From: Flavobacteriaceae bacterium
Lineage (GTDB): Bacteria > Bacteroidota > Bacteroidia > Flavobacteriales > Flavobacteriaceae
Reading direction: 5' to 3'
NCBI GenBank assembly: GCA_017852075.1
Contig: JAFMLQ010000007.1
Span: 1 to 58,381 of the forward strand
Length of the DNA stretch: 58,381 nucleotides
Below, in pieces: positions 1 through 58,381 of the stretch. The stretch's first letter is position 1; every line of letters starts with the position of its first letter. The translations under genes and the position numbers were made by a program. A model generated the notes under the pieces. The model had not been told where the DNA came from and made no database searches. It saw only the letters and a program-made list of their open reading frames with translations.

Positions 1-1
1 A

Positions 2-640
2 AGTGAAGTCATTGTTCCCTATACCCAGTATTTGAGAAATCTCCCTGCCTATCTCCAGCAAGGAATCATGGAGAGCAACGGTAAAAGCATCGGTAGGGAC
101 GGCAACCCTGTGGACTATCAAACAGGAACAATCATCTGGGGAGCTTCTGGAACCAACGCCCAGCACGCCTTCTTTCAACTGATCCATCAAGGGACCAAGC
201 TGATTCCAGCCGATTTTATTGGCTTTAAAAAATCACTAAAAGGAAATACTGAACACCAAAATAAGTTACTCTCCAATTTTATTGCTCAAACAGAAGCTTT
301 GATGAACGGTAAAACCCTAGCCGAAGTTCAAAAAGAATTGGACTCTAGCGGAATGGACAAAGCCGAACAAGAGCAACTCACTCCTTTCAGAGTCTTTGAA
401 GGAAATAAACCTACCAATACCTTGCTTATAGATCAGCTTACGCCTGCATCTTTAGGTGCATTGATCGCGATGTACGAACATAAAATTTTTGTGCAAGGCG
501 TCCTTTGGAATATCTACAGCTATGACCAATGGGGTGTAGAACTTGGTAAACAGTTGGCAAACAAAGTACTGGACGATATCCAAGGAAAACAAAACCATCC
601 TCACGACCCTTCTACTTCAAAATTACTTTCCAAGATTTAA
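2..640 (+). CDS. pgi: Glucose-6-phosphate isomerase, C-terminal part (5' end outside window)
   Basis: Interconverts glucose 6-phosphate and fructose 6-phosphate in the cytoplasm. The frame is open from base 2 and has no start in the window, so this is the C-terminal ~212 residues of a ~540-residue protein. The text around bases 40-110 ([16 protein letters not shown]) is the usual PGI block. [16 protein letters not shown] contains the catalytic His region, and [10 protein letters not shown] near the end is the second PGI signature. The frame ends with TAA at 638-640. A TTG at 32 could be misread as a start, but the conserved sequence continues upstream of it. Nothing suggests truncation other than the window edge. 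The gene lies upstream of, and separate from, the TonB receptor, which has its own promoter element. Confidence 0.97.
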
Positions 641-728
641 ACACTCATTTTCTGGATTTGTTAACAATATTTTAAAAAAAGGTTAATCACTTTTTAAGTT
701 TAGTTAAACTTTAAAAAAAAGAGGAGTT

Positions 729-736
729 TATCTTTG
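729..736 (+). promoter_or_regulatory. Bacteroidota -7 promoter element upstream of the TonB receptor
   Basis: TATCTTTG matches the Bacteroidota sigma-A -7 consensus TAnnTTTG and lies 28 bases before the receptor ATG. I see no clean TTTG (-33) at the expected 18-21 base spacing, so only the -7 element is claimed. Confidence 0.6.
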
Positions 737-763
737 CGGTAAATAACTTGTTAAAAAAACAAA

Positions 764-3271
764 ATGAAAAAAATGCTATTATCTTTCTTTGCTCTCAGCT
801 CTAGCCTAGCTTTTTCACAAGAGACCAATGAACAAAAAACAGACAGTTTAGCAACCTTTCAATTTCTTGAAGAAGTAGTTGTCTCTTCTAGGGTTATTGA
901 TATTGCTAAAGAGAGGGAAACACCGATCGCAGTGAGTCAAATTTCTGCACAAGAGGTGCTTTTGAAAGTGGGAAATCAAGAATTTCCTGAAATCATGAAT
1001 AAAACTCCTGGAGTTTATGCCACCAAGCAAGGAGGAGGTTATGGAGACAGTAGAATTTCCTTGCGTGGTTTTGATCAAAGAAACACCTCTTTTTTGATCA
1101 ACGGACAGCCTGTTAACGATATGGAAAACGGATGGGTTTATTGGTCTAACTGGCAAGGTCTGACAGATGTTGCTTCGGGAATCCAAGTTCAAAGAGGACT
1201 TGGAGCATCCAAACTTGCCGTTCCTTCTGTAGGAGGAACCGTATCGATCTTTACTAAAAGTGCGGAAAAACAAGAGGGAGGATCCTTAACTCAAATGATT
1301 GGAAACGACGGATATATTAAAACTACTGGAGCCTACAATACTGGGGTGAATGATAAAGGTTGGTCCTCCTCTTATTTGTTAACCAAATGGTCTGGAAATG
1401 GCTATGTTTACAATACCAGTGGGGCAGGATGGACTTATTTTGCTGCGGTTGGCTATACCCCAGAGGGGTCGGCTCACAGTTTAAATCTTTCTCTTTTAGG
1501 TGCAGGACAATGGCACCACCAAAGAGATGTGTGGGTTTCTATAAGAGACTATGAAAACTTTGGTGAAGAGGGAATCGATCAAAGATGGAATACCAACGGG
1601 GGAACACTCAACGGGGAAGAATTCAACATGAGAAGAAACTTCTACAACAAACCGTTGGCTACCTTTAACTGGGATTGGAAAATTTCTGACAACATAGATT
1701 TAGCAACTTCATTATACGGTTCTGCGGGACGTGGAGGAGGAACAGGACCACGAGGAAGAAATTACGACGTGCTTCCTTTCAATGAAGACCTCACCTCCTT
1801 TTTTATTGAAGATGGTAAAACGGACTTTAGAAGAGCCGACGGTACAGTGGACTACGATGCCATAGTTGCAGACAATCGTGCTGGTGCTAGTCCTTACACT
1901 GGTGCTATCTCTTCTTATGAAGGATCCCTTTTAGGTGCCAATGGATATAGTGATGAAGGTGTTTTCAGAAGTGGGATGATTCGTAGAGCTTCAATGAACT
2001 CACACAACTGGGTAGGAGGAATCTCCAATTTGAACATCAACGCAGACAAAATGCGTTACAGCATTGGGGTTGACTTGAGAAACTACAAAGGGTTCCACTA
2101 CCGTGTTTTAAACCACCTCATGGGCTTTGATGGGTATTATTCTACCGGAAATAAAAATTCTGCAGGTCAAATTATAGAAACTCTTGTAGAAGCCTCTCCG
2201 TTTAACAATACGGGACTTCAAGGTCCTAAAATTGATTACTACAATATCGGTTATGTCGGATGGCAAGGGTTCAACGGTTTAGCGGAATATTCTGGTGATA
2301 AACTTACTGCAGTTATCCAAGCTGGACTTTCAAACCAATCCTTTCAAAGAGAAGATCTTTTTGACCAACCAGGACTCCCACTTTCTGAAAAGAAAAATAT
2401 AGGTGGAGGATACCTTAAAGGAGGGGCAAACTTAAATATCAATCAAAATTCAAATCTCTTTTTCAATGCGGGATACATCTCACGTCAACCTCAATTTGAT
2501 GCGGTATTCCCTAATTTTGCAAACCGAGTAAATGAAGATCTTCAAAACGAGAAAATTCAATCACTAGAATTGGGATACGGCTATATTGGTAATGGATTTA
2601 AATTAAACCTAAACGTATATTCTACTGTATGGGGAAATCGTTTTGTTTCCAGAAGTCTATCCAATCAGCAAGGTATCGATGGTTCTGCTCAGTTTAGAGA
2701 TATTGATGTAGTACATAATGGAATTGAAGTTGAAGCACAATATCGACCCTCCGGGACTACTAAACTTCGAGGAATGCTTTCCATTGGAGATTGGACTTAT
2801 ACTAAAGACTTCGAAGCCGAACTGTTTGATGATAATCAACAACTCATCGGAACAGGAACACTCTATCTTGAAGGGGCTAAAGTGGGCGATGCAGCACAAT
2901 TTATCGCTTACCTCGGTATCGACCAAAGATTTGGAGAATCGTTGAATGTTGACCTAGACTATCGTTTTGTCGATGGACTTTATGCGGACTACAGCATTAC
3001 AGATTCTGCCTTTACAGAAGCAAACAATCCGGGAGCACTAAAACTTCCCTCCTATGGTTTGGTTGATTTAGGAGCAACCTTTACAATGGGAATGGGATGG
3101 AGCCTACGCGCAAACATCAACAACCTTTTAAATACGACTTACATTGCTGAGTCAAACTCCAACATTCATGCTACGGCAGGATCAGAAACTTGGAATGGAG
3201 TAGATAAAAACAACTCCGTTTGGTTTGGATTTGGTAGAACGTGGAACCTCTCCCTACGTTATCAATTCTAA
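764..3271 (+). CDS. TonB-dependent outer-membrane receptor
   Basis: An 835-residue outer-membrane active transporter. Residues 1-18 form a signal peptide ending LAFS before QETN. A short linker leads to EEVVVSSR at ~36-43, then a plug domain at ~55-165 (PGVYATKQGGGYGDSRISLRG, FLINGQPVND and GGTVSIFTK-type blocks). The rest is a 22-strand-type barrel ending in the expected terminal aromatic (SLRYQF). It lacks the N-terminal carboxypeptidase-D-like domain of SusC proteins and no SusD gene adjoins it, so uptake of a siderophore, metal, cofactor or small glycan is more likely than polysaccharide import. The substrate cannot be told from sequence. It appears monocistronic, with its own -7 element and a terminator right after it. 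Confidence 0.93.
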   Translation: MKKMLLSFFALSSSLAFSQETNEQKTDSLATFQFLEEVVVSSRVIDIAKERETPIAVSQISAQEVLLKVGNQEFPEIMNKTPGVYATKQGGGYGDSRISLRGFDQRNTSFLINGQPVNDMENGWVYWSNWQGLTDVASGIQVQRGLGASKLAVPSVGGTVSIFTKSAEKQEGGSLTQMIGNDGYIKTTGAYNTGVNDKGWSSSYLLTKWSGNGYVYNTSGAGWTYFAAVGYTPEGSAHSLNLSLLGAGQWHHQRDVWVSIRDYENFGEEGIDQRWNTNGGTLNGEEFNMRRNFYNKPLATFNWDWKISDNIDLATSLYGSAGRGGGTGPRGRNYDVLPFNEDLTSFFIEDGKTDFRRADGTVDYDAIVADNRAGASPYTGAISSYEGSLLGANGYSDEGVFRSGMIRRASMNSHNWVGGISNLNINADKMRYSIGVDLRNYKGFHYRVLNHLMGFDGYYSTGNKNSAGQIIETLVEASPFNNTGLQGPKIDYYNIGYVGWQGFNGLAEYSGDKLTAVIQAGLSNQSFQREDLFDQPGLPLSEKKNIGGGYLKGGANLNINQNSNLFFNAGYISRQPQFDAVFPNFANRVNEDLQNEKIQSLELGYGYIGNGFKLNLNVYSTVWGNRFVSRSLSNQQGIDGSAQFRDIDVVHNGIEVEAQYRPSGTTKLRGMLSIGDWTYTKDFEAELFDDNQQLIGTGTLYLEGAKVGDAAQFIAYLGIDQRFGESLNVDLDYRFVDGLYADYSITDSAFTEANNPGALKLPSYGLVDLGATFTMGMGWSLRANINNLLNTTYIAESNSNIHATAGSETWNGVDKNNSVWFGFGRTWNLSLRYQF

Positions 3272-3288
3272 AATCTTTTAATTTAATT

Positions 3289-3318
3289 AAAACCCTCACC
3301 CCAGTGGGGGTTTTTTTT
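3289..3318 (+). terminator. Intrinsic terminator after the TonB receptor
   Basis: A CCCC-AGT-GGGG hairpin core, with a flanking alternative AAAACCC/GGGTTTT pairing, is followed by eight T residues on the plus strand. It sits 18 bases after the receptor stop and touches the recJ stop codon on the other strand. Confidence 0.75.
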
Positions 3319-5011
3319 ATGCTTCAAACTTAAGGTCCTTGATTCTTAACTGAAGATTGGTTACCCCCTTATATTCATTTTCTTCCAAAGTATAAAGGAC
3401 TGAAAAGGGTTTCTGTAGTTTCACTTCAGACAGCAGTTGTCCTAAGCCAAATCCAATACCTGAAAAACGACTACTACTCCCATCGACCACATCCAGACGT
3501 AAATGGGTTTTATCCTTTCCAACTACACGACTTCCCCCCGCATCTTTGCAGTGGTGGGTTACAAAAACAGGACGCATATTTTTAGGGCCAAAAGGTGCCA
3601 TTTGATTGAGAATTCGTAAAAGTTTGGCGTTTAAATCACGAAACGAAACTTCTAAATCATAGGCTAAAGAAGGTGTTTTTTGTTCGGGTAAAATATGCTC
3701 GGTAACGTACTTTTCAAAAGCTGTTTTAAACGCATCCAACTGCTCGGGTTGAAGCGTAAGTCCTGCTGCATATTTGTGTCCTCCAAATTGAATCATCGAA
3801 TCCTTGCAAGCTTCCAAAGCCTGATATACATCAAACCCAGAAACAGAGCGAACTGAACCCGCCAGAACCTCCTCGGACTGAGTCAAAACGACCGTTGGTC
3901 GATAGTACACTTCGATCAGACGAGAGGCCACAATCCCAATGACCCCCTTGTGCCAAGAGGGATGATAAACTACGGTGCTGTTATTGTCAACCGCTTCCTC
4001 CAGTTTGATCTGTTGCAAGGCTTCCTTTGTAATTCGCTCATCAGTGCTTTTGCGTTCTGTATTAAAAAATTCGATAGATCGAGCGATGGGTAACGCCGTT
4101 TCTTTATCAGTACTCATTAAAAGTTCTACTGCAGTTAATCCTTGATCCATTCGTCCCGCCGCATTGATACGGGGAGCAATAACAAAAACCAAATCGGTGA
4201 CTCGTAAGGGTCGTTTGAGGTCTTTAATAAAAAACTGAAGTCCAATTCGAGGATCCGTTTGGAACTGCTGTACACCCAAAAAAGTAAGGGTTCTATTTTC
4301 TCCCTCCAAAGGAACAATATCTGCAGCTATCGCGGTAGCCACCAAATCCAAATACGAAGTCAATTCCGATTCGGGCAAGCCTAATTTGTTTTGGAGGGCT
4401 TGAATCAATTTAAAACCGATTCCACAACCACAAAGCTCTTTAAAAGGATAGGGACAATCCTCGCGTTTGGGATCCAGCACCGCTACCGCATCAGGGAGTT
4501 CAGCACCCGGTAGGTGATGATCACAAAGAATAAAATCAATTTCCAATTCATTGGCATAAGCGACTTGTTCTATCGCTTTTATTCCGCAATCCAAAGCAAT
4601 AATAAGTGTGATCCCTTCCTCATTTGCCACTTCTATTCCTTTTTTAGATATCCCATACCCCTCCGAATATCGGTCGGGCACATAGGTTCTCAAATGTGAA
4701 ATTTTATCTTTGAGATAAGACGCTACAAGTGCCACAGCGGTAGTTCCATCAACATCGTAATCACCAAAGATCATCACCCCTTCTCCCTCTTCAATAGCGT
4801 TGTGAATTCGTTGCACTGCAGCATCCATATCTTTCATCAGAAAAGGGTTGTGGAGGTGCGACCACTGAGGTCTAAAAAACTGTTTTGCGCTCTCAAAATC
4901 TGTAATCCCGCGTTGCACCAAAAGTTGTGCGATCGTTTTGGGAACGTTCAATCGTTGAGCCAAAAGAGCCGCAGTATCGTCAATAGGATTTGAGATTTTC
5001 CTCCACTGCAT
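3317..5011 (-). CDS. recJ: Single-stranded-DNA-specific exonuclease RecJ
   Basis: A 5'-3' single-strand DNA exonuclease of the DHH phosphoesterase superfamily, acting in recombination and mismatch repair. The 564-residue length is normal. Metal-binding motifs are visible: DYDVDG at residues 84-89, DCG at 141-143 and CDHH at 163-166, followed by the DHHA1 region (GRMDQGLTAVELL, then GSVRSVSGFD and QFGGHKYAAG) and a C-terminal OB-like domain. The ATG at 5009-5011 lies 4 bases after the rsmI stop, so the two are co-transcribed on the minus strand. The stop overlaps the terminator of the convergent TonB receptor gene. No missing motif or frameshift was seen. Confidence 0.97.
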   Translation of the reverse strand: MQWRKISNPIDDTAALLAQRLNVPKTIAQLLVQRGITDFESAKQFFRPQWSHLHNPFLMKDMDAAVQRIHNAIEEGEGVMIFGDYDVDGTTAVALVASYLKDKISHLRTYVPDRYSEGYGISKKGIEVANEEGITLIIALDCGIKAIEQVAYANELEIDFILCDHHLPGAELPDAVAVLDPKREDCPYPFKELCGCGIGFKLIQALQNKLGLPESELTSYLDLVATAIAADIVPLEGENRTLTFLGVQQFQTDPRIGLQFFIKDLKRPLRVTDLVFVIAPRINAAGRMDQGLTAVELLMSTDKETALPIARSIEFFNTERKSTDERITKEALQQIKLEEAVDNNSTVVYHPSWHKGVIGIVASRLIEVYYRPTVVLTQSEEVLAGSVRSVSGFDVYQALEACKDSMIQFGGHKYAAGLTLQPEQLDAFKTAFEKYVTEHILPEQKTPSLAYDLEVSFRDLNAKLLRILNQMAPFGPKNMRPVFVTHHCKDAGGSRVVGKDKTHLRLDVVDGSSSRFSGIGFGLGQLLSEVKLQKPFSVLYTLEENEYKGVTNLQLRIKDLKFEA

Positions 5012-5015
5012 GAAA

Positions 5016-5684
5016 TCAATTTTTGAAACCTTCTACAACAATTACAAACTCCCCTTTGGGTTTGTGCTCTGAAAAAAAAGTTAATGCTTCTGTTAAAGTT
5101 CCTCTGAACGTATTTTCGTACAACTTAGAAAGTTCTCTGACTACCGCTACGGATCGATCTGTCCCAAAACAGGGAATCATTTGATCAAACAACTTTAACA
5201 GTTTGTGAGGGGATTCATAGAAAACTAAAGTTTTAGACTCTGAAGCCAAATTTTCCAAACGGCTTAACCGACCTTTTTTGGGGGGTAAAAATCCTTCAAA
5301 AACAAAACGCTCACAAGGAATTCCGCTTTGTACTAAAGCAGGAATTAAAGCCGTAGGGCCAGGTAAACATTGTACCTCAACATCTGCCTCCAATGCTGCT
5401 CTTACTAACAAAAAGCCAGGATCGGAAATGCCTGGAGTTCCTGCATCGGAAATCACCGCAATGTCTTTTCCTCCCTTCAATTGTGCTATTATTTTTGAGG
5501 TTTTATGATGCTCGTTGTGCATGTGGAAACTCTCATAGGAAGTCCCAATTTCAAAATGATTTAGAAGTTTTGTGCTGACCCTTGTGTCTTCAACAAGTAT
5601 CAAATCAACTTCTTTTAATAAGCGCAACGCTCTTAAAGTGATATCTTCTAAATTTCCTACAGGAGTAGGGATCAAATAAAGCAC
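5016..5684 (-). CDS. rsmI: 16S rRNA (cytidine(1402)-2'-O)-methyltransferase RsmI
   Basis: An SAM-dependent tetrapyrrole-methylase-fold enzyme that methylates the ribose of C1402 in 16S rRNA. At 222 residues it is a little short of the ~280-residue E. coli protein, as is common in Bacteroidota because the C-terminal extension is missing. N-terminal MLYLIPTPVGNLEDIT, VEDTR near residue 31, and ISDAGTPGISDPG at 79-90 are family hallmarks. The segment CERFVFEGFLPPKKGR is also diagnostic. It lies between an unknown acidic protein gene (37 bases upstream) and recJ (4 bases downstream) in a minus-strand operon. Confidence 0.96.
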   Translation of the reverse strand: MLYLIPTPVGNLEDITLRALRLLKEVDLILVEDTRVSTKLLNHFEIGTSYESFHMHNEHHKTSKIIAQLKGGKDIAVISDAGTPGISDPGFLLVRAALEADVEVQCLPGPTALIPALVQSGIPCERFVFEGFLPPKKGRLSRLENLASESKTLVFYESPHKLLKLFDQMIPCFGTDRSVAVVRELSKLYENTFRGTLTEALTFFSEHKPKGEFVIVVEGFKN

Positions 5685-5721
5685 AGTTCTTGCTGTTTAT
5701 TTCTTATAAAATAAGTCCTCA

Positions 5722-6399
5722 CTACTCCTCAAAATTTTTCTTTAAAATTGATAAAAAGCGTTCGACTACTTCTTGTTTTCCTTCCCAATTATTATACTCC
5801 GTTTGCACTTTTGTTTCTATAAAATGGGTAATTTCTGGCCAGGATTCAAAAGTAACAACCTGAGCCAAGACACTTTGATAATTTTTTGCATCTCCCTCAA
5901 AAAGATGGGTGACAAAAGCCAAACGATCATTCAAATCAATGCTTAGTGTTTTGGCAAAATGATCATTGATGTTTTTGCGATCTTCAGTGGGGACATTCTT
6001 TTTCTTTAAAGGTTCAGCTACAGGTTCTTTCACTTTGGGAACAAAAGTCGGGGTTTCCTCAACGGTTTCAAAAAGCTTTTCAAAGGTTTCGGGTTCGGGC
6101 ATCTCTGTTACCATGTTTTTTATGGTTTCCATCATGGGAGCTACTTCCATATTTTCTTCCTTGGAACTTTCTGTTTTGGGTTTGCCCGTCAATGATTCGA
6201 TCATTTCATTGAGTTGTGCTTGTTGGTACCTCCACAAGTTTTGGTCTGTGTGTTTTTGTTCCAAAAGCATTTTTTGGACTATAGAAAGTTCATAGAGATT
6301 TTGAATCGCATCGTGGGTTTTCTCATCATCCCATTCTACGTTTTGATCAATGACTTTTCTCGCCCAATGAAGTAGTGCAATTTTTATTTTTTCTGTCAT
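5722..6399 (-). CDS. Conserved-looking hypothetical protein
   Basis: A 225-residue, acidic, cytoplasmic-looking protein with no signal peptide or membrane segment. I do not recognise a named domain. The N-terminal ~70 residues look helical (LHWARKVIDQNVEWDDEKTH, then LYELSIVQKMLLEQK). A Glu/Pro/Thr-rich linker spans roughly 75-145. A C-terminal helical block of ~80 residues carries NDHFAKTLSIDLNDRLAFV, then LFEGDAKNYQSVLAQV and WPEITHFIE. That C-terminal block recalls small conserved Bacteroidota proteins found next to rsmI/tdk, but no function can be assigned. The ATG at 6397-6399 is the first in frame. It heads the rsmI-recJ operon and is divergent from tdk. Confidence 0.85.
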   Translation of the reverse strand: MTEKIKIALLHWARKVIDQNVEWDDEKTHDAIQNLYELSIVQKMLLEQKHTDQNLWRYQQAQLNEMIESLTGKPKTESSKEENMEVAPMMETIKNMVTEMPEPETFEKLFETVEETPTFVPKVKEPVAEPLKKKNVPTEDRKNINDHFAKTLSIDLNDRLAFVTHLFEGDAKNYQSVLAQVVTFESWPEITHFIETKVQTEYNNWEGKQEVVERFLSILKKNFEE

Positions 6400-6431
6400 T
6401 AATTTTGAAGCTTCAACCCGTTCGAATTTAA

Positions 6432-6464
6432 TACCTTTGTTTATTAGGCAGAGGACGTAGTCCT
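6432..6464 (+). promoter_or_regulatory. tdk upstream region: -7 element and a short palindrome
   Basis: TACCTTTG at 6432-6439 fits TAnnTTTG and lies 48 bases before the tdk ATG. Just downstream, at 6452-6464, is a perfect inverted repeat (AGGAC-GTA-GTCCT), placed where it would sit at the 5' end of the mRNA or serve as an operator. No -33 TTTG is present at ideal spacing. Confidence 0.45.
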
Positions 6465-6487
6465 ACTTACAAGTTGAAAATTACAAA

Positions 6488-7084
6488 ATGTTTTTAGAAA
6501 ACGCTGTAAACGGAACGGAACAATTTGGCTGGATCGAAGTAATCTGTGGATCGATGTTTTCTGGAAAAACAGAAGAGTTAATCCGCCGGCTTCGGCGTGC
6601 GCAATTTGCAAAACAAAAGATTGAAATTTTTAAACCTGCTGTAGATTTACGCTATGATAGCGAGTTAGTTACTTCTCACGATCAGAATCAAATTCCCTCC
6701 ACACCTGTTCCTGCTGCAGCCAATATTCGTATTTTGGCAGATGGCTGCGATGTGGTAGGCATAGACGAGGCGCAGTTTTTCGACGATGAAATTGTTCAAG
6801 TGTGTAATGATCTTGCCAATAGCGGTGTCCGTGTGATCGTAGCGGGTCTGGATATGGACTACCAAGGGAATCCTTTTGGACCCATGCCTGCCCTTATGGC
6901 TACCGCAGAATATGTAACGAAAGTCCATGCCATTTGTACACGGACAGGAAATTTAGCCCATTATAGTTTTCGTACTTCTCCCAATCAAGCTTTGGTGCAT
7001 TTGGGTGAAAAAGAAAGTTATGAACCCCTTTCCCGCGTTGCTTTTAATAAAGCAAAGCAACAAAGCAAGAAAAGAGACGCCTAA
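6488..7084 (+). CDS. tdk: Thymidine kinase (type II)
   Basis: Phosphorylates thymidine for dTTP salvage in the cytoplasm. The 198-residue protein has the P-loop GSMFSGKTEE at ~21-30, the lasso/Walker-B-type DEAQFF at 93-98, and GLDMDYQGNPFGPMP, all typical of the TK1-like family. The zinc-site cysteines usual in this family are mostly absent: the first CxxC position reads CTRT and the second reads LSRVAF, leaving one Cys of four. The substitution occurs in otherwise intact sequence, so it looks like a lineage variant that does not use the structural zinc. The gene is 3 bases upstream of alr and co-transcribed with it. Confidence 0.96.
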   Translation: MFLENAVNGTEQFGWIEVICGSMFSGKTEELIRRLRRAQFAKQKIEIFKPAVDLRYDSELVTSHDQNQIPSTPVPAAANIRILADGCDVVGIDEAQFFDDEIVQVCNDLANSGVRVIVAGLDMDYQGNPFGPMPALMATAEYVTKVHAICTRTGNLAHYSFRTSPNQALVHLGEKESYEPLSRVAFNKAKQQSKKRDA

Positions 7085-7087
7085 CCC

Positions 7088-8176
7088 TTGAACACTCTCC
7101 ATATATACCTAAACCATCTGGATTATAACTATCAATCTATTCGCCGTAGGTTAAATCCTGAAACTGCATTGATTGCTGTAGTCAAAGCGGCAGCGTATGG
7201 AAGTGAAACTCTCCCTATGGCGAAACGTCTAGAACAATTGGGAGTGAGTAGCCTTGCTGTGGCCTATGCTCAAGAGGGAGAAACCCTTCGAAAGGGAGGG
7301 ATCAAAATCCCTATCCTTGTTTTCTACCCTCAGCCTGAAGGTTTAGAAATTATTTTGGCAAATGAGCTAGAACCATGCCTTTATAGCGAAGCCATCTTTA
7401 AAAAATTTAGTCAGCTACTTGATCAAAATAACAAAATGCACTATCCGGTCCACATCAAATACAATACTGGACTGAATCGAGTAGGCTTTCCCCCAGAAAA
7501 GGTGTCTTGGGTGTTAGAGCAGCTTGAAAACCAAAGGGTTGAATTAAAAAGCGTGTACTCCCACCTAGCTGCTGCGGAAGCACAGAACAACACATTGCTC
7601 AACCAACAACAAATCGAATCCTTTTTAAGGTTGAGAACTCAACATCTCACCATTTTAAAAACGCAACCCATTTTTCATTTACTCAACAGTTCGGGAGTCT
7701 TTAACTATCCTGAATACCAATTTGATGCGGTACGCTGTGGTATTGGACTTCACGGATTTGCCAACCGCCCGGAATGGGATCAGGAACTAAAAAGTGTGGT
7801 TGAATTAACCTCAAAAATCAGCCAAATTCATCATGTAAAAAAAGGGGGCTTCGTGGGCTATGATCACGGATGGGAAGCCGCTCAAGATACTGTTATTGCA
7901 ACTTTACCCATTGGTCATGCTGATGGAATTGGAAGACATTTTGGAAACCACAAAGCCAATGTGCTCCTACACCAGAGTTGGGTTCCTATCGTAGGGAACA
8001 TTTGTATGGATATGTTAATGATTGATGTAACGGGTGTACCGTGTAAAGAAGGAGATGAGGTCTCTTTTTTTGGAGGGAAACAATCTGCCGCTGAATTTGC
8101 CCAAAAGGGAGGGACGATTAGCTATGAAGTTTTGACAGGAATAGGTTCTAGAGTAAAACGAATTGTTCACTCGTAA
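7088..8176 (+). CDS. alr: Alanine racemase
   Basis: A PLP enzyme that interconverts L- and D-alanine for peptidoglycan. The start is TTG at 7088: the tdk stop TAA at 7082-7084 is in the same frame 3 bases upstream, so no earlier start exists, and the fold begins at once (LHIYLNHLDYNYQSIRR). The PLP lysine is K33 in AVVKAAAYGSE. Also visible are KYNTGLNRVGF, SGVFNYPEYQFDAVRCGIGL, the C-terminal GYDHGWEA with the catalytic Tyr, and VGNICMDMLMID. The usual YADG of the active site is HADG here. The 362-residue length is normal. It shares an operon with tdk. Confidence 0.95.
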   Translation: MNTLHIYLNHLDYNYQSIRRRLNPETALIAVVKAAAYGSETLPMAKRLEQLGVSSLAVAYAQEGETLRKGGIKIPILVFYPQPEGLEIILANELEPCLYSEAIFKKFSQLLDQNNKMHYPVHIKYNTGLNRVGFPPEKVSWVLEQLENQRVELKSVYSHLAAAEAQNNTLLNQQQIESFLRLRTQHLTILKTQPIFHLLNSSGVFNYPEYQFDAVRCGIGLHGFANRPEWDQELKSVVELTSKISQIHHVKKGGFVGYDHGWEAAQDTVIATLPIGHADGIGRHFGNHKANVLLHQSWVPIVGNICMDMLMIDVTGVPCKEGDEVSFFGGKQSAAEFAQKGGTISYEVLTGIGSRVKRIVHS

Positions 8177-8231
8177 ATTTTTTGTTACACATATAACAAT
8201 TTATTGTTTTTTGAACTATATCTCTCAAGGA

Positions 8232-8262
8232 TTTGTTTGGCGCATTTTAAGTGCTAATTTTG
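8232..8262 (+). promoter_or_regulatory. Canonical Bacteroidota promoter of asd
   Basis: TTTG at 8232-8235, a 19-base spacer, and TAATTTTG at 8255-8262, which is a full -33/-7 match. It lies 15 bases before the asd ATG, giving a very short leader. Confidence 0.75.
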
Positions 8263-8277
8263 ACAAAAATTTAAAAA

Positions 8278-9267
8278 ATGAAAGTAGCTGTAGTAGGTGC
8301 CACAGGTATGGTGGGAAGTGTTATGTTGGAGGTTTTGGCGGAGCGTAAACTCCCCATTAGTGAGTTATTATTAGTTGCCTCGGAACGTTCTGTAGGAAAA
8401 AAAATTGACTTCGAAGGCAAATCCTATACTGTTATTGGAATGGAAAGTGCGGTAAATGCACGTCCTGAAATTGCACTTTTTTCTGCAGGAGGAGCTACTT
8501 CATTGGAATGGGCTCCAAAATTTGCTGCAGTAGGTACTTCGGTCATTGACAATTCCTCGGCGTGGCGAATGGAACTAGATAAAAAACTCATCGTACCCGA
8601 AATCAATGCGAATCAGCTCACTCCTGCTGACAAAATTATAGCCAATCCGAACTGTTCTACCATACAAATGGTTATGGCATTGGCCCCTTTACACAAGGAA
8701 TTTACTATAAAACGGATTGTCGTTTCTACCTATCAATCCATCACAGGTACTGGGGTAAAAGCAGTAGAACAACTCACTAATGAAATGGAAGGCAAAGATG
8801 GAATTAGGGCTTACCCCCACCCAATTCATAAGAATGCGCTTCCTCATTGTGATGTATTTCTAGAAAACGACTACACCAAAGAAGAGATGAAACTGGTTCA
8901 TGAAACCCATAAAATATTAGGCGATTCCTCCATTGGCATCACTGCTACAGCCATTAGAATTCCCGTAGTGGGGGGGCATAGCGAATCGGTGAATCTTGAA
9001 TTTAAAAACCCCTACGATATTGATCAAGTAAGGACTCTCCTTGCAGATACTCCAGGTGTGGTAGTTCTAGATAACCCAGAAGCAAATGAATATCCCATGC
9101 CGATTCATGCTGAAGGAAAGGATGAGGTTTTTGTAGGACGTATTCGAAGAGATGAATCTGTGAAAAACGGCTTAAACCTTTGGATCGTTTCAGACAACCT
9201 AAGGAAAGGAGCAGCCACGAATACCATTCAAATTGCAGAATATTTAATCCAACATCGATTGATCTAA
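8278..9267 (+). CDS. asd: Aspartate-semialdehyde dehydrogenase
   Basis: An NADPH-dependent enzyme that reduces L-aspartyl phosphate to the semialdehyde, the branch point for lysine/diaminopimelate, threonine and methionine. The 329-residue length is normal. A Rossmann GATGMVG lies at residues 7-13, EIALFSAGG at 64-72, the catalytic Cys126 in ANPNCSTIQ, and the substrate-binding block with GTGVKAVEQL and NALPHCDVFL. The ATG at 8278 follows the promoter by 15 bases and no earlier start is in reach. It is a single gene, separated from the DUF177 gene by a 69-base promoter region. Confidence 0.97.
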   Translation: MKVAVVGATGMVGSVMLEVLAERKLPISELLLVASERSVGKKIDFEGKSYTVIGMESAVNARPEIALFSAGGATSLEWAPKFAAVGTSVIDNSSAWRMELDKKLIVPEINANQLTPADKIIANPNCSTIQMVMALAPLHKEFTIKRIVVSTYQSITGTGVKAVEQLTNEMEGKDGIRAYPHPIHKNALPHCDVFLENDYTKEEMKLVHETHKILGDSSIGITATAIRIPVVGGHSESVNLEFKNPYDIDQVRTLLADTPGVVVLDNPEANEYPMPIHAEGKDEVFVGRIRRDESVKNGLNLWIVSDNLRKGAATNTIQIAEYLIQHRLI

Positions 9268-9310
9268 AATTATCGCTGTAGTTTTTGACCGCTTACATTA
9301 ATTTTTTTTT

Positions 9311-9318
9311 TAAATTTG
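9311..9318 (+). promoter_or_regulatory. -7 promoter element of the DUF177-rpmF unit
   Basis: TAAATTTG fits TAnnTTTG, 18 bases before the DUF177 ATG. A TTTG at 9284-9287 lies 23 bases upstream, slightly beyond the usual spacing. Confidence 0.55.
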
Positions 9319-9336
9319 CCGCTCAATTGTTGAAGA

Positions 9337-9858
9337 ATGAAAGTGTTGAAGGAATACACCCTCCCTTTCGTAGGGTTGAAAGACGGAGAACACAAGTTTT
9401 CATTTACAATTGACAATACGTTCTTTGCTCATTTTGAGTATAAAGATTTTGAAGAAGCTGAGATAGAAGGCACTTTGGTTTTGGACAAAAAACCCGCTTT
9501 TTTAGAACTCCATTTTGAAGTTCTTGGAAAGGTCGTGTTATCTTGTGACGTTTCTACAGAATGGTTTGACCACCCGATAGATACCCAATTTGACTTAATT
9601 GTCAAGTTTGGTACACCTTCAGAAAACGATCCAGATGAAATTCTTGTCCTACCTGAAGGAAGCTATCAAATCAATGTGGCGCACCATTTTTACGAAATTA
9701 TCGTACTTTCGCTACCTCAAAAAAGGGTTCATCCTGGAATTGAAGAAGGTACCTTGAAAAGTGAAATCTTGGATACACTCAGAGCGTTAGAACCAAAAGA
9801 AGAAAAATTAAATGGGCAGGAAGACCCACGTTGGAATAAATTAAAAGACCTCTTGTAG
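9337..9858 (+). CDS. YceD/DUF177 family protein
   Basis: A 173-residue cytoplasmic protein of the DUF177 (YceD) family, members of which affect 23S rRNA accumulation in plants and bacteria. The call rests on the family layout: an N-terminal beta-rich half ([19 protein letters not shown]), a central [15 protein letters not shown] segment with the single Cys, and an acidic C-terminal half containing [15 protein letters not shown]. It also rests on its position immediately upstream of rpmF (20 bases), the conserved DUF177-L32 pair of most bacteria. The family usually ends with DPRW, seen here near residue 163. The ATG follows a -7 element by 18 bases. Confidence 0.88.
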
Positions 9859-9878
9859 AGCTCTACAAAACAAATATT

Positions 9879-10076
9879 ATGGCACATCCTAAAAGGAAAA
9901 TTTCCAAAACAAGAAGAGACAAAAGACGTACGCATTATAAAGCTGCAGACCAACAAATAGCTACTTGTTCTAAGACAGGAGAAGCACACCTATACCACCG
10001 CGCACATTGGCATGAGGGTAAGCTTTACTACCGAGGTAAAGTCCTCGTTGATGCTGCGGAAACTGCAGAAGCCTGA
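9879..10076 (+). CDS. rpmF: Large-subunit ribosomal protein bL32
   Basis: A 65-residue basic protein of the 50S subunit. [19 protein letters not shown] is the standard bL32 N-terminus. The usual C-terminal zinc ribbon is degenerate: only one Cys remains (IATCSKTG), the rest being replaced, for example by His in YHRAHWHEG. Bacteroidota commonly have such zinc-independent L32. It follows DUF177 in the same transcript and is followed by a good intrinsic terminator. Confidence 0.97.
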
Positions 10077-10098
10077 TCCTATTCATTTATAGTATTTT

Positions 10099-10126
10099 GC
10101 TCTTCTTTTTCAAGAAGGGCTTTTTT
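10099..10126 (+). terminator. Intrinsic terminator after rpmF
   Basis: A nine-pair stem (GCTCTTCTT with AAGAAGGGC, one G-T pair), loop TTTC, then six T residues. It ends the DUF177-rpmF transcript and lies just upstream of the fabH promoter. Confidence 0.85.
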
Positions 10127-10137
10127 ATTATAATAAT

Positions 10138-10167
10138 TTTGATTAGATCAAAAAACTACTATCTTCA
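10138..10167 (+). promoter_or_regulatory. Probable promoter of fabH-accB-accC
   Basis: TTTG at 10138-10141, an 18-base spacer, then TATCTTCA at 10160-10167, one base off the TAnnTTTG consensus. It is 32 bases before the fabH ATG. Confidence 0.5.
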
Positions 10168-10199
10168 CTTACAATTAAGCTCATAACGCTGGGATTGAA

Positions 10200-11204
10200 A
10201 TGGACCTAGAGGAAAAAAAAGTTCTCAAATCAGCAATTACAGCTGTAGGAGGCTACACACCTGATACAATCTTATCTAACCATAAATTAGAACAAATGGT
10301 GGATACAAGTGACGAATGGATTCAATCCCGAACGGGAATCAAGGAACGTAGAATTCTTGATGACGATAATAAAGCGACTTCTTATCTTGCTATTCAAGCG
10401 GCACAAAATCTCATCTCGAAAAAAAAATTAGATCCCACTACGATAGACCTCGTTTTGGTTGCTACAATCACACCAGACATTCACGTTGCTGCAACCGCAG
10501 CTTATGTAGCCTCTTCCATAGGGGCCACAAACGCATTTGCCTATGATTTAAACGCAGCTTGTTCTGGATTTCTTTACGGAATGAGTGTCGCCTCAGCTTA
10601 TATCAATTCAGGGCGTTACAAAAAAGTTTTACTTATTGGAGCGGACAAGATGTCCTCAATTGTGGATTATACCGACCGCACCACCTGTATTATCTTTGGT
10701 GATGGAGGTGGCGCTGTGCTTTTTGAACCTAGTACTAACGAATATGGATGGGAAGACGAATATTTTAGAAGTAATGGTTCAGACCGTATGTCTCTTAGAA
10801 TCAAAGCGGGAGGTTCGCTTTATCCAACTTCTCAAGAAACCTTAGATCAAGGCTGGCACAACATTTACCAAGATGGTAAAACAGTTTTTAAATACGCTGT
10901 ATCGGAAATGGCTCATGTAGCAAAAGAGATCATGAATCGCAACCAACTGAATCATGACACCTTAGACTACTTAGTTCCTCACCAAGCAAACAAACGAATC
11001 ATTGATGCTACCGCAAAACGACTGAACCTTAAAGAAGAAAAAGTGTTGATGAACATTGAACACTATGGAAATACCACAGCAGCTACCTTACCGCTGTTAT
11101 TAAACGATTACGAAACTAAACTTAAAAAAGGAGACAAACTTGTTTTCACCGCTTTTGGGGGTGGATTTACCTGGGGAGCTGCACATCTTACCTGGGCCTA
11201 TTAA
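10200..11204 (+). CDS. fabH: 3-oxoacyl-[ACP] synthase III
   Basis: Condenses a short acyl-CoA with malonyl-ACP to begin fatty acid elongation; in Bacteroidota branched starters are common. The 334-residue protein has Cys121 in DLNAACSGFLYG, the His of VPHQANKRI near residue 259, and the Asn of GNTTAATLPLLL near 290, the complete Cys-His-Asn triad. N-terminal DTSDEWIQSRTGIKERR is also diagnostic. It starts an operon with accB (18-base gap) and accC (9-base gap), linking chain initiation with malonyl-CoA supply. Confidence 0.97.
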   Translation: MDLEEKKVLKSAITAVGGYTPDTILSNHKLEQMVDTSDEWIQSRTGIKERRILDDDNKATSYLAIQAAQNLISKKKLDPTTIDLVLVATITPDIHVAATAAYVASSIGATNAFAYDLNAACSGFLYGMSVASAYINSGRYKKVLLIGADKMSSIVDYTDRTTCIIFGDGGGAVLFEPSTNEYGWEDEYFRSNGSDRMSLRIKAGGSLYPTSQETLDQGWHNIYQDGKTVFKYAVSEMAHVAKEIMNRNQLNHDTLDYLVPHQANKRIIDATAKRLNLKEEKVLMNIEHYGNTTAATLPLLLNDYETKLKKGDKLVFTAFGGGFTWGAAHLTWAY

Positions 11205-11222
11205 ATCAAAATCAACTAATCT

Positions 11223-11714
11223 ATGGATATTAAAGACATTCAAAATCTAATCAAATTTGTTGCAAAATCAGGAGCTCAAGAAGTAAAGCTTGAGATGGAA
11301 GACATTAAAATTACTATAAAAACGGGATCCGATCCAGTTGCTGTAGAATCTGGTGGTCTCGTCCAGCAAATTCAAGCCATTCCACCTTCGATGGCTATTC
11401 CAACTCAACCTGCAGCTGTTCCTGCGGTAGAAGAAGTGGCTAAAAAGGAGGAAAAAACTGCCGAAGAAGATCATTTGATAACCATCAAATCCCCTATCAT
11501 CGGAACCTTTTACAGAAAAGCGGCCCCAGACAAACCTTCGTTTGTAGAGGTAGGAGATACCATCAAAGATGGAGATGTACTGTGTGTTATTGAAGCGATG
11601 AAACTCTTCAATGAAATCGAATCTGAAATCAGTGGGACTATTGTCAAAATATTAGTAGATGACGCTTCCCCTGTAGAGTTCGACCAACCTTTATTTGTGA
11701 TCAACCCCTCCTAA
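11223..11714 (+). CDS. accB: Biotin carboxyl carrier protein of acetyl-CoA carboxylase
   Basis: The 163-residue carrier that moves carboxybiotin between biotin carboxylase and carboxyltransferase. The N-terminal ~35 residues (MDIKDIQNLIKFVAKSGAQE) are the AccB helical cap. A Pro/Ala/Glu-rich flexible linker covers ~45-85, and the biotinyl domain runs ~86-163 with Lys127 in the biotin motif EAMKLFNEI. The thumb region characteristic of AccB is present. It lies between fabH and accC on the same strand and is clearly co-transcribed. Confidence 0.97.
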   Translation: MDIKDIQNLIKFVAKSGAQEVKLEMEDIKITIKTGSDPVAVESGGLVQQIQAIPPSMAIPTQPAAVPAVEEVAKKEEKTAEEDHLITIKSPIIGTFYRKAAPDKPSFVEVGDTIKDGDVLCVIEAMKLFNEIESEISGTIVKILVDDASPVEFDQPLFVINPS

Positions 11715-11723
11715 CATTTTATC

Positions 11724-13064
11724 ATGTTTAATAAAATCTTAATTGCAAATCGTGGAGAAATTGCGATGCGAATCATACGGACCTGTAAAGAAATGGGGAT
11801 TAAAACCGTTGCGGTTTATTCAAAAGCCGATATGGATAGTCTTCATGTGCGCTTTGCAGACGAGGCAGTTTGTATCGGTCCAGCTCCCAGCAATGAATCA
11901 TACTTAAAAATGGCAAATATTATTGCCGCTGCAGAAATCACAAATGCTGATGCCATTCACCCTGGGTACGGGTTTTTATCTGAAAATGCAAGGTTTTCAG
12001 AAATTTGTGAAGAACATAAAATCAAATTTATAGGTGCTTCACCTTCCATGATCAATCAAATGGGAGATAAAGCTTCTGCAAAAGCTACAATGCAAGCCGC
12101 TGGAGTACCTACCATCCCTGGGTCTGAGGGAATCATTGACTCCCTTGAAGAGGCAGAAAAATTAGCTGTTGAAGTGGGTTACCCCATCATGTTAAAAGCA
12201 ACTGCTGGAGGAGGCGGAAAAGGAATGCGTGCTGTGTGGAAGCCTGAAGAATTAGAAAAAGCATGGAACAGTGCTCGCCAAGAAGCTGCAGCATCCTTTG
12301 GAAATGATGGGATGTATATGGAAAAATTGATTGAAGAACCTCGGCATATCGAAATTCAAGTGGTGGGAGATTCTACAGGGAAAGCGTGCCACCTTTCTGA
12401 ACGGGATTGCTCTATTCAACGCCGTCATCAAAAATTAACTGAGGAAACCCCCTCTCCTTTTATGACCCCTGCCTTGCGCAAGAAAATGGGAGAAGCAGCC
12501 GTAAAAGCGACTGAATTTATCAAATATGAAGGTGCTGGTACGATAGAGTTTTTAGTAGATAAACATCGAAACTTCTACTTTATGGAAATGAATACTCGTA
12601 TCCAAGTAGAACACCCTATTACAGAACAAGTAATCGATTTTGATTTGATTTGTGAACAGATCAAGGTGGCAGCAGGAGAAAAGATTTCAGGCAAAAATTA
12701 CTTTCCAAAATTACACTCCATTGAGTGTCGTATCAATGCTGAAGACCCTCACAACGACTTTCGCCCCAGTCCCGGAGTAATTACTACCATGCACTTCCCT
12801 GGAGGACATGGAGTTCGTTTAGACACCCATGTATATAGTGGTTATGTTATTCCACCGTATTATGATTCTATGATTGCTAAACTCATCACAACTGCGCAAA
12901 CACGAGAAGGTGCCATCAATAAGATGAAGCGTGCATTGGAAGAGTTTATTATCGAAGGAGTAAAAACAACCATTCCCTTCCACCTAAAATTGATGAGTGA
13001 CCCTGCCTATGTAGAGGGAGATTACACCACAAAATTTATGGAAGGTTTCCAAATGGATGACTAA
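11724..13064 (+). CDS. accC: Acetyl-CoA carboxylase, biotin carboxylase subunit
   Basis: The ATP-grasp enzyme that carboxylates biotin on AccB using bicarbonate. The 446-residue length is normal. It opens [20 protein letters not shown]. It contains [13 protein letters not shown], the glycine-rich ATP loop [13 protein letters not shown], the [10 protein letters not shown] and [12 protein letters not shown] blocks, and the catalytic [14 protein letters not shown] segment. The C-terminal domain ends [13 protein letters not shown]. It is the last gene of the fabH operon. A long inverted repeat at 13078-13115 follows it. The bicarbonate requirement is worth noting given the carbonic anhydrase operon 2 kb away. 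Confidence 0.98.
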
Positions 13065-13077
13065 GTAAAGCTTAAAG

Positions 13078-13115
13078 CATCACTCACGAGTGACAAACGT
13101 GCCTCGTGAGTAATG
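13078..13115. repeat. Perfect 9-base inverted repeat between accC and the prolyl oligopeptidase gene
   Basis: Arms ACTCACGAG (13082-13090) and CTCGTGAGT (13103-13111) flank a 12-base loop. One C/A mismatch outside them extends the stem by CAT/ATG. It is symmetric, so it could end either of the two convergent transcripts, but neither strand has a clear T run after it. It could be an RNA-stabilising 3' hairpin or a protein-binding site. Confidence 0.6.
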
Positions 13116-13127
13116 ATAAGTGTTCCT

Positions 13128-15269
13128 TTAGCCTTTAATTTTCGAAGTTACATTTTCGGGAAGTACCTTAAATCCCATATTGTAAAGGGTAAATCCAAAG
13201 ATATCCGCGTATTGTTCTATTGTTTTTGAAACAGGAGTACCTGCTCCGTGACCCGCATTGGTTTCAATACGAATCAGTACGGGATTTGCTCCTTGATGTT
13301 TGTCTTGAAGTTCTGCTGCAAATTTAAAGGAATGAGCAGGAACCACACGGTCGTCATGGTCTCCTGTAGTGATTAAAGTAGCAGGGTAGATGGTTCCCGC
13401 TTTCACATTGTGGACTGGAGAATAACCTTTTAGGTATTCAAACATTTCTTTAGAATCGTCAGAAGTTCCATAATCATAGGCCCATCCAGCACCTGCTGTA
13501 AATTTGTGATAGCGTAACATATCCAAAACCCCTACAGCGGGGAGTGCTACTTTCATCAGTTCAGGGCGTTGGGTCATTGTAGCTCCTACCAATAAACCAC
13601 CGTTAGAGCCCCCCCTAATAGCAAGAAACTCGGGACTGGTGATGTTGTTTTCAATTAAATATTCAGCGGCTGCAATAAAATCGTCAAAAACATTTTGTTT
13701 TTGCTGTTGGGTCCCAGCCTTGTGCCAAGCTTTTCCATATTCCCCACCGCCTCTAAGATTGGGTACTGCATAAACACCTCCTTGTTCCATCCAAACGGCA
13801 TTGGCAATGCTAAAAGAAGGGCGTAAACTGATATTAAAACCTCCATAACCGTAGAGAATCGTTGGATTTTTTCCGTTGTATTCTACCCCTTTTTTTCGAG
13901 TAATAATCATCGGTACTTGAGTGCCATCGGCAGAAGTATAAAACACTTGTTCCGAAATATAATCATCGGGATTAAAATCGATCTCAGGTTTCCAATACTG
14001 CTTAGAGATTTTTGTATTTGGATTGTAGGAATAAATCACTCCAGGCGAATGGTAATTTGTAAAATTATAGTACAAGGTATCATCTTCTTTTTTTCCATTC
14101 CATCCTCCTGCAGTCCCAAGTCCTGGGAGTTCAACCTCTCCCAAATTTTCCCCCTGGGCATTGTATTGAACTACTTTGGTGATGACATCCACTATATAGC
14201 GTGCGAAGAAGTATCCCCCACCGCTACTGGGAGAAAGAACATGATCCGTTTCTGGAATGAAGTCTTTCCAGTTTTTTTCTTGAGGTCTATTAGCATTCAC
14301 TTGTACTACCTTTTGATTCGGGGCATTGCTATTGGTTACAATGAAAAGTTGTTCTCCCATCGAATCTAGTAGATAGCTGTCTGTAGAATAATCTTGATCT
14401 ACTGAAAGCAAGGGGCTGTTTTCTTTGCTCAAATCTTTTAAAAAACTCACATTCCCAGAAGTAGTTTTTGAGGCAGAAATAAATAAGTACTTCCCATCTT
14501 CGGTTACAGAAGCACCCACATACCGGTGTTTTTCGTCAGGAGTTCCCCCAAAAATTAACACATCATCTGATTGTGGAGTTCCTAGTTTATGAAAATATAA
14601 CTTGTGTTGATCGGTCATTTCGCTCAGTTCACTCCCCTCGGGTTTGTCATAACTGGAATAGAAAAAACCTTCATTTAACTTCCATTGGATTCCGCTGAAC
14701 TTGATGTCCATCAATGTGTCCTCAATGACTTTTTTGTTAAGGGCATCCATTACAATTACTTTCCGCCAATCACTCCCTCCTTCACTAATTGAGAATGCTG
14801 CTAGCTTTCCATTCTTAGAAAAACTAAGCCCCGACAGGGAGATAGTTCCATCTTCGGCAAAAGTGTTTGGATCTAAAAAGACTTCGGGTGAAGATTCCTC
14901 TTTTTGACGATACACAACGTATTGATTTTGTAAGCCATCATTTTTGTAAAAGTAAGTGTAGTCTCCTTCTTTAAAGGGCGCTGATAATTTTTCATAGTTC
15001 CAGAGCTGCTCCAATCTTCGCTTCAATGTACTTCTAAAAGGAATGTTGTCCAAATAAGAAAAAGTAGTCTCGTTTTGTTTGACAACCCAGCTTTTGGTGT
15101 TCTCAGCGTTGTCGTCTTCTAACCAACGGTAATTGTCGATGACTTCAGTATCGAAGTAAGTATCTACTACAGGAATTTTTTCTGTCGTTGGATACATTAT
15201 TTCTGTTGTATTGTTTTGACAAGAGATAGATAGGAGTATTATTATTAGAAAAATAGGGCGAATAGACAT
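13128..15269 (-). CDS. S9A prolyl oligopeptidase family lipoprotein
   Basis: A serine peptidase that cleaves after proline in short peptides. The 713-residue protein has an N-terminal lipoprotein signal (IIILLSISC), so it is probably anchored in the periplasm rather than cytoplasmic as in classic POP. A seven-bladed propeller occupies ~70-440. The alpha/beta hydrolase domain has Ser555 in RGGSNGGLL, the Asp in GDHDDRVVP (~639) and His674 in NAGHGAG. PNLRGGGEYGKAWHKAG is the S9A signature. It opens YPTTEKIPVVDTYFDTEV, also family-like. It is transcribed alone, convergent with accC. Confidence 0.95.
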   Translation of the reverse strand: MSIRPIFLIIILLSISCQNNTTEIMYPTTEKIPVVDTYFDTEVIDNYRWLEDDNAENTKSWVVKQNETTFSYLDNIPFRSTLKRRLEQLWNYEKLSAPFKEGDYTYFYKNDGLQNQYVVYRQKEESSPEVFLDPNTFAEDGTISLSGLSFSKNGKLAAFSISEGGSDWRKVIVMDALNKKVIEDTLMDIKFSGIQWKLNEGFFYSSYDKPEGSELSEMTDQHKLYFHKLGTPQSDDVLIFGGTPDEKHRYVGASVTEDGKYLFISASKTTSGNVSFLKDLSKENSPLLSVDQDYSTDSYLLDSMGEQLFIVTNSNAPNQKVVQVNANRPQEKNWKDFIPETDHVLSPSSGGGYFFARYIVDVITKVVQYNAQGENLGEVELPGLGTAGGWNGKKEDDTLYYNFTNYHSPGVIYSYNPNTKISKQYWKPEIDFNPDDYISEQVFYTSADGTQVPMIITRKKGVEYNGKNPTILYGYGGFNISLRPSFSIANAVWMEQGGVYAVPNLRGGGEYGKAWHKAGTQQQKQNVFDDFIAAAEYLIENNITSPEFLAIRGGSNGGLLVGATMTQRPELMKVALPAVGVLDMLRYHKFTAGAGWAYDYGTSDDSKEMFEYLKGYSPVHNVKAGTIYPATLITTGDHDDRVVPAHSFKFAAELQDKHQGANPVLIRIETNAGHGAGTPVSKTIEQYADIFGFTLYNMGFKVLPENVTSKIKG

Positions 15270-15291
15270 AAGATTTATTTTTTACGAATTT

Positions 15292-15336
15292 AAAAAAATA
15301 ATCCCTCCTTTGGGTATCTCAACCTAAAGAAGGGAT
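15292..15336 (-). terminator. Strong intrinsic terminator of the carbonic anhydrase operon
   Basis: On the minus strand a 15-position stem (one A/C mismatch, one G-T pair) with loop TGAGAT is followed by a run of seven T residues. The arms start ATCCCTTCTTTAGGT and ACCCAAAGGAGGGAT. It lies 40 bases past the carbonic anhydrase stop. Confidence 0.88.
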
Positions 15337-15376
15337 CTTAAAAAAATACTGTCGTTTTAAAATCAACAGTCAATTA

Positions 15377-16003
15377 TTAGTGAAATTGTACTAAGCCTGT
15401 GCTGATATCATACATTCCACCTACAATTTTAATTTCGCCATTTTGCTCCATCTCTGCTAGTACAGGGCTTGAAGAACGGATTTCGGCAATTGTCATTTCA
15501 ACATTTTTTTCCGCTACCGTATTAACAAAATCAATATTGGAAGAATTGCGAAGACTTTCCTCTTGCGGTTCTTTGACAGCCTCAACGGCAGGTTCAATTT
15601 TGTTGATCAATGCAGTCAAATTCCCCAGACGTGCGTGATCGCAAGCGCCTTTCACGGCTCCACAAGCTGTATGACCTAAAACTACAATGAGCTTGGTGCC
15701 GGCAAGTTTACAAGCAAATTCCATGCTGCCTAAGATGTCTTCATTGACAAAATTTCCAGCGATACGAACGCTGAAAATATCTCCTATCCCTTGGTCAAAA
15801 ATCAACTCTGAGGAGACACGTGAATCGATACAACTCAATACTGTAGCAAAAGGGTATTGACCTGTACTAGTTTCACTAACTTGTTGCATTAAATCTCGAT
15901 TTAATGGCTTTTTTTCAACAAAACGTTGATTCCCTTTTTTCAATTCTTCCATTGAAGATGAAGGGGTCATTTGGGCTTGGGTTTCTTTTGTTTGTGCTTT
16001 CAT
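15377..16003 (-). CDS. Beta-class carbonic anhydrase
   Basis: A zinc enzyme that hydrates CO2 to bicarbonate. The 208-residue protein has all expected residues: Cys58, Asp60 and Arg62 in SCIDSRVS, and His111 and Cys114 in VVLGHTACGAVKGA, with IAGNFVNEDILGSMEFA between. No export signal is evident, so it is probably cytoplasmic. The ATG lies 10 bases after the stop of the Usp-like gene. That gene is 6 bases after the SulP gene, so the enzyme is the third product of a transporter operon. The context says it works with SulP in bicarbonate uptake and retention for anaplerotic carboxylation and fatty acid synthesis. A strong terminator follows. Confidence 0.96.
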   Translation of the reverse strand: MKAQTKETQAQMTPSSSMEELKKGNQRFVEKKPLNRDLMQQVSETSTGQYPFATVLSCIDSRVSSELIFDQGIGDIFSVRIAGNFVNEDILGSMEFACKLAGTKLIVVLGHTACGAVKGACDHARLGNLTALINKIEPAVEAVKEPQEESLRNSSNIDFVNTVAEKNVEMTIAEIRSSSPVLAEMEQNGEIKIVGGMYDISTGLVQFH

Positions 16004-16013
16004 AATAATTAAT

Positions 16014-16814
16014 TTAATTGGGGAAAACCATTATTGGTGTTTCCGTAAGTGATAAGATTTTTATTAAGTTTCTTTTTTGTTGTGTTAAACAATTTTTTAA
16101 GGGCAAAAGCTGCTTTTTGATGCATAACAAATGAACATTGTCATTCTCAATATACTTAGAATAATTGGCATAATTTTCCAAATTAGTTTCAAAGTAATAC
16201 GTAACTAGTTCATTGGTATGCTCCGATTTACAGACATTTGCTTGGGTACTAAATTGAAAGAGGCGATGTGTTCCTTTTGCATTTTTCAGTAGGGTTTGCA
16301 TCATAGGATGGCTGTCAACAAACTGTCCAATAAAGCCTAGTCCTAACGCCTTTTGCTTTGATGGAAATCTTTTAGATCTCGTGATCAAAGTGACGCCTCT
16401 ATGACATTTTAGAACGGTTTGAAGAAGGGTTGTCCTGTACCAAAAACTATTCATTCCGTGATAATTCCCTAGCACTACAAGGTCAGGTTTGGTGAGTTTG
16501 ATATGTTCGCGAACTGCATCTACTGGATGACCTATTTTTGCATTGTAAATCATTGGTATGTCCTGCGTTTGGATAAACTTTTCCACCCTCGTTTTCAATT
16601 TTAATTGGAGGACCTCCTTTCGCTTTTTCAGGTCTCTTAAAACACGGACTTGACTGGATTCTGAAGGTAGCTCTTTTACAGGCTTTACTCCAAAAACGTC
16701 TATAGCACCCTGGACCAACTTTGCGAGTTCAATTGCCATTGGAAGTGTATGGGAACTGCTTCGCGTAAAGTTGGTCAGTACTAAGATGCGATATTTTGGT
16801 TTTAAGTCTTTCAT
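16014..16814 (-). CDS. UspA-like universal stress family protein
   Basis: A 266-residue soluble protein resembling a tandem universal stress protein. The N-terminal half begins YRILVLTNFTRSSSHTLPMAIELAK, the Usp pattern. It has KIGHPVDAVREHIKLTKPDLVVLGNYHGMNSFW, the second Usp block, where LVVLGNYHG replaces the usual ATP-binding G-2x-G-9x-G(S/T) with a degenerate version. The C-terminal half is diverged, with TETPIMVFP as a Usp-type end. A role in sensing or modulating the SulP transporter is suggested only by its place between SulP and carbonic anhydrase (6- and 10-base gaps). ATP binding is uncertain. Confidence 0.75.
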   Translation of the reverse strand: MKDLKPKYRILVLTNFTRSSSHTLPMAIELAKLVQGAIDVFGVKPVKELPSESSQVRVLRDLKKRKEVLQLKLKTRVEKFIQTQDIPMIYNAKIGHPVDAVREHIKLTKPDLVVLGNYHGMNSFWYRTTLLQTVLKCHRGVTLITRSKRFPSKQKALGLGFIGQFVDSHPMMQTLLKNAKGTHRLFQFSTQANVCKSEHTNELVTYYFETNLENYANYSKYIENDNVHLLCIKKQLLPLKNCLTQQKRNLIKILSLTETPIMVFPN

Positions 16815-16820
16815 TTCGAA

Positions 16821-18413
16821 TTAGGCGCTTTTGGTTCCTAATTTAAAAAAGGAAATAAAACTATCTGGATTTTCGACGGTACCTCGCTCCGAAATAATTA
16901 TAATATCAATATTTCTGACCTTTCTCTTTTCAGAAAAATCTTGAAGAATCTCTATGATATCATGATCTAAAAAACGAGTCTTTCTGACGTCTAGTTCCAA
17001 TACCGTGTCTCTAGGTAAAGCATCGAGCTCTTTCAGGATGGCTCCTTTATTAAAAAAGGTTACCTCTTCTGCTAAAGTCATTTTAATTCTGTGCTTTCCA
17101 TTGCTCTTGTCCTCAATATGAAGAAAATGTGAATTTTGGAAGCTTTTTATTAAAATTACCACTATACCAACTAGAAGTCCTAATCCAATTCCAATCAATA
17201 AATCTGTGAATACTATTCCTAGAACAGTAACTACAAAAGGAACCGATTGTTTCCAACCCAATTGGTACATCGTAACAAACAAACTGGGCTTTGCCAGTTT
17301 ATATCCTACAATTAGAAGAATGGCCGCCAAAACCGAAAGTGGGATCTGGTTGAGCAATACGGGAATCAAAAGAACAGAAATCAATAACAAAAATCCATGA
17401 ATGATAGCAGCCATTTTTGTTTTCCCTCCAGATTGAATATTGGCAGAACTACGAACAATAACTTGCGTAACTGGTAAGCCTCCAATAAGTCCAGAAATAA
17501 AGTTTCCTGTTCCTTGAGCGATCAGTTCTCTATTCGTAGGAGTCACCCTTTTTTCAGGATCTAATTTATCGGTAGCTTCTACACAGAGTAGTGTTTCTAA
17601 ACTGGCAACAAGAGCAATGGTAAATGCCGTAATCCAAATCTGTGGGTTTCCAATCACCCCAAAATTGGGAAAGCTAAATTGACCGAGAAACGAGTTGATA
17701 TTTTCAGGTACAGGTACCGAAACCAATTGTTGACTTTGGATGGCCCAATAGGCATTGTCGGAAGTTATTACAACGAATAAGATCCCAACAGCTACCGCCA
17801 CTAAAGGGCCTTGAATAAGCTCAAAAATTCTTGCCTTTTTACTCAATACATTTGACCATAGCAAGAGGATTGCTAAGCTTAAGAATGCAATCAAGGTTGC
17901 TCCAGGGCTAATGTACTTTAGAGCGTTAAAAATTCCTGAAAATGTATTTTCTCCATTGTGTTGGAAAAAGGAAAAGTCACCTTCTGGGCTTTCATATCCA
18001 AAAAAATGAGGGATTTGTTTTAGAATAATTATTATCCCGATTCCTGTAAGCATTCCTTTGATCACAGAAGAAGGAAAATAATATCCAATAATACCCGCAC
18101 GTAAAATCCCAAAAAGGAGCTGAATTAACCCTCCAAGAACTAAGGCCAATAAAAAGTTTTGAAAACCACCTAGGTCTCCTATTGCAGTGAGCACAATGGC
18201 AGCAAGACCCGCCGCAGGGCCACTCACTCCAACTTGGGAGCCACTCAGGCTTCCCACTACGATACCTCCAATAATTCCAGCGATTAACCCTGAAAATAGT
18301 GGTGCACCACTTGCTAGAGCAATTCCCAAACAAAGAGGTAATGCCACAAAAAATACTACAACACTAGCTGGAAGGTCGTGTTTTAGATTTGATAAAAGAT
18401 TTAAATTTTTCAT
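16821..18413 (-). CDS. SulP family anion transporter with C-terminal STAS domain (probable bicarbonate transporter)
   Basis: A 530-residue inner-membrane transporter. The first ~420 residues hold 10-14 hydrophobic segments, starting DLPASVVVFFVALPLCLGIALASGAP, the SulP family entry motif. GVSGPAAGLAAIV, VASLETLLCVEATDKLDPEKR and the GLIGGLPVTQVIVRSSAN block are also SulP signatures. A STAS domain spans ~430-525 (LELDVRKTRFLDHDIIEIL). SulP members carry sulfate, bicarbonate (BicA) or dicarboxylates. Linkage to carbonic anhydrase favours bicarbonate, as in the CO2-fixing anaplerotic arrangement described in marine Polaribacter. Direct sequence proof of substrate is not available. Confidence 0.93.
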   Translation of the reverse strand: MKNLNLLSNLKHDLPASVVVFFVALPLCLGIALASGAPLFSGLIAGIIGGIVVGSLSGSQVGVSGPAAGLAAIVLTAIGDLGGFQNFLLALVLGGLIQLLFGILRAGIIGYYFPSSVIKGMLTGIGIIIILKQIPHFFGYESPEGDFSFFQHNGENTFSGIFNALKYISPGATLIAFLSLAILLLWSNVLSKKARIFELIQGPLVAVAVGILFVVITSDNAYWAIQSQQLVSVPVPENINSFLGQFSFPNFGVIGNPQIWITAFTIALVASLETLLCVEATDKLDPEKRVTPTNRELIAQGTGNFISGLIGGLPVTQVIVRSSANIQSGGKTKMAAIIHGFLLLISVLLIPVLLNQIPLSVLAAILLIVGYKLAKPSLFVTMYQLGWKQSVPFVVTVLGIVFTDLLIGIGLGLLVGIVVILIKSFQNSHFLHIEDKSNGKHRIKMTLAEEVTFFNKGAILKELDALPRDTVLELDVRKTRFLDHDIIEILQDFSEKRKVRNIDIIIISERGTVENPDSFISFFKLGTKSA

Positions 18414-18507
18414 ATTATTTTTTTTTCAAATAGAAAGCACGCTTCCCATTTGAAGTTTCATTTTTAATTAAAATTAGTTGTTTATTATATTAAAGTCTGG
18501 GGAAGGC

Positions 18508-18831
18508 TCAGGTCTGCCGGGGAGGAGGCAAATGAATCTCTAAAAAAATATTTGATGCTGGAGCTTGAAAAAAATTATTTAAGCAAGGCGCATCAGTCGA
18601 TAAAAATGATAAGGATGATTTAAAGAAGTTATGAATTTTGGTATCCTCTTTTTTTTCCTTTTCTGATTCTTCAGAGGTATCTTCTTGCCAATCTATATGT
18701 TCAATTTCAAAAGAATTTTCAGTCAAGAGTGACAAAGATTCAAGTGTCGTAGATAAAGTCAAAAAGGCGAGCATATTCCAAACGAACAGGAATTTGAAAA
18801 TAGATCCAGTAAGAAAACGATACCACTTCAT
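18508..18831 (-). CDS. Small hypothetical protein, first gene of the SulP operon
   Basis: A 107-residue protein with one hydrophobic segment at ~8-32 (FKFLFVWNMLAFLTLSTTLE) that could be a signal anchor. A highly acidic stretch follows at ~45-65 (DTSEESEKEKKEDTK), then a conserved-looking block IHNFFKSSLSFLSTDAPC and a proline-rich tail (LPPPRQT). I do not recognise a family. It lies 94 bases upstream of SulP on the same strand behind a -7 element, so it probably heads the transporter operon. It may be an accessory or regulatory peptide, but nothing more can be supported. Confidence 0.65.
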   Translation of the reverse strand: MKWYRFLTGSIFKFLFVWNMLAFLTLSTTLESLSLLTENSFEIEHIDWQEDTSEESEKEKKEDTKIHNFFKSSLSFLSTDAPCLNNFFQAPASNIFLEIHLPPPRQT

Positions 18832-18861
18832 AATACTCTTTCAAAGATTTCAAACTTGGTG

Positions 18862-18869
18862 CAAATATA
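18862..18869 (-). promoter_or_regulatory. -7 promoter element of the SulP/carbonic anhydrase operon
   Basis: The minus strand reads TATATTTG, a full TAnnTTTG match, 30 bases before the start of the 107-residue gene. A -33 TTTG at normal spacing is not evident. Confidence 0.55.
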
Positions 18870-18981
18870 ATAGTATTCACTGAGAAAAAATCATCCAATG
18901 TGCTTTTTTAGAAAACAATTGGTGTTTTCATTTCATGCAATATTCTTTAGCTAATGCACCTAAATGATTATCGTAAATTGA

Positions 18982-21093
18982 TTAAAGTTTAGGTTTTTTA
19001 CCCTCAGCAGAATACGATCTAGATTGAAAATGGGTTTTGATTTTTTGAAGGGCTAATAGTTCTCCTATAAATTGCCAATCAAAATTGACCGTTTGATTTG
19101 CGGGATGGTTGTGATGATCTTGATCTAAAAGGTAACCCTCAGGCTTGTTCAAAATTCGAGTTTTGGCATATACAGTTTCCATTTTCTCGCGTACCGATGA
19201 AAAGGATTGAACCGTTTTTAATATCTCTTCTATTGCTTTTTCCTCTAAGTCAACGCTTGTCGCCGTGTCAAATACTTTGAGTTGGGACATTAAATTAAAG
19301 TTGTACTCTACAAGATGAACCACTTCATTGTATACAGCAAGGTTATAGGTTGACTCAGGATCTTGATCTACAATCTTCTTTAAAGTCGTTTTGACTTGAT
19401 CCAACTGGATCTTTTGTGCTTGTAATTGTTCTAAACGAGCACTGTATTTTTTAGTCCAATCACCTTTAGAATTAAAATCAGGCATATCGATAATTTGTTC
19501 TTCAATAGGGTTTTCTCTATGAATGAGTGAATTTCGGTGATGCCCCTCTTCGACAAACAGATTGGTCCAAAGTGCAACGGGTTGATCCAGCAAATCAATA
19601 AATGCGTATTCCTCTGATTTAAATTTAGGTCCAAATTTTCTGTGACGATATATTTTTTTAAAGGCCTCTTTGGAGCGTTTTAAGCCGCCCCAAGTGTATT
19701 CAGCAAAAGCAGTGATTCCTCTTTTGTATAATTCAAAGTGAGGGGAGTCATCATCCCAAAGGGTCAGTAATAATCCATTGTAATTTCTGTTGATGGACTG
19801 TTCTGCAAAAGTTCGGATTTGATCGATATTACTTTCTCTCTGAGGCATCAGCGTCCAGCGGGTTTGCCCTGCAGTAGCTCCCATGACTTGAAAGCCATTT
19901 GAAGAAAACCAATCCATGGCTTTCCCGTTTCCATAAGACTCTGCCTTGTGGTAATTCCACCTCATATACACACAATTTTTAGGAAATTGAGTGATGAATT
20001 TGTTCAACTTAGGTTCATTTATCTCCCAGATAGAATCCACCGTGGCTGGGGCCATGTCAGTATTATAGATCGGGCTCATTAATCCCGCTTGCTTTAACGG
20101 CATATCATCCCAAAATATGGGAATTCTTTTGTTCTCTGCTGCAAAAGCAGAAACTTTATTGAGCCAAATCAAATTTAATTCCAAAGCACTTTTTCCACTT
20201 CCCCTTCCCGTAGTATGCACCTCATCCCCTCCCACATGGAGATACTTTCCATGCGGAAACGCTTCCAGTGCATCCAAATACAAATCATATTGTAACGCAT
20301 AGGTTTCTGGATTTAGAGGATTGAAGGCCCAGTCACTTTCAGGAGCATCTCTCAATGCTTTATTTTTTTCGTGTTTTAAAATAAATGAAGCGTGTCCTAA
20401 GCCCTGAACCAATGGACTGATGGAAATATTACGTTCCAGTGCGTAGGTACTCAGATCACGCCACTCTTCAATAGAAAGTGCATCTTCTGAAGCAACTTCA
20501 GGTCTTCTTTTGTACTTTAATTTATCCTCAATCTCAAGAATGATTCCGTTGATTTTAAGTTGTGCCAATGCATCTATTAAATCATAGTAATAACTTTTCT
20601 TTTCCAGATGGTGTTTTACATCGATATGAATAGGTCGAAATGCAATTTTTGGAGCATCTTTAAGTGCTACAACAGGTAATGGTACGTTTTGATTTACCGC
20701 ATCTTCGATCATCTGATTTAGAGTGACAAACGCATAAAATAATCCTGCTTGATCTTGGGCTTGAATGACTATTTTTTCCTCTTCAATTGTAAGGGTGTAG
20801 GATTCTGATTTTTGATTTTCTTGGGGTTGGATACTAAAGTATAGTTGGGCCTCATTTGGCAGAGTAGTTTGTTTGAATTGTTTCCCATATCCAAAACGGA
20901 TAGGGAGTAGGTCCGAGGTGGGACTAAAAGCTGTGGTTAAAACATCTGGAGATAAGCTGGAATACGAGTTCTCATAATGAACTGATTCTACGGAAGGTAC
21001 TAATGGAAAAGATTCTTCAAAAGAGGACTTGTGCGCTTCACATCCTAGTGTCAAAAGCAATACAAACGAGATGAGGATTTTTAAATTATTCAA
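18982..21093 (-). CDS. GH20-like beta-hexosaminidase family lipoprotein
   Basis: A 703-residue exported protein with a lipoprotein signal (FVLLLTLGC, Cys18). A GH20b-type N-terminal domain spans ~30-145. A GH20-type barrel starts at AFRPIHIDVKHHLEKK (~151) and holds the catalytic Asp290-Glu291 pair in YLHVGGDEVHTTG. The C-terminal third is helical with no recognised domain. GH20 enzymes release terminal N-acetylhexosamine from chitin oligomers or glycoconjugates using substrate-assisted catalysis, and the DE pair is retained. Some barrel motifs deviate: HIDVKHHLEK replaces the usual DxSRHF-type block, so substrate specificity may differ. It is monocistronic, with 220 bases to pdxA. Confidence 0.82.
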   Translation of the reverse strand: MNNLKILISFVLLLTLGCEAHKSSFEESFPLVPSVESVHYENSYSSLSPDVLTTAFSPTSDLLPIRFGYGKQFKQTTLPNEAQLYFSIQPQENQKSESYTLTIEEEKIVIQAQDQAGLFYAFVTLNQMIEDAVNQNVPLPVVALKDAPKIAFRPIHIDVKHHLEKKSYYYDLIDALAQLKINGIILEIEDKLKYKRRPEVASEDALSIEEWRDLSTYALERNISISPLVQGLGHASFILKHEKNKALRDAPESDWAFNPLNPETYALQYDLYLDALEAFPHGKYLHVGGDEVHTTGRGSGKSALELNLIWLNKVSAFAAENKRIPIFWDDMPLKQAGLMSPIYNTDMAPATVDSIWEINEPKLNKFITQFPKNCVYMRWNYHKAESYGNGKAMDWFSSNGFQVMGATAGQTRWTLMPQRESNIDQIRTFAEQSINRNYNGLLLTLWDDDSPHFELYKRGITAFAEYTWGGLKRSKEAFKKIYRHRKFGPKFKSEEYAFIDLLDQPVALWTNLFVEEGHHRNSLIHRENPIEEQIIDMPDFNSKGDWTKKYSARLEQLQAQKIQLDQVKTTLKKIVDQDPESTYNLAVYNEVVHLVEYNFNLMSQLKVFDTATSVDLEEKAIEEILKTVQSFSSVREKMETVYAKTRILNKPEGYLLDQDHHNHPANQTVNFDWQFIGELLALQKIKTHFQSRSYSAEGKKPKL

Positions 21094-21313
21094 AACCTAA
21101 TTTTTAAGTTAGCTTCCAAAATACAAAAAATCACGTTCTTTAATTAAATAATTTGAGGATTCAATAGTTTGAGACACTTTAACTATCCTTGGGTTGGTTT
21201 TTATTCTTACTTTTTGATTGCATGAATGCTTGGTAAAATTATCGGAGTAGCTTTTGGGAAAGCCGTTTAAGAGTTCCGTATAAAATTGTACTTGAAAGGG
21301 ACATATTCAACGA

Positions 21314-22342
21314 CTATATTTTAGGCTTCATCGTCAACTCATTGTATTCACTACGCTTTAAAAAAATAGATCGAGCTTTAAATACCGCTTCACTAAAGGA
21401 GCTATGGTTGGCAATTCCCTTTCCTGCAATATCAAACCCAGTACCGTGATCTGGCGAAGTGCGTACTTGATTTAACCCTGCTGTAAAATTGACACCTTCG
21501 CCAAAGGAAAGTGTTTTAAAAGGGATCAGTCCTTGGTCGTGATACATGGCTAGGACTGCATCATATTTTTGAAAAGACTGGTTTCCAAAAAAACCGTCTG
21601 CAGCAAAAGGTCCAAAAACAAGGATTCCTTGATCAAATTGTTTTTTTAATAAAGGGCGCAACAAGGTGTCGTCTTCTTCCCCGATCACTCCATGGTCTCC
21701 TGTATGGGGGTTGATACCTAAAACAGCAATTTTGGGACGTACAATTCCAAAATCATATTTTAAACTCTGTATTACTAATTCTATTTTTTTTTGAATCAAA
21801 CTTGGGGTCAAGTGTTTTGTAATTTGTCCTAAAGGAATATGGTCACTCACCAAGGCTACCTTTAATGAGTCTGTGATCATAAACATCAAACTCTCACCCT
21901 CCAGTTCCTCATTCAGAAAATCCGTATGTCCGGGAAATCGAAAATCGTCAGATTGTATGCTTTTTTTATGAATAGGTGCTGTCACCAAAGCGTCAACTGC
22001 TCCTTTCTTAAGTGCATTTGTAGCTGCTTTTAAAGAACGTACTGCATGGGCTCCTGCATCGGGTTGTACAGTTCCATAAGAAATGGGATAGGGATTTTCC
22101 CAAGTCTGAACCACATTAAGTTGTCCTTTATTTGGTTTTTTTAAATCCTTTAAAGAAAAAAGAGGTGTTGAAAGTCCCAAATTTTTGCGTTCATCATAAA
22201 AATTCTGAGGATGGGCAAAAACAATAGGGGTAAAAAAGTCATAAATACGTTTGTCTTGAAAGGTCTTTAAAATAATTTCAATCCCAATTCCATTAGGGTC
22301 ACCTACAGAAATTCCAATTTTAATTTTTGACAATTGACGCAC
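21314..22342 (-). CDS. pdxA: 4-hydroxythreonine-4-phosphate dehydrogenase PdxA
   Basis: An NAD-dependent, metal-requiring oxidation step in pyridoxal 5'-phosphate synthesis. The 342-residue protein has GISVGDPNGIGIEIILK near the N-terminus, FPGHTDFLNEE, the GINPHTGDHG block with metal ligands, MYHDQGLIPFK, and RTSPDHGTGFDIAG. All are standard for PdxA in Bacteroidota. The ATG at 22340-22342 is divergent from ribE. The two -7 elements face each other within 19 bases. No accompanying pdxJ was seen. Confidence 0.96.
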   Translation of the reverse strand: MRQLSKIKIGISVGDPNGIGIEIILKTFQDKRIYDFFTPIVFAHPQNFYDERKNLGLSTPLFSLKDLKKPNKGQLNVVQTWENPYPISYGTVQPDAGAHAVRSLKAATNALKKGAVDALVTAPIHKKSIQSDDFRFPGHTDFLNEELEGESLMFMITDSLKVALVSDHIPLGQITKHLTPSLIQKKIELVIQSLKYDFGIVRPKIAVLGINPHTGDHGVIGEEDDTLLRPLLKKQFDQGILVFGPFAADGFFGNQSFQKYDAVLAMYHDQGLIPFKTLSFGEGVNFTAGLNQVRTSPDHGTGFDIAGKGIANHSSFSEAVFKARSIFLKRSEYNELTMKPKI

Positions 22343-22360
22343 GTGAGTTGCTTTTTATCT

Positions 22361-22379
22361 TACTTTTGAGACAAATGTA
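22361..22379. promoter_or_regulatory. Back-to-back -7 elements for ribE (+) and pdxA (-)
   Basis: Plus strand TACTTTTG at 22361-22368 is 26 bases before the ribE ATG. Minus strand TACATTTG at 22372-22379 is 29 bases before the pdxA ATG. Both fit TAnnTTTG, and the two promoters overlap so that polymerases cannot bind both at once. The pair may balance two flavin/PLP cofactor genes. Confidence 0.55.
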
Positions 22380-22394
22380 ACTAAATCTATAAGC

Positions 22395-22982
22395 ATGTTT
22401 ACGGGAATTGTAGAAGCTTTTGCAAAAGTACATCGTCTGACCCAAGAGGGTACGAATTTACATCTCCAATTTGAGTGTGAATTGGCGAGTGAATTAAAGA
22501 TTGATCAAAGTGTTGCGCACAATGGGGTTTGTCTTACTGTAGTGGCTTGTGATTCAAAATACTATACAGTAACCGCCATTAAAGAGACCTTAGACAAGAC
22601 CAATTTAGGTCTTCTTCAGTTGGGGGATTGGGTAAACGTGGAACGCGCTATGAAACTCGGCGATCGTTTGGACGGGCATATCGTTCAAGGGCATGTAGAT
22701 CAGACGGCCCAATGTATTGCTGCGGAAACAAATGAAGGGAGTTGGACTTATACATTTCAATATAATCCCAAATCGGAACACATCACCATCGAAAAAGGGT
22801 CCATAACTGTAAACGGTGTCAGCCTTACTGTGGTCAATTCTAAAGCGGATCAGTTTTCTGTTGCAATCATTCCCTATACATATGAGCATACCAACTTCAA
22901 ACAACTGGAAGTAGGGAAAATTGTGAACCTAGAATTCGATATGATTGGGAAATACATTTCAAAGCTCTATTTAAGCAACTAA
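22395..22982 (+). CDS. ribE: Riboflavin synthase, alpha subunit
   Basis: Dismutates two 6,7-dimethyl-8-ribityllumazine molecules to riboflavin. The 195-residue protein has the internal duplication of the family: MFTGIVEAFAKV at the start, then in each half an NGV(C/S)LTVV block (HNGVCLTVV at ~42 and VNGVSLTVV at ~137). DGHIVQGHVDQ links the halves. Both lumazine-binding domains are intact. The gene stands alone, with nhaP-like antiporter downstream after 29 bases, so they may share a transcript. Confidence 0.96.
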   Translation: MFTGIVEAFAKVHRLTQEGTNLHLQFECELASELKIDQSVAHNGVCLTVVACDSKYYTVTAIKETLDKTNLGLLQLGDWVNVERAMKLGDRLDGHIVQGHVDQTAQCIAAETNEGSWTYTFQYNPKSEHITIEKGSITVNGVSLTVVNSKADQFSVAIIPYTYEHTNFKQLEVGKIVNLEFDMIGKYISKLYLSN

Positions 22983-23011
22983 ATTTTGTATTTTTAGAAA
23001 AACTATATACA

Positions 23012-24280
23012 ATGAATTTTCTTGAGCTTGCGACACTTTTATTAATATTAGCCTCCGTTTTTTCAATTATCAATCTACGTTTATTAAAACTTCCTCAAAC
23101 CATTGGATTGATGGTTTTAGCGATTGTACTATCGGGGAGTGTTTTGGCAATAGGTTTGATCAATAAGGATTTTTTAGCTTATGCGACTTCGCTCACACAA
23201 CAATTTGATTTCAGTGTGTTACTGATCGATGTTATGCTCCCCTTTCTGCTGTTTGCAGGTGCCATCAGTGTGAATGTACATGAGCTTCTTAAAGACAAGT
23301 TGACGATCATCTTACTCGCCAGTTTTGGAGTGGTATTTTCCACTTTTATTGTAGGAACCTCCCTATTTTGGTTAGTGGATCAGGCTGCATTTGGACTTTC
23401 TGGACTTGGTTTGACATATATAGATTGTTTGCTTTTTGGCGCATTGATTGCACCCACCGATCCCATAGCCGTATTGGCCATGGTCAAAAAAATGAATCTC
23501 TCCTCAATTACAGAAACCCGTATTGCAGGAGAATCTCTGTTTAACGACGGTATTGGAGTGGTTCTGTTTTTAACGCTTTTAAGTATGAAAGTGGAAGGCG
23601 TAGAAAACGTAAGCTTGCAAAGTATAGGAAGTCTTTTTGCTACAGAAGTTGTAGGTGGGATTGCGCTGGGTGCCATAATGGGTTTTCTGGGATTAAAACT
23701 CGTGAAGTATATCGAAAATGAATATGTGGAATTGGAAGTTTTGATTACGCTTTCATTGGTTCTTTTAGTTCCTGTAATTTCCAATGTTTTTCACTTTTCT
23801 GCTGTATTAGGTGTAGTGGTGATGGGGCTGTTTCTAAATCAAAATCTCGACGGTGACAAAGAAGCAGTGGGTGTACAAAAGGTAATGGGAGATTATGTCT
23901 ATAAATTCTGGCATTTATTGGATGAAACCTTAAATGCAATACTCTTTATTTTGATCGGTTTAGAGATTATTCCTATCCTTCAAAACTTTGATTTTTCATA
24001 TCTCTTGATTGTATTGATTATGATTGTTGTGGTGGTCGTATCTCGAGGAATTGGTGTCTTTATACCAATCAAAATACTTTCTATCAAAAAAACATTTGAG
24101 AAAAATACTGCACTGATCATAACCTGGGGCGGGCTTCGTGGAGGCTTGAGCATTGCTCTAGCTCTAAATCTTCCAAGCAGTTTGGGTACGGGAAAAGACC
24201 TCATCTTAATTCTTTCATACGGTGTCGTTTTATTTACCATCTTGGTACAAGGGTTGACGCTCAAAAAAATTGTAAAATAA
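23012..24280 (+). CDS. CPA1 family Na+(K+)/H+ antiporter
   Basis: A 422-residue inner-membrane protein with ~12-13 predicted spans. The CPA1 core motif is FGALIAPTDPIAVLAMVKK (~140-160). The following RIAGESLFNDGIGVVLF (~172-188) holds the conserved GESxxNDG segment that carries the transport Asp. TWGGLRGGLSIALAL (~374) is the other CPA1 hallmark. It exchanges Na+ (or K+) for protons and would support salt tolerance and a sodium gradient, useful to the BASS-type Na+ symporter further along. No C-terminal regulatory domain is present. Its stop codon abuts the promoter of the leader RNA below. Confidence 0.93.
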   Translation: MNFLELATLLLILASVFSIINLRLLKLPQTIGLMVLAIVLSGSVLAIGLINKDFLAYATSLTQQFDFSVLLIDVMLPFLLFAGAISVNVHELLKDKLTIILLASFGVVFSTFIVGTSLFWLVDQAAFGLSGLGLTYIDCLLFGALIAPTDPIAVLAMVKKMNLSSITETRIAGESLFNDGIGVVLFLTLLSMKVEGVENVSLQSIGSLFATEVVGGIALGAIMGFLGLKLVKYIENEYVELEVLITLSLVLLVPVISNVFHFSAVLGVVVMGLFLNQNLDGDKEAVGVQKVMGDYVYKFWHLLDETLNAILFILIGLEIIPILQNFDFSYLLIVLIMIVVVVVSRGIGVFIPIKILSIKKTFEKNTALIITWGGLRGGLSIALALNLPSSLGTGKDLILILSYGVVLFTILVQGLTLKKIVK

Positions 24281-24312
24281 TTTGATAACCAATTAAGGTG
24301 TCGTTATATTTG
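24281..24312 (+). promoter_or_regulatory. Canonical Bacteroidota promoter of the oxygenase leader
   Basis: TTTG at 24281-24284, directly after the antiporter stop, a 20-base spacer, and TATATTTG at 24305-24312: a full -33/-7 match. It implies transcription from ~24319, 54 bases before the 20-codon ORF and ~167 bases before the oxygenase ATG. No other promoter fits between the terminator and the oxygenase gene. Confidence 0.75.
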
Positions 24313-24372
24313 AATCGAGTAGTTCAGGCTGTGACAACAGCAATGTCTAACAAAATATGAAAGGAGGTGTCT

Positions 24373-24435
24373 ATGTCTTATGATAATCATTTAAGGAATT
24401 CAAGACAGCAGGTGCCGACTAACGGTCCGCTGTAG
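24373..24435 (+). CDS. 20-residue leader peptide with perfect Shine-Dalgarno
   Basis: A 20-codon ORF (peptide starts MSYDNHLRNS and continues RQQVPTNGPL, then TAG). AGGAGGTG at 24362-24369 is a full-strength Shine-Dalgarno 5 bases before the ATG. This is striking because Bacteroidota mRNAs usually lack one. A second, overlapping 8-codon ORF starts at 24357 and runs across the Shine-Dalgarno. The 3' half of the reading frame forms a hairpin, and the stop lies in its descending arm. A tandem Gln pair (CAG CAG, codons 12-13) follows an Arg AGA codon. I know of no annotated protein like it. It is more likely a regulatory leader peptide than a functional protein. Confidence 0.6.
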   Translation: MSYDNHLRNSRQQVPTNGPL

Positions 24436-24477
24436 CTTTCCTTATCTATTTATAAAGCGGATCGATGGATCCGCTTT
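24405..24477 (+). promoter_or_regulatory. Attenuator-like switch: two mutually exclusive stems upstream of the oxygenase gene
   Basis: Four segments can be read. Segment 1 (24405-24417) pairs with segment 2 (24423-24433): ACAGC/GCTGT, GG/CC and CCG/CGG around an ACTAA loop. Segment 3 (24454-24463) pairs with segment 4 (24468-24477) as ten Watson-Crick pairs (AAAGCGGATC/GATCCGCTTT), followed by T residues. Segment 2 also pairs with segment 3: CGGTCCGCT (24423-24431) with AGCGGATCG (24456-24464), nine contiguous pairs with one G-T. Forming 2:3 blocks the terminator. This is the 1:2 + 3:4 versus 2:3 logic of amino-acid operon attenuators, with the leader-peptide stop in segment 2. An upstream GCTGT/ACAGC hairpin at 24328-24341 could also swap partners with segments 1 and 2. 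Confidence 0.6.
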
Positions 24478-24482
24478 TTTTT
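24454..24482 (+). terminator. Intrinsic terminator ending 3 bases before the oxygenase start
   Basis: A ten-pair stem, loop GATG and eight consecutive T residues. It must be passed to express the downstream gene from the only visible promoter. Confidence 0.88.
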
Positions 24483-24485
24483 CAT

Positions 24486-25436
24486 ATGCAATATATCCCA
24501 CAAGCCGATTTAAACGAGTTTTTATCCGAAGATCCGGTTCGAAAAGCAGCCTTTGTTCAGCATATCGGAACGGCCTTTCAGGAAATTGGATTTCTGGCTC
24601 TGAAGGGACATTTGTTGGATGCTGCACTTCAGGAAAAACTCTATCAAGAAATCCGTAACTTTTTTGAACTACCCAGCGAAATAAAATCTACCTATGAAAT
24701 TAAAGATGGAGGTGGCCAAAGAGGATATACTGGTTTTGGAAAAGAACATGCTGCAGGAAGAACTGTAGGTGATCTGAAAGAATTTTGGCATTTTGGTCAG
24801 GATCTAAATCTCAAACCCGATCTAAAAAATAAGTATCCCGACAACCTTATTGTCCAAGAACTCGAAAACTTCAATCACATTGGAAATTTAGTATTCCTTA
24901 AACTCGAGGAAACCGCAAAACTTGTCCTTCAAGCTTTGGCTCTTTTTCTCAAACTAGACGAGCACTACTTTGACAAATATATTGACGGTGGAAATTCGAT
25001 TCTACGCGCCATACATTATCCTCCTATCACTCAGGCACCAAAGGACGCAGAACGTGCCGCGGCACACGGAGATATTAACTTAATTACACTTTTGATGGGT
25101 GCTCAAGGAGGAGGATTACAAGTTTTGAATCGGCAAAATCAATGGATTAATGCCGTGGCACAACCCGATGAATTGATGATTAATATAGGAGATATGCTTT
25201 CCCGTCTGACGAACAATCTACTTCCCTCCACCATTCACAAAGTGGTCAATCCGCCTCCAGAACAATGGGGAAGTTCACGCTATTCCTTGCCTTTCTTTAT
25301 GCATCCTATTCCTCAAATGCCTCTAAATTGTTTACCTCAAACTGTAAGCGCAGCACACCCAAAACAATATGAAGATATTCTGGCAGGAGATTTTTTACAC
25401 CAGCGTTTGGTCGATTTAGGTCTGCTTAAAAAGTGA
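24486..25436 (+). CDS. Isopenicillin N synthase family 2-oxoglutarate/Fe(II) oxygenase
   Basis: A 316-residue cytoplasmic non-heme iron oxygenase of the plant/fungal-type DIOX superfamily. The ATG at 24486 is chosen because the in-frame ATG at 24465 lies inside the terminator stem-loop. An N-terminal DIOX_N region has AFQEIGFLALKGH. Iron ligands are His194-x-Asp196 (AHGDINLITLL) and His251 (TIHKVVNPP), and the 2-oxoglutarate-binding Arg265-x-Ser267 is in RYSLPFFMHP. The substrate is unknown: members hydroxylate or desaturate amino acids, purines and secondary metabolites. It is expressed alone, behind the apparent attenuator, and is convergent with the serine hydrolase gene (3-base gap). Confidence 0.92.
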   Translation: MQYIPQADLNEFLSEDPVRKAAFVQHIGTAFQEIGFLALKGHLLDAALQEKLYQEIRNFFELPSEIKSTYEIKDGGGQRGYTGFGKEHAAGRTVGDLKEFWHFGQDLNLKPDLKNKYPDNLIVQELENFNHIGNLVFLKLEETAKLVLQALALFLKLDEHYFDKYIDGGNSILRAIHYPPITQAPKDAERAAAHGDINLITLLMGAQGGGLQVLNRQNQWINAVAQPDELMINIGDMLSRLTNNLLPSTIHKVVNPPPEQWGSSRYSLPFFMHPIPQMPLNCLPQTVSAAHPKQYEDILAGDFLHQRLVDLGLLKK

Positions 25437-25439
25437 CTT

Positions 25440-26642
25440 TTATCCTTTTTTTAATTCCTCTAATACTGCCCGTCCCAATGCTGCTAAAAAAGGAATTCCT
25501 TGCGCTTCAAATTCATATTGGTCATCGTTAAAAATACCGTTTTCGTTGACTAGTATTGTTGCGGTTAAAAAAAACTCAATCCCACTTGATGCCTCTTTGA
25601 CATAAGCAACATCAGTCAACGTTCCATAGGCATATCCTACTTTGTTATAAATCCGAATTTCTGGAGTCATCGCCCCCTTTTGATCACCATAAATTAGGAA
25701 CTTTCCATAACTATCCCAATATGTTCCATCTTTATAATTTGGGTAATTACTTTCTAAAGTGGATCGGCTCATCCAAAATTTTAGGAACGAATAGTCCTCC
25801 TCAGTAATCTCAAATTGTTGTTCTTCTGAAAATAACGATGGGAAAATTAGTCGTTGAAGTAACCCTTGAAGGTCTCTTATGGAGATTCTGTTCTTTTCAC
25901 TAAAGTCCATGGGCTTCTCTACAAAATTCCCATTGTTGAGATACCCTTTTCCTTTTTTGATTCCTTTCAAAGAATGTGGCTTCAATTCTAGTCTGGCGCG
26001 AAGAGAAGGCTGGTGATACAACGTGTCTTGGTCAGCATCCAAAAATATATATTCCCAAGTGGTGGTGTTGTCCGCTCCAAATAGAAATTTGTGGTGGAGT
26101 TGGGTGTTTGATAAACCTCTTTTTTTCAGTTCCAAATTGATGTAATCTCTCCCTAAAAAATCAAAAAGATAATTATAGGCTTCATTGTCGCTTACTAAAA
26201 AAATTTTTTTTATCAAATGATGGACCGTTACTTTTCCTTCGTTGTGGGTGGTATCCTTTTCAATGATTGGGTCTCCATTTTTATTTTTAATCAGAAAAGG
26301 GGTGTCTGCGTCAATTTGAATTCCTTGTGACTGAAGAGTTCTCAGTTTTTGTAATGCGAGAATTGCTACTGGTAATTTTGCCGTACTGGCAGGATAGAAA
26401 TAGTGCATTTCGTCCAGTTGAAAAGAAGTCTCTTTAAGTTTGATTGCATTGGTGTTTGATCTTTCCACTTGACTGAGAAGAATTTGAATTTCGTGCTTTT
26501 CCTTCTCTTTTAAAATTTCTTGAAGCGCAGGAGTGGAATTCAACAACGCACGATCCAAAACAGTAGAAGAATTAGTACATCGTACAAGAAATGATCCAAC
26601 CAAAGCGAATGAAAATACCCTTAGTAAATATATTTTAAACAT
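25440..26642 (-). CDS. Class A beta-lactamase-related serine hydrolase (lipoprotein)
   Basis: A 400-residue periplasmic protein with a lipoprotein signal (VGSFLVRC, Cys22). It has the penicillin-recognising serine hydrolase fold: Ser86-x-x-Lys89 in YPASTAKLPVA, SDN at 151-153 in LVSDNEAYNYLF, and a KVGYAYGT block that corresponds to the KTG box. Glu166 of true class A enzymes is not evident. Length exceeds beta-lactamases by >100 residues, with insertions. It is more likely a peptidase or esterase acting on the cell wall than an antibiotic-resistance enzyme. It lies downstream of the nucleotidyltransferase with an 81-base gap on the same strand. Confidence 0.82.
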   Translation of the reverse strand: MFKIYLLRVFSFALVGSFLVRCTNSSTVLDRALLNSTPALQEILKEKEKHEIQILLSQVERSNTNAIKLKETSFQLDEMHYFYPASTAKLPVAILALQKLRTLQSQGIQIDADTPFLIKNKNGDPIIEKDTTHNEGKVTVHHLIKKIFLVSDNEAYNYLFDFLGRDYINLELKKRGLSNTQLHHKFLFGADNTTTWEYIFLDADQDTLYHQPSLRARLELKPHSLKGIKKGKGYLNNGNFVEKPMDFSEKNRISIRDLQGLLQRLIFPSLFSEEQQFEITEEDYSFLKFWMSRSTLESNYPNYKDGTYWDSYGKFLIYGDQKGAMTPEIRIYNKVGYAYGTLTDVAYVKEASSGIEFFLTATILVNENGIFNDDQYEFEAQGIPFLAALGRAVLEELKKG

Positions 26643-26723
26643 AGATGATGTTGTTAATGGCTTATTACAGCAAAGTTAAGTACTATTGAAATAAATGGTC
26701 TTGAAAAAACAGAACTACCTTCT

Positions 26724-27563
26724 TTACATTTCATCGAAAGCTGCAATATCTTGCGCAGAAGTCAAGTCCAAAATATGTTCTTCCCTTCCAAAACAAATGA
26801 TTTGTTTTGGTTCGTTTTCGTTAAGCATTTTGATTGCTGTAGGGAGTTCTTTTTCTTGACGCTCTGGGTGAATGGGACAATTTTTTAGATAAGGATAAAG
26901 TTGACCTCCATGAAAACTAAAAATATTCATACTCACTCTAATTTCTCCTTTACTGTCTTGGTATTTTTCAGCAGTTTGCGCATCTGGTTTTTCAATGATA
27001 CCGTTTAAAAACCCTTCTGAATCAATATCCATTACCGCAAATTTGCCTATACGTTCGTCGCTAAACTTTAGCGAAGATCGAGCATAGCTGATCAAGGCAT
27101 TGGGCGTCTTTCTGTTTTGGAGCAATTGTTTGAAGGCTCCTTCGGAATACAAATTATCTCCATTACAAATTGTAAACGTCTCATCAAGTAAGGCTGGATA
27201 CTGTTGCATAGCCTGTTCCACGGCGTCTGCTGTTCCTAGGGGTTTTTCTCTCCCTCCTTTTAGGTGTTGAATTGCAAAATGCACCTTTGCACCAGCAAAA
27301 GAATTTCCAGTTCTTGCACTCCCAACCCATTCTTGAAAGGCCTCATTATCTGGACTTGTGATTAAAAATACGTCAGTATACCCTACTGCTACTGCATTAG
27401 AAATCAAATGAAAAAGAAGCGGTTTTTGATTTGTTCCCAATGGAATTAAACTCTTGTGTACACGCTGTGCAAGATTTTTTTGATCTGAAGACAGAAGACT
27501 GTTTTCGAGCGATTTTTTCATTCGAGAAGAAGCACCTCCCGCCATAATCATCAGACTTTTCAT
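26724..27563 (-). CDS. Sugar-phosphate nucleotidyltransferase family protein
   Basis: A 279-residue NTP-transferase-fold enzyme. The signature loop is MAGGASSRMKK at ~7-17 (GGxxSRM type). A later ICNGDNLYSEGAF carries the metal-binding Asp (GD), and IIEKPD and ELPTAIKMLNE are also typical of nucleotidyltransferases. It should activate a sugar 1-phosphate with an NTP. The start overlaps the kinase stop by 4 bases (ATGA), a translational-coupling arrangement that marks the two as a functional pair: kinase makes the 1-phosphate and this enzyme makes the NDP-sugar. The sugar is not known. Confidence 0.85.
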   Translation of the reverse strand: MKSLMIMAGGASSRMKKSLENSLLSSDQKNLAQRVHKSLIPLGTNQKPLLFHLISNAVAVGYTDVFLITSPDNEAFQEWVGSARTGNSFAGAKVHFAIQHLKGGREKPLGTADAVEQAMQQYPALLDETFTICNGDNLYSEGAFKQLLQNRKTPNALISYARSSLKFSDERIGKFAVMDIDSEGFLNGIIEKPDAQTAEKYQDSKGEIRVSMNIFSFHGGQLYPYLKNCPIHPERQEKELPTAIKMLNENEPKQIICFGREEHILDLTSAQDIAAFDEM

Positions 27564-28618
27564 TCGTTATTCGTTAAAGTAATTTCATATGCTTTTTTTG
27601 CTCCAGCTTTTAGAAATGCAAGAATGACCTTTTCTTTTGTGGCTTCGCTGACCATAGCCACCATACAACCTCCGCCACCAGAACCTATTATTTTAGCACC
27701 TAAAGCACCTGCTTGTAAGGCAGCTTTGATTTGCTTTTGCATGACTTCTGGTGTGTTTTGAATCCGCTCCTGGAGAATGACTTGGTGGGCATTCATCCAC
27801 TTTCCTAAAGTAACGTGGTCTGTTGTGGAACTGGATAACATAGCTTTTGCATTTTGTGTTAAAACAAAATTATAAACCGCAGCATACCAATGTGCTTGAT
27901 AGGGCTTTGAAACATATTTTAAATATTCTTTATAGGCTTCTTCACCAGCTTCTTGCATATTAAAATTGGGTACATTTTTTTGAACTTCGGCTATAGCGGC
28001 TCTCCCATACGTTTTTGCGTTTTGTAAAACAGTTAACGTCTGTTTTGCTATTCCTGACTCTGCTATCACTAAACTCCCAAAATCAGCTCTCAACCTTTGC
28101 GTTTCAGCTTTCAACGTGTCAATATACAACAGGCCTCCCTGAGCGATCGTATATTGATCCATTAATCCTCCCGGTTGATTGAAATAGGTGACCTCTGCCT
28201 CATAAGCCCATTGGCCAATTTGTATATCTGAAATATCCTGATCCTGGTTTGTGGCCGTCAAAAGAAACCGAATCCAGGCAACTACTAAGGCTGAGGAACT
28301 GGATACTCCAGCATTGATAGGAATATCGCCCCAAATTTTGATGTCATATCCTTGCGTAAAATGAAAACCCTGTTTACGAAGTACAACTAAGACAGAACGA
28401 ATGTAATCTTCGTTATGAATTGTATTCAATTGTTCATTTAGGTCTATTGACATATCTTTATCTATATCAATAAATTGTAAAAATAAATTAGTTGTCGAAT
28501 TAGGCGTTCCCTCAATATAAATATACCGGTTTATTGTACCTGCAATAACAGGTAAATCCAGATAATCCTGATGGTCTCCAAAAAAACAAATTCTTGCTGG
28601 AGCTTTTACTTGAATCAT
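27560..28618 (-). CDS. GHMP superfamily kinase (putative sugar 1-kinase)
   Basis: A 352-residue small-molecule kinase. The N-terminal VKAPARICFFGDHQDYLDLPV is a galactokinase-like substrate motif. The ATP-binding P-loop is GVSSSSALVVAWIRF at ~104-118, and the C-terminal GSGGGGCMVAMV is the third GHMP motif. Candidate substrates are galactose-, N-acetylhexosamine-, arabinose- or uronate-type sugars; sequence alone does not decide. It overlaps the nucleotidyltransferase by 4 bases and starts 10 bases after the stop of the GH109-like gene. A route from glycosidase product to activated sugar is suggested by the order. Confidence 0.85.
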   Translation of the reverse strand: MIQVKAPARICFFGDHQDYLDLPVIAGTINRYIYIEGTPNSTTNLFLQFIDIDKDMSIDLNEQLNTIHNEDYIRSVLVVLRKQGFHFTQGYDIKIWGDIPINAGVSSSSALVVAWIRFLLTATNQDQDISDIQIGQWAYEAEVTYFNQPGGLMDQYTIAQGGLLYIDTLKAETQRLRADFGSLVIAESGIAKQTLTVLQNAKTYGRAAIAEVQKNVPNFNMQEAGEEAYKEYLKYVSKPYQAHWYAAVYNFVLTQNAKAMLSSSTTDHVTLGKWMNAHQVILQERIQNTPEVMQKQIKAALQAGALGAKIIGSGGGGCMVAMVSEATKEKVILAFLKAGAKKAYEITLTNNE

Positions 28619-28628
28619 TCTTTTAAAA

Positions 28629-30023
28629 TTAGGAAACGATATTCAAAGGCTGGGTTTGTTTCCAAGAGCCACGAGTAAAATCGGGGAACTTTTGAGGCAT
28701 TCCCCCCTGGGCAACTGAGAGTTCACTCAGAGGCGAAACTGCACTCCAAAGACATCCTTCGTAAATATTTTGATCTAGAGGCATTCCGTTTCTCAAACAT
28801 TCTACAATGCGATACAGCATCATAAAATCCATTCCTCCATGACCTCCCATTTTCTTTGACAAGGCTCCAAGGCGTTTGTACATTGGGTGTTCGTGTTGTT
28901 CGAATATAGCCTCTAATTGCTCCCCTTCTGCCCAACGGTGATGACTGTCCGTTACCCCTGGGACGCCTCCTTCAAAAGCTATTCGAGTTGGAAAGCCTGC
29001 TAGAGCTCCTTTAGTTCCTTGGATTAAGTTGTGACGAGTATAAGGCCTGGGACTAGTCTCATCCCATTGTATCATAATCGTTCTCCCTAAATGAGTTTTG
29101 ATGATTGACGTGTTGATGTCTCCTCCTTGATAATCTAAAGCATTCCATTTATGATCCGAAGGATAATTTTTTTCAGCGTATAAATTTCTTCCTCGAGCAG
29201 GAGAAGAAAAAGAAACCAAACTTGCAAACTGATCTTCGGTTCTCCCCAGATTCATATATTGAGCTACAGGTCCTAGACCATGTGTTGGGTATAAATTTCC
29301 ATTGCGTTTCGCATAGTGGGGGGTTCTCCATGAGCCTGTGCCTCTTTCTTGTTCCTCCATCTGAAACCGAAGTTCGTGAATATAAGCTGCTTCAGCGTGG
29401 AGCAATTCTCCGAGCATTCCTTTTCTACAAAGGTTGAGATACAACAATTCCTCCCTTCCATAGTTGACGTTTTCCATCATCATACAATGTTTCTTGGTCT
29501 TTTCTGAGGTATCAATAATTTCCCACATTTCAGGTAAGCTGACCGCTACAGGTACTTCTACAAATGCATGGGCGCCTTGTTTCATGGATTCAATCGCCAT
29601 CAAAGCGTGATTATTCCAGTTGGTAGCTATAATTACCGCATCGGGTTTTTCATTTTTCAACATCAGCTTCCATTGGTTTTCATCTCCAAAGTAACGGGCT
29701 ATATTTTGATGCCTTCCGTTGCCTGCTTCTTTACAGTTTGTAACGGAACGGTCTACCCAGTCTTCATACAAATCGGCTATTGCAACAATTTCTGTGCCTT
29801 CAATAGCCGCTAATTGTTTTGCATGGCCTGTCCCCCTTGCTCCCACGCCAATAAGAGCGATGCGAACGGTATCTAATTTAGGTGCAGCAAAGTCACCCAT
29901 GTAAGTGCCTTCTGAGGGGCGCTTTTCTTTTTCTTCTGAACAGGCAAGATGGGATGCCATATATAAGGAAGCAGCAGAGATACTTGATTTTTTTAAAAAA
30001 TTTCTGCGATTAAAATGTTTCAT
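28629..30023 (-). CDS. GH109-like Gfo/Idh/MocA protein with Tat signal
   Basis: A 464-residue exported NAD-dependent protein. The first 30 residues form a Tat-type signal (NRRNFLKKS) that also has a Cys (HLAC28). The Rossmann fold begins VRIALIGVGARGTGH at ~53-67. YPTHGLGPVAQYMNLGRTED is a block shared with GH109 enzymes, which hydrolyse alpha-N-acetylgalactosaminides by an oxidation/elimination mechanism that recycles NAD. This supports a putative alpha-N-acetylgalactosaminidase. Tat export is consistent with folding around NAD first. It heads the kinase-nucleotidyltransferase-serine hydrolase operon. A plain sugar oxidoreductase remains possible. Confidence 0.84.
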   Translation of the reverse strand: MKHFNRRNFLKKSSISAASLYMASHLACSEEKEKRPSEGTYMGDFAAPKLDTVRIALIGVGARGTGHAKQLAAIEGTEIVAIADLYEDWVDRSVTNCKEAGNGRHQNIARYFGDENQWKLMLKNEKPDAVIIATNWNNHALMAIESMKQGAHAFVEVPVAVSLPEMWEIIDTSEKTKKHCMMMENVNYGREELLYLNLCRKGMLGELLHAEAAYIHELRFQMEEQERGTGSWRTPHYAKRNGNLYPTHGLGPVAQYMNLGRTEDQFASLVSFSSPARGRNLYAEKNYPSDHKWNALDYQGGDINTSIIKTHLGRTIMIQWDETSPRPYTRHNLIQGTKGALAGFPTRIAFEGGVPGVTDSHHRWAEGEQLEAIFEQHEHPMYKRLGALSKKMGGHGGMDFMMLYRIVECLRNGMPLDQNIYEGCLWSAVSPLSELSVAQGGMPQKFPDFTRGSWKQTQPLNIVS

Positions 30024-30158
30024 GATTGATGTTTTTTGATGTTATATTCATTCTGGCATCTTGAAATAAAAGTAAAAAATTCTTTGAGATCCTCAGATTA
30101 TGGAGCAGAGAAATCAATCAAACTTATTGAAATAATTTATATCTTTAAAATAAAAAAC

Positions 30159-30245
30159 ATGGGTGTAGGTGGAACTGTCATTGCGAGTATAGCGGTTTGT
30201 TTGCTAATTGGTCTAGTGATCGAACTGAAAGAACGTCACTTATAA
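30159..30245 (+). CDS. Small 28-residue hydrophobic protein
   Basis: ATG at 30159 opens a 28-codon frame: a short Gly-rich start (MGVGGTV), one hydrophobic helix (IASIAVCLLIGLVIEL) and a charged end (KERHL). TATCTTTA at 30140-30147 is one base off the -7 consensus and 11 bases before the ATG. It has no homologue I recognise. It is followed after 7 bases by another small membrane ORF, forming a tight pair. It is short enough that chance cannot be excluded. Confidence 0.45.
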   Translation: MGVGGTVIASIAVCLLIGLVIELKERHL

Positions 30246-30252
30246 AAATACA

Positions 30253-30354
30253 ATGGGTTACTTTTTGAGAAATATTTTAGTCTATGGATTGATAGCCCTA
30301 GTGGTTTGGATGTTATATTCCGCTATTCGAGGGATGAATAATAAAAAGAAGTAA
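30253..30354 (+). CDS. Small 33-residue single-span membrane protein
   Basis: A 33-codon frame from ATG at 30253 to TAA at 30352-30354. MGYFLRN is followed by a helix (ILVYGLIALVVWMLYSAI) and the basic tail RGMNNKKK, the positive-inside layout of a one-span protein. Hydrophobic helix, charged ends and the 7-base distance from the preceding 28-codon frame make a real pair plausible. The 193 bases after it up to the lipocalin-like gene show nothing clear. Confidence 0.5.
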   Translation: MGYFLRNILVYGLIALVVWMLYSAIRGMNNKKK

Positions 30355-30546
30355 TGCGAAAACTGTCTCCCAAACAATACTTGATACTTTCCTTGGGCCT
30401 TCTTAAGAAAGTTGTTTTTTTCTTTCTTTTCTTCAAAAATTAAGGCAATAAAGAAAGGCCTTAAAATTTATTGTAATGCATAAGAAGTTTGGAACCGTCC
30501 TTTTTTTAATCTTATAAAGAAATCCTTTATTAGAAGATAAAAAGGG

Positions 30547-31029
30547 TTATTCTGAAGCGTCCTCGTTCGAGGTGACTACTCGATCCCAAATCGTTATTGC
30601 TCCACTAGTTTGATCATTCCAGACCATCCTATTGTCACTGTTTGAAAAAGTGATACGATATTTGATTGCATTGCTTCCTTGAATAAAAGAATAAATCCCC
30701 GATTCTGGATCAACTTGCCAAGTATATACAGAAATTACTGGGCTCAAACAGCCACGTCCGTTGACATCAATAAAAACATAGGATGTGGTAATCAGGTTTT
30801 CTGTAGCTGAAGCTGTAAAGTCTAAACAGGAATACTCAGGAATCAAATCCACTAACTTATCCTCCAATTCTTTCCAAATAATTGTTTCCCCTTCAGTTTC
30901 TGCGATAGAATATATTGTCCATTCTCCAATAAGTTTATCTTGGGGCAATTCTTCTTTAGAACAACTTAAAAAAAGTGTCCCTGTAAGAAGAAGAAGAAGT
31001 GAAAGTTTACTGTAAAAATTTGATTTCAT
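30547..31029 (-). CDS. Lipocalin-like hypothetical lipoprotein
   Basis: A 160-residue exported protein with a lipoprotein signal (LLTGTLFLSC, Cys ~23). The mature part begins KEELPQDKLIGEWTIYSIAET, and LIGEWTIYSI is the usual entry to the Bacteroidota lipocalin-like (GW..) family. Two further Cys (YSCLDF and GRGCLS) could form a disulfide. Beta-rich and small, it probably binds a ligand at the outer or inner membrane surface. The function is unknown and the gene is alone. Confidence 0.7.
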   Translation of the reverse strand: MKSNFYSKLSLLLLLTGTLFLSCSKEELPQDKLIGEWTIYSIAETEGETIIWKELEDKLVDLIPEYSCLDFTASATENLITTSYVFIDVNGRGCLSPVISVYTWQVDPESGIYSFIQGSNAIKYRITFSNSDNRMVWNDQTSGAITIWDRVVTSNEDASE

Positions 31030-31176
31030 GATGATTTAATGTCTACTCAAAGAAAATGAATATCTTCCTATTTTCGAATGAATCTGCTGATTTTTTATAA
31101 AATGTTATTACATCCACTTTTCAAAAATGAATTTTAAATATGTTTGACCATTTTTAAAAGAGTTAAAAATCCATAC

Positions 31177-31184
31177 TATATTTG
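31177..31184 (+). promoter_or_regulatory. -7 promoter element of the metallo-hydrolase gene
   Basis: TATATTTG fits TAnnTTTG and lies 13 bases before the ATG at 31198. It falls inside a longer frame that begins with a TTG at 31144, and so argues for the downstream ATG as the true start. Confidence 0.6.
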
Positions 31185-31197
31185 GGAAAATGAGGTT

Positions 31198-32106
31198 ATG
31201 AAAAGTGGCATACTTGTCTTTTTTTATCTGGTGAGTGCCTTCCTTTTGGGTCAAGAAGCTCCTACAGGCGTTTATCTAAAAGTTTTAGGAACTGTACAAG
31301 ACGGAGGTGCACCCCATATTGCCTGTAAAAAAAAATGTTGCTCTGATCTGAATGCGGAAGAAATCAATAATCGAAAGGTTACGGCTCTTGAAGTTTTTGA
31401 TACAGCAACTGAAAAAAGTCTTTTGTTTGAAGCCACACCCGATATTGTTTCGCAATGGACCACTTTACGTTATCCTCTTCAAGGTATTTTTATAACTCAT
31501 GCTCATATTGGACATTATTCTGGTCTTCTTCAACTTGGTAGAGAGGCACTTGGAGCCAAAAAGATTCCCGTTTTTGCAATGCCTAAGATGCAGTCTTTTT
31601 TGGAAAACAATGCACCTTGGAGCCAATTAGTAACACTAGAAAATATTGTAATTGAATCACTTGAGAATAAAAAGACGATACGCCCCATAAAAGCGGTACA
31701 AGTGACTCCGCTTCGGGTTCCTCACCGAGATGAATTTTCTGAAACTGTAGGTTTCATCATTTCAGGGCCTCATAAAACGGTTCTTTTTATCCCAGATATT
31801 GACAAATGGTCTCTTTGGGATGAAGATCTTGTTTTGTGGTTGAATAAAGTGGACATGGCGTTCATCGATGCAACTTTTTTTAGTTCAGAAGAAGTGCAAC
31901 ATAGAACGATCTCAGAAATTCCCCATCCACTAGTCCAAGAAACAATCCAACTTTTAAACACTAAATCCAAAACTTTTAAAAACAAGGTGTATTTCATACA
32001 TATGAATCATACCAATCCCTTGCTGAACCAAGATGGGGATACCACAAAGTGGGTGCTTAAGCAAGGTTTTCGAATTGCCCGTTTGGGACAACAATTTAAA
32101 TTGTAA
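31198..32106 (+). CDS. Exported PqqB-like metallo-beta-lactamase-fold hydrolase
   Basis: A 302-residue protein from ATG 31198, with a signal peptide (residues 1-19, LVSAFLLGQ). N-terminal VYLKVLGTVQDGGAPHIACKKKCC resembles PqqB-like proteins, which carry a similar Cys-rich strand. The metal motif reads His101-x-His103-x-x-His106 (THAHIGHYSG) with Gly where HxHxDH has Asp. HRDEFSETVGF and FIDATFF hold later ligands. This altered motif recurs, as far as I recall, in a Bacteroidota branch of the family. The substrate is unknown. PQQ use by the dehydrogenase at 45 kb is noted but no PQQ biosynthesis set is here. Confidence 0.8.
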   Translation: MKSGILVFFYLVSAFLLGQEAPTGVYLKVLGTVQDGGAPHIACKKKCCSDLNAEEINNRKVTALEVFDTATEKSLLFEATPDIVSQWTTLRYPLQGIFITHAHIGHYSGLLQLGREALGAKKIPVFAMPKMQSFLENNAPWSQLVTLENIVIESLENKKTIRPIKAVQVTPLRVPHRDEFSETVGFIISGPHKTVLFIPDIDKWSLWDEDLVLWLNKVDMAFIDATFFSSEEVQHRTISEIPHPLVQETIQLLNTKSKTFKNKVYFIHMNHTNPLLNQDGDTTKWVLKQGFRIARLGQQFKL

Positions 32107-32336
32107 CTTATGTTCTCGATCTTTCTCTCTGCATTTGACTGAACAATTGAGTGATTACTTGCTTTTAAAAAAGTGAGGAGGCTAATTTTTATGCTAAGTC
32201 TGATTTGAATTAAAAATTGTGAGTACTTGCTTTATATTACATAGTGTAAAACCTCCATTTCTCTTAATGAATTTGGAGTAGCTAGGGTCAAAGGGGTATA
32301 AAACACCCCATTCAACACTTAAAATTCGGGTCAAGC

Positions 32337-33740
32337 CTAGTTTACACGACCCACAGGACGTACTTCACTCCCTTTGATTCCTGTCAAACGGTCACCTAAA
32401 ACACCTCGAATTGAATCTGCAATCTTGGTGATTTTTATGACCATTTCTGGATTTTGTTTCGCTACATCAATTTGTTCACTTGGATCATTGTCTAAGTCGA
32501 AAAGTGCTGCGGTTTCTATGGTGTTCATTTCATAAGGGATTGGAAACCCGTCATTGGTTCCTTCTCTTCCATTAAGCGAACGATAAGTATGCGGTACATA
32601 AAGTTTCCAATTTTTGTGACGTACGGCATGCAATTCGTTGGTACGGTAGTAAAAAAAGAAGTTTTCATGGGGGGCTTTGGTTGTAGTTCCAGTAAGTAAG
32701 GGTACTAATGAAGCCCCATCGATTTTCTTTTCTGGGAGACCACTCCCTGTAAACTCTGCAATTGTAGGTAACCAATCTATCCCCATCGCAGGTGCCTTAA
32801 TTCGTGTATTGGGTTGAATTCGTTTGGGAAAATAAGCTATTCCTGGAACACGGTGTCCTCCCTCCCAATTGGTGCCTTTACCTTCTCTAAAAATACCCGG
32901 AGAACCTGAATGTCCGCCATATGATAGCCAGGGGCCATTATCTGAGGTAAAAACGATTAACGTATTGTCATCCAGTCCTTCTTTTTTTAATGTTTCCCAG
33001 ATGCGTCCAACCGAGTCATCAATTTCACGTATGACATCACCATACAAACCACGCTTTTGAGTGCCTTGAAACGCTTCTGCTGCATACAAGGGAACATGAG
33101 GCTGTGGATGAGGTAAGTATACAAAGAAAGGGCTCTTTTTATGGCGTTGAATAAAATCAATCGCTCTATCTGTAAGTGCTCCAGTTAAAAAGGTTTGGTC
33201 TTCCAGCACCTTAAGTGGGGTTTCATTTTCATACAATTTAATATCGGGAAAATTAAACACGGTTCCTTGTTGAGGATGTTTGGGCCACATATCATTGGAA
33301 TATAAAATTCCGTAGTACTCATCAAAACCGTGTTTTCGGGGCTGAAATTGGGGTGCATCTCCCAAATGCCATTTTCCGAAAATCCCCGTTGCATACCCTT
33401 TTGCTTTTAATAATTCAGCTAGGGTGGTTTCCTCTGGATTGATTCCTACTTTAGAGCCAGGGCCGTAAGCATTGTGAATTCCCACTCGATCGGGATAACA
33501 TCCAGTCATTATTGAAGCGCGCGATGCTGAACACACTGGCTGCGTAGCGTAATAGGATGTAAAATAGGCTCCCCCTCTAGCCAGTTGATCTAGATTTGGA
33601 GTTTCAATATCCGTCGCACCGTAAATACCCAAATCACCATAGCCTTGGTCATCTGTGAGTATAAAAATAATATTGGGAGGGGTTTCTTTGCTACAGCTAA
33701 AAGCGAGTGATAAGAAGACTAAAAAAAGAATGTTTTTCAT
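32337..33740 (-). CDS. Type I sulfatase (lipoprotein)
   Basis: A 467-residue formylglycine-dependent sulfatase. Lipoprotein signal LSLAFSC (Cys16). Metal-binding FILTDDQGYGDLG at ~27-39. Cys70 in CSASRASIMTG is the residue converted to formylglycine (C-x-P/A-x-R type), so an anaerobic or FGE-type maturase must exist elsewhere. GIFGKWHLG and VFTSDNGPW are also standard. It would remove sulfate from an algal or animal glycan in the periplasm or at the surface. Together with the GH20- and GH109-like genes it suggests sulfated amino-sugar glycans, an inference. It is monocistronic. Confidence 0.94.
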   Translation of the reverse strand: MKNILFLVFLSLAFSCSKETPPNIIFILTDDQGYGDLGIYGATDIETPNLDQLARGGAYFTSYYATQPVCSASRASIMTGCYPDRVGIHNAYGPGSKVGINPEETTLAELLKAKGYATGIFGKWHLGDAPQFQPRKHGFDEYYGILYSNDMWPKHPQQGTVFNFPDIKLYENETPLKVLEDQTFLTGALTDRAIDFIQRHKKSPFFVYLPHPQPHVPLYAAEAFQGTQKRGLYGDVIREIDDSVGRIWETLKKEGLDDNTLIVFTSDNGPWLSYGGHSGSPGIFREGKGTNWEGGHRVPGIAYFPKRIQPNTRIKAPAMGIDWLPTIAEFTGSGLPEKKIDGASLVPLLTGTTTKAPHENFFFYYRTNELHAVRHKNWKLYVPHTYRSLNGREGTNDGFPIPYEMNTIETAALFDLDNDPSEQIDVAKQNPEMVIKITKIADSIRGVLGDRLTGIKGSEVRPVGRVN

Positions 33741-33974
33741 ATTGCGATGTGACTGGTTTTAAATGAGTTTATCAAGAAATTTTTGTGGTGATTTATTATG
33801 GTTTTTCTATTTGAAGTTTCAAAGTAATAAATTATAGGTTTGACTCCATTTACAATTTGACAAAAAATGTCATTAAAAATTAACAATGTCCCTATTTTCA
33901 ATATTGGATTGTTGAATATTGAAAAAAGTCGTGTTTTTGATGTTTTTTTAAAACAATATTTAACTAGTGCTTTT
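33741..33974. other. AT-rich intergenic segment, no gene seen
   Basis: Upstream of the divergent sulfatase. No open frame above ~25 codons with a credible start and no repeat longer than chance was found. A weak minus-strand TTACTTTG at 33820-33827 could be the sulfatase -7 element. Confidence 0.4.
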
Positions 33975-33982
33975 TATCTTTG
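33975..33982 (+). promoter_or_regulatory. -7 promoter element of the orphan transcript
   Basis: TATCTTTG is a full TAnnTTTG match with no gene on the same strand before a terminator 107 bases on. Transcription is expected from ~33989. No TTTG lies at standard -33 spacing. Confidence 0.5.
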
Positions 33983-33987
33983 AAAGA

Positions 33988-34114
33988 AATAAGAAAATAA
34001 TCCATTTTTATTGCATTATTATCAATGAAAATATTTTAAACTTTCATTAAACTTGTTTCTTATTCTTTGTTAATCTATTCATTTGTTTGCCGCCTCAGTT
34101 GAGGCGGTTTTTTT
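33988..34114 (+). ncRNA. Candidate small RNA, ~127 bases
   Basis: A promoter element, three stems and an intrinsic terminator with no meaningful ORF between. The 5' end AATAAGAAA (33988-33996) is complementary to TTTCTTATT (34056-34064). Inside lies AATGAAA (34024-34030) with TTTCATT (34042-34048). The GC-rich terminator stem follows. Nothing on the plus strand upstream (the sulfatase is on the other strand) explains the terminator. The AT-only stems could be partly chance. I do not match it to a known family. Confidence 0.5.
34089..34114 (+). terminator. Intrinsic terminator without an upstream gene
   Basis: Stem CCGCCTC/GAGGCGG around AGTT, an added G-T pair, then seven T residues on the plus strand. 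On the minus strand no T run follows. Confidence 0.85.
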
Positions 34115-34182
34115 ATAAATCGAATATTTAACCATTCTGATCGTTTGCATAAAACTCCCTCCACAAGTGCTTAAAGTAGCAA

Positions 34183-35310
34183 TCACTCTTGTAATAACGC
34201 AGCTACCTTTTCTCCCACTTTACTTCCAATAGCAACTCCCATTCCGCCGAGCTTCACGCCAATGGCAATGTTATTACTCTCTTTTTTGACGATGGGCATC
34301 TTGTCTTTTCCAAATGCCATAATTCCAGACCATTCCATTTCTATCGAAAATTTTTGATCTGGCAAGATGAACTGTTTCAAATCAGAGATCAATTTTTCTT
34401 TGATTTTCGAGTTGATTCCAAAACTAGTTGTGGTTTCAGCATTTAAATCTAAATTGCGACCACCACCCAATAGGATGCGGTTTTCTATATCCCTAAAATA
34501 ATAATATCCTTCCTCATAGTGAAAAGCACCTTTTATTTTGAGATTGGGAATAGGTTCTGTTAGCAATACAAGTCCACGCCCTGGAGAAAGGTTCAAATCG
34601 GGAAGTAATTGTGTTGCAAAACCATTGTTACAGATAGCCAATTTTTGACAAGTCAGCTGAATTTCTTGATTTTTTAAACTCAGCGAAAGGATCTGTGCTG
34701 GTGTTTCTAATTCAAAGTTCGTCAATGTCGCATGTGAAAAAAAAGAGATGTCTAGTTGGTTGACTTTTGAGCGAAGGGCACGCATCATTTTACCTGTATT
34801 GATTTGACCCTCAAATGGATTTTCGATCAGGTGTTTTACTTTTCCAGAGTCAAAACCAAATTTATTTATTTTGGTATTATTATGAGAAAAAACTGCTTTG
34901 TGAAGTAGGGGTTTGAGTAACGAGTTGAAATAGTCAATTTGATCTAAAGCCTTGGGATTCTTTTCAAAAAACAGCTCATAGCCTCCTTTCCATTGGAGTC
35001 CCAAAGCCTGATCTCCCAAGATTTCACGGAGTAGCGCTAGTCCTTCCAAACGCATGTTTACAATTTTACACAAGGTTTTTTCATCCATATGTTGGCGGTC
35101 GTCCATCAGTTCTGTAAGCGAACCAAAACAAGCAAAACCTGCATTTTTGGTGCTTGCTCCTGAAGAAAACAACCCTCTTTCTAGAATGGCAACACTAGCA
35201 TTGGGATTTTGTTTTTTATAAGAAATGGCACAACACATCCCAGTGATTCCCCCTCCTAATACGACTAAATCGTAATGAAGTAATTGTGTTTTTTCCCAAT
35301 AACTAAGCAT
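34183..35310 (-). CDS. FAD-dependent oxidoreductase of the D-amino-acid oxidase type
   Basis: A 375-residue flavoenzyme of the DAO superfamily (glycine/sarcosine/D-amino-acid oxidase or dehydrogenase). A dinucleotide-binding YDLVVLGGGITGMCCAISY lies at ~13-31 and LERGLFSSGASTKNAGFACFG is the flavin-contact block. GRGLVLLTEP and RILLGGGRNLD are typical later blocks. The C-terminus GVKLGGMGVAIGSKVGE completes the FAD site. No signal peptide, so cytoplasmic. It is probably a dehydrogenase or oxidase of a secondary amine or D-amino acid; the exact substrate is open. It is transcribed alone. Confidence 0.85.
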   Translation of the reverse strand: MLSYWEKTQLLHYDLVVLGGGITGMCCAISYKKQNPNASVAILERGLFSSGASTKNAGFACFGSLTELMDDRQHMDEKTLCKIVNMRLEGLALLREILGDQALGLQWKGGYELFFEKNPKALDQIDYFNSLLKPLLHKAVFSHNNTKINKFGFDSGKVKHLIENPFEGQINTGKMMRALRSKVNQLDISFFSHATLTNFELETPAQILSLSLKNQEIQLTCQKLAICNNGFATQLLPDLNLSPGRGLVLLTEPIPNLKIKGAFHYEEGYYYFRDIENRILLGGGRNLDLNAETTTSFGINSKIKEKLISDLKQFILPDQKFSIEMEWSGIMAFGKDKMPIVKKESNNIAIGVKLGGMGVAIGSKVGEKVAALLQE

Positions 35311-35520
35311 TTGAATCTTTACGTTTTTTAAAAATATGAAAGGGAATCGATCTTTTTATGTCCTTTTGTAAAAAAGTACAGTGGTGTCATAGGTTATTGA
35401 ATCCTAAAACCACCTGCTAAAACTTTCGTTTACCTTAAATAAAGCACATCCAGAAAAAGAAAAATTCATTTTAAAAACTAAATGAATGCCACAAAAGGCA
35501 CTTTGAAAAATGCACTTCTC
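35311..35520. other. Intergenic segment with minor hairpins
   Basis: Between the flavoenzyme gene and the 30-codon ORF. Two weak stems were seen: GTGGT (35381-35385) with ACCAC (35409-35413), and a six-pair AGTGCC/GGCATT-type stem near 35488-35505 on the minus strand, which may end the 30-codon ORF transcript. No longer frame is present. Confidence 0.35.
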
Positions 35521-35613
35521 TTAGGCATAATATATCCCGGTAACAATTCTATACGCTAGGTAAATACCTGTAATTGTCCATACCCACCATCTGTTTTTCA
35601 TATACCATTCCAT
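35521..35613 (-). CDS. Small 30-residue Trp/Tyr-rich membrane peptide
   Basis: A minus-strand frame from ATG (35611-35613) to TAA (35521-35523). It begins MEWYMKNRWW and continues VWTITGIYLAYRIVTGIYYA, one helix with aromatic ends. This composition is far from random AT-rich sequence. It sits alone between the flavoenzyme gene and the SusC gene and is divergent from SusC. Upstream, the minus strand has TACCTTGT, a poor -7 match. Similar tiny one-span proteins occur at 30.2 kb. Confidence 0.5.
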   Translation of the reverse strand: MEWYMKNRWWVWTITGIYLAYRIVTGIYYA

Positions 35614-35730
35614 AGTGACTGATTTTTGTTAAATAACAAGGTATTGATAAAATTTAACATCAATGAAATTAAGGAATTTAAATAGTTTTAAAAAAAAATG
35701 TATTTTTACGCCGATTTATGACGTAAGACA

Positions 35731-38715
35731 ATGACGAAATTACAATTATTTACTATAATTTTAGTGTTTGTAAACCTACTTGCTTTCGGGCAAGATGTGA
35801 CCTTAACTGGGACTGTTTATGATGCTGAAACCAACCAACCTCTCCCTGGTGCTACAGTAATAATTAAAGATACAACCGAAGGAACAACTTCAGACTTTGA
35901 TGGGGTGTATTCAATTCGTGTCGCTGTTGGAAAAACACTTTCTTTCAGTTCGATTGGTTATAAAACAGAAACACGTGTGGTTTCTCAAGCAGATCAATTA
36001 AACATTCTCTTGAGTCCCGACAACGAGCTCGACGAAATTGTGGTCGTGGGATATGGATCACAGAAACGAAGTAATATTGTAGGTTCTGTGGCAACTGTAA
36101 ATGTGGACAAAGCCACCCAAAATCCAACTACTAACGTATCCGAACTCTTAAGGGGTCGGGCTGCAGGAGTGCAAGTCAATCTGGGTGATGCACGTCCAGG
36201 GGGAAATTCAAATATCGTAATCCGTGGAAATGTCTCCGTAGCCGGAGGCAACAATCCCTTGATCATTGTAGATGGTTTACCCTATGATAGTCTAAATGAT
36301 ATTGCACCAGAAGATATTGCAAATATTGAAATTCTTAAAGATGCTGCCTCCACATCCATCTATGGAGCTAGAGCTTCGAATGGAGTAATTCTAGTGACCA
36401 CTAAAAAAGCTAGAGCTGGCTACACTTCTTTTAATTACTCAGGTTATGTTACCACTCAAACACTTACTAGAAACTTTGAAATTTACGATGGTCAAGGATT
36501 TTATGATTTTAGAATGGCCGCATGGCGAGCGCGTTTGGGAGTGGATAATCCACCATTGAAATTTGTTTGGAATGAATACGAATTGGATTTTATTGAAAAC
36601 AACAATGTAGTTGACTGGGAAAACTTGGCACTCAACGACGCATTGCTCTCTAGTCACTCCATAAGCTACTCTTCGGGGACCGAAAAATCAACTGTCTATT
36701 CTAGTTTAAACTATTTCACACAAGACGGTATCATCCCTAATTCAGGATTTGATCGACTTCAGTTTAAGTTAAACTACAGTCAAAAGCTTACTGATAAATT
36801 AAGTCTAGATGGGATAATCAACATTCAAAATGCAAATCAAAGTAGAGAAACAGGAGGGCTTTTCCTAGCGAACATCAGTCCTATTGCTAAGCCTTATGAC
36901 GATGAAGGAAACTTGGTGAAATATTACTTTGGGCCTGAAAATGCATCTGCGATCAACCCCCTTTGGGATCAGAGAGAGTCTATAGACGAAACAGAAACGA
37001 ATCTATCAGATCTTAGTTTGAGATTGAATTATGATATTTTACCAGATTTAACGTATTCTCTAAAAACTTTTTTTAGAAATAGAAATACAGACCAAGGTAC
37101 TTACCGATCTTCCCTTCATTCTGCAGGTGATGAGGGAATAAATGGAGTTGGTGTGTTGATAGATACCCAGTACAAACAACTGCTTGTTGAACATATAGTA
37201 AACTTTCAAGCGTTAAATAACGATCAACATAATCTTGATTTCACTGGAGTTCATTCTTATGATGAACAAAATTTTAAATACAATCAGCTAGATAAATCGG
37301 ATTTTGTAAATGACGCTTTGGGTTACAATGGCCTGGCTTCTAGTTTACTCAACAACAGCAGAGATGTGTGGAGAAGAAGAGTTCTTTCCTTTATGGGTAG
37401 AGTTCGCTATTCTTTCCAAGACAAATATCTTCTGGAAATGACAACTAGAGCTGATGGTGCCTCTGTATTTTCAGAAAACAACAAATGGGGGTTGTTTCCA
37501 GCACTTTCAGTTGCATACAAAGTAGATCAGGATTTGAACATAGATAGTATTGACCAGTTAAAAGTACGTCTTAGTTATGGTTCAACTGGAAACCAAGGGA
37601 TAAATCCTCTAGAATCTTTGGGTGTAGCCGATTACAATCCTTACACATTTGGAGATTTGACTGTGAGTGGTTCTTCTGCTTCTTCTCGCCTGAGAAATCC
37701 AAATTTGCAATGGGAAACTACAACTACCCTGAACGCAGGAGTAGATTTTGGTGTACTTGCAAATCGTGTTCGGGGTACGCTAGAATACTACAAGTCGAAT
37801 ACCACCGATTTACTTCTAGACCGACAGCTAGCATCTTCTTCAGGTTATACGGTTACGCGCTTTAATGTTGGAGAATTACAAAACACCGGTGTAGAGGTCA
37901 CTTTAAATAATTCCATAATCCGCACAACAGATGTAAACTTTGATCTGGGTCTTATTTGGTCTACGAATACTAACGAAATTATATCGCTAACTGGCGAAAC
38001 CCAAATAAACCCTCAAACTGGAGAAGAATATTTCATCGATATCACGGACACTTCAGGCAGAAGGCTTTCTATAGGTCAGTCCATAAACAGTCTTTGGATG
38101 CCTGAGTTTGGAGGGATTTATCAAGAGGCAGACTTTTTGGAAGGCAGCCCCATAACTCCTCGTGTTGGTGCTAAACCAGGACACATTCGCGTTCTTGACC
38201 AGAATAAGGATGGAATATTAGACATCAACGACAATATTTTTATCAATGCAGATCCCGATTGGTACGGTTCTATAAACGCCACGCTTCGTGTCAAAAACTT
38301 TGACTTATTCATGGATTGGTATTTTGTTCAAGGAGTAACCCGAGTAAATTCAATACTCGCTAACGGTGAATATTGGAAAGCCTCCTTCAATGGCCCTATC
38401 GTTCCTTATTACACTCCAGATTCTCCATCCACAGAATGGCCTATGGCAAATGCTAATGCGGCTTGGCTCAAATACCTCAATTCATTTGCAGCTCAAGATG
38501 CTTCCTACCAGCGTTTGAGAACTTTAACAGTCGGTTATAATTTTGGAAATGATCTAAATCAGCTACTCCAAACTAAATCCGGACGAATCTACTTTACTGG
38601 GACCAACCTTTTGACCTTTACAGATTTCTTGTCATATTCTCCAGAACAGGATTTACGTGCAGGAGTCTTCCCTGAAACATTAAACATGACTTTAGGAATT
38701 AAACTAACGTTTTAA
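35731..38715 (+). CDS. SusC-like TonB-dependent glycan importer
   Basis: A 994-residue outer-membrane transporter. Signal peptide 1-20 (VNLLAFGQ). A carboxypeptidase-D-like domain spans ~22-105 (VTLTGTVYDAETNQPLPGATV, DGVYSIRV). The SusC spacer NELDEIVVVGYGSQKR lies at ~103-118 and the plug at ~120-235 (LRGRAAGVQVNLGDARPGG, IRGNVSVAGGNNPLIIVDG, AASTSIYGARASNGVILVTTK). The barrel ends LGIKLTF. With the SusD partner 10 bases downstream it imports oligosaccharides through a lid-and-barrel complex. The GH16 gene points to beta-1,3-glucan (laminarin). It is the first gene of the locus. Confidence 0.97.
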   Translation: MTKLQLFTIILVFVNLLAFGQDVTLTGTVYDAETNQPLPGATVIIKDTTEGTTSDFDGVYSIRVAVGKTLSFSSIGYKTETRVVSQADQLNILLSPDNELDEIVVVGYGSQKRSNIVGSVATVNVDKATQNPTTNVSELLRGRAAGVQVNLGDARPGGNSNIVIRGNVSVAGGNNPLIIVDGLPYDSLNDIAPEDIANIEILKDAASTSIYGARASNGVILVTTKKARAGYTSFNYSGYVTTQTLTRNFEIYDGQGFYDFRMAAWRARLGVDNPPLKFVWNEYELDFIENNNVVDWENLALNDALLSSHSISYSSGTEKSTVYSSLNYFTQDGIIPNSGFDRLQFKLNYSQKLTDKLSLDGIINIQNANQSRETGGLFLANISPIAKPYDDEGNLVKYYFGPENASAINPLWDQRESIDETETNLSDLSLRLNYDILPDLTYSLKTFFRNRNTDQGTYRSSLHSAGDEGINGVGVLIDTQYKQLLVEHIVNFQALNNDQHNLDFTGVHSYDEQNFKYNQLDKSDFVNDALGYNGLASSLLNNSRDVWRRRVLSFMGRVRYSFQDKYLLEMTTRADGASVFSENNKWGLFPALSVAYKVDQDLNIDSIDQLKVRLSYGSTGNQGINPLESLGVADYNPYTFGDLTVSGSSASSRLRNPNLQWETTTTLNAGVDFGVLANRVRGTLEYYKSNTTDLLLDRQLASSSGYTVTRFNVGELQNTGVEVTLNNSIIRTTDVNFDLGLIWSTNTNEIISLTGETQINPQTGEEYFIDITDTSGRRLSIGQSINSLWMPEFGGIYQEADFLEGSPITPRVGAKPGHIRVLDQNKDGILDINDNIFINADPDWYGSINATLRVKNFDLFMDWYFVQGVTRVNSILANGEYWKASFNGPIVPYYTPDSPSTEWPMANANAAWLKYLNSFAAQDASYQRLRTLTVGYNFGNDLNQLLQTKSGRIYFTGTNLLTFTDFLSYSPEQDLRAGVFPETLNMTLGIKLTF

Positions 38716-38725
38716 AAGCATAATC

Positions 38726-40327
38726 ATGAAAAAAACAAAATATTTCTTTTTGATCATACTTTTAGGATTTACTATTTCCTGCTATCAAGATGATTTTTTA
38801 AAAGACGAATTACTCGCCAATAATTCGGTTGAATTTCTCTATTCTAGCCCTCAAGGAATAGGAAATGCGGTCGTGGGGCTCTATGCCCTAAATCGCGAGC
38901 CCTACCAACGGGACTGGTTCAACGGTGCAATTCCGCTGGTTCTTCAGGCAAAAGGTGACCTCTCTGCGGGTATTGATGGCGAAATTTCCCTGTTTAGTAA
39001 TTGCTTTTGGGGATGTGGTATTGATGAAGACTATGGTGCCGAAGCAGCCTACGGATACTTTTGGGGCCATAATTATAAAATTATAGACATTACCAATAAT
39101 ATAATTTCGGGTGGCGAATTACTGCTTGCGGAAGGTAATACTGACCCTTCTTTAATTAAAAATATAGCTGAAGCTAAGACTTTTAGAGCACATGCTTACT
39201 TTACTCTGTACAGACTGTTTAAAAACATTTATATTAAAACAGAACCTACTACTCCAGAAACCGCTTTTGACCGCCCGCAAAGCCGCTCATCTAAAGAAGA
39301 GATTTTTAGCCTAATTCGTGAAGACTTGAATTTTGCGAGTGAAAATCTATCTTATACAACTGATGAGTTTGGAAGATGGACAAAAGCAGCCGTGGACCAT
39401 GTGAGAGCCAAGGTTGAGATGTGGGAAAAAAATTATGCTGTCGCAGCAGAAATAGTTGACGATATCATCGCCAACAGTCCTCATGCACTAGTGAATGTAA
39501 ATCAAGTTTTTCAAGGGGATCTTCAGCATGGAGAAACGCTTTTTGCAATCAACTTTAAAAGAAATGCGATTGGAGGAGGTGCATGGCATCAACTGAACTG
39601 GCAGACCGTAGCGCATTATTCCGCTGTGCCAGGATTGGTTCAATCTCTTGAAAATGGAGGTGATGGATTTGGATTTATCACACTCAATCCTTACGCCGTA
39701 AATCTTTTGAATAGTAATGCCAATGACCAACGGATTGGAAACTATTACATTTTTGAATATCGCTACAACGACGAGAAGATGTTGCCCGCAGGTAAAAAAA
39801 TTGGAGACCCCCTTGATCTCTATAAAAACGAAGCACAAGACGATGATTTCTTCATGTACTTTAAAAGACAAAGCCCTGGGGTCATAAAATTCTTTGATGA
39901 TGGAGTGGATCCTACGGACAGAATGCATTTTAAAAATATAATGGTATATCGCTTAGCTGAAACCTATTTGATTGGAGCGGAGGCCCATTTGGAAAATGGC
40001 AACACCTCAAAATCAAGAGAATACCTCAATGCGGTTCGTGAACGTGCTGGGATTGCACCAATATCGTCCGCTTCCATAGAAACTATTTTAGAAGAAAGAG
40101 CAAGAGAGCTTGCCTTCGAAGGACAACGCTGGTACAGCCTAAAACGAAGAGGAATATTGTATGACTATTTAATGGATCACATGAATTCTGAACTGTTGAA
40201 TGAATACTATGCCAGAAATCATGTAAATCCAAAGACCGTTTATAGACCTCATATGGTAAATCTTCCTATTCCTCAAGGAGTGTTGGATTTGTTGGGGTCA
40301 AATTACCCTCAAAATGAAGGATATTAA
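38726..40327 (+). CDS. SusD-like outer-membrane glycan-binding lipoprotein
   Basis: A 533-residue lipoprotein (GFTISC, Cys19) of the SusD/RagB family, the lid of the SusC channel. The N-terminal domain holds tetratricopeptide-like helices (AEAKTFRAHAYFTLYRLF at ~142-159). The RagB C-terminal part holds YRLAETYLIGAEAHLENG and REYLNAVRERAG, then LAFEGQRWYSLKRRG. It ends with the usual LPIPQGVLDLLG-type motif. Gap to the SusC stop is 10 bases. Gap to the next gene is 36 bases. All are in one transcript. Confidence 0.96.
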   Translation: MKKTKYFFLIILLGFTISCYQDDFLKDELLANNSVEFLYSSPQGIGNAVVGLYALNREPYQRDWFNGAIPLVLQAKGDLSAGIDGEISLFSNCFWGCGIDEDYGAEAAYGYFWGHNYKIIDITNNIISGGELLLAEGNTDPSLIKNIAEAKTFRAHAYFTLYRLFKNIYIKTEPTTPETAFDRPQSRSSKEEIFSLIREDLNFASENLSYTTDEFGRWTKAAVDHVRAKVEMWEKNYAVAAEIVDDIIANSPHALVNVNQVFQGDLQHGETLFAINFKRNAIGGGAWHQLNWQTVAHYSAVPGLVQSLENGGDGFGFITLNPYAVNLLNSNANDQRIGNYYIFEYRYNDEKMLPAGKKIGDPLDLYKNEAQDDDFFMYFKRQSPGVIKFFDDGVDPTDRMHFKNIMVYRLAETYLIGAEAHLENGNTSKSREYLNAVRERAGIAPISSASIETILEERARELAFEGQRWYSLKRRGILYDYLMDHMNSELLNEYYARNHVNPKTVYRPHMVNLPIPQGVLDLLGSNYPQNEGY

Positions 40328-40363
40328 GATAATTACTAAATCAATTCAATTAAACAATAAATT

Positions 40364-42034
40364 ATGAAAATAAATCGCTTTTTAATTTTAACATTTTCCT
40401 TTTTTGCAGTGACTCTTTCCTGTGAAAAAGACGTGGTAGAGGAGACTCCTATCATAACTGTAGAACCAACCCCTGAACCTACAACTCCTGATGATTCTGG
40501 AACAGACACCTCAGGATCCGATTTTGTGGAAGGTATTGACCCTAATTTAAATGATGAGCCTATTACATTTGAAGAATATGGCCCTAGTTTTGATGTTGAT
40601 AATGCTCAAGCTGCTGACAGATTAGAAGGTAACTGGGGATTTTTTGGAGGTGTAGATGATGCGCAAATTACAGTAGAGTATGCTGAAAACCCAGACTCAG
40701 ATAATGATGTAAACAGTTCTGAAAGAGTGGTCAAAGTAACTGAACCAGTTGGGGTTCAATCTTGGGCAGGTTTTTATTTTATGCTAGAAGAAAAAGTTAA
40801 TTTCCCAAGTGGAAAAGAGGCTATTTCTTTTCAATTTTACTCTCCAGAACCAGGACATGTAGTACTTCTAAAACTAGAAGATGAACTTGCTAACGAAACT
40901 GAGGGTAAAAAATCTACTGGAGATTTATTCGCTGAAACTACAGGAACAGGATGGGAAACTGTAGTCTTCAACATTCCAGATAAAGAGGGTCGTGATGGTT
41001 TTTACAACACCTTTACCTTGATCTTGGGTTATGGTTTAACAAATGAAGAGGAGACCACATACTATATCGATAATTTTGAATTTGCAACACCAGTAGAAGT
41101 AATCGCAGCAGCAGCTCCAACTACAGCTCCTGAAGTTCCTACATATAGTGCTGATAATGTAATTTCAATCTTCAGTGATGCATATACTGCAGTGGAAGGA
41201 ATTGACCTTAATCCAAATTGGGGACAGAGCACAGTAGTGACCCAAGAGACGATTGACGAAAATACAGTCTTGAAATACGAAAATTTAAATTACCAAGGAA
41301 CTGTTTTTGAAACTGCTATCGATGTATCCTCGAAAACGAAACTAAATATCGACTACTTTACAGGAGATGCATCAACACTAAAGTTTTTCTTAATTAGCCC
41401 TGATGGTGATGATGCTGATGAAGCTGCCGAGGAAAAAGCTTTTGAACTTGATCTTACAAATGAAGGACAATGGAATAGAGCTATTATCGATTTAACTCAT
41501 TTTTCTGATGTAGTAGATCTTTCCGATGTATTCCAGATTAAAGTCGAAGGAACAGGAACTGTTTATTTTGATAACATCTTCTTCTATGGAGGTGAGTCAG
41601 ATTCTGGAGATAACTTTACCAATGAATACGGAGGCGCTTTTGGAGGCGCTGTTGTAGTGGGTACAACCTTTAATTTTCCTTCTTCTTCAGAAGTATGGGC
41701 AGGTTTTGCAGAATTGTCACCAGCGACACTTTCCTTCCCTCATGGTGGAAAAATTACATTTAATGGAGCTACCGCTGGAACGGATGTTGACCTTAACTTT
41801 AAATTTGAGCGTCTAGGTCACAATGCAGAAGGTAATGGTGCTGCAGATACAGAACCTTCCTTCTCTACAGCTAATATTACGGTTTCTGGAACAGATGCAA
41901 CTTCATACACTGTAACTATTCCTGCTCAAGATGAAGCATATACTTTTGCTTCTCATTTATTGTATCTTGTTACTCAAGATGCAGAAGTAACTCTTACCGA
42001 TATTATTATTACTTCATATCACGAAGAGCAATAA
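40364..42034 (+). CDS. Surface glycan-binding lipoprotein of the SusE/F position
   Basis: A 556-residue lipoprotein (AVTLSC, Cys ~20). An acidic Thr/Pro/Asp-rich linker covers ~25-65. Then come three beta-sandwich-like units: ~70-240 ending YYIDNFEFA, ~262-415 ending VYFDNIFFYGG, and ~425-556. The first two share the [YV]Y[FI]DN-F-F ending found in carbohydrate-binding modules, so they look duplicated. In laminarin loci such proteins present glucan to SusCD. No catalytic motif was found. It is followed by a palindromic terminator that starts 28 bases after its stop. Confidence 0.8.
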   Translation: MKINRFLILTFSFFAVTLSCEKDVVEETPIITVEPTPEPTTPDDSGTDTSGSDFVEGIDPNLNDEPITFEEYGPSFDVDNAQAADRLEGNWGFFGGVDDAQITVEYAENPDSDNDVNSSERVVKVTEPVGVQSWAGFYFMLEEKVNFPSGKEAISFQFYSPEPGHVVLLKLEDELANETEGKKSTGDLFAETTGTGWETVVFNIPDKEGRDGFYNTFTLILGYGLTNEEETTYYIDNFEFATPVEVIAAAAPTTAPEVPTYSADNVISIFSDAYTAVEGIDLNPNWGQSTVVTQETIDENTVLKYENLNYQGTVFETAIDVSSKTKLNIDYFTGDASTLKFFLISPDGDDADEAAEEKAFELDLTNEGQWNRAIIDLTHFSDVVDLSDVFQIKVEGTGTVYFDNIFFYGGESDSGDNFTNEYGGAFGGAVVVGTTFNFPSSSEVWAGFAELSPATLSFPHGGKITFNGATAGTDVDLNFKFERLGHNAEGNGAADTEPSFSTANITVSGTDATSYTVTIPAQDEAYTFASHLLYLVTQDAEVTLTDIIITSYHEEQ

Positions 42035-42049
42035 AAAAAGTTAATTTTA

Positions 42050-43255
42050 TTGAGACTATATACGATCCCACCTAGGTGGGATCGTTTTTATCCATCTAAT
42101 ACAAAAATTATCAAATATTTATATCCCCTTTTTGTAATACTCTGCTTCAATGCACTTCTCACTTCATGTAGTAAAGACTCAAATGCTGACTTAGAAGTAA
42201 ATTATACATTAGGAGAAAACGGTTCTGTTCGCGTCACTGCAGAAGCACCTCAGGCTGTTGTGTATCGCTTTTCATTTGAACCCAACGCTGTTTTTGAAAA
42301 TAGTTCAGGGGATATTGAATATAACTATGCTAATAAAGGAAATTACACCTTAGGGATTTGGGCTTTTTATGATTCAGAATACAATTCCTTTAGCTATAAA
42401 ACGATAGATTTAGAAATAGTTAATGCAAATGGAAATACTACAACTGTTGTGGATCCAAATAACATTGACACTTCAGAAGAAACAACTGTCTATACTGACT
42501 TGAATCTGGTATGGAATGATGAATTTAATTATGAAGGAGCTCCTTCAGATAAAAAATGGCATCATCAATACATCCCCATCATAGGGGGAAGTTGGGCTAA
42601 TGGTGAAAAACAACATTATACCGCACGAATGGACAATTCATTTGTCAGTGATGGAACGCTAAAAATTGTAGCTAAAAGAGAAACGTATACTTATGAAGGG
42701 AGCAGAAAATCCTTTACCTCTGCAAGGCTAAACTCTAAGTTTGATTTGGAGTATGGAAGAATTGACGTACGAGCCAAATTACCTAAATCAGAGGGGACCT
42801 GGCCCGCAATTTGGACCCTAGGAACTAATGTTGGTGAACGAGGAAACTACTACGGTACCTCTGCAGGAAATGTAGGCTGGCCTGCTTGTGGTGAAATTGA
42901 TATTATGGAACAAAATGGCAGCGATAAAGAAACACTTTATGGGACTTTTCATTGGGCTGATTCTTCTTCTGGAGATAATGCATCGTATGGGCAGACAAAA
43001 ACAGCTTATGAATTAGGAATAAATAATCCCGTTGATGATTTTCACCTTTATTCCTTAGTTTGGACACCTTCATCTCTTAAAATATTTGTAGATAATACGC
43101 TTTTAGTGCAACTGTCAAATTCAGCGAGTGTCCCATTTGATAACCCTCATTATCTGATTTTAAATATAGCGATGGGTGGAACCTTAGGAGGTACCATTCC
43201 CAACTCCTTTTCACAAGATACTATGGAAATAGATTTTGTGCGTTTTTACCAATAA
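42050..43255 (+). CDS. GH16 family endo-beta-glucanase (laminarinase type), lipoprotein
   Basis: A 401-residue (from TTG at 42050) surface or periplasmic enzyme. No ATG or GTG lies between the upstream stop and the signal peptide; options are this TTG or a rare ATT/ATC near 42107. Lipoprotein signal LCFNALLTSC (Cys40 counted from TTG). A PKD/Ig-like domain spans ~46-125. The GH16 domain spans ~150-401 with Trp-rich WPAIWTLG (251-258) and the catalytic CGEIDIMEQ: Glu282, Asp284, Glu287 (ExDxxE, the beta-bulge form of laminarinases). It cuts beta-1,3-glucan (laminarin) into pieces for SusCD. It is last in the locus, after the palindrome. Confidence 0.9.
   Translation: MRLYTIPPRWDRFYPSNTKIIKYLYPLFVILCFNALLTSCSKDSNADLEVNYTLGENGSVRVTAEAPQAVVYRFSFEPNAVFENSSGDIEYNYANKGNYTLGIWAFYDSEYNSFSYKTIDLEIVNANGNTTTVVDPNNIDTSEETTVYTDLNLVWNDEFNYEGAPSDKKWHHQYIPIIGGSWANGEKQHYTARMDNSFVSDGTLKIVAKRETYTYEGSRKSFTSARLNSKFDLEYGRIDVRAKLPKSEGTWPAIWTLGTNVGERGNYYGTSAGNVGWPACGEIDIMEQNGSDKETLYGTFHWADSSSGDNASYGQTKTAYELGINNPVDDFHLYSLVWTPSSLKIFVDNTLLVQLSNSASVPFDNPHYLILNIAMGGTLGGTIPNSFSQDTMEIDFVRFYQ
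42062..42089 (+). terminator. Palindromic terminator inside the 5' end of the GH16 reading frame
   Basis: A 24-base perfect palindrome (arms ACGATCCCAC and GTGGGATCGT, centre CTAG) followed by Ts. It lies 28 bases after the glycan-binding lipoprotein stop and 12 bases after the TTG at 42050, so it either ends the SusC-SusD-lipoprotein transcript or attenuates transcription into GH16. Confidence 0.85.
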
Positions 43256-43276
43256 AAGCAAAAAACTACAAGATTA

Positions 43277-44176
43277 CTAATTGACATTTCTGCGCACAGT
43301 ACTCTGCCCTGGATCTGAAACTTCAAAGCTTTCAATATAGCCACGGTCTTGGAGGGTTACAAAAGCCGTAGTTCCTTCCTTTCCACCAAAAGCAATATTG
43401 GAAACATTTTTCCCTTTGAGTTCAATTTCCTTTAAAATTTTTCCTTCAGGAGAAACTTTCACTACTGTTCCCTTGCCATAACGAGTGATGTATAAATTCC
43501 CTTTTACATCACATCGCATACCATCCATGCCAAAATCTTCAAATGAAATCAACAATCGCTTATTTTCTAAATTTTTTGAATCTGTGATATCAAATGCCCA
43601 AACGTTTCTTTGCACACTTTCATTGACATACAGTGTTTTACCATCAGGGCTAATTTCAATACCATTAGTGGTACCCATTTCATCCACCATCAATTCAAAA
43701 TTCCCTTTTTCAACCTTCCAAACTTTCCCGGTACTAGCACCCCAATTTGGATCAGAAGCAAATAATAAATCTCCCGCACCAAGGGTTAAATCATTTGGCT
43801 GATTTGCATTCGGTTCGTGAGCGTAAACAGTAACTGCTTTGGTTTCTGGATCCACTTCTAACACATTATGTCCTGTATAATCTGCCAAAAACAAGTTTCC
43901 CTGTTCATTGATTCGTATTCCGTTGGCCGTACTACCCTCAGGCAATTGGTCGATAAAAAGAGAAAAGTTTCCAGAAGTATCAATTTTACCAATTGTTCCT
44001 GAATGGTCTGGATTTACAAAATAAAGATTTCCCTTTTGGTCCACAGCTGGCCCTTCTAAACCTCGGGTAAAAGATCCCACGTATGCGTAGTCTGTGGCAA
44101 TATATAAAGGTTCTGATTCTGTACAAGCGCCTAAAAGAAATAAACTAAAGACCGAAAAAAAATGTACTGTTCTCAT
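43277..44176 (-). CDS. SMP-30/gluconolactonase-like lipoprotein
   Basis: A 299-residue exported six-bladed propeller (lipoprotein signal FLLGAC, Cys18). Blocks typical of the SMP-30/Gnl/LRE family: LEGPAVDQKGNLYFVNPDHSG, then GTTNGIEISPDGKTLYVNES and FEDFGMDGMRCDVKGNLYITRYG. The metal-site residues Glu and Asn/Asp of lactonases are plausible (E in FTRGLEGPAVD, N in TNGIEISPDGK, D in GMDGM). It is likely a sugar lactonase at the cell envelope. It is transcribed away from the CBM9-like gene and convergent with GH16 (21-base gap). It is the natural partner of the dehydrogenase at 44977. Confidence 0.86.
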   Translation of the reverse strand: MRTVHFFSVFSLFLLGACTESEPLYIATDYAYVGSFTRGLEGPAVDQKGNLYFVNPDHSGTIGKIDTSGNFSLFIDQLPEGSTANGIRINEQGNLFLADYTGHNVLEVDPETKAVTVYAHEPNANQPNDLTLGAGDLLFASDPNWGASTGKVWKVEKGNFELMVDEMGTTNGIEISPDGKTLYVNESVQRNVWAFDITDSKNLENKRLLISFEDFGMDGMRCDVKGNLYITRYGKGTVVKVSPEGKILKEIELKGKNVSNIAFGGKEGTTAFVTLQDRGYIESFEVSDPGQSTVRRNVN

Positions 44177-44238
44177 GCTTTTATTGATATTAGATTTATT
44201 TTATCCAATGTACAGATTATTTTTTGTAAGTTTAGTAT

Positions 44239-44952
44239 ATGAGATGGTATGTATTTCTTCTTTTTGTAGTTGTTTTTTCTTCTTGCACTTCAACTAATCC
44301 TGCTATGCTTTACGTTCAGCAAATCAATCCTCCTGAAAAACTAAGTTTTGAATCCATTTCTACCTCGTTAGAAATTGAAACAGAAAAAATCCCCATCGAT
44401 AAGCTAAATTGGGAAGCTTTTGCATATAAACCTGATGTTGCCTTTAGGATTGGGCATTCTGAAAACGTTTTATATTTAAAGTTTTATGTGTCTGAAGCTC
44501 ATATCCTAGCCCAGCACAGTAAGCCGAATTCCTCCACACACCGAGACAGTTGTGTAGAATTTTTTATAGATCCTGATCAAAGTGGAGGGTATTATAATTT
44601 TGAGTTCAACTGTATTGGAACCACCCATCTGGCTTATGGTCCCAACCGTCATAAACGCAGTTTTGTAGCTGAAGAGAAAATTCTAGATCAAGTCTTTACG
44701 GCTTCCACTTTAGGCACTACTCCTTTTGAGGAAAAATCAGGCGCTTTTCAATGGGAAATGGTCGTTGCCCTTCCTGCATCTCTGTTTGTTCATCATCCTG
44801 ATTTAAATTTTAAATCATTAAACTCTAAAGCCAACTTCTACAAATGTGGTGACGATACAAGTCTACCACATTACCTGAGTTGGAACAAAATAAACAGTCC
44901 TAAACCCGATTTTCATCTCCCCGAATTTTTTGGATCACTTTTATTTGAGTAA
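44239..44952 (+). CDS. CBM9-like carbohydrate-binding lipoprotein
   Basis: A 237-residue lipoprotein (VVVFSSC, Cys16). The mature domain (~30-235) resembles the family-9-like carbohydrate-binding module: AFRIGHSENVLYLKFYVSEAH, then RDSCVEFFIDPDQSGGYYNFEFNCIGTTHLAYG and the SGAFQWEMVVALPASLF end. In many Bacteroidota this domain sits next to sugar oxidation or uptake genes. It would hold a sugar or oligosaccharide near the envelope enzymes. It heads the six-gene plus-strand run (gap 24 bases). Confidence 0.8.
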   Translation: MRWYVFLLFVVVFSSCTSTNPAMLYVQQINPPEKLSFESISTSLEIETEKIPIDKLNWEAFAYKPDVAFRIGHSENVLYLKFYVSEAHILAQHSKPNSSTHRDSCVEFFIDPDQSGGYYNFEFNCIGTTHLAYGPNRHKRSFVAEEKILDQVFTASTLGTTPFEEKSGAFQWEMVVALPASLFVHHPDLNFKSLNSKANFYKCGDDTSLPHYLSWNKINSPKPDFHLPEFFGSLLFE

Positions 44953-44976
44953 TTTCACTAGAAACAATTATTTATT

Positions 44977-46734
44977 TTGAATTCAAAAAAAATTATTACG
45001 AAAAGGACTTTCATTGGAAAATGGATGGTTTTATTCCTTACTATATTGGTTTTTCAAAACTGCCAAAACCCTTCTGTAATACAAGGACCCTTATTTCTGC
45101 CTGAAGGATTTGAATCTAAAGTTTTTATTGACTCTATAGCAGAAACAACTAGACATATTGCGGTTTCACCAAATGGAAATGTGTATACCAAATTCAAAAG
45201 AACATCTGAAGAAGGAGCTTTAGCCGCGCTTCAAGATTTAGATAAAGATGGAGTGGCTGAACGGATCATTAAATTTGCAAATGACCCATCAATTAAAGGG
45301 AGAGGCTACGCAACTGCCGCTCGTATATACAAAGGGTATCTCTACTTCAGTAGTGAACTCGCTGTGTATCGTTACAAATTAGATCCTGAAAATTTAGTCC
45401 CCAACGGCCCATTAGAAACCGTTGTCATTGATGATCACCCTCATGGAATGCACGAACATATCGGGAAGCCAATTGCTTTTGACAATAAAGGGAATCTATA
45501 TGTTCCTTTTGGAGCTCCCTCCAACTCCTGTCAAAATCCAAAAAGAACCCCACTTAGCCCAGGTGTATACCCTTGTCCGCAACTCGAAAAACACGGTGGG
45601 ATTTGGGTTTTTGATGCAGAAACTTTAAATCAAACTCAAGAAGATGGAAGGCGTTACGCCACAGGGATTCGAAGCATCGTCGGGATGGATTGGAATTCAG
45701 ATGATGAAAGTCTTTATGCGGTAGTACACGGGCGTGATGACTTATATCGTTTATGGCCCGATCGATATACCCCTTGGGATAGTGCTGTACTTCCCTCAGA
45801 AGAGTTTCTGAAAATAGAGGAAGGTGATAATTTTGGATGGCCCTATTGTTATTATGATCAAATACAAGGAAAACGTGTCTTATCACCTGAATATGGTGGG
45901 GATGGGAAACAGGTCGGTGATTGTCCAGACTTCAAACCTCCTGTAATGGGTTTTCCAGGACATTGGGCTCCCAACGATTTGGTTTTTTATCAAGGTGATG
46001 CGTTTCCAGACTATTATAAAAATGGCGCCTTTATCGCTTTTCATGGATCAACCAACCGTGCACCTTACCCGCAATCGGGCTATTTTATTGGCTTTGTTCC
46101 GTTTAAAAATGGTGTCCCAACCGGTGAAGTGGATATTTTCGCAGATGGCTTTGCTCAGGTAGATCCTATTATCAGTGTTCGTGATGCTGTTTATCGTCCT
46201 ATGGGAATTGCATTTGCGCCAGACGGAACGATGTATATTGGAGATACTGAAAAAGGAAGAATTTGGAGTGTTAAGTTTACAGGGGATAAAAATCAATTTG
46301 GGAAAGCTTCCCTTGAAAAAATGGAAGCACGTAAACTCCTCTCCCACTTTAGAACTCCAGATCCGGATCAAGATCATCTAGGCGAAAAAAACCTAACTGG
46401 AGGACAATTGATTTACAAAACTTATTGCGCGGCTTGTCATCAAAGAAATGGAAAAGGTGCCTCTGGTAGATTTCCTCCTCTAGATAAAACCGATTGGGTT
46501 GTAGGTGACAAAGAGCGTTTGGTCCATCTAGTTCTCAACGGAATGGAAGGTCCCATTAAAGTAAATGGAGAGGATTACAACAGCATGATGCCTCAACACA
46601 GCTTTCTCAAAGATGTAGAAATTGCAAAAGTATTGACCTACATTAGAAAAAACTTCGGAAATGATGCTACGGCTGTAACAGTCGAAGAGGTTAAAAAATT
46701 CCGTGAATCCAATACCAAAAACCAACCAAAATAA
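44977..46734 (+). CDS. PQQ-type pyranose dehydrogenase (AA12/L-sorbosone-like) fused to cytochrome c
   Basis: A 585-residue envelope enzyme. TTG start at 44977 (no ATG before the lipoprotein signal TILVFQNC, Cys29). A propeller at ~40-450 of the L-sorbosone/AA12 type has LPEGFESKVFIDSIAETTRH, EEGDNFGWPYCYYDQ and RPMGIAFAPDGTMYIGDTEKG. A C-terminal cytochrome c domain has CAACH at 484-488 and a Met near 537. It would oxidise a sugar C1 to the lactone, passing electrons through its own haem to the respiratory chain. The PQQ site is inferred from family; the sugar is unknown. Next in the operon is the amidohydrolase (7 bases). Confidence 0.86.
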   Translation: MNSKKIITKRTFIGKWMVLFLTILVFQNCQNPSVIQGPLFLPEGFESKVFIDSIAETTRHIAVSPNGNVYTKFKRTSEEGALAALQDLDKDGVAERIIKFANDPSIKGRGYATAARIYKGYLYFSSELAVYRYKLDPENLVPNGPLETVVIDDHPHGMHEHIGKPIAFDNKGNLYVPFGAPSNSCQNPKRTPLSPGVYPCPQLEKHGGIWVFDAETLNQTQEDGRRYATGIRSIVGMDWNSDDESLYAVVHGRDDLYRLWPDRYTPWDSAVLPSEEFLKIEEGDNFGWPYCYYDQIQGKRVLSPEYGGDGKQVGDCPDFKPPVMGFPGHWAPNDLVFYQGDAFPDYYKNGAFIAFHGSTNRAPYPQSGYFIGFVPFKNGVPTGEVDIFADGFAQVDPIISVRDAVYRPMGIAFAPDGTMYIGDTEKGRIWSVKFTGDKNQFGKASLEKMEARKLLSHFRTPDPDQDHLGEKNLTGGQLIYKTYCAACHQRNGKGASGRFPPLDKTDWVVGDKERLVHLVLNGMEGPIKVNGEDYNSMMPQHSFLKDVEIAKVLTYIRKNFGNDATAVTVEEVKKFRESNTKNQPK

Positions 46735-46741
46735 TATTTAT

Positions 46742-47983
46742 ATGAAATCAAATTTATTTAAACTTCTCTTTTTTATTGTCTTATTCTCTTTTTGTACTTC
46801 TGGAGCACAGCAATACGACCTTGTTATTATTAATGGACATGTAATTGATTCTAAAAACAAGTTGGATCAAAAAATGGATGTGGCCATAAGTCAGGGAAAA
46901 ATTGTTGCAATAGAAAAATCCATCTCTCCTTCGGAGGGGAAAAAAGTAATTGATGCTGAAGGATTGATTGTAAGCCCGGGCTTGATTGATTTACACAGTC
47001 ACAATTTTCACGGAACAGAACCCAAAAAATACTTAGCCAATAGTTTTACAGCATTACCTCCAGACGGCTTTACCTTTAGAAATGGGATTACTACCCTAGT
47101 CGATGCAGGTAGTCCAGGATGGCGAAATTTTGATACCTATAAAAAACAAACAATCGATCAATCCAAGACTAGAGTTCTCGCTTTCTTAAATATTGTTGGA
47201 AATGGAATGGCAGGAGGATCTATAGAGCAAAATGTCGAAGATATGGATCCTGAGACAAGTGCTGCTTTTGCCAAAAAACATTCCGACTATATTGTTGGTT
47301 TCAAGTTGGCACACTTTAGTGGGTATAACTGGTCGCCTACAGAACGTGTAGTAAGCGCTGGCGAACTAGCAAATATGCCTGTAATGATCGATTTTGGTGG
47401 AAGCCAACCCGAACTTCCGCTCGAAAAATTACTATTGGAAAAATTAAGACCTGGAGATGTCTTTACCCATGCCTATGCACAAGTAAAAGGAAGAACTCCC
47501 ATAGTGGATGAAACGGGAAAAGTAAGACCTTATGTGTTTAAAGCACAAGAAAGAGGAATCGTCTTTGATGTGGGTCACGGTGGAGGAAGCTTTGTTTTTG
47601 ATCAGGCAATTCCCGCCATGCAGCAAGGATTGAAACCTCATACCATTAGTACCGACTTACACACTGGGAGTATGAATGGAGGAATGAAAGGTCTGTTGAA
47701 TGTGATGTCCAAATTTCTAAACTTCGATATGCCGTTATCTGAAGTGCTTGCTGCTGTAACTTGGCATCCTGCCCAAGTGATTCAAAAACCTCAACTAGGG
47801 AATTTGAGTGTGGGTGCGGAAGCAGATGTAGCTATACTCAGAGTTCAAAAAGGCGACTTTGGTTTTGTAGATACTTCAAAAAAGAAAATGAAAGGAACCC
47901 AAAAGTTAATTTGTGAGCTGACTTTACGAGAAGGTAATGTTGTTTACGATTTAAACGGTTTGGCGAGCCCTCTTTGGAAATAA
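46742..47983 (+). CDS. Exported amidohydrolase/deacetylase family metallohydrolase
   Basis: A 413-residue protein from ATG 46742. Signal peptide 1-22 (FCTSGA before QQYD). The amidohydrolase core is complete: His85 and His87 in DLHSHNFHG, Lys188 in VGFKLAHFSG (likely carboxylated), His243 in FTHAYAQ, His279 in VFDVGHGGG and Asp305 in STDLHTGS. It resembles the deacetylase/dihydroorotase branch that is linked in other bacteria to D-glucosaminate catabolism genes (the EF0837-type neighbours of SelA-like lyases). I infer N-deacetylation of an oxidised amino sugar or of an N-acyl-D-amino acid. Operon gap to the transporter is 6 bases. Confidence 0.85.
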   Translation: MKSNLFKLLFFIVLFSFCTSGAQQYDLVIINGHVIDSKNKLDQKMDVAISQGKIVAIEKSISPSEGKKVIDAEGLIVSPGLIDLHSHNFHGTEPKKYLANSFTALPPDGFTFRNGITTLVDAGSPGWRNFDTYKKQTIDQSKTRVLAFLNIVGNGMAGGSIEQNVEDMDPETSAAFAKKHSDYIVGFKLAHFSGYNWSPTERVVSAGELANMPVMIDFGGSQPELPLEKLLLEKLRPGDVFTHAYAQVKGRTPIVDETGKVRPYVFKAQERGIVFDVGHGGGSFVFDQAIPAMQQGLKPHTISTDLHTGSMNGGMKGLLNVMSKFLNFDMPLSEVLAAVTWHPAQVIQKPQLGNLSVGAEADVAILRVQKGDFGFVDTSKKKMKGTQKLICELTLREGNVVYDLNGLASPLWK

Positions 47984-47989
47984 TAATAT

Positions 47990-49066
47990 ATGAAACAACT
48001 TCATAAAATTTCACTGTTACTATCTCTCCTATTAGGTTTAATGAGCCTCTATTTTTTCATTAGCCAACAAGCTTCTGATGCTGGGGTTTGGTTGGTCGGA
48101 TTTTTTCTGTTTTTGGCTCTCGCCTTTAGAGGAATCTCATCGCTAAAAGGGCTGTCCTTTACTGTGTTGATTTTTGCAGCGGTAAGTGTTTCTATGTATT
48201 TTCCTGCTCCATTTGTGGAATTGGGAGGTATGCAAATGAAAGTCCTTATCGTTCCCTTGTTACAAATCATTATGTTTGGGATGGGTACTGCTATGAGTCT
48301 AAAGGATTTTTACGGTGTCATCAAAATGCCAAAAGGTGTTTTGGTAGGCTTGTTATGTCAATTTAGCATCATGCCTTTGGTTGGTTTTTCATTGGCAACC
48401 CTTTTTCAATTCCCTCCAGAAATTGCTGCAGGAGTGGTGTTAATTGGTTCTTCTCCTAGTGGATTGGCTTCCAATGTTATGGCCTATTTAGCAAATGCTA
48501 ATGTTGCCCTGTCTGTAACCCTAACTGCAGTAGCTACCGTATTGGCTCCTTTTATGACGCCTTTATTAATGGAATTTTTTGCAGGCTCCTTTGTTCCCAT
48601 AGATTTTTGGGCTATGATGTTGAGTATTGTGAAGATTGTTATTCTTCCAATAGCTTTAGGACTACTTTTCAATCATTTTTTCCATGGAAAAACACCATGG
48701 CTTGACAAAAGTATGCCCATCATCTCTATGGCAGCCATCGTATTAATCATTACCATTATCACCGCCGCAGGAAGAGACAATTTATTGACCATAGGTGGGT
48801 TTCTGATTTTGGCCTCAATCATTCACAATATTTTGGGATATTTTTTCGGCTATTGGGGATGCAGGATTTTGAAAATGAAAGAACAAGACTGTCGTACCAT
48901 TGCGATTGAAGTGGGCATGCAAAATGGTGGTCTGGCTTCGGGAATTGCACTAGAAATGGGCAAGGTAGCAACCGTAGGATTAGCTCCTGCAGTTTTTGGT
49001 CCGTGGATGAATATCTCAGGGTCTTCTTTGGCCTTGTGGTGGCGCAACAAAAAAATTATAACCTAA
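47990..49066 (+). CDS. BASS family sodium/organic anion symporter
   Basis: A 358-residue inner-membrane protein with ~10 hydrophobic spans, of the bile acid:Na+ symporter family. IMFGMGTAMSLKDFYGVIKMPKGVLVG is the family's first conserved block. VLIGSSPSGLASNVMAYLANANVALSVTLTA holds the core sodium-binding crossover, and IAIEVGMQNGGLASGIA the second. Relatives transport bile salts, pyruvate or pantoate. Here it is the only transporter in a run of exported enzymes, so it should import the organic acid those enzymes leave. The last codons are 1 base from the RraA-like start. Confidence 0.92.
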   Translation: MKQLHKISLLLSLLLGLMSLYFFISQQASDAGVWLVGFFLFLALAFRGISSLKGLSFTVLIFAAVSVSMYFPAPFVELGGMQMKVLIVPLLQIIMFGMGTAMSLKDFYGVIKMPKGVLVGLLCQFSIMPLVGFSLATLFQFPPEIAAGVVLIGSSPSGLASNVMAYLANANVALSVTLTAVATVLAPFMTPLLMEFFAGSFVPIDFWAMMLSIVKIVILPIALGLLFNHFFHGKTPWLDKSMPIISMAAIVLIITIITAAGRDNLLTIGGFLILASIIHNILGYFFGYWGCRILKMKEQDCRTIAIEVGMQNGGLASGIALEMGKVATVGLAPAVFGPWMNISGSSLALWWRNKKIIT

Positions 49067-49067
49067 A

Positions 49068-50000
49068 ATGACCTTACAAATGAATTTTTTAAAACTTAAC
49101 ATAATCCTTTGCCTCTGTACAATAGGGTTTGTAAAGGCTCAAGATCTATCAGTAGAACAAATGCGTTTTTTAACCCCTCTTTGGGAAGGCGATCGTTTTG
49201 ACGACGGAAGACCTAGAGTAGGTGACGACATTTTAAAGCGAATGAAACAGGTCAGTATTGAAGAGGCCTGGGGTGTTTTGAGAAATGAAGGCTATCACAA
49301 CCAATTTGAAAGTGGATGGGAACCCCTCCACGATGACATTCCTATGGTGGGACGTGCACTTACTGTACAATACCTTCCCAATCGTCCAGATGTAGCGCAA
49401 CAAATCATCAAAAAAGGAAAGGCAGAGGGCGCAGTAGGAAATACCAACTCATGGCCCATCGATCGATTGGTGGAAGGCGATATTTATGTAGCAGATGGAT
49501 TTGGAAAAATTGTAGATGGAACGCTGATTGGAGATAATTTAGGAAATGCCATTTATGCCAATTCTAAAAACGGAGTAGTCTTTAATGCCTCCAGTAGAGA
49601 CCTAGAAGGGCTTTCACAAATCGAAGGTTTTAATGCCTTTGTTCGTGGGTGGCATCCCTCTTTTTTGACTGAAGTCATGCTCCTTAATATCAACTTTCCT
49701 ATTCGAATAGGCGCTGCTACGGTCATGCCTGGTGATGTGATCTTGGCCAAGAAAGAAGGAGTGGTTTTTATCCCCGCACATCTGGCAGAAAAAGTCGTTG
49801 TAACCTCCGAGGTGGTTCGCCTACGAGATCTCTTTGGAATTAGCAGATTGAAAGAGGGCATCTATACTCCAGGACAGATAGACAATAAATGGACAGATGA
49901 AATAGAAAAAGATTTTTCCGACTGGTTAAAAGATCACATGGACGAGTTACCCGTCTCAAAAGATCAAATTAAAGCCTTGCTTGAAAAAAGAACTTGGTAA
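49068..50000 (+). CDS. Exported RraA-like protein (putative 2-keto acid aldolase)
   Basis: A 310-residue protein with a cleavable signal (CLCTIGFVKA before QDLS). The body belongs to the RraA/HMG-aldolase superfamily: DDIPMVGRALTVQYLPNRPD, GNTNSWPIDRLVEGDIYV, GDNLGNAIYANSKNGVV and Arg177-Asp178 in NASSRDLEGL, the residue pair used by HMG/CHA aldolases for pyruvate and metal. Members with aldolase activity cleave 4-hydroxy-2-keto acids to pyruvate. A secreted form is unusual; the family is normally cytoplasmic. It starts 1 base after the BASS stop. It cannot be the RNase E regulator given its location. Confidence 0.84.
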   Translation: MTLQMNFLKLNIILCLCTIGFVKAQDLSVEQMRFLTPLWEGDRFDDGRPRVGDDILKRMKQVSIEEAWGVLRNEGYHNQFESGWEPLHDDIPMVGRALTVQYLPNRPDVAQQIIKKGKAEGAVGNTNSWPIDRLVEGDIYVADGFGKIVDGTLIGDNLGNAIYANSKNGVVFNASSRDLEGLSQIEGFNAFVRGWHPSFLTEVMLLNINFPIRIGAATVMPGDVILAKKEGVVFIPAHLAEKVVVTSEVVRLRDLFGISRLKEGIYTPGQIDNKWTDEIEKDFSDWLKDHMDELPVSKDQIKALLEKRTW

Positions 50001-50031
50001 CAAATTATTTAACAATCAAATATTAAAACAG

Positions 50032-50499
50032 ATGAAACTAAATGAACAAAGAAGATCCAGTTTAAAAAAAATAGCCTATGCTGTAACTGGAATTTTTGGC
50101 TTAAACGTTGTAAAAGCCGCTGAAAACAACACTTCTAAAAAAATAGTAGGGACGGTGGTAGAAGATCAAAACATCCCTCTTTTTTCTGGAGCTGTAAAAC
50201 ATGGAAATACACTTTACATCGCAGGTAAAGGAGCCCATTTTGAAGGTGATATCAAATCCCATACAGATCATGTATTAAAAGAACTTGAAAAGGAACTTGT
50301 ACGAAATGGATCTTCCATGGAACAAGTGCTAAAAGTCAATGTATATCTTGCAGATTTGGCCGATTACAAAGGTATGAATGAAGTCTTTCGAGGGCGATTT
50401 GGCGACAGCCCTCCAGTACGAACTACAGTAGCAACTTACGGAGGAGTTCCAGGAAATTCTCTGGTTGAAATGGACTGTATCGCCGCTATTAACTCTTAA
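50032..50499 (+). CDS. RidA family protein with twin-arginine-like signal
   Basis: A 155-residue protein from ATG 50032. The first ~30 residues look Tat-like (EQRRSSLKK, then a hydrophobic run and VVKAAEN). The domain holds the conserved Arg in PVRTTVATYGG and the Glu in VEMDCIAAI, the residues RidA uses to bind and hydrolyse imine/enamine. RidA normally works in the cytoplasm on 2-aminoacrylate-like products. An exported one next to a PLP lyase candidate implies it clears the lyase's unstable enamine outside the cytoplasm. The gap to the RraA-like stop is 31 bases. Confidence 0.86.
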   Translation: MKLNEQRRSSLKKIAYAVTGIFGLNVVKAAENNTSKKIVGTVVEDQNIPLFSGAVKHGNTLYIAGKGAHFEGDIKSHTDHVLKELEKELVRNGSSMEQVLKVNVYLADLADYKGMNEVFRGRFGDSPPVRTTVATYGGVPGNSLVEMDCIAAINS

Positions 50500-50509
50500 A
50501 CTATATACA

Positions 50510-51730
50510 ATGATCAACAGAAGAAAACTTTTAAAATCACTCACCGCGGTTCCTTTTCTTGGGAGCTTTATGGGATATCAAGAATTGAGTGCAAAAACAG
50601 CTTTAACAGAAACAATTGGCGCCACGCTAGAACGTGACTTTTTCAAGGAATTGGGACTTCGCACCTTTATCAATGCGGCTGGAACCTATACTTCAATGAC
50701 AGGCTGTTTAATGCCAAAAGAAGTCACCGATGCTATAGGGTATGGAGCCACAGAATATGTCAACCTAGATGACTTGCAAGATAAGGTCGGAGATCGTATT
50801 GCCGAATTATTGTCCTGCGAGTACGCAACAGTAACTTCTGGATGTTTCGGAGCGATGTCCATCGCTATGGCAGGGGTTCTTTGTGGAAATGATCCGAAAA
50901 AAGTAAAACAGCTCCCGAATACAGAAGGGTGGGCGAATGAAGTAATCATTCAAGAAGGACATCAGATTGGTTATGCACAAGCCTTAACGAATGTTGGTGC
51001 CAAAGTAGTTTTGGTTAAAACCGCAAAAGAGATGGAAAAAGCCATTTCCAAAAAAACAGCCATGATGTGGTATTTAAATGCCAATACAGAGAATGGGGAA
51101 GTGAAATGGGAAGAATTTGTTGCCATAGGTAAAAAACACAACATTCCTACTTTTATCGATTGTGCAGCAGATGTGCCACCCGTATCTAATTTGTTCCGTT
51201 TCACAGAAATGGGATTTGATATGGTGGGATTTTCTGGAGGAAAAGGACTTCGCGGACCTCAAAGTGCAGGTCTCTTATTGGGTAAAAGAAAATATATCGA
51301 AGCTGCAAGAATGCACACGCCTCCTCGTGGAGAAACCATCGGAAGAGGAATGAAAGTCAACAAAGAAGAGGTCTTAGGAATGATGGTTGCTCTGGAACTT
51401 TATCTAAAGAAAGACCACGACAAGGAATGGAAACTTTGGGAAGATCAAATTGAATTGATCAGTAGTAGTGCACTTGCAGTGGACGGCGTTCGAACAGAAA
51501 TTCACGTGCCAAAGCATGCCAATCATGTCCCTAGTTTACGTATCCAATGGGATGAGAGCAAGGTTAAAATTACACCTGATGAAGCACGAAGACAACTGAG
51601 AGAAGGGCATCCTTCTATTCAAACGGTAGGAAACAAGTCCACAATAGGAATTACTACTTGGATGATGGTACCTGGCCAAGAACGAATTGTAGCCAAAAGA
51701 GTTCATGAAATTTTGAAAAGCGCTACCTAG
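50510..51730 (+). CDS. Tat-exported SelA-like PLP enzyme (putative D-glucosaminate-type ammonia-lyase)
   Basis: A 406-residue protein from ATG 50510. Clear twin-arginine signal NRRKLLKSL with a hydrophobic core (TAVPFLGSFMGY). The PLP fold type I body is of the SelA-like/DgaE type: GLRTFINAAGTYTSMTGCLMP, then VNLDDLQDKVGDRIAELL and the PLP lysine Lys245 in GFSGGKGLRGPQSAGLLLG. Relatives remove ammonia from amino-sugar acids by elimination. Tat export fits a cofactor loaded before transport. It starts 10 bases after the RidA stop. Selenocysteine synthesis is unlikely: it lacks the tRNA-binding N-domain and is exported. Confidence 0.86.
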   Translation: MINRRKLLKSLTAVPFLGSFMGYQELSAKTALTETIGATLERDFFKELGLRTFINAAGTYTSMTGCLMPKEVTDAIGYGATEYVNLDDLQDKVGDRIAELLSCEYATVTSGCFGAMSIAMAGVLCGNDPKKVKQLPNTEGWANEVIIQEGHQIGYAQALTNVGAKVVLVKTAKEMEKAISKKTAMMWYLNANTENGEVKWEEFVAIGKKHNIPTFIDCAADVPPVSNLFRFTEMGFDMVGFSGGKGLRGPQSAGLLLGKRKYIEAARMHTPPRGETIGRGMKVNKEEVLGMMVALELYLKKDHDKEWKLWEDQIELISSSALAVDGVRTEIHVPKHANHVPSLRIQWDESKVKITPDEARRQLREGHPSIQTVGNKSTIGITTWMMVPGQERIVAKRVHEILKSAT

Positions 51731-51753
51731 AGGGTTTCTTTTGGTTTGAGAAA

Positions 51754-54093
51754 TTAGACTACTACAATTTCGTCAGCATATAAAAATGCAGGTTTACCTG
51801 CATTAATATGCCAAGTAGGCATCTCTAGTATGCTCTCTGCATGCACCTTGATATATCGTGTCTTTCTACTCGTAAATGTACTGCTGAAGTTGTGGAAAGG
51901 CACCTTAACGATGTCAGGGTTTTTAGCAGGATCTGGCTCATGTGGATTGTTCACTATAACCGTTTCAGAATAAGTTTCGCCGTCTTCAGAGAGGGCATAA
52001 GAAACATATTTAGGAAGAATCAATTGGTGCCAGTTGGCTTGTGCTTGAACATTGAGAAAATCCATTTGCACACTATTGATTTCTTGAACAGCTCCAAGGT
52101 CTAAGACAAAGTCCATATGTGTTCCTTTATACGCTACCCAATTGGCGTCTTTATCAGGAAATCTCCACGACTCAAAAGCACCAAAAATCCCATTGGTAAA
52201 GCGGGATACTTCATCGACTCCCTTGCTTGGTACAGTAATGGGTATTATTTTCTTTTGATAGGAAAGTGCCTGTTTCATTTGTTCCATTCGGTCAAACATT
52301 CTTTTGAAATTAAGACCGTAATCTTCTAGTGAGATGGCGCGTTCTCCGATACGTTCAATTCCAGCCTTTTTCGCTTGCGTAAGGAAGCTTGAAACTTTTT
52401 CTTTCATTTCGGGTTTTACGATAACCTTTCCTGAAGAATTAAGGGTATAAAAACTACCGGGTTTTCCCAAAGGAATCTGTCCGGCAATTTGAATTTCAGC
52501 GATCTCTAAAGGCAGTCGCGCTTCTCGGATACGTTTCAAGTAAATAGGTTCTGATTGAACTTCATTTTGTGCCTGATCAAACAACTCATTGTACTCCTCC
52601 ATCATCTCAGGAGATAAGTAATTATCTACAGCGTCGCGAGGGTCTCCAAAAATATTCAGTCTAAAATTGTCTCGAAGTACGGCTTGACGCATTTGATCAA
52701 TATATTGACGAACAAAAGGGGCCCCTAATCCATAATAGCCCTTGAGAAAATCGTCGATGATGGCATCAGGATCAGCTTCAGGGTTCCACATTAACTTAGA
52801 AATGAGGTAAGCTCTAAGATGCCCGAACTCCCCTTTATTTCCTGTGGCCTGCATAAACAAGGCTCCAACCCTATTGTTGATGTAAAACTTGATGTTGGGA
52901 CCAATGGTATGTAAATTTGGAAAAGGGCTTACAGGATTGGCGAATTGAATGTTGTAATCCCAAATCAAAATATCTTCACTCATTTTTCCCCAGTCTTGTA
53001 AATCACGAGTGAATGCTGGGTCGGTATCAAAAACGGCCTTTTCGCGTGTGCTTTCGATATTGCAGAGCATGATGTTGACATTGGGTTCTGCTATAATATT
53101 GCTGGGTGCTGCTCTGGTGTACCAATAGGCTAGGGTTGAAATAATTTTATCGGGAAATTCTCGTGCCACTTTATTGACAAACCAGACCATAGAACCACTT
53201 GGTAGGTTTCCATATTTTTTGTCTAATGCAGCACATGGGCCGCATTGACAATATTTGTCATTGTCATTTTGGCTAACCGACCAATATTTTGCTTTGGGGT
53301 TGGCTTCTATTCTTTTTCGAAGATCCTCCACTAACGTCTGGAACATCGCTTCGTTTGATAAGCACAATTGGGTTACGGGATTTCGCTCTCCGTCGATTAA
53401 GGAAAAATACTCGGGATGGGTCTTCCCGTATTTTTCTGGGGGGACTAAAACCTCAAAAGTATGTACAAAAAGTCCCCAAGAATCTCGTGAAGAAAGTTTG
53501 TGCCACGAGGCATAGGCTTCGTCCCGTGCATCGTAATAAGAGGTTGTTCTGTATTTGATTACGGGTATTTTCACTTCATTATCAGGAAGGGTAAAGGAAG
53601 CTGTGTTGGGGAGCATCACCGCATCATCTGCACTGTATTTTCGGAAACCAAAAGATTCTAGTAACGAATACACTCCATAAAGTAAGCCCTTTTCCGACCC
53701 TCCTGTGATCAAAAAATCATTCCCCAAATGATGGAATTGATAGCCGTCCTCTTCCAAGGGATTTGTATCAAGTTGGGCTGATGAAGCCATAAGGGTATTA
53801 CCTAGGTAAATCGCATTCTCCCCTTGATAGCGGTCTTCTTGAACAACGGTTAGCTCTGGACTTGCTATTTTGGACAAAAACGCACGTAATTCTCCTGCAG
53901 CATTTTGTTCTTGAAGACTTGCATCTTTCGGGATCACAATACTAAAGTGAGTCTTCCCTTCAAGGATTAATTTTTTTAGGGTACCAAAGTCGCCTTTACA
54001 CGCATAATGAGATAAAGTAGCTAGTCCACCTAATGCAAGTCCTGAGGTTTTTAAAAACGAAGCTCGTGAAATTAAATTTTGTTTAGGTTCCAT
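51754..54093 (-). CDS. DUF4838 protein with GH20b-like N-domain and C-terminal F5/8-type domain
   Basis: A 779-residue envelope protein. The N-terminus has a degenerate Tat-like motif (SRASFLKTSG) and a Cys (SHYAC). Residues ~40-165 resemble the GH20/GH67 N-terminal domain (FSIVIPKDASLQEQNAAGELR). The large central region (~165-500) matches DUF4838: YFSLIDGERNPVTQLCLSNE and the four-Cys WSVSQNDNDKYCQCGPC. The C-terminal ~130 residues look like a discoidin/F5-8C sugar-binding domain (GIFGAFESWRFPD to TRYIKVHAES). Probably a glycoside hydrolase-like enzyme of unknown activity. It is convergent with the plus-strand operon (23-base gap), and both ends of the cluster are thus envelope sugar-binding proteins. 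Confidence 0.78.
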   Translation of the reverse strand: MEPKQNLISRASFLKTSGLALGGLATLSHYACKGDFGTLKKLILEGKTHFSIVIPKDASLQEQNAAGELRAFLSKIASPELTVVQEDRYQGENAIYLGNTLMASSAQLDTNPLEEDGYQFHHLGNDFLITGGSEKGLLYGVYSLLESFGFRKYSADDAVMLPNTASFTLPDNEVKIPVIKYRTTSYYDARDEAYASWHKLSSRDSWGLFVHTFEVLVPPEKYGKTHPEYFSLIDGERNPVTQLCLSNEAMFQTLVEDLRKRIEANPKAKYWSVSQNDNDKYCQCGPCAALDKKYGNLPSGSMVWFVNKVAREFPDKIISTLAYWYTRAAPSNIIAEPNVNIMLCNIESTREKAVFDTDPAFTRDLQDWGKMSEDILIWDYNIQFANPVSPFPNLHTIGPNIKFYINNRVGALFMQATGNKGEFGHLRAYLISKLMWNPEADPDAIIDDFLKGYYGLGAPFVRQYIDQMRQAVLRDNFRLNIFGDPRDAVDNYLSPEMMEEYNELFDQAQNEVQSEPIYLKRIREARLPLEIAEIQIAGQIPLGKPGSFYTLNSSGKVIVKPEMKEKVSSFLTQAKKAGIERIGERAISLEDYGLNFKRMFDRMEQMKQALSYQKKIIPITVPSKGVDEVSRFTNGIFGAFESWRFPDKDANWVAYKGTHMDFVLDLGAVQEINSVQMDFLNVQAQANWHQLILPKYVSYALSEDGETYSETVIVNNPHEPDPAKNPDIVKVPFHNFSSTFTSRKTRYIKVHAESILEMPTWHINAGKPAFLYADEIVVV

Positions 54094-54231
54094 ATTTTCT
54101 GTATTAAACGATTTACTTTATTGAGATGAAGCATTTAAATTCTACCAATGAAATTACTTGTTTTTATTGAATAAATATAACTTTCAATACCACGCGCTAA
54201 AATTGATTGAAAAGAAATGTACGTATTTATT

Positions 54232-54717
54232 TCAGCGTAAGCGGAAGTTTAAAATGCTATTTATGGCCAAAGTAATTCCACTAAGTGAATTGTATCCTTG
54301 AATAACACGGTCTTCCGAGCGTAGTGTCAAAGTACAATCTTTGCCTCTTTTGAGGATTTTCAAAAAATCTTCCACTTCGTATTTCTCATTTGAAACGAGG
54401 TCTTCAAGTTGCAAAATGCGCAAGCGTTGATTCAAAATCATGAATTCTTTTACTTTGATTTTTTGGTCGGATATCTCAAAAAGTGCATAGTACTTCTGTG
54501 CTTTTTTAAACAGATTGCCCTTTATTGATAAATCCAATCCCCATTTTCTGGATTTAGAAAGGTGTAACGTTACAGAATCCTGAATTTCGTAATTGAATTG
54601 TATTGTGCCTACCACTTCAGCAGTATTGTTTTCTTGATCAGCGCGATATTCCCATTGAGAAAATCCTTTAGTCCCCAATACAACCAATACAAGGGCTATT
54701 TTGTGTTTTAAATTCAT
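54232..54717 (-). CDS. Exported hypothetical protein
   Basis: A 161-residue protein with a signal peptide (LVVLGTKGFS before QWEY). The mature part is beta-rich in its first half (VGTIQFNYEIQDSVTLHLSKS) and then repeats short hydrophobic/charged stretches. It ends SILNFRLR. I do not recognise a domain and there is no Cys for lipid attachment. It lies alone, with an AT-rich 227-base gap between it and the following plus-strand gene in which I see nothing beyond a promoter-like element. Confidence 0.65.
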   Translation of the reverse strand: MNLKHKIALVLVVLGTKGFSQWEYRADQENNTAEVVGTIQFNYEIQDSVTLHLSKSRKWGLDLSIKGNLFKKAQKYYALFEISDQKIKVKEFMILNQRLRILQLEDLVSNEKYEVEDFLKILKRGKDCTLTLRSEDRVIQGYNSLSGITLAINSILNFRLR

Positions 54718-54885
54718 TGAAATAATACAGTATGTTTATCCTAAAGATACCCAATTGTAGAGGAATAACATTCTCTTAGTGCATAGAATTAAACAGATCA
54801 ATAGCTCCCTCCATTCAAATTGCTTTAAAAATCTGTGTAAATCCCTCAACATAAACTTTTTATTGTGGATCCTTTATTTTAAAGA

Positions 54886-54918
54886 TTTGGGTTATTTGCT
54901 CAACAAGTCTTATTTTTA
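54886..54918 (+). promoter_or_regulatory. Possible promoter of the 65-residue gene
   Basis: TTTG at 54886-54889, a 21-base spacer and TATTTTTA at 54911-54918, one base off TAnnTTTG. It is 26 bases before the ATG. Confidence 0.4.
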
Positions 54919-54944
54919 AGATTGAATCTAAATCTCACGGAATT

Positions 54945-55142
54945 ATGAAAAATTATCTAACTCCTCTTTCCATTCTTGTCGGTGCCCTATTTGTTGGAAT
55001 TGCCATTATTCAGTCCAGCAAGTCGGAACAATACGAGTATGTTAAGGAGAACGTTGTTTTTGATAAAAACAGCGGAAAAACTTACTTTATCGATCAAAAA
55101 CAATATGTCGATATCAAAGGAGATCGTTATCAATTTGACTAA
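54945..55142 (+). CDS. Small hypothetical protein with N-terminal hydrophobic segment
   Basis: A 65-residue protein. Residues ~8-25 (SILVGALFVGIAIIQSS) are a signal anchor or signal peptide. The rest (EQYEYVKENVVFDKNSGKTY, FIDQKQYVDIKGDRYQFD) is polar and beta-like with two similar Y-V/F-D strands. No family is known to me. A weak hairpin follows the stop. Confidence 0.6.
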   Translation: MKNYLTPLSILVGALFVGIAIIQSSKSEQYEYVKENVVFDKNSGKTYFIDQKQYVDIKGDRYQFD

Positions 55143-55148
55143 ATATCA

Positions 55149-55175
55149 AATTGCCCTTTAGCAATTGAGTTCTTT
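55149..55175 (+). terminator. Weak terminator-like hairpin
   Basis: Stem AATTGC/GCAATT around CCTTTA, followed by GAGTTCTTTT. Only six pairs and an interrupted T run. Confidence 0.35.
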
Positions 55176-55196
55176 TCAAAGAAATGAAAATCCTAG

Positions 55197-55892
55197 CTAG
55201 CTTGTTCTAAATGTATAGACCCCTGAGCTGGACTGATTTCCATTGGCATCAATTGCTATAATTTTCCAGTAGTAAGTTGTGTTTTTAACCACTTCTACAT
55301 CCAGATTCGTGTCTGGTGCTTCATAGTCGATCGTTTCAATGAGTGTCGTTGCATCTGTTTGATCCAAATACACTTCAAACTGAACCAGATCTCCATCTAC
55401 ATCAGAGGCGTTCCAATTTAGCGTAATCAGATTATTGATTTTTGGGGTTACATTTGCTCCTGAACGAGGTGAAATAAGCTCTGTAGGAAAAGGAGCATAA
55501 TTGATTACTGCATCTCCAGCCAGATAAAACTTCCATTGGTCACTCTCTGATGGACTTGTGCCATCCTCACCTATACTTTTTACCATCCAACTGTATGGTT
55601 CCGCTTTTGTAAGTGCAATTGTGGTTTGATTGGAAGCGGATGTAAAGGTTTGAGAAGACTGTGTCAGTAAATTGGTCACCACAACCTCATAAGAAACTAC
55701 ATCTGTAGCGGCAGACCAACTAAATGCCACATTGCTTTGACTGTCATTGATAGAGGTTCCATCCAAACATGTTTCGTTATTGGTAGGGCTAATCAAAATA
55801 GCTATACCCGGGTCAATAGGAAGTGGCTCATCTGGCGTACAACTCGCTATAATTAAAATTAAACCTCCAAAAAGTAATGCAATTTTTCTCAT
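55197..55892 (-). CDS. Fibronectin type III lipoprotein
   Basis: A 231-residue lipoprotein (LILIIASC, Cys18). Two FN3-like domains: ~27-130 (GIAILISPTNNETCLDG, VAFSWSAATDVVSYEVVV) and ~134-231 (LISPRSGANVTPKINNLITL, GDLVQFEVYLDQTD). The second ends TTYYWKIIAIDANGNQSSSG, the usual FN3 pattern in Bacteroidota lipoproteins. It starts 2 bases after the stop of the T9SS protein, so it is co-transcribed with it, perhaps to anchor or help the secreted partner. Confidence 0.85.
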   Translation of the reverse strand: MRKIALLFGGLILIIASCTPDEPLPIDPGIAILISPTNNETCLDGTSINDSQSNVAFSWSAATDVVSYEVVVTNLLTQSSQTFTSASNQTTIALTKAEPYSWMVKSIGEDGTSPSESDQWKFYLAGDAVINYAPFPTELISPRSGANVTPKINNLITLNWNASDVDGDLVQFEVYLDQTDATTLIETIDYEAPDTNLDVEVVKNTTYYWKIIAIDANGNQSSSGVYTFRTS

Positions 55893-55894
55893 GA

Positions 55895-58381
55895 TTATTC
55901 TTTGATGACTTGTAATGATTGATCAAGAGTTTGACCTTTAACCTTTATGATATAAACCCCTTGTTTATAATTTGTGGTCTCCAACGTATAACTCCTCATG
56001 CCAAAAGACAAGGATACGGTTCTGTAATCCACTAGCTGTCCGTTTGGAGCGTAAACTCCAATTTCAACTAAATTATCTTTACCTCCAATAAAGAGTTGTA
56101 ATTCCTCTTTAAACGGATTAGGAGTATATTTTACTTCATAAGAATTTAGATAACTATTTTCAAAAAGCCCTTGACACTCAATACCTGTTGAGATCGATAT
56201 GTTGTTGATCCCTTTTTCTAGCTGAACTGTATACTTGCTACTGCTAGTCTGAGTGGTTTTTCCATTTTGAGTGATTTGATAAGTTGTACCTCCACTTAAA
56301 TCAAAGCTTACCGACTCTTCTGATTTACTGAAGAAGCTACTAACTACAAGCGGATCCGGCTCGGATATGGTTACTTCAAAACAGCGCTCAAATTCTAATG
56401 GATTTACTCCTTCTACGGTAACACATACCGAATAAACTCCTGCCGAAAGCTGATCCAAGCTCCAACTGCTTCCCGTAATACGGTCTGTGGTATTAACCGC
56501 TCCACTCACCGATACATTGTAGCTCACCGAGGTGTCTTGTACGGTCAAGCCAATACTGTTCTCCCCTGCACATTTTTCTGTTTTTGAAATTGAGAAGTTT
56601 TTTGCAGGTAAATAGTAGATTAAACATCCCTCTAGATCAACTAATTCTCCAAGTGGCGTGTCAGGACAAATATCGAATGGATTCCAAACCCCATCATGAT
56701 CCGCATCATCTGTAACATCTCCCACACCGTCTCCATCCGAATCTGATTGGTCTGGGTTGGCGACTAGCGGGCTGTTGTCCAATATATCTACTATCCCATC
56801 CCCATCATTGTCGTCTGTTGCTAAAACTGGCTGAGCTTGAAGTTCTATAGCTCGTGATTTCCCTTCAGGAACTTGAATGTTGGTTTGGGTTACCACAATG
56901 GGAACCTCAGGTGCTCCATCGTCTGTATTTGTGTATTCAATATCAACTTCATATACATTATCCCCATTTGCATCTCCTGGATTTTCAAAATCAGGAGGGA
57001 TAATAAAATCTAAATAATCTTCCGTTTCCTCTTCAACGGGGTCTCCATCTTTTTGCACTTCTAACTTCGTTCGGGTTTTGATGGTGAATTTATCTGCATC
57101 TTCTCCTCCACTGATTTTCTTTCTAACTTTCCATTTTCCGACAGCCTTTTGGTTTGGATTGAAATATCTACGGTGATCCACTTTAGCTCCTAATTCTTCA
57201 TCTATGACATTGAAAATAGAGATAAAGAAACGTCCTGTGTAGGTTTGATTTGGAATATCAACTACACGAATGGATTCTGATTTTGATCCTGTCAGTCCAG
57301 AAATATCTGCTCTATCTGATGCTTGAGCAGTAATCGTAAAGGGGTGTGCTGTGGTAGTCTCGTAATCTAATTCTTTAGTGGTTTTAAGTACTGCTCCATC
57401 AAGCTCTATAAATCCATCTCCTTGCAGTGCTATACTCACGATTTCACCTCCCATGGGATCTATAGCCTCCACAAAACCAACTATAGTTCCCACCTCTGCA
57501 TCTTCACTAATTTCAAAAGTTATAATAGAAATCTCTGGGGGTCTTGGAGCATCTTGAATAGTAATAATAACCGATCCTGATACTTCATTATATCCATCAC
57601 TAACGGTAAAGGTCAATCGGTTACCATTATAAACAGATCCGAAATCTAACAAACCTCCTCCTGTAACTACTCTAACATTACCCTCAGAATCTATACTCAA
57701 TATTCCTGAAAAAGGACTGTCCGTCTGAGTAAAGCTAAGGGGGTCTCCATCCGGATCAGTTACTTTTATTTTTCCAATTACAAGACCCAAAGGGGGAAGC
57801 TGAACAAAAGTCAGTTCCGTAGATTCAATTTGTGGAATTGGATTGTCTGTATCACATACATCCCCTATTCCATCACCGTCTTTGTCTGCTTGATCTGGAT
57901 TTTGGGTGTCTATACAGTTATCTTCGGTATCTACAATACCATCATCGTCAGTATCACGTTGTGAAGCACCACATCCTTTTTCATCAGCCACAGTAGGTAT
58001 GAGTTCGCCATAGTTTGGAGTTCCTTTTACATTGTTAATTTCAAACTCTGGGGTATCAGGACACTCATCTATATCATCAAAGACTCCATCTCCATCGGTA
58101 TCGATTTGATTCAACGCACATCCTTTTTCATCTACGAAAGACCCAGCCTCTGTACCTGGACATTCGTCATTAATATTGTATACACCGTCTCCATCTTCGT
58201 CTCTATATACGGTAAGCATTGTCGTTGCCGTACCCTCTGTATCCGCTACTCTAAAACCAAATGTTAACTGTTCACTGTCTTGGTTTGGTGTCTCTGCGAG
58301 GTAAATCGCACTATAGGTTCCATCTTGGTTGTCTATGGAGGTCAAGTCGCCCACGGGTCCAAAAAGGGTGACACTATATCC
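55895..58381 (-). CDS. T9SS-secreted protein with thrombospondin-3 and cadherin-like repeats (5' end outside window)
   Basis: The frame is open through the right edge (reads [12 protein letters not shown] at the border), so only the C-terminal ~828 residues are here. Calcium-binding thrombospondin type 3 repeats come first ([62 protein letters not shown]). Two cadherin-like domains follow at ~175-365. A second TSP3 group ([33 protein letters not shown]) precedes an Ig/PKD-like part. The last ~80 residues ([19 protein letters not shown] to QSLQVIKE) are a type A T9SS C-terminal domain. It is a large surface or secreted adhesin-like protein that folds with calcium. Confidence 0.9.

Follow-up and report, generated by a model that had tools for sequence, protein, structure and literature searches.

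Gene Content and Organization of the Cluster

The locus described here lies in a 58,381-nt stretch of contig JAFMLQ010000007.1 of a Flavobacteriaceae bacterium (assembly GCA_017852075.1), hereafter the window. Six plus-strand genes, encoding a dehydrogenase, an amidohydrolase, a BASS-family carrier and RraA-like, RidA and PLP proteins, are separated by only 6–31 nt, and genes for a lactonase and a CBM9 protein adjoin them. From the CBM9 gene to the PLP gene, successive plus-strand genes are 24, 7, 6, 13, 31, and 10 nt apart, using refined starts for the amidohydrolase (46742), RraA (49080, or 49068), RidA (50032), and PLP (50510) genes.

43277..44176, minus strand: SMP-30/gluconolactonase-type lactonase (Pfam SGL, 132.8 bits), divergent from the run; lipobox-like LLGAC leader
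44239..44952, plus strand: CBM9_2 protein, accessory (Pfam PF16011, 221 bits); lipoprotein-like leader
44977..46734, plus strand: AA12-like (pyranose/aldose, PQQ-type) putative dehydrogenase-cytochrome c fusion (Pfam GSDH and Cytochrom_C); TTG start; signal peptide
46742..47983, plus strand: amidohydrolase/deacetylase-family metallohydrolase (NCBIfam NF006689, 448.5 bits, cut-off 371); Sec-like leader
47990..49066, plus strand: BASS-family carrier, PanS-like (Pfam SBF, 142.1 bits, cut-off 24.3); integral membrane by family
49080..50000, plus strand: RraA/HMG-aldolase-like protein (Pfam RraA-like, 65.9 bits); Sec-like leader; alternative in-frame ATG at 49068
50032..50499, plus strand: RidA-family protein (Pfam Ribonuc_L-PSP, PF01042, 67.4 bits, above cut-off); twin-arginine leader
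50510..51730, plus strand: DgaE/SelA-related PLP enzyme (NCBIfam TIGR01437, 193.4 bits, under cut-off 385); twin-arginine leader
51754–54093, minus strand: DUF4838 protein, at the end of the interval first assigned to the cluster

The open reading frame list and profile searches reproduced all of the genes, coordinates and domains given in the first-pass annotation, as well as its tight plus-strand run. The DUF4838 gene, which falls inside the interval of that annotation, is not a cluster member; only L002–L004, the nearest relatives, were found to have it next to the cluster. What follows is built on gene content, conservation, leaders, active-site residues and predicted folds, from which we infer every substrate, the order of the steps and the cargo of the carrier.

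Conservation and Co-occurrence

The gene set is found in Bacteroidota from sea and soil and is carried by named isolates (Ulvibacterium marinum, Flagellimonas, Cyclobacterium, and Chitinophaga japonensis), which makes the proposal below directly testable. Order and content were counted over 37 long-enough loci, and gene order is conserved in 29 of them. The CBM9 gene is likewise present in 29 of the 37, but in only one of seven other sampled PLP-positive genomes. A lactonase homologue lies within the examined DNA of 21 of these loci and none was found in that of the other 16, while no RraA gene was found in the examined DNA of seven.

Co-occurrence was assessed in 395 Bacteroidota genomes, with the PLP gene called at E below 1e-30. 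The PLP gene is present in eight and the deacetylase family in 12, and all eight PLP-positive genomes also have the deacetylase (hypergeometric 4e-14); counted by genus, 7 PLP-positive and 8 deacetylase-positive among 171 give 1e-11, and because the sampled genomes are related neither figure is a strict probability. The stretches around the PLP gene in the seven other PLP-positive genomes contain the deacetylase and RidA (7/7 each) and the lactonase and dehydrogenase (6/7 each), with no RraA in three (G203, G249, and G286) and no BASS gene in two (G203 and G286), and G203 also has a further PLP copy (L090), around which the 9.7 kb up to the contig end contain no cluster partner. RraA relatives occur anywhere in 24 of the 395 genomes, including all eight with PLP. 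Relatives of the dehydrogenase (52/395) and of a second RidA (203/395, see below) are also found in many Bacteroidota that lack the PLP gene, and each of the four deacetylase-only genomes has a 7-bladed lactonase gene near the deacetylase. Five of 49 loci have an N-acylglucosamine 2-epimerase-family gene close by; the copy at L008, with 594.7 bits, is under the cut-off of 600. The first-pass annotation had named failure of its seven genes to co-occur as grounds for abandoning its proposal; that search was run and did not contradict the proposal (gene order kept in 29/37 loci, the deacetylase in 8/8 PLP-positive genomes). The view that the genes form one functional unit is supported.

Export Leaders

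Leaders were judged by motif and by eye. All soluble proteins of the run, and the lactonase as well, have a lipobox-like, Sec-like or twin-arginine leader, and the leaders of the cluster proteins are kept across homologues. In the PLP enzyme the twin arginines R5 and R6 are present in 60 of 60 homologues within a leader that is otherwise variable (mean top-residue frequency 0.55, vs. 0.76 in the core), and both twin arginines are present in 49 of 52 RidA homologues. They recur in a cluster from Granulicella (Acidobacteriota), and TatC is encoded in the same genome as the window, so that both marks by which we recognize a Tat substrate, a conserved twin arginine and TatC in the genome, are present. 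The earlier claim that export signals run throughout the cluster is thus borne out, and the signals look real.

Predicted Activities of the Cluster Proteins

The AlphaFold2 model of the dehydrogenase (pLDDT 84) has as its four best Foldseek matches the AA12 structures 6i1q, 6i1t, and 6h7t and the pyranose dehydrogenase 6jt5 (TM-score by target 0.69–0.74), and its predicted fold is thus of the AA12 type, while its score against Pfam TrAA12 is 20.5 bits, under the cut-off of 30.9. The CxxCH motif of the cytochrome c domain is invariant in 16 aligned sequences. PQQ-dependent oxidation of C1 is its putative activity, although the AA12 enzymes known so far act on sugars other than GlcNAc. A search for PQQ synthesis gave no match in this genome, nor in any of 14 controls, so it carries no weight either way. 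The NF006689-family amidohydrolase, which we take to be of the cog3964 type, is a putative deacetylase of a sugar acid. Its six ligands are exactly as numbered in the first-pass annotation (H85/H87/K188/H243/H279/D305); five are invariant in 60 of 60 homologues, whereas at position 279 there are 48 with His and 12 with Tyr.

Profile scores of 165.5 and 193.4 bits make the PLP enzyme a relative, not a member, of the families scored. Its Schiff-base lysine, K246, aligns with chain position K213 of DGL and is invariant in 60 of 60 homologues. The column of the DGL proton donor His163 is a gap in 49 of 49 members and that of His162 is His in 8 of 49, in a gapped loop alignment where placement is approximate. 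None of the 49 has an Arg at the columns of R301, R332 or R346, which a docking model places at the substrate phosphate (PMC9529869), and their absence is as expected for an unphosphorylated substrate.

The RidA protein scores 60.2 bits against TIGR00004, under the cut-off of 106.25, and retains R130 and E146 in 52 of 52 sequences, the equivalents of the catalytic R105 and E120 of archetypal RidA. A second RidA with a lipoprotein-like leader is encoded outside the window on contig C9 of the same genome, and a second exported-looking RidA is found alongside PLP in 42 of 49 loci. Since RidA also accompanies leaderless PLP relatives that keep His163, loss of that residue does not by itself explain the presence of RidA.

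The GD and RD residues of the RraA-like protein align with those of the aldolase 3noj and are conserved in 39 aligned sequences, but they are also common to the RraA protein 3c8o and aldolase activity thus stays putative; cleavage of a 4-hydroxy-2-oxo acid is what we would expect of it. The BASS carrier scores 255 bits against NCBIfam PanS (cut-off 400), has 4n7w and 3zuy as PDB relatives, and would carry a 2-oxo acid. The first-pass annotation reported no KDG kinase or KDPG aldolase and saw this as fitting cleavage by RraA. The cluster and the window indeed have neither gene, but the genome has both, side by side on contig C44. One is a KDG-kinase-like PfkB that matches the kinase part of NF041633 at 490 bits (the cut-off for the full length is 700); the other, a KDPG aldolase, scores 376 bits against NF005499 (cut-off 275). 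The argument from absence therefore fails, and RraA cleavage is not forced. C44 is not linked to the cluster.

A Proposed Extracytoplasmic Pathway

We propose that the cluster probably specifies an oxidative pathway, operating outside the cytoplasm, for N-acetylated hexosamines such as N-acetylglucosamine. The AA12-like dehydrogenase would oxidize C1 of the N-acetylhexosamine and pass electrons to its own cytochrome c, and the SMP-30 lactonase would open the lactone to the N-acetyl-aldonate, from which the amidohydrolase would remove the acetyl group to give a 2-amino-2-deoxy-aldonate and acetate. The PLP lyase, exported by Tat already folded with its cofactor, would then eliminate water from the unphosphorylated acid, and hydrolysis of the enamine/imine by the exported RidA proteins would release ammonia and leave a 2-keto-3-deoxy acid. 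This acid would either be cleaved by RraA to pyruvate and an aldehyde or be left whole, the 2-oxo acid being imported by the BASS carrier; the KDG kinase and KDPG aldolase from C44 could complete the breakdown of an uncleaved KDG-type acid.

The substrate class is backed by the Granulicella cluster, which contains RraA, PLP, RidA, a second PLP, the deacetylase (Gln where the window protein has H279), a lactonase from a different family and, in place of the dehydrogenase, a flavin oxidase that has the N-acetyl-D-hexosamine oxidase 7zzk as its best match among solved structures (543 bits). By analogy this provides independent support for N-acetylhexosamines, and the chemistry is consistent with the amino-sugar acids first suggested. 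The oxidase has no evident signal peptide. Among the neighboring genes are GH125, alpha-L-fucosidase, GH27, and beta-galactosidase, a set that would suit the breakdown of glycoprotein glycans. Oxidized chitin, the source suggested earlier, is not needed, and no match to the AA10 LPMO family was found in this 89%-complete genome.

In its fullest form, which we put forward tentatively and at somewhat less than even confidence, the proposal is a complete route that turns N-acetylhexosamine into pyruvate, acetate and ammonia, all of it outside the inner membrane, and that relies on Tat export of the PLP lyase and RidA. Carbon would reach the cytoplasm solely in the form of a small 2-oxo acid, electrons would pass straight to cytochrome c, and the route would exist in at least two phyla, with entry enzymes of different families. 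It is also possible, if rather doubtful, that the exported steps stop at the 2-keto-3-deoxy acid, which BASS would import whole for KDG kinase and KDPG aldolase to finish in the cytoplasm, RraA serving some other purpose (a different epimer, decarboxylation of oxaloacetate, or no catalysis at all). The adjacent pair on C44, the loci and genomes in which RraA is missing from the examined DNA, and the known oxidative chitin pathway, which runs via KDG kinase as outlined in PMC9537276, favor such a split, while the lack of linkage of C44, the RraA relatives somewhere in all eight PLP-positive genomes and the leaders on clustered RraA proteins, which resemble those of other members, argue against it.

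Less likely still is that the substrates are other N-acyl D-amino or hydroxy acids, with the sugar dehydrogenase and lactonase serving a neighboring task. Characterized cog3964 enzymes use acetyl-(R)-mandelate and N-acetyl-D-amino acids, and two leaderless sets, RidA-PLP in L114 and deacetylase-RidA-PLP in L115, are accompanied by ABC importers (in L114 with a dipeptide-type annotation), with no sugar oxidase annotated beside them; yet the pairing of an oxidase or dehydrogenase with a lactonase recurs in another phylum with other families, including the relative of N-acetyl-D-hexosamine oxidase, and a 7-bladed lactonase gene is near the deacetylase even in the four deacetylase-only genomes. 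That the PLP enzyme is a Cap15-like oxygen-dependent decarboxylase/monooxygenase, converting an amino acid to an amide that another enzyme hydrolyzes, seems improbable. Cap15, described in PMC6411801 as using O2 to convert glycyluridine to a carboxamide, ranks second in Foldseek E-value (8t7j) and first in TM-score (0.74/0.82 vs. 0.70/0.76 for 7lc0), but 7lc0 leads both in E-value and in sequence score (121.9 vs. 101.7 bits), and such an activity would leave the recurrent RidA without a role. We give very little credence to non-functional leaders and a cytoplasmic PLP enzyme and RidA: two Rhizobium and Aminobacter plasmid homologues examined have no leader, and the chemistry can therefore take place in the cytoplasm, but the near-universal twin arginines, their recurrence in Acidobacteriota and the Sec-like leaders on partner enzymes all speak for export.

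Relation to Known Pathways

The cluster enzymes are of kinds that work inside the cell in known pathways, and from their sequences they appear here to act outside the inner membrane. The closest parallel to the proposed pathway is the ong pathway of Pseudoalteromonas prydzensis, in which, as outlined in PMC9537276, N-acetylglucosaminate is likewise deacetylated and then deaminated to KDG and a RidA-family gene is needed for growth on it. According to the same outline, however, both steps are predicted to be cytoplasmic and to follow SSS-type import, whereas leaders are conserved here; the deacetylase is of the D-aminoacylase type (PpOngB, 9kb1, has its best match to the window amidohydrolase over residues 36–101 only, E 4e-4); the pathway is finished via KdgK, while our cluster has no KDG kinase; and it starts from LPMO products and is reported almost only from Gammaproteobacteria. 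The Salmonella D-glucosaminate pathway (DgaABCDEF; PMC9529869) uses a PLP ammonia-lyase of the same SelA-like fold for elimination from a glucosaminate, but its substrate is phosphorylated by the PTS on uptake, whereas the window enzyme bears a Tat leader and has neither His163 nor the Arg cluster for the phosphate.

NagOx of Ralstonia solanacearum oxidizes C1 of GlcNAc and GalNAc (PMC9299179, PMC9850908), GlcNAc giving the lactone, and PMC9299179 calls its biological function unclear. A NagOx relative sits in the Granulicella cluster, although NagOx is a flavin oxidase of another family than the AA12-like dehydrogenase, which shares a predicted catalytic-domain fold with the AA12 pyranose dehydrogenases (6jt5, 6i1q) but is a bacterial protein with a c-type cytochrome as fusion partner. 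The Rhizobiales plasmid sets are made of the same families (deacetylase, RidA and PLP in L115; RidA and PLP in L114) but are leaderless, have an ABC importer rather than BASS, and their PLP enzymes keep His162/His163 and R301/R332.

Neither PLP-lyase deamination of a sugar acid in the periplasm nor RidA enamine clean-up there as a pathway step was found in the literature searched; if the proposal is true, both happen in that compartment, N-acetylhexosamine oxidation gains a physiological setting, and amino-sugar carbon and nitrogen have a route in Flavobacteriia that is non-phosphorylating and coupled to respiration. It would be an extra one, as the genome also has a glucosamine-6-phosphate-isomerase-family gene.

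Proposed exported oxidation of an amino sugar

We propose that the cluster encodes the exported oxidation of an N-acetylhexosamine through to its deamination, a reading that we consider probable, in which the sugar would pass by way of its lactone, N-acetyl-aldonate and deacetylated acid to a 2-keto-3-deoxy acid of the KDG type. That the whole route to pyruvate lies outside the membrane is a more tentative proposal, and one that we are inclined to doubt. The steps resemble those of the ong pathway for oxidized chitin, which its authors place in the cytoplasm (PMC9537276), and those of the Dga pathway of Salmonella (PMC9529869). Compared with both, the window cluster would start with a respiratory step, work in a different compartment and draw in part on different enzyme families. 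No exported version of the pathway was found in the open-licence literature searched. Hence the chemistry would be known by analogy, while the location and the assembly appear to be new.

Gene organization

The host genome (1.91 Mb, 89% complete) belongs to the Flavobacteriaceae, and MAGs of this family provide the closest matches to the PLP protein of the window. The cluster is arranged as follows.

43277 to 51730: lactonase gene (minus strand) and seven further genes (plus strand)
Plus-strand order: CBM9_2, dehydrogenase-cytochrome c, amidohydrolase, BASS, RraA-like, RidA, PLP enzyme

The intergenic gaps in the plus-strand run from CBM9_2 to the PLP enzyme are 24, 7, 6, 13, 31 and 10 nt, and a promoter and terminator scan gave a number of sites not above that in shuffled sequence. 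The amidohydrolase, which is the predicted deacetylase, we take to be of the cog3964 type. Genes for a SusD-family protein and a GH16 enzyme lie just upstream (38726-43255); they might conceivably supply the substrate and resemble a separate glucan locus. In addition, a PdxA-family gene of PLP biosynthesis is located elsewhere in the window (21314-22342). A DUF4838 protein with a GH67N/GH20b-like N-terminus (51754-54093) was dropped as a member of the system because, among the relatives, only the nearest ones (L002-L004) have it beside the cluster.

Conservation of the cluster

One genome from each of 84,980 species was scanned for the PLP protein with six exact peptide patterns, a search that reaches close relatives only and is uninformative on phyla outside Bacteroidota; it returned 49 loci, whose identity ranges from 94% to 53% and whose record titles all point to Bacteroidota. 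Gene content was counted where the fetched DNA extended 6.5 kb or more upstream and 0.9 kb or more downstream of the PLP gene, which was the case at 37 loci; the 12 shorter ones were left out. The lack of co-occurrence that would have refuted the first-pass annotation was not seen: the exact order dehydrogenase-amidohydrolase-BASS-RraA-RidA-PLP is present in 29 of these 37 loci, and the conserved core is the six genes from the dehydrogenase through the PLP enzyme. The exceptions include L042, where BASS and both RidA proteins are missing and the RraA match is weak, as well as L045 and L048, which have no BASS, RraA or first RidA. Two of the 12 short loci (L039 and L040) have two amidohydrolases, with BASS, RraA and RidA absent from the fetched DNA.

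Table. Relatives of the cluster genes in fetched DNA around the PLP gene (family; long-enough loci, of 37; other PLP-positive genomes of the Bacteroidota sample, of seven)
Amidohydrolase; 37; 7
Dehydrogenase; 36; 6
BASS; 34; 5
RidA; 34; 7
Second RidA; 33; 5
RraA; 30; 4
CBM9; 29; 1
Lactonase; 21; 6

A second test used 395 Bacteroidota genomes sampled independently of the query. At a loose threshold TIGR01437 matched in 270 of them, and only matches with E < 1e-30 were taken as PLP-positive (eight genomes); the other matches among those listed, weak and mostly partial, are probably cross-hits to class-V aminotransferases. The amidohydrolase family was found in 12 of the 395 genomes, RraA relatives in 24, and relatives of the dehydrogenase and the second RidA in 52 and 203, respectively. 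All eight PLP-positive genomes, the window's own included, match all five families, the amidohydrolase among them, although not always near the PLP gene: the dehydrogenase relative of G134 lies 2.3 Mb away, and the additional PLP copy of G203 (L090) is partnerless across 9.7 kb. From these counts, together with those around the PLP gene, the amidohydrolase, RidA and the PLP enzyme are the tightest partners; the dehydrogenase and the second RidA belong to widespread families that are also put to use in this system. The four genomes with the amidohydrolase only are of one genus; at their loci (L104-L107, L119-L121) a gene for a 7-bladed lactonase adjoins each deacetylase and there is no strong PLP match.

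Paralogues of the deacetylase, the PLP enzyme and RidA are frequent in PLP-positive genomes, and several copies of the first two occur per cluster in L091, L094, L095, L096 and L044-L049. The occurrence of paralogues, and of Tyr in place of the His279 ligand in 12 of 60 deacetylases, suggests that substrates may be divided among them.

Export signals and the second RidA

The twin arginines of the PLP leader are invariant in all 60 sequences of at least 390 residues (the window's included), whereas the mean top-residue frequency is 0.55 in the leader versus 0.76 in the core. Both arginines are kept in 49 of 52 RidA sequences, with KR in one and RK in two. Judged with a crude pattern and by visual inspection, the leaders of the amidohydrolase and RraA are Sec-like and those of the dehydrogenase and lactonase are mostly lipoprotein-like. 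The Tat system exports folded, cofactor-bearing proteins, so this route would be expected for the PLP enzyme, and TatC is encoded in the window's genome. RidA, which has the same kind of leader, is a cofactor-free protein.

The commonest neighbor outside the query families is a second RidA (Pfam YjgF_endoribonc/L-PSP) with a lipoprotein-like leader, present at 42 of the 49 loci, mostly directly after the PLP gene; the next family reaches 11 of 49. It is absent beside the PLP gene in the window and in L002-L004. In the window's genome it is displaced to contig C9 (15692-16222; L054, L097:5654-6229), with 66% identity to the L030 protein, and there minus-strand SusC/SusD-like genes (by eye) adjoin it. 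The pair of exported-looking RidA proteins points to extracytoplasmic enamine or imine chemistry.

Identity of the PLP enzyme

The Schiff-base lysine of the Salmonella ammonia-lyase DGL (K213 in its chain numbering) is conserved. The paper on that enzyme names this residue Lys-217, puts Arg226 near the carboxylate and, by docking, R301, R332 and R346 at the phosphate, and gives His163 as the proton donor (PMC9529869). Among the 49 PLP members, the Arg226 column is K in 40, R in eight and N in one, none has Arg at the R301, R332 or R346 columns, and the His163 column is a gap in every case, with His at the His162 column in eight. His162, His163, R301 and R332 are all present in two leaderless relatives encoded on Rhizobium and Aminobacter plasmids, whereas R346 is absent from them. 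Judged by this residue pattern, the window enzyme is not a DGL and looks like a DGL relative for an unphosphorylated substrate. A Cap15-like identity is very improbable: although Cap15 (8t7j) ranks slightly above 7lc0 by TM-score, which makes this identity a little less improbable, it is second by E-value, and 7lc0 is ahead by sequence score.

The idea that RidA compensates for the lost His163 was dropped because RidA also adjoins the leaderless relatives that keep this residue. On the Rhizobiales plasmids (L115:1964-11106; L114:4806-12067) the leaderless RidA and PLP genes are accompanied by ABC importer genes, and in L115 by a deacetylase gene as well. Haloarchaeal relatives (L117, L118) have different neighbors and are uninformative on the substrate.

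Substrate

The model of the dehydrogenase (pLDDT 84) matches the folds of AA12 and pyranose dehydrogenase, followed by aldose dehydrogenases. The strongest evidence on the substrate is a cluster from another phylum, a single example that came from plasmid-only searches, on plasmid pACIX902 of Granulicella tundricola.

L113, 9113 to 17486: one run of RraA, PLP enzyme, RidA, second SelA-like PLP enzyme, deacetylase, 7-bladed lactonase and flavin oxidase

Its two PLP enzymes, RidA and lactonase have twin-arginine-like leaders and its RraA and deacetylase Sec-like ones, while a leader is not evident on the oxidase. In the deacetylase the metal ligands are conserved at five positions out of six, with Gln at the sixth (H279). 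The lactonase and oxidase are of Pfam families other than the window's (the SGL match of the lactonase is sub-threshold), and they fit the same order of chemistry as the window enzymes. The best solved relative of the oxidase is the N-acetyl-D-hexosamine oxidase 7zzk (543 bits; 153 of 296 columns identical in the first segment), an enzyme that oxidizes GlcNAc at C1 to the lactone (PMC9299179). Leu251, which accommodates N-acetylated sugars according to a further paper (PMC9850908), is Met in the Granulicella oxidase in an alignment read by eye. Genes for GH125, alpha-L-fucosidase, GH27 and beta-galactosidase flank the cluster. Further hints on an amino-sugar substrate are an N-acylglucosamine 2-epimerase-family gene near five of the 49 loci and two GH20-family matches in the window's genome, one of them weak, at 18982-21093 of the window. 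The Granulicella plasmid cluster may give the N-acetyl-D-hexosamine-oxidase family a pathway.

Fate of the keto acid

Because the RraA-like protein keeps residues common to the pyruvate aldolase 3noj, and because KDG is a 4-hydroxy-2-oxo acid, a retro-aldol cleavage of KDG by RraA would be plausible. The first-pass annotation had also argued from the absence of KDG kinase and KDPG aldolase, and this argument is rejected since both are encoded in the genome, as a KDG-kinase-like gene with the KDPG aldolase gene directly after it on contig C44 (L098:4920-6649). Genes resembling exported oxidoreductases lie nearby (by eye). Given this pair, and given that RraA is not always near the PLP gene, import of the whole 2-keto-3-deoxy acid and its completion inside the cell is an end as workable as RraA cleavage. 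RraA and BASS are missing around the PLP gene in three and two, respectively, of the seven other sampled genomes, which raises the probability of such a split pathway and lowers that of the whole route outside the membrane; we regard the split pathway as possible but rather unlikely. The BASS protein is nearest to the PanS model (ketopantoate, pantoate and pantothenate), with a score below the PanS cut-off, and its cargo would presumably be a 2-oxo acid.
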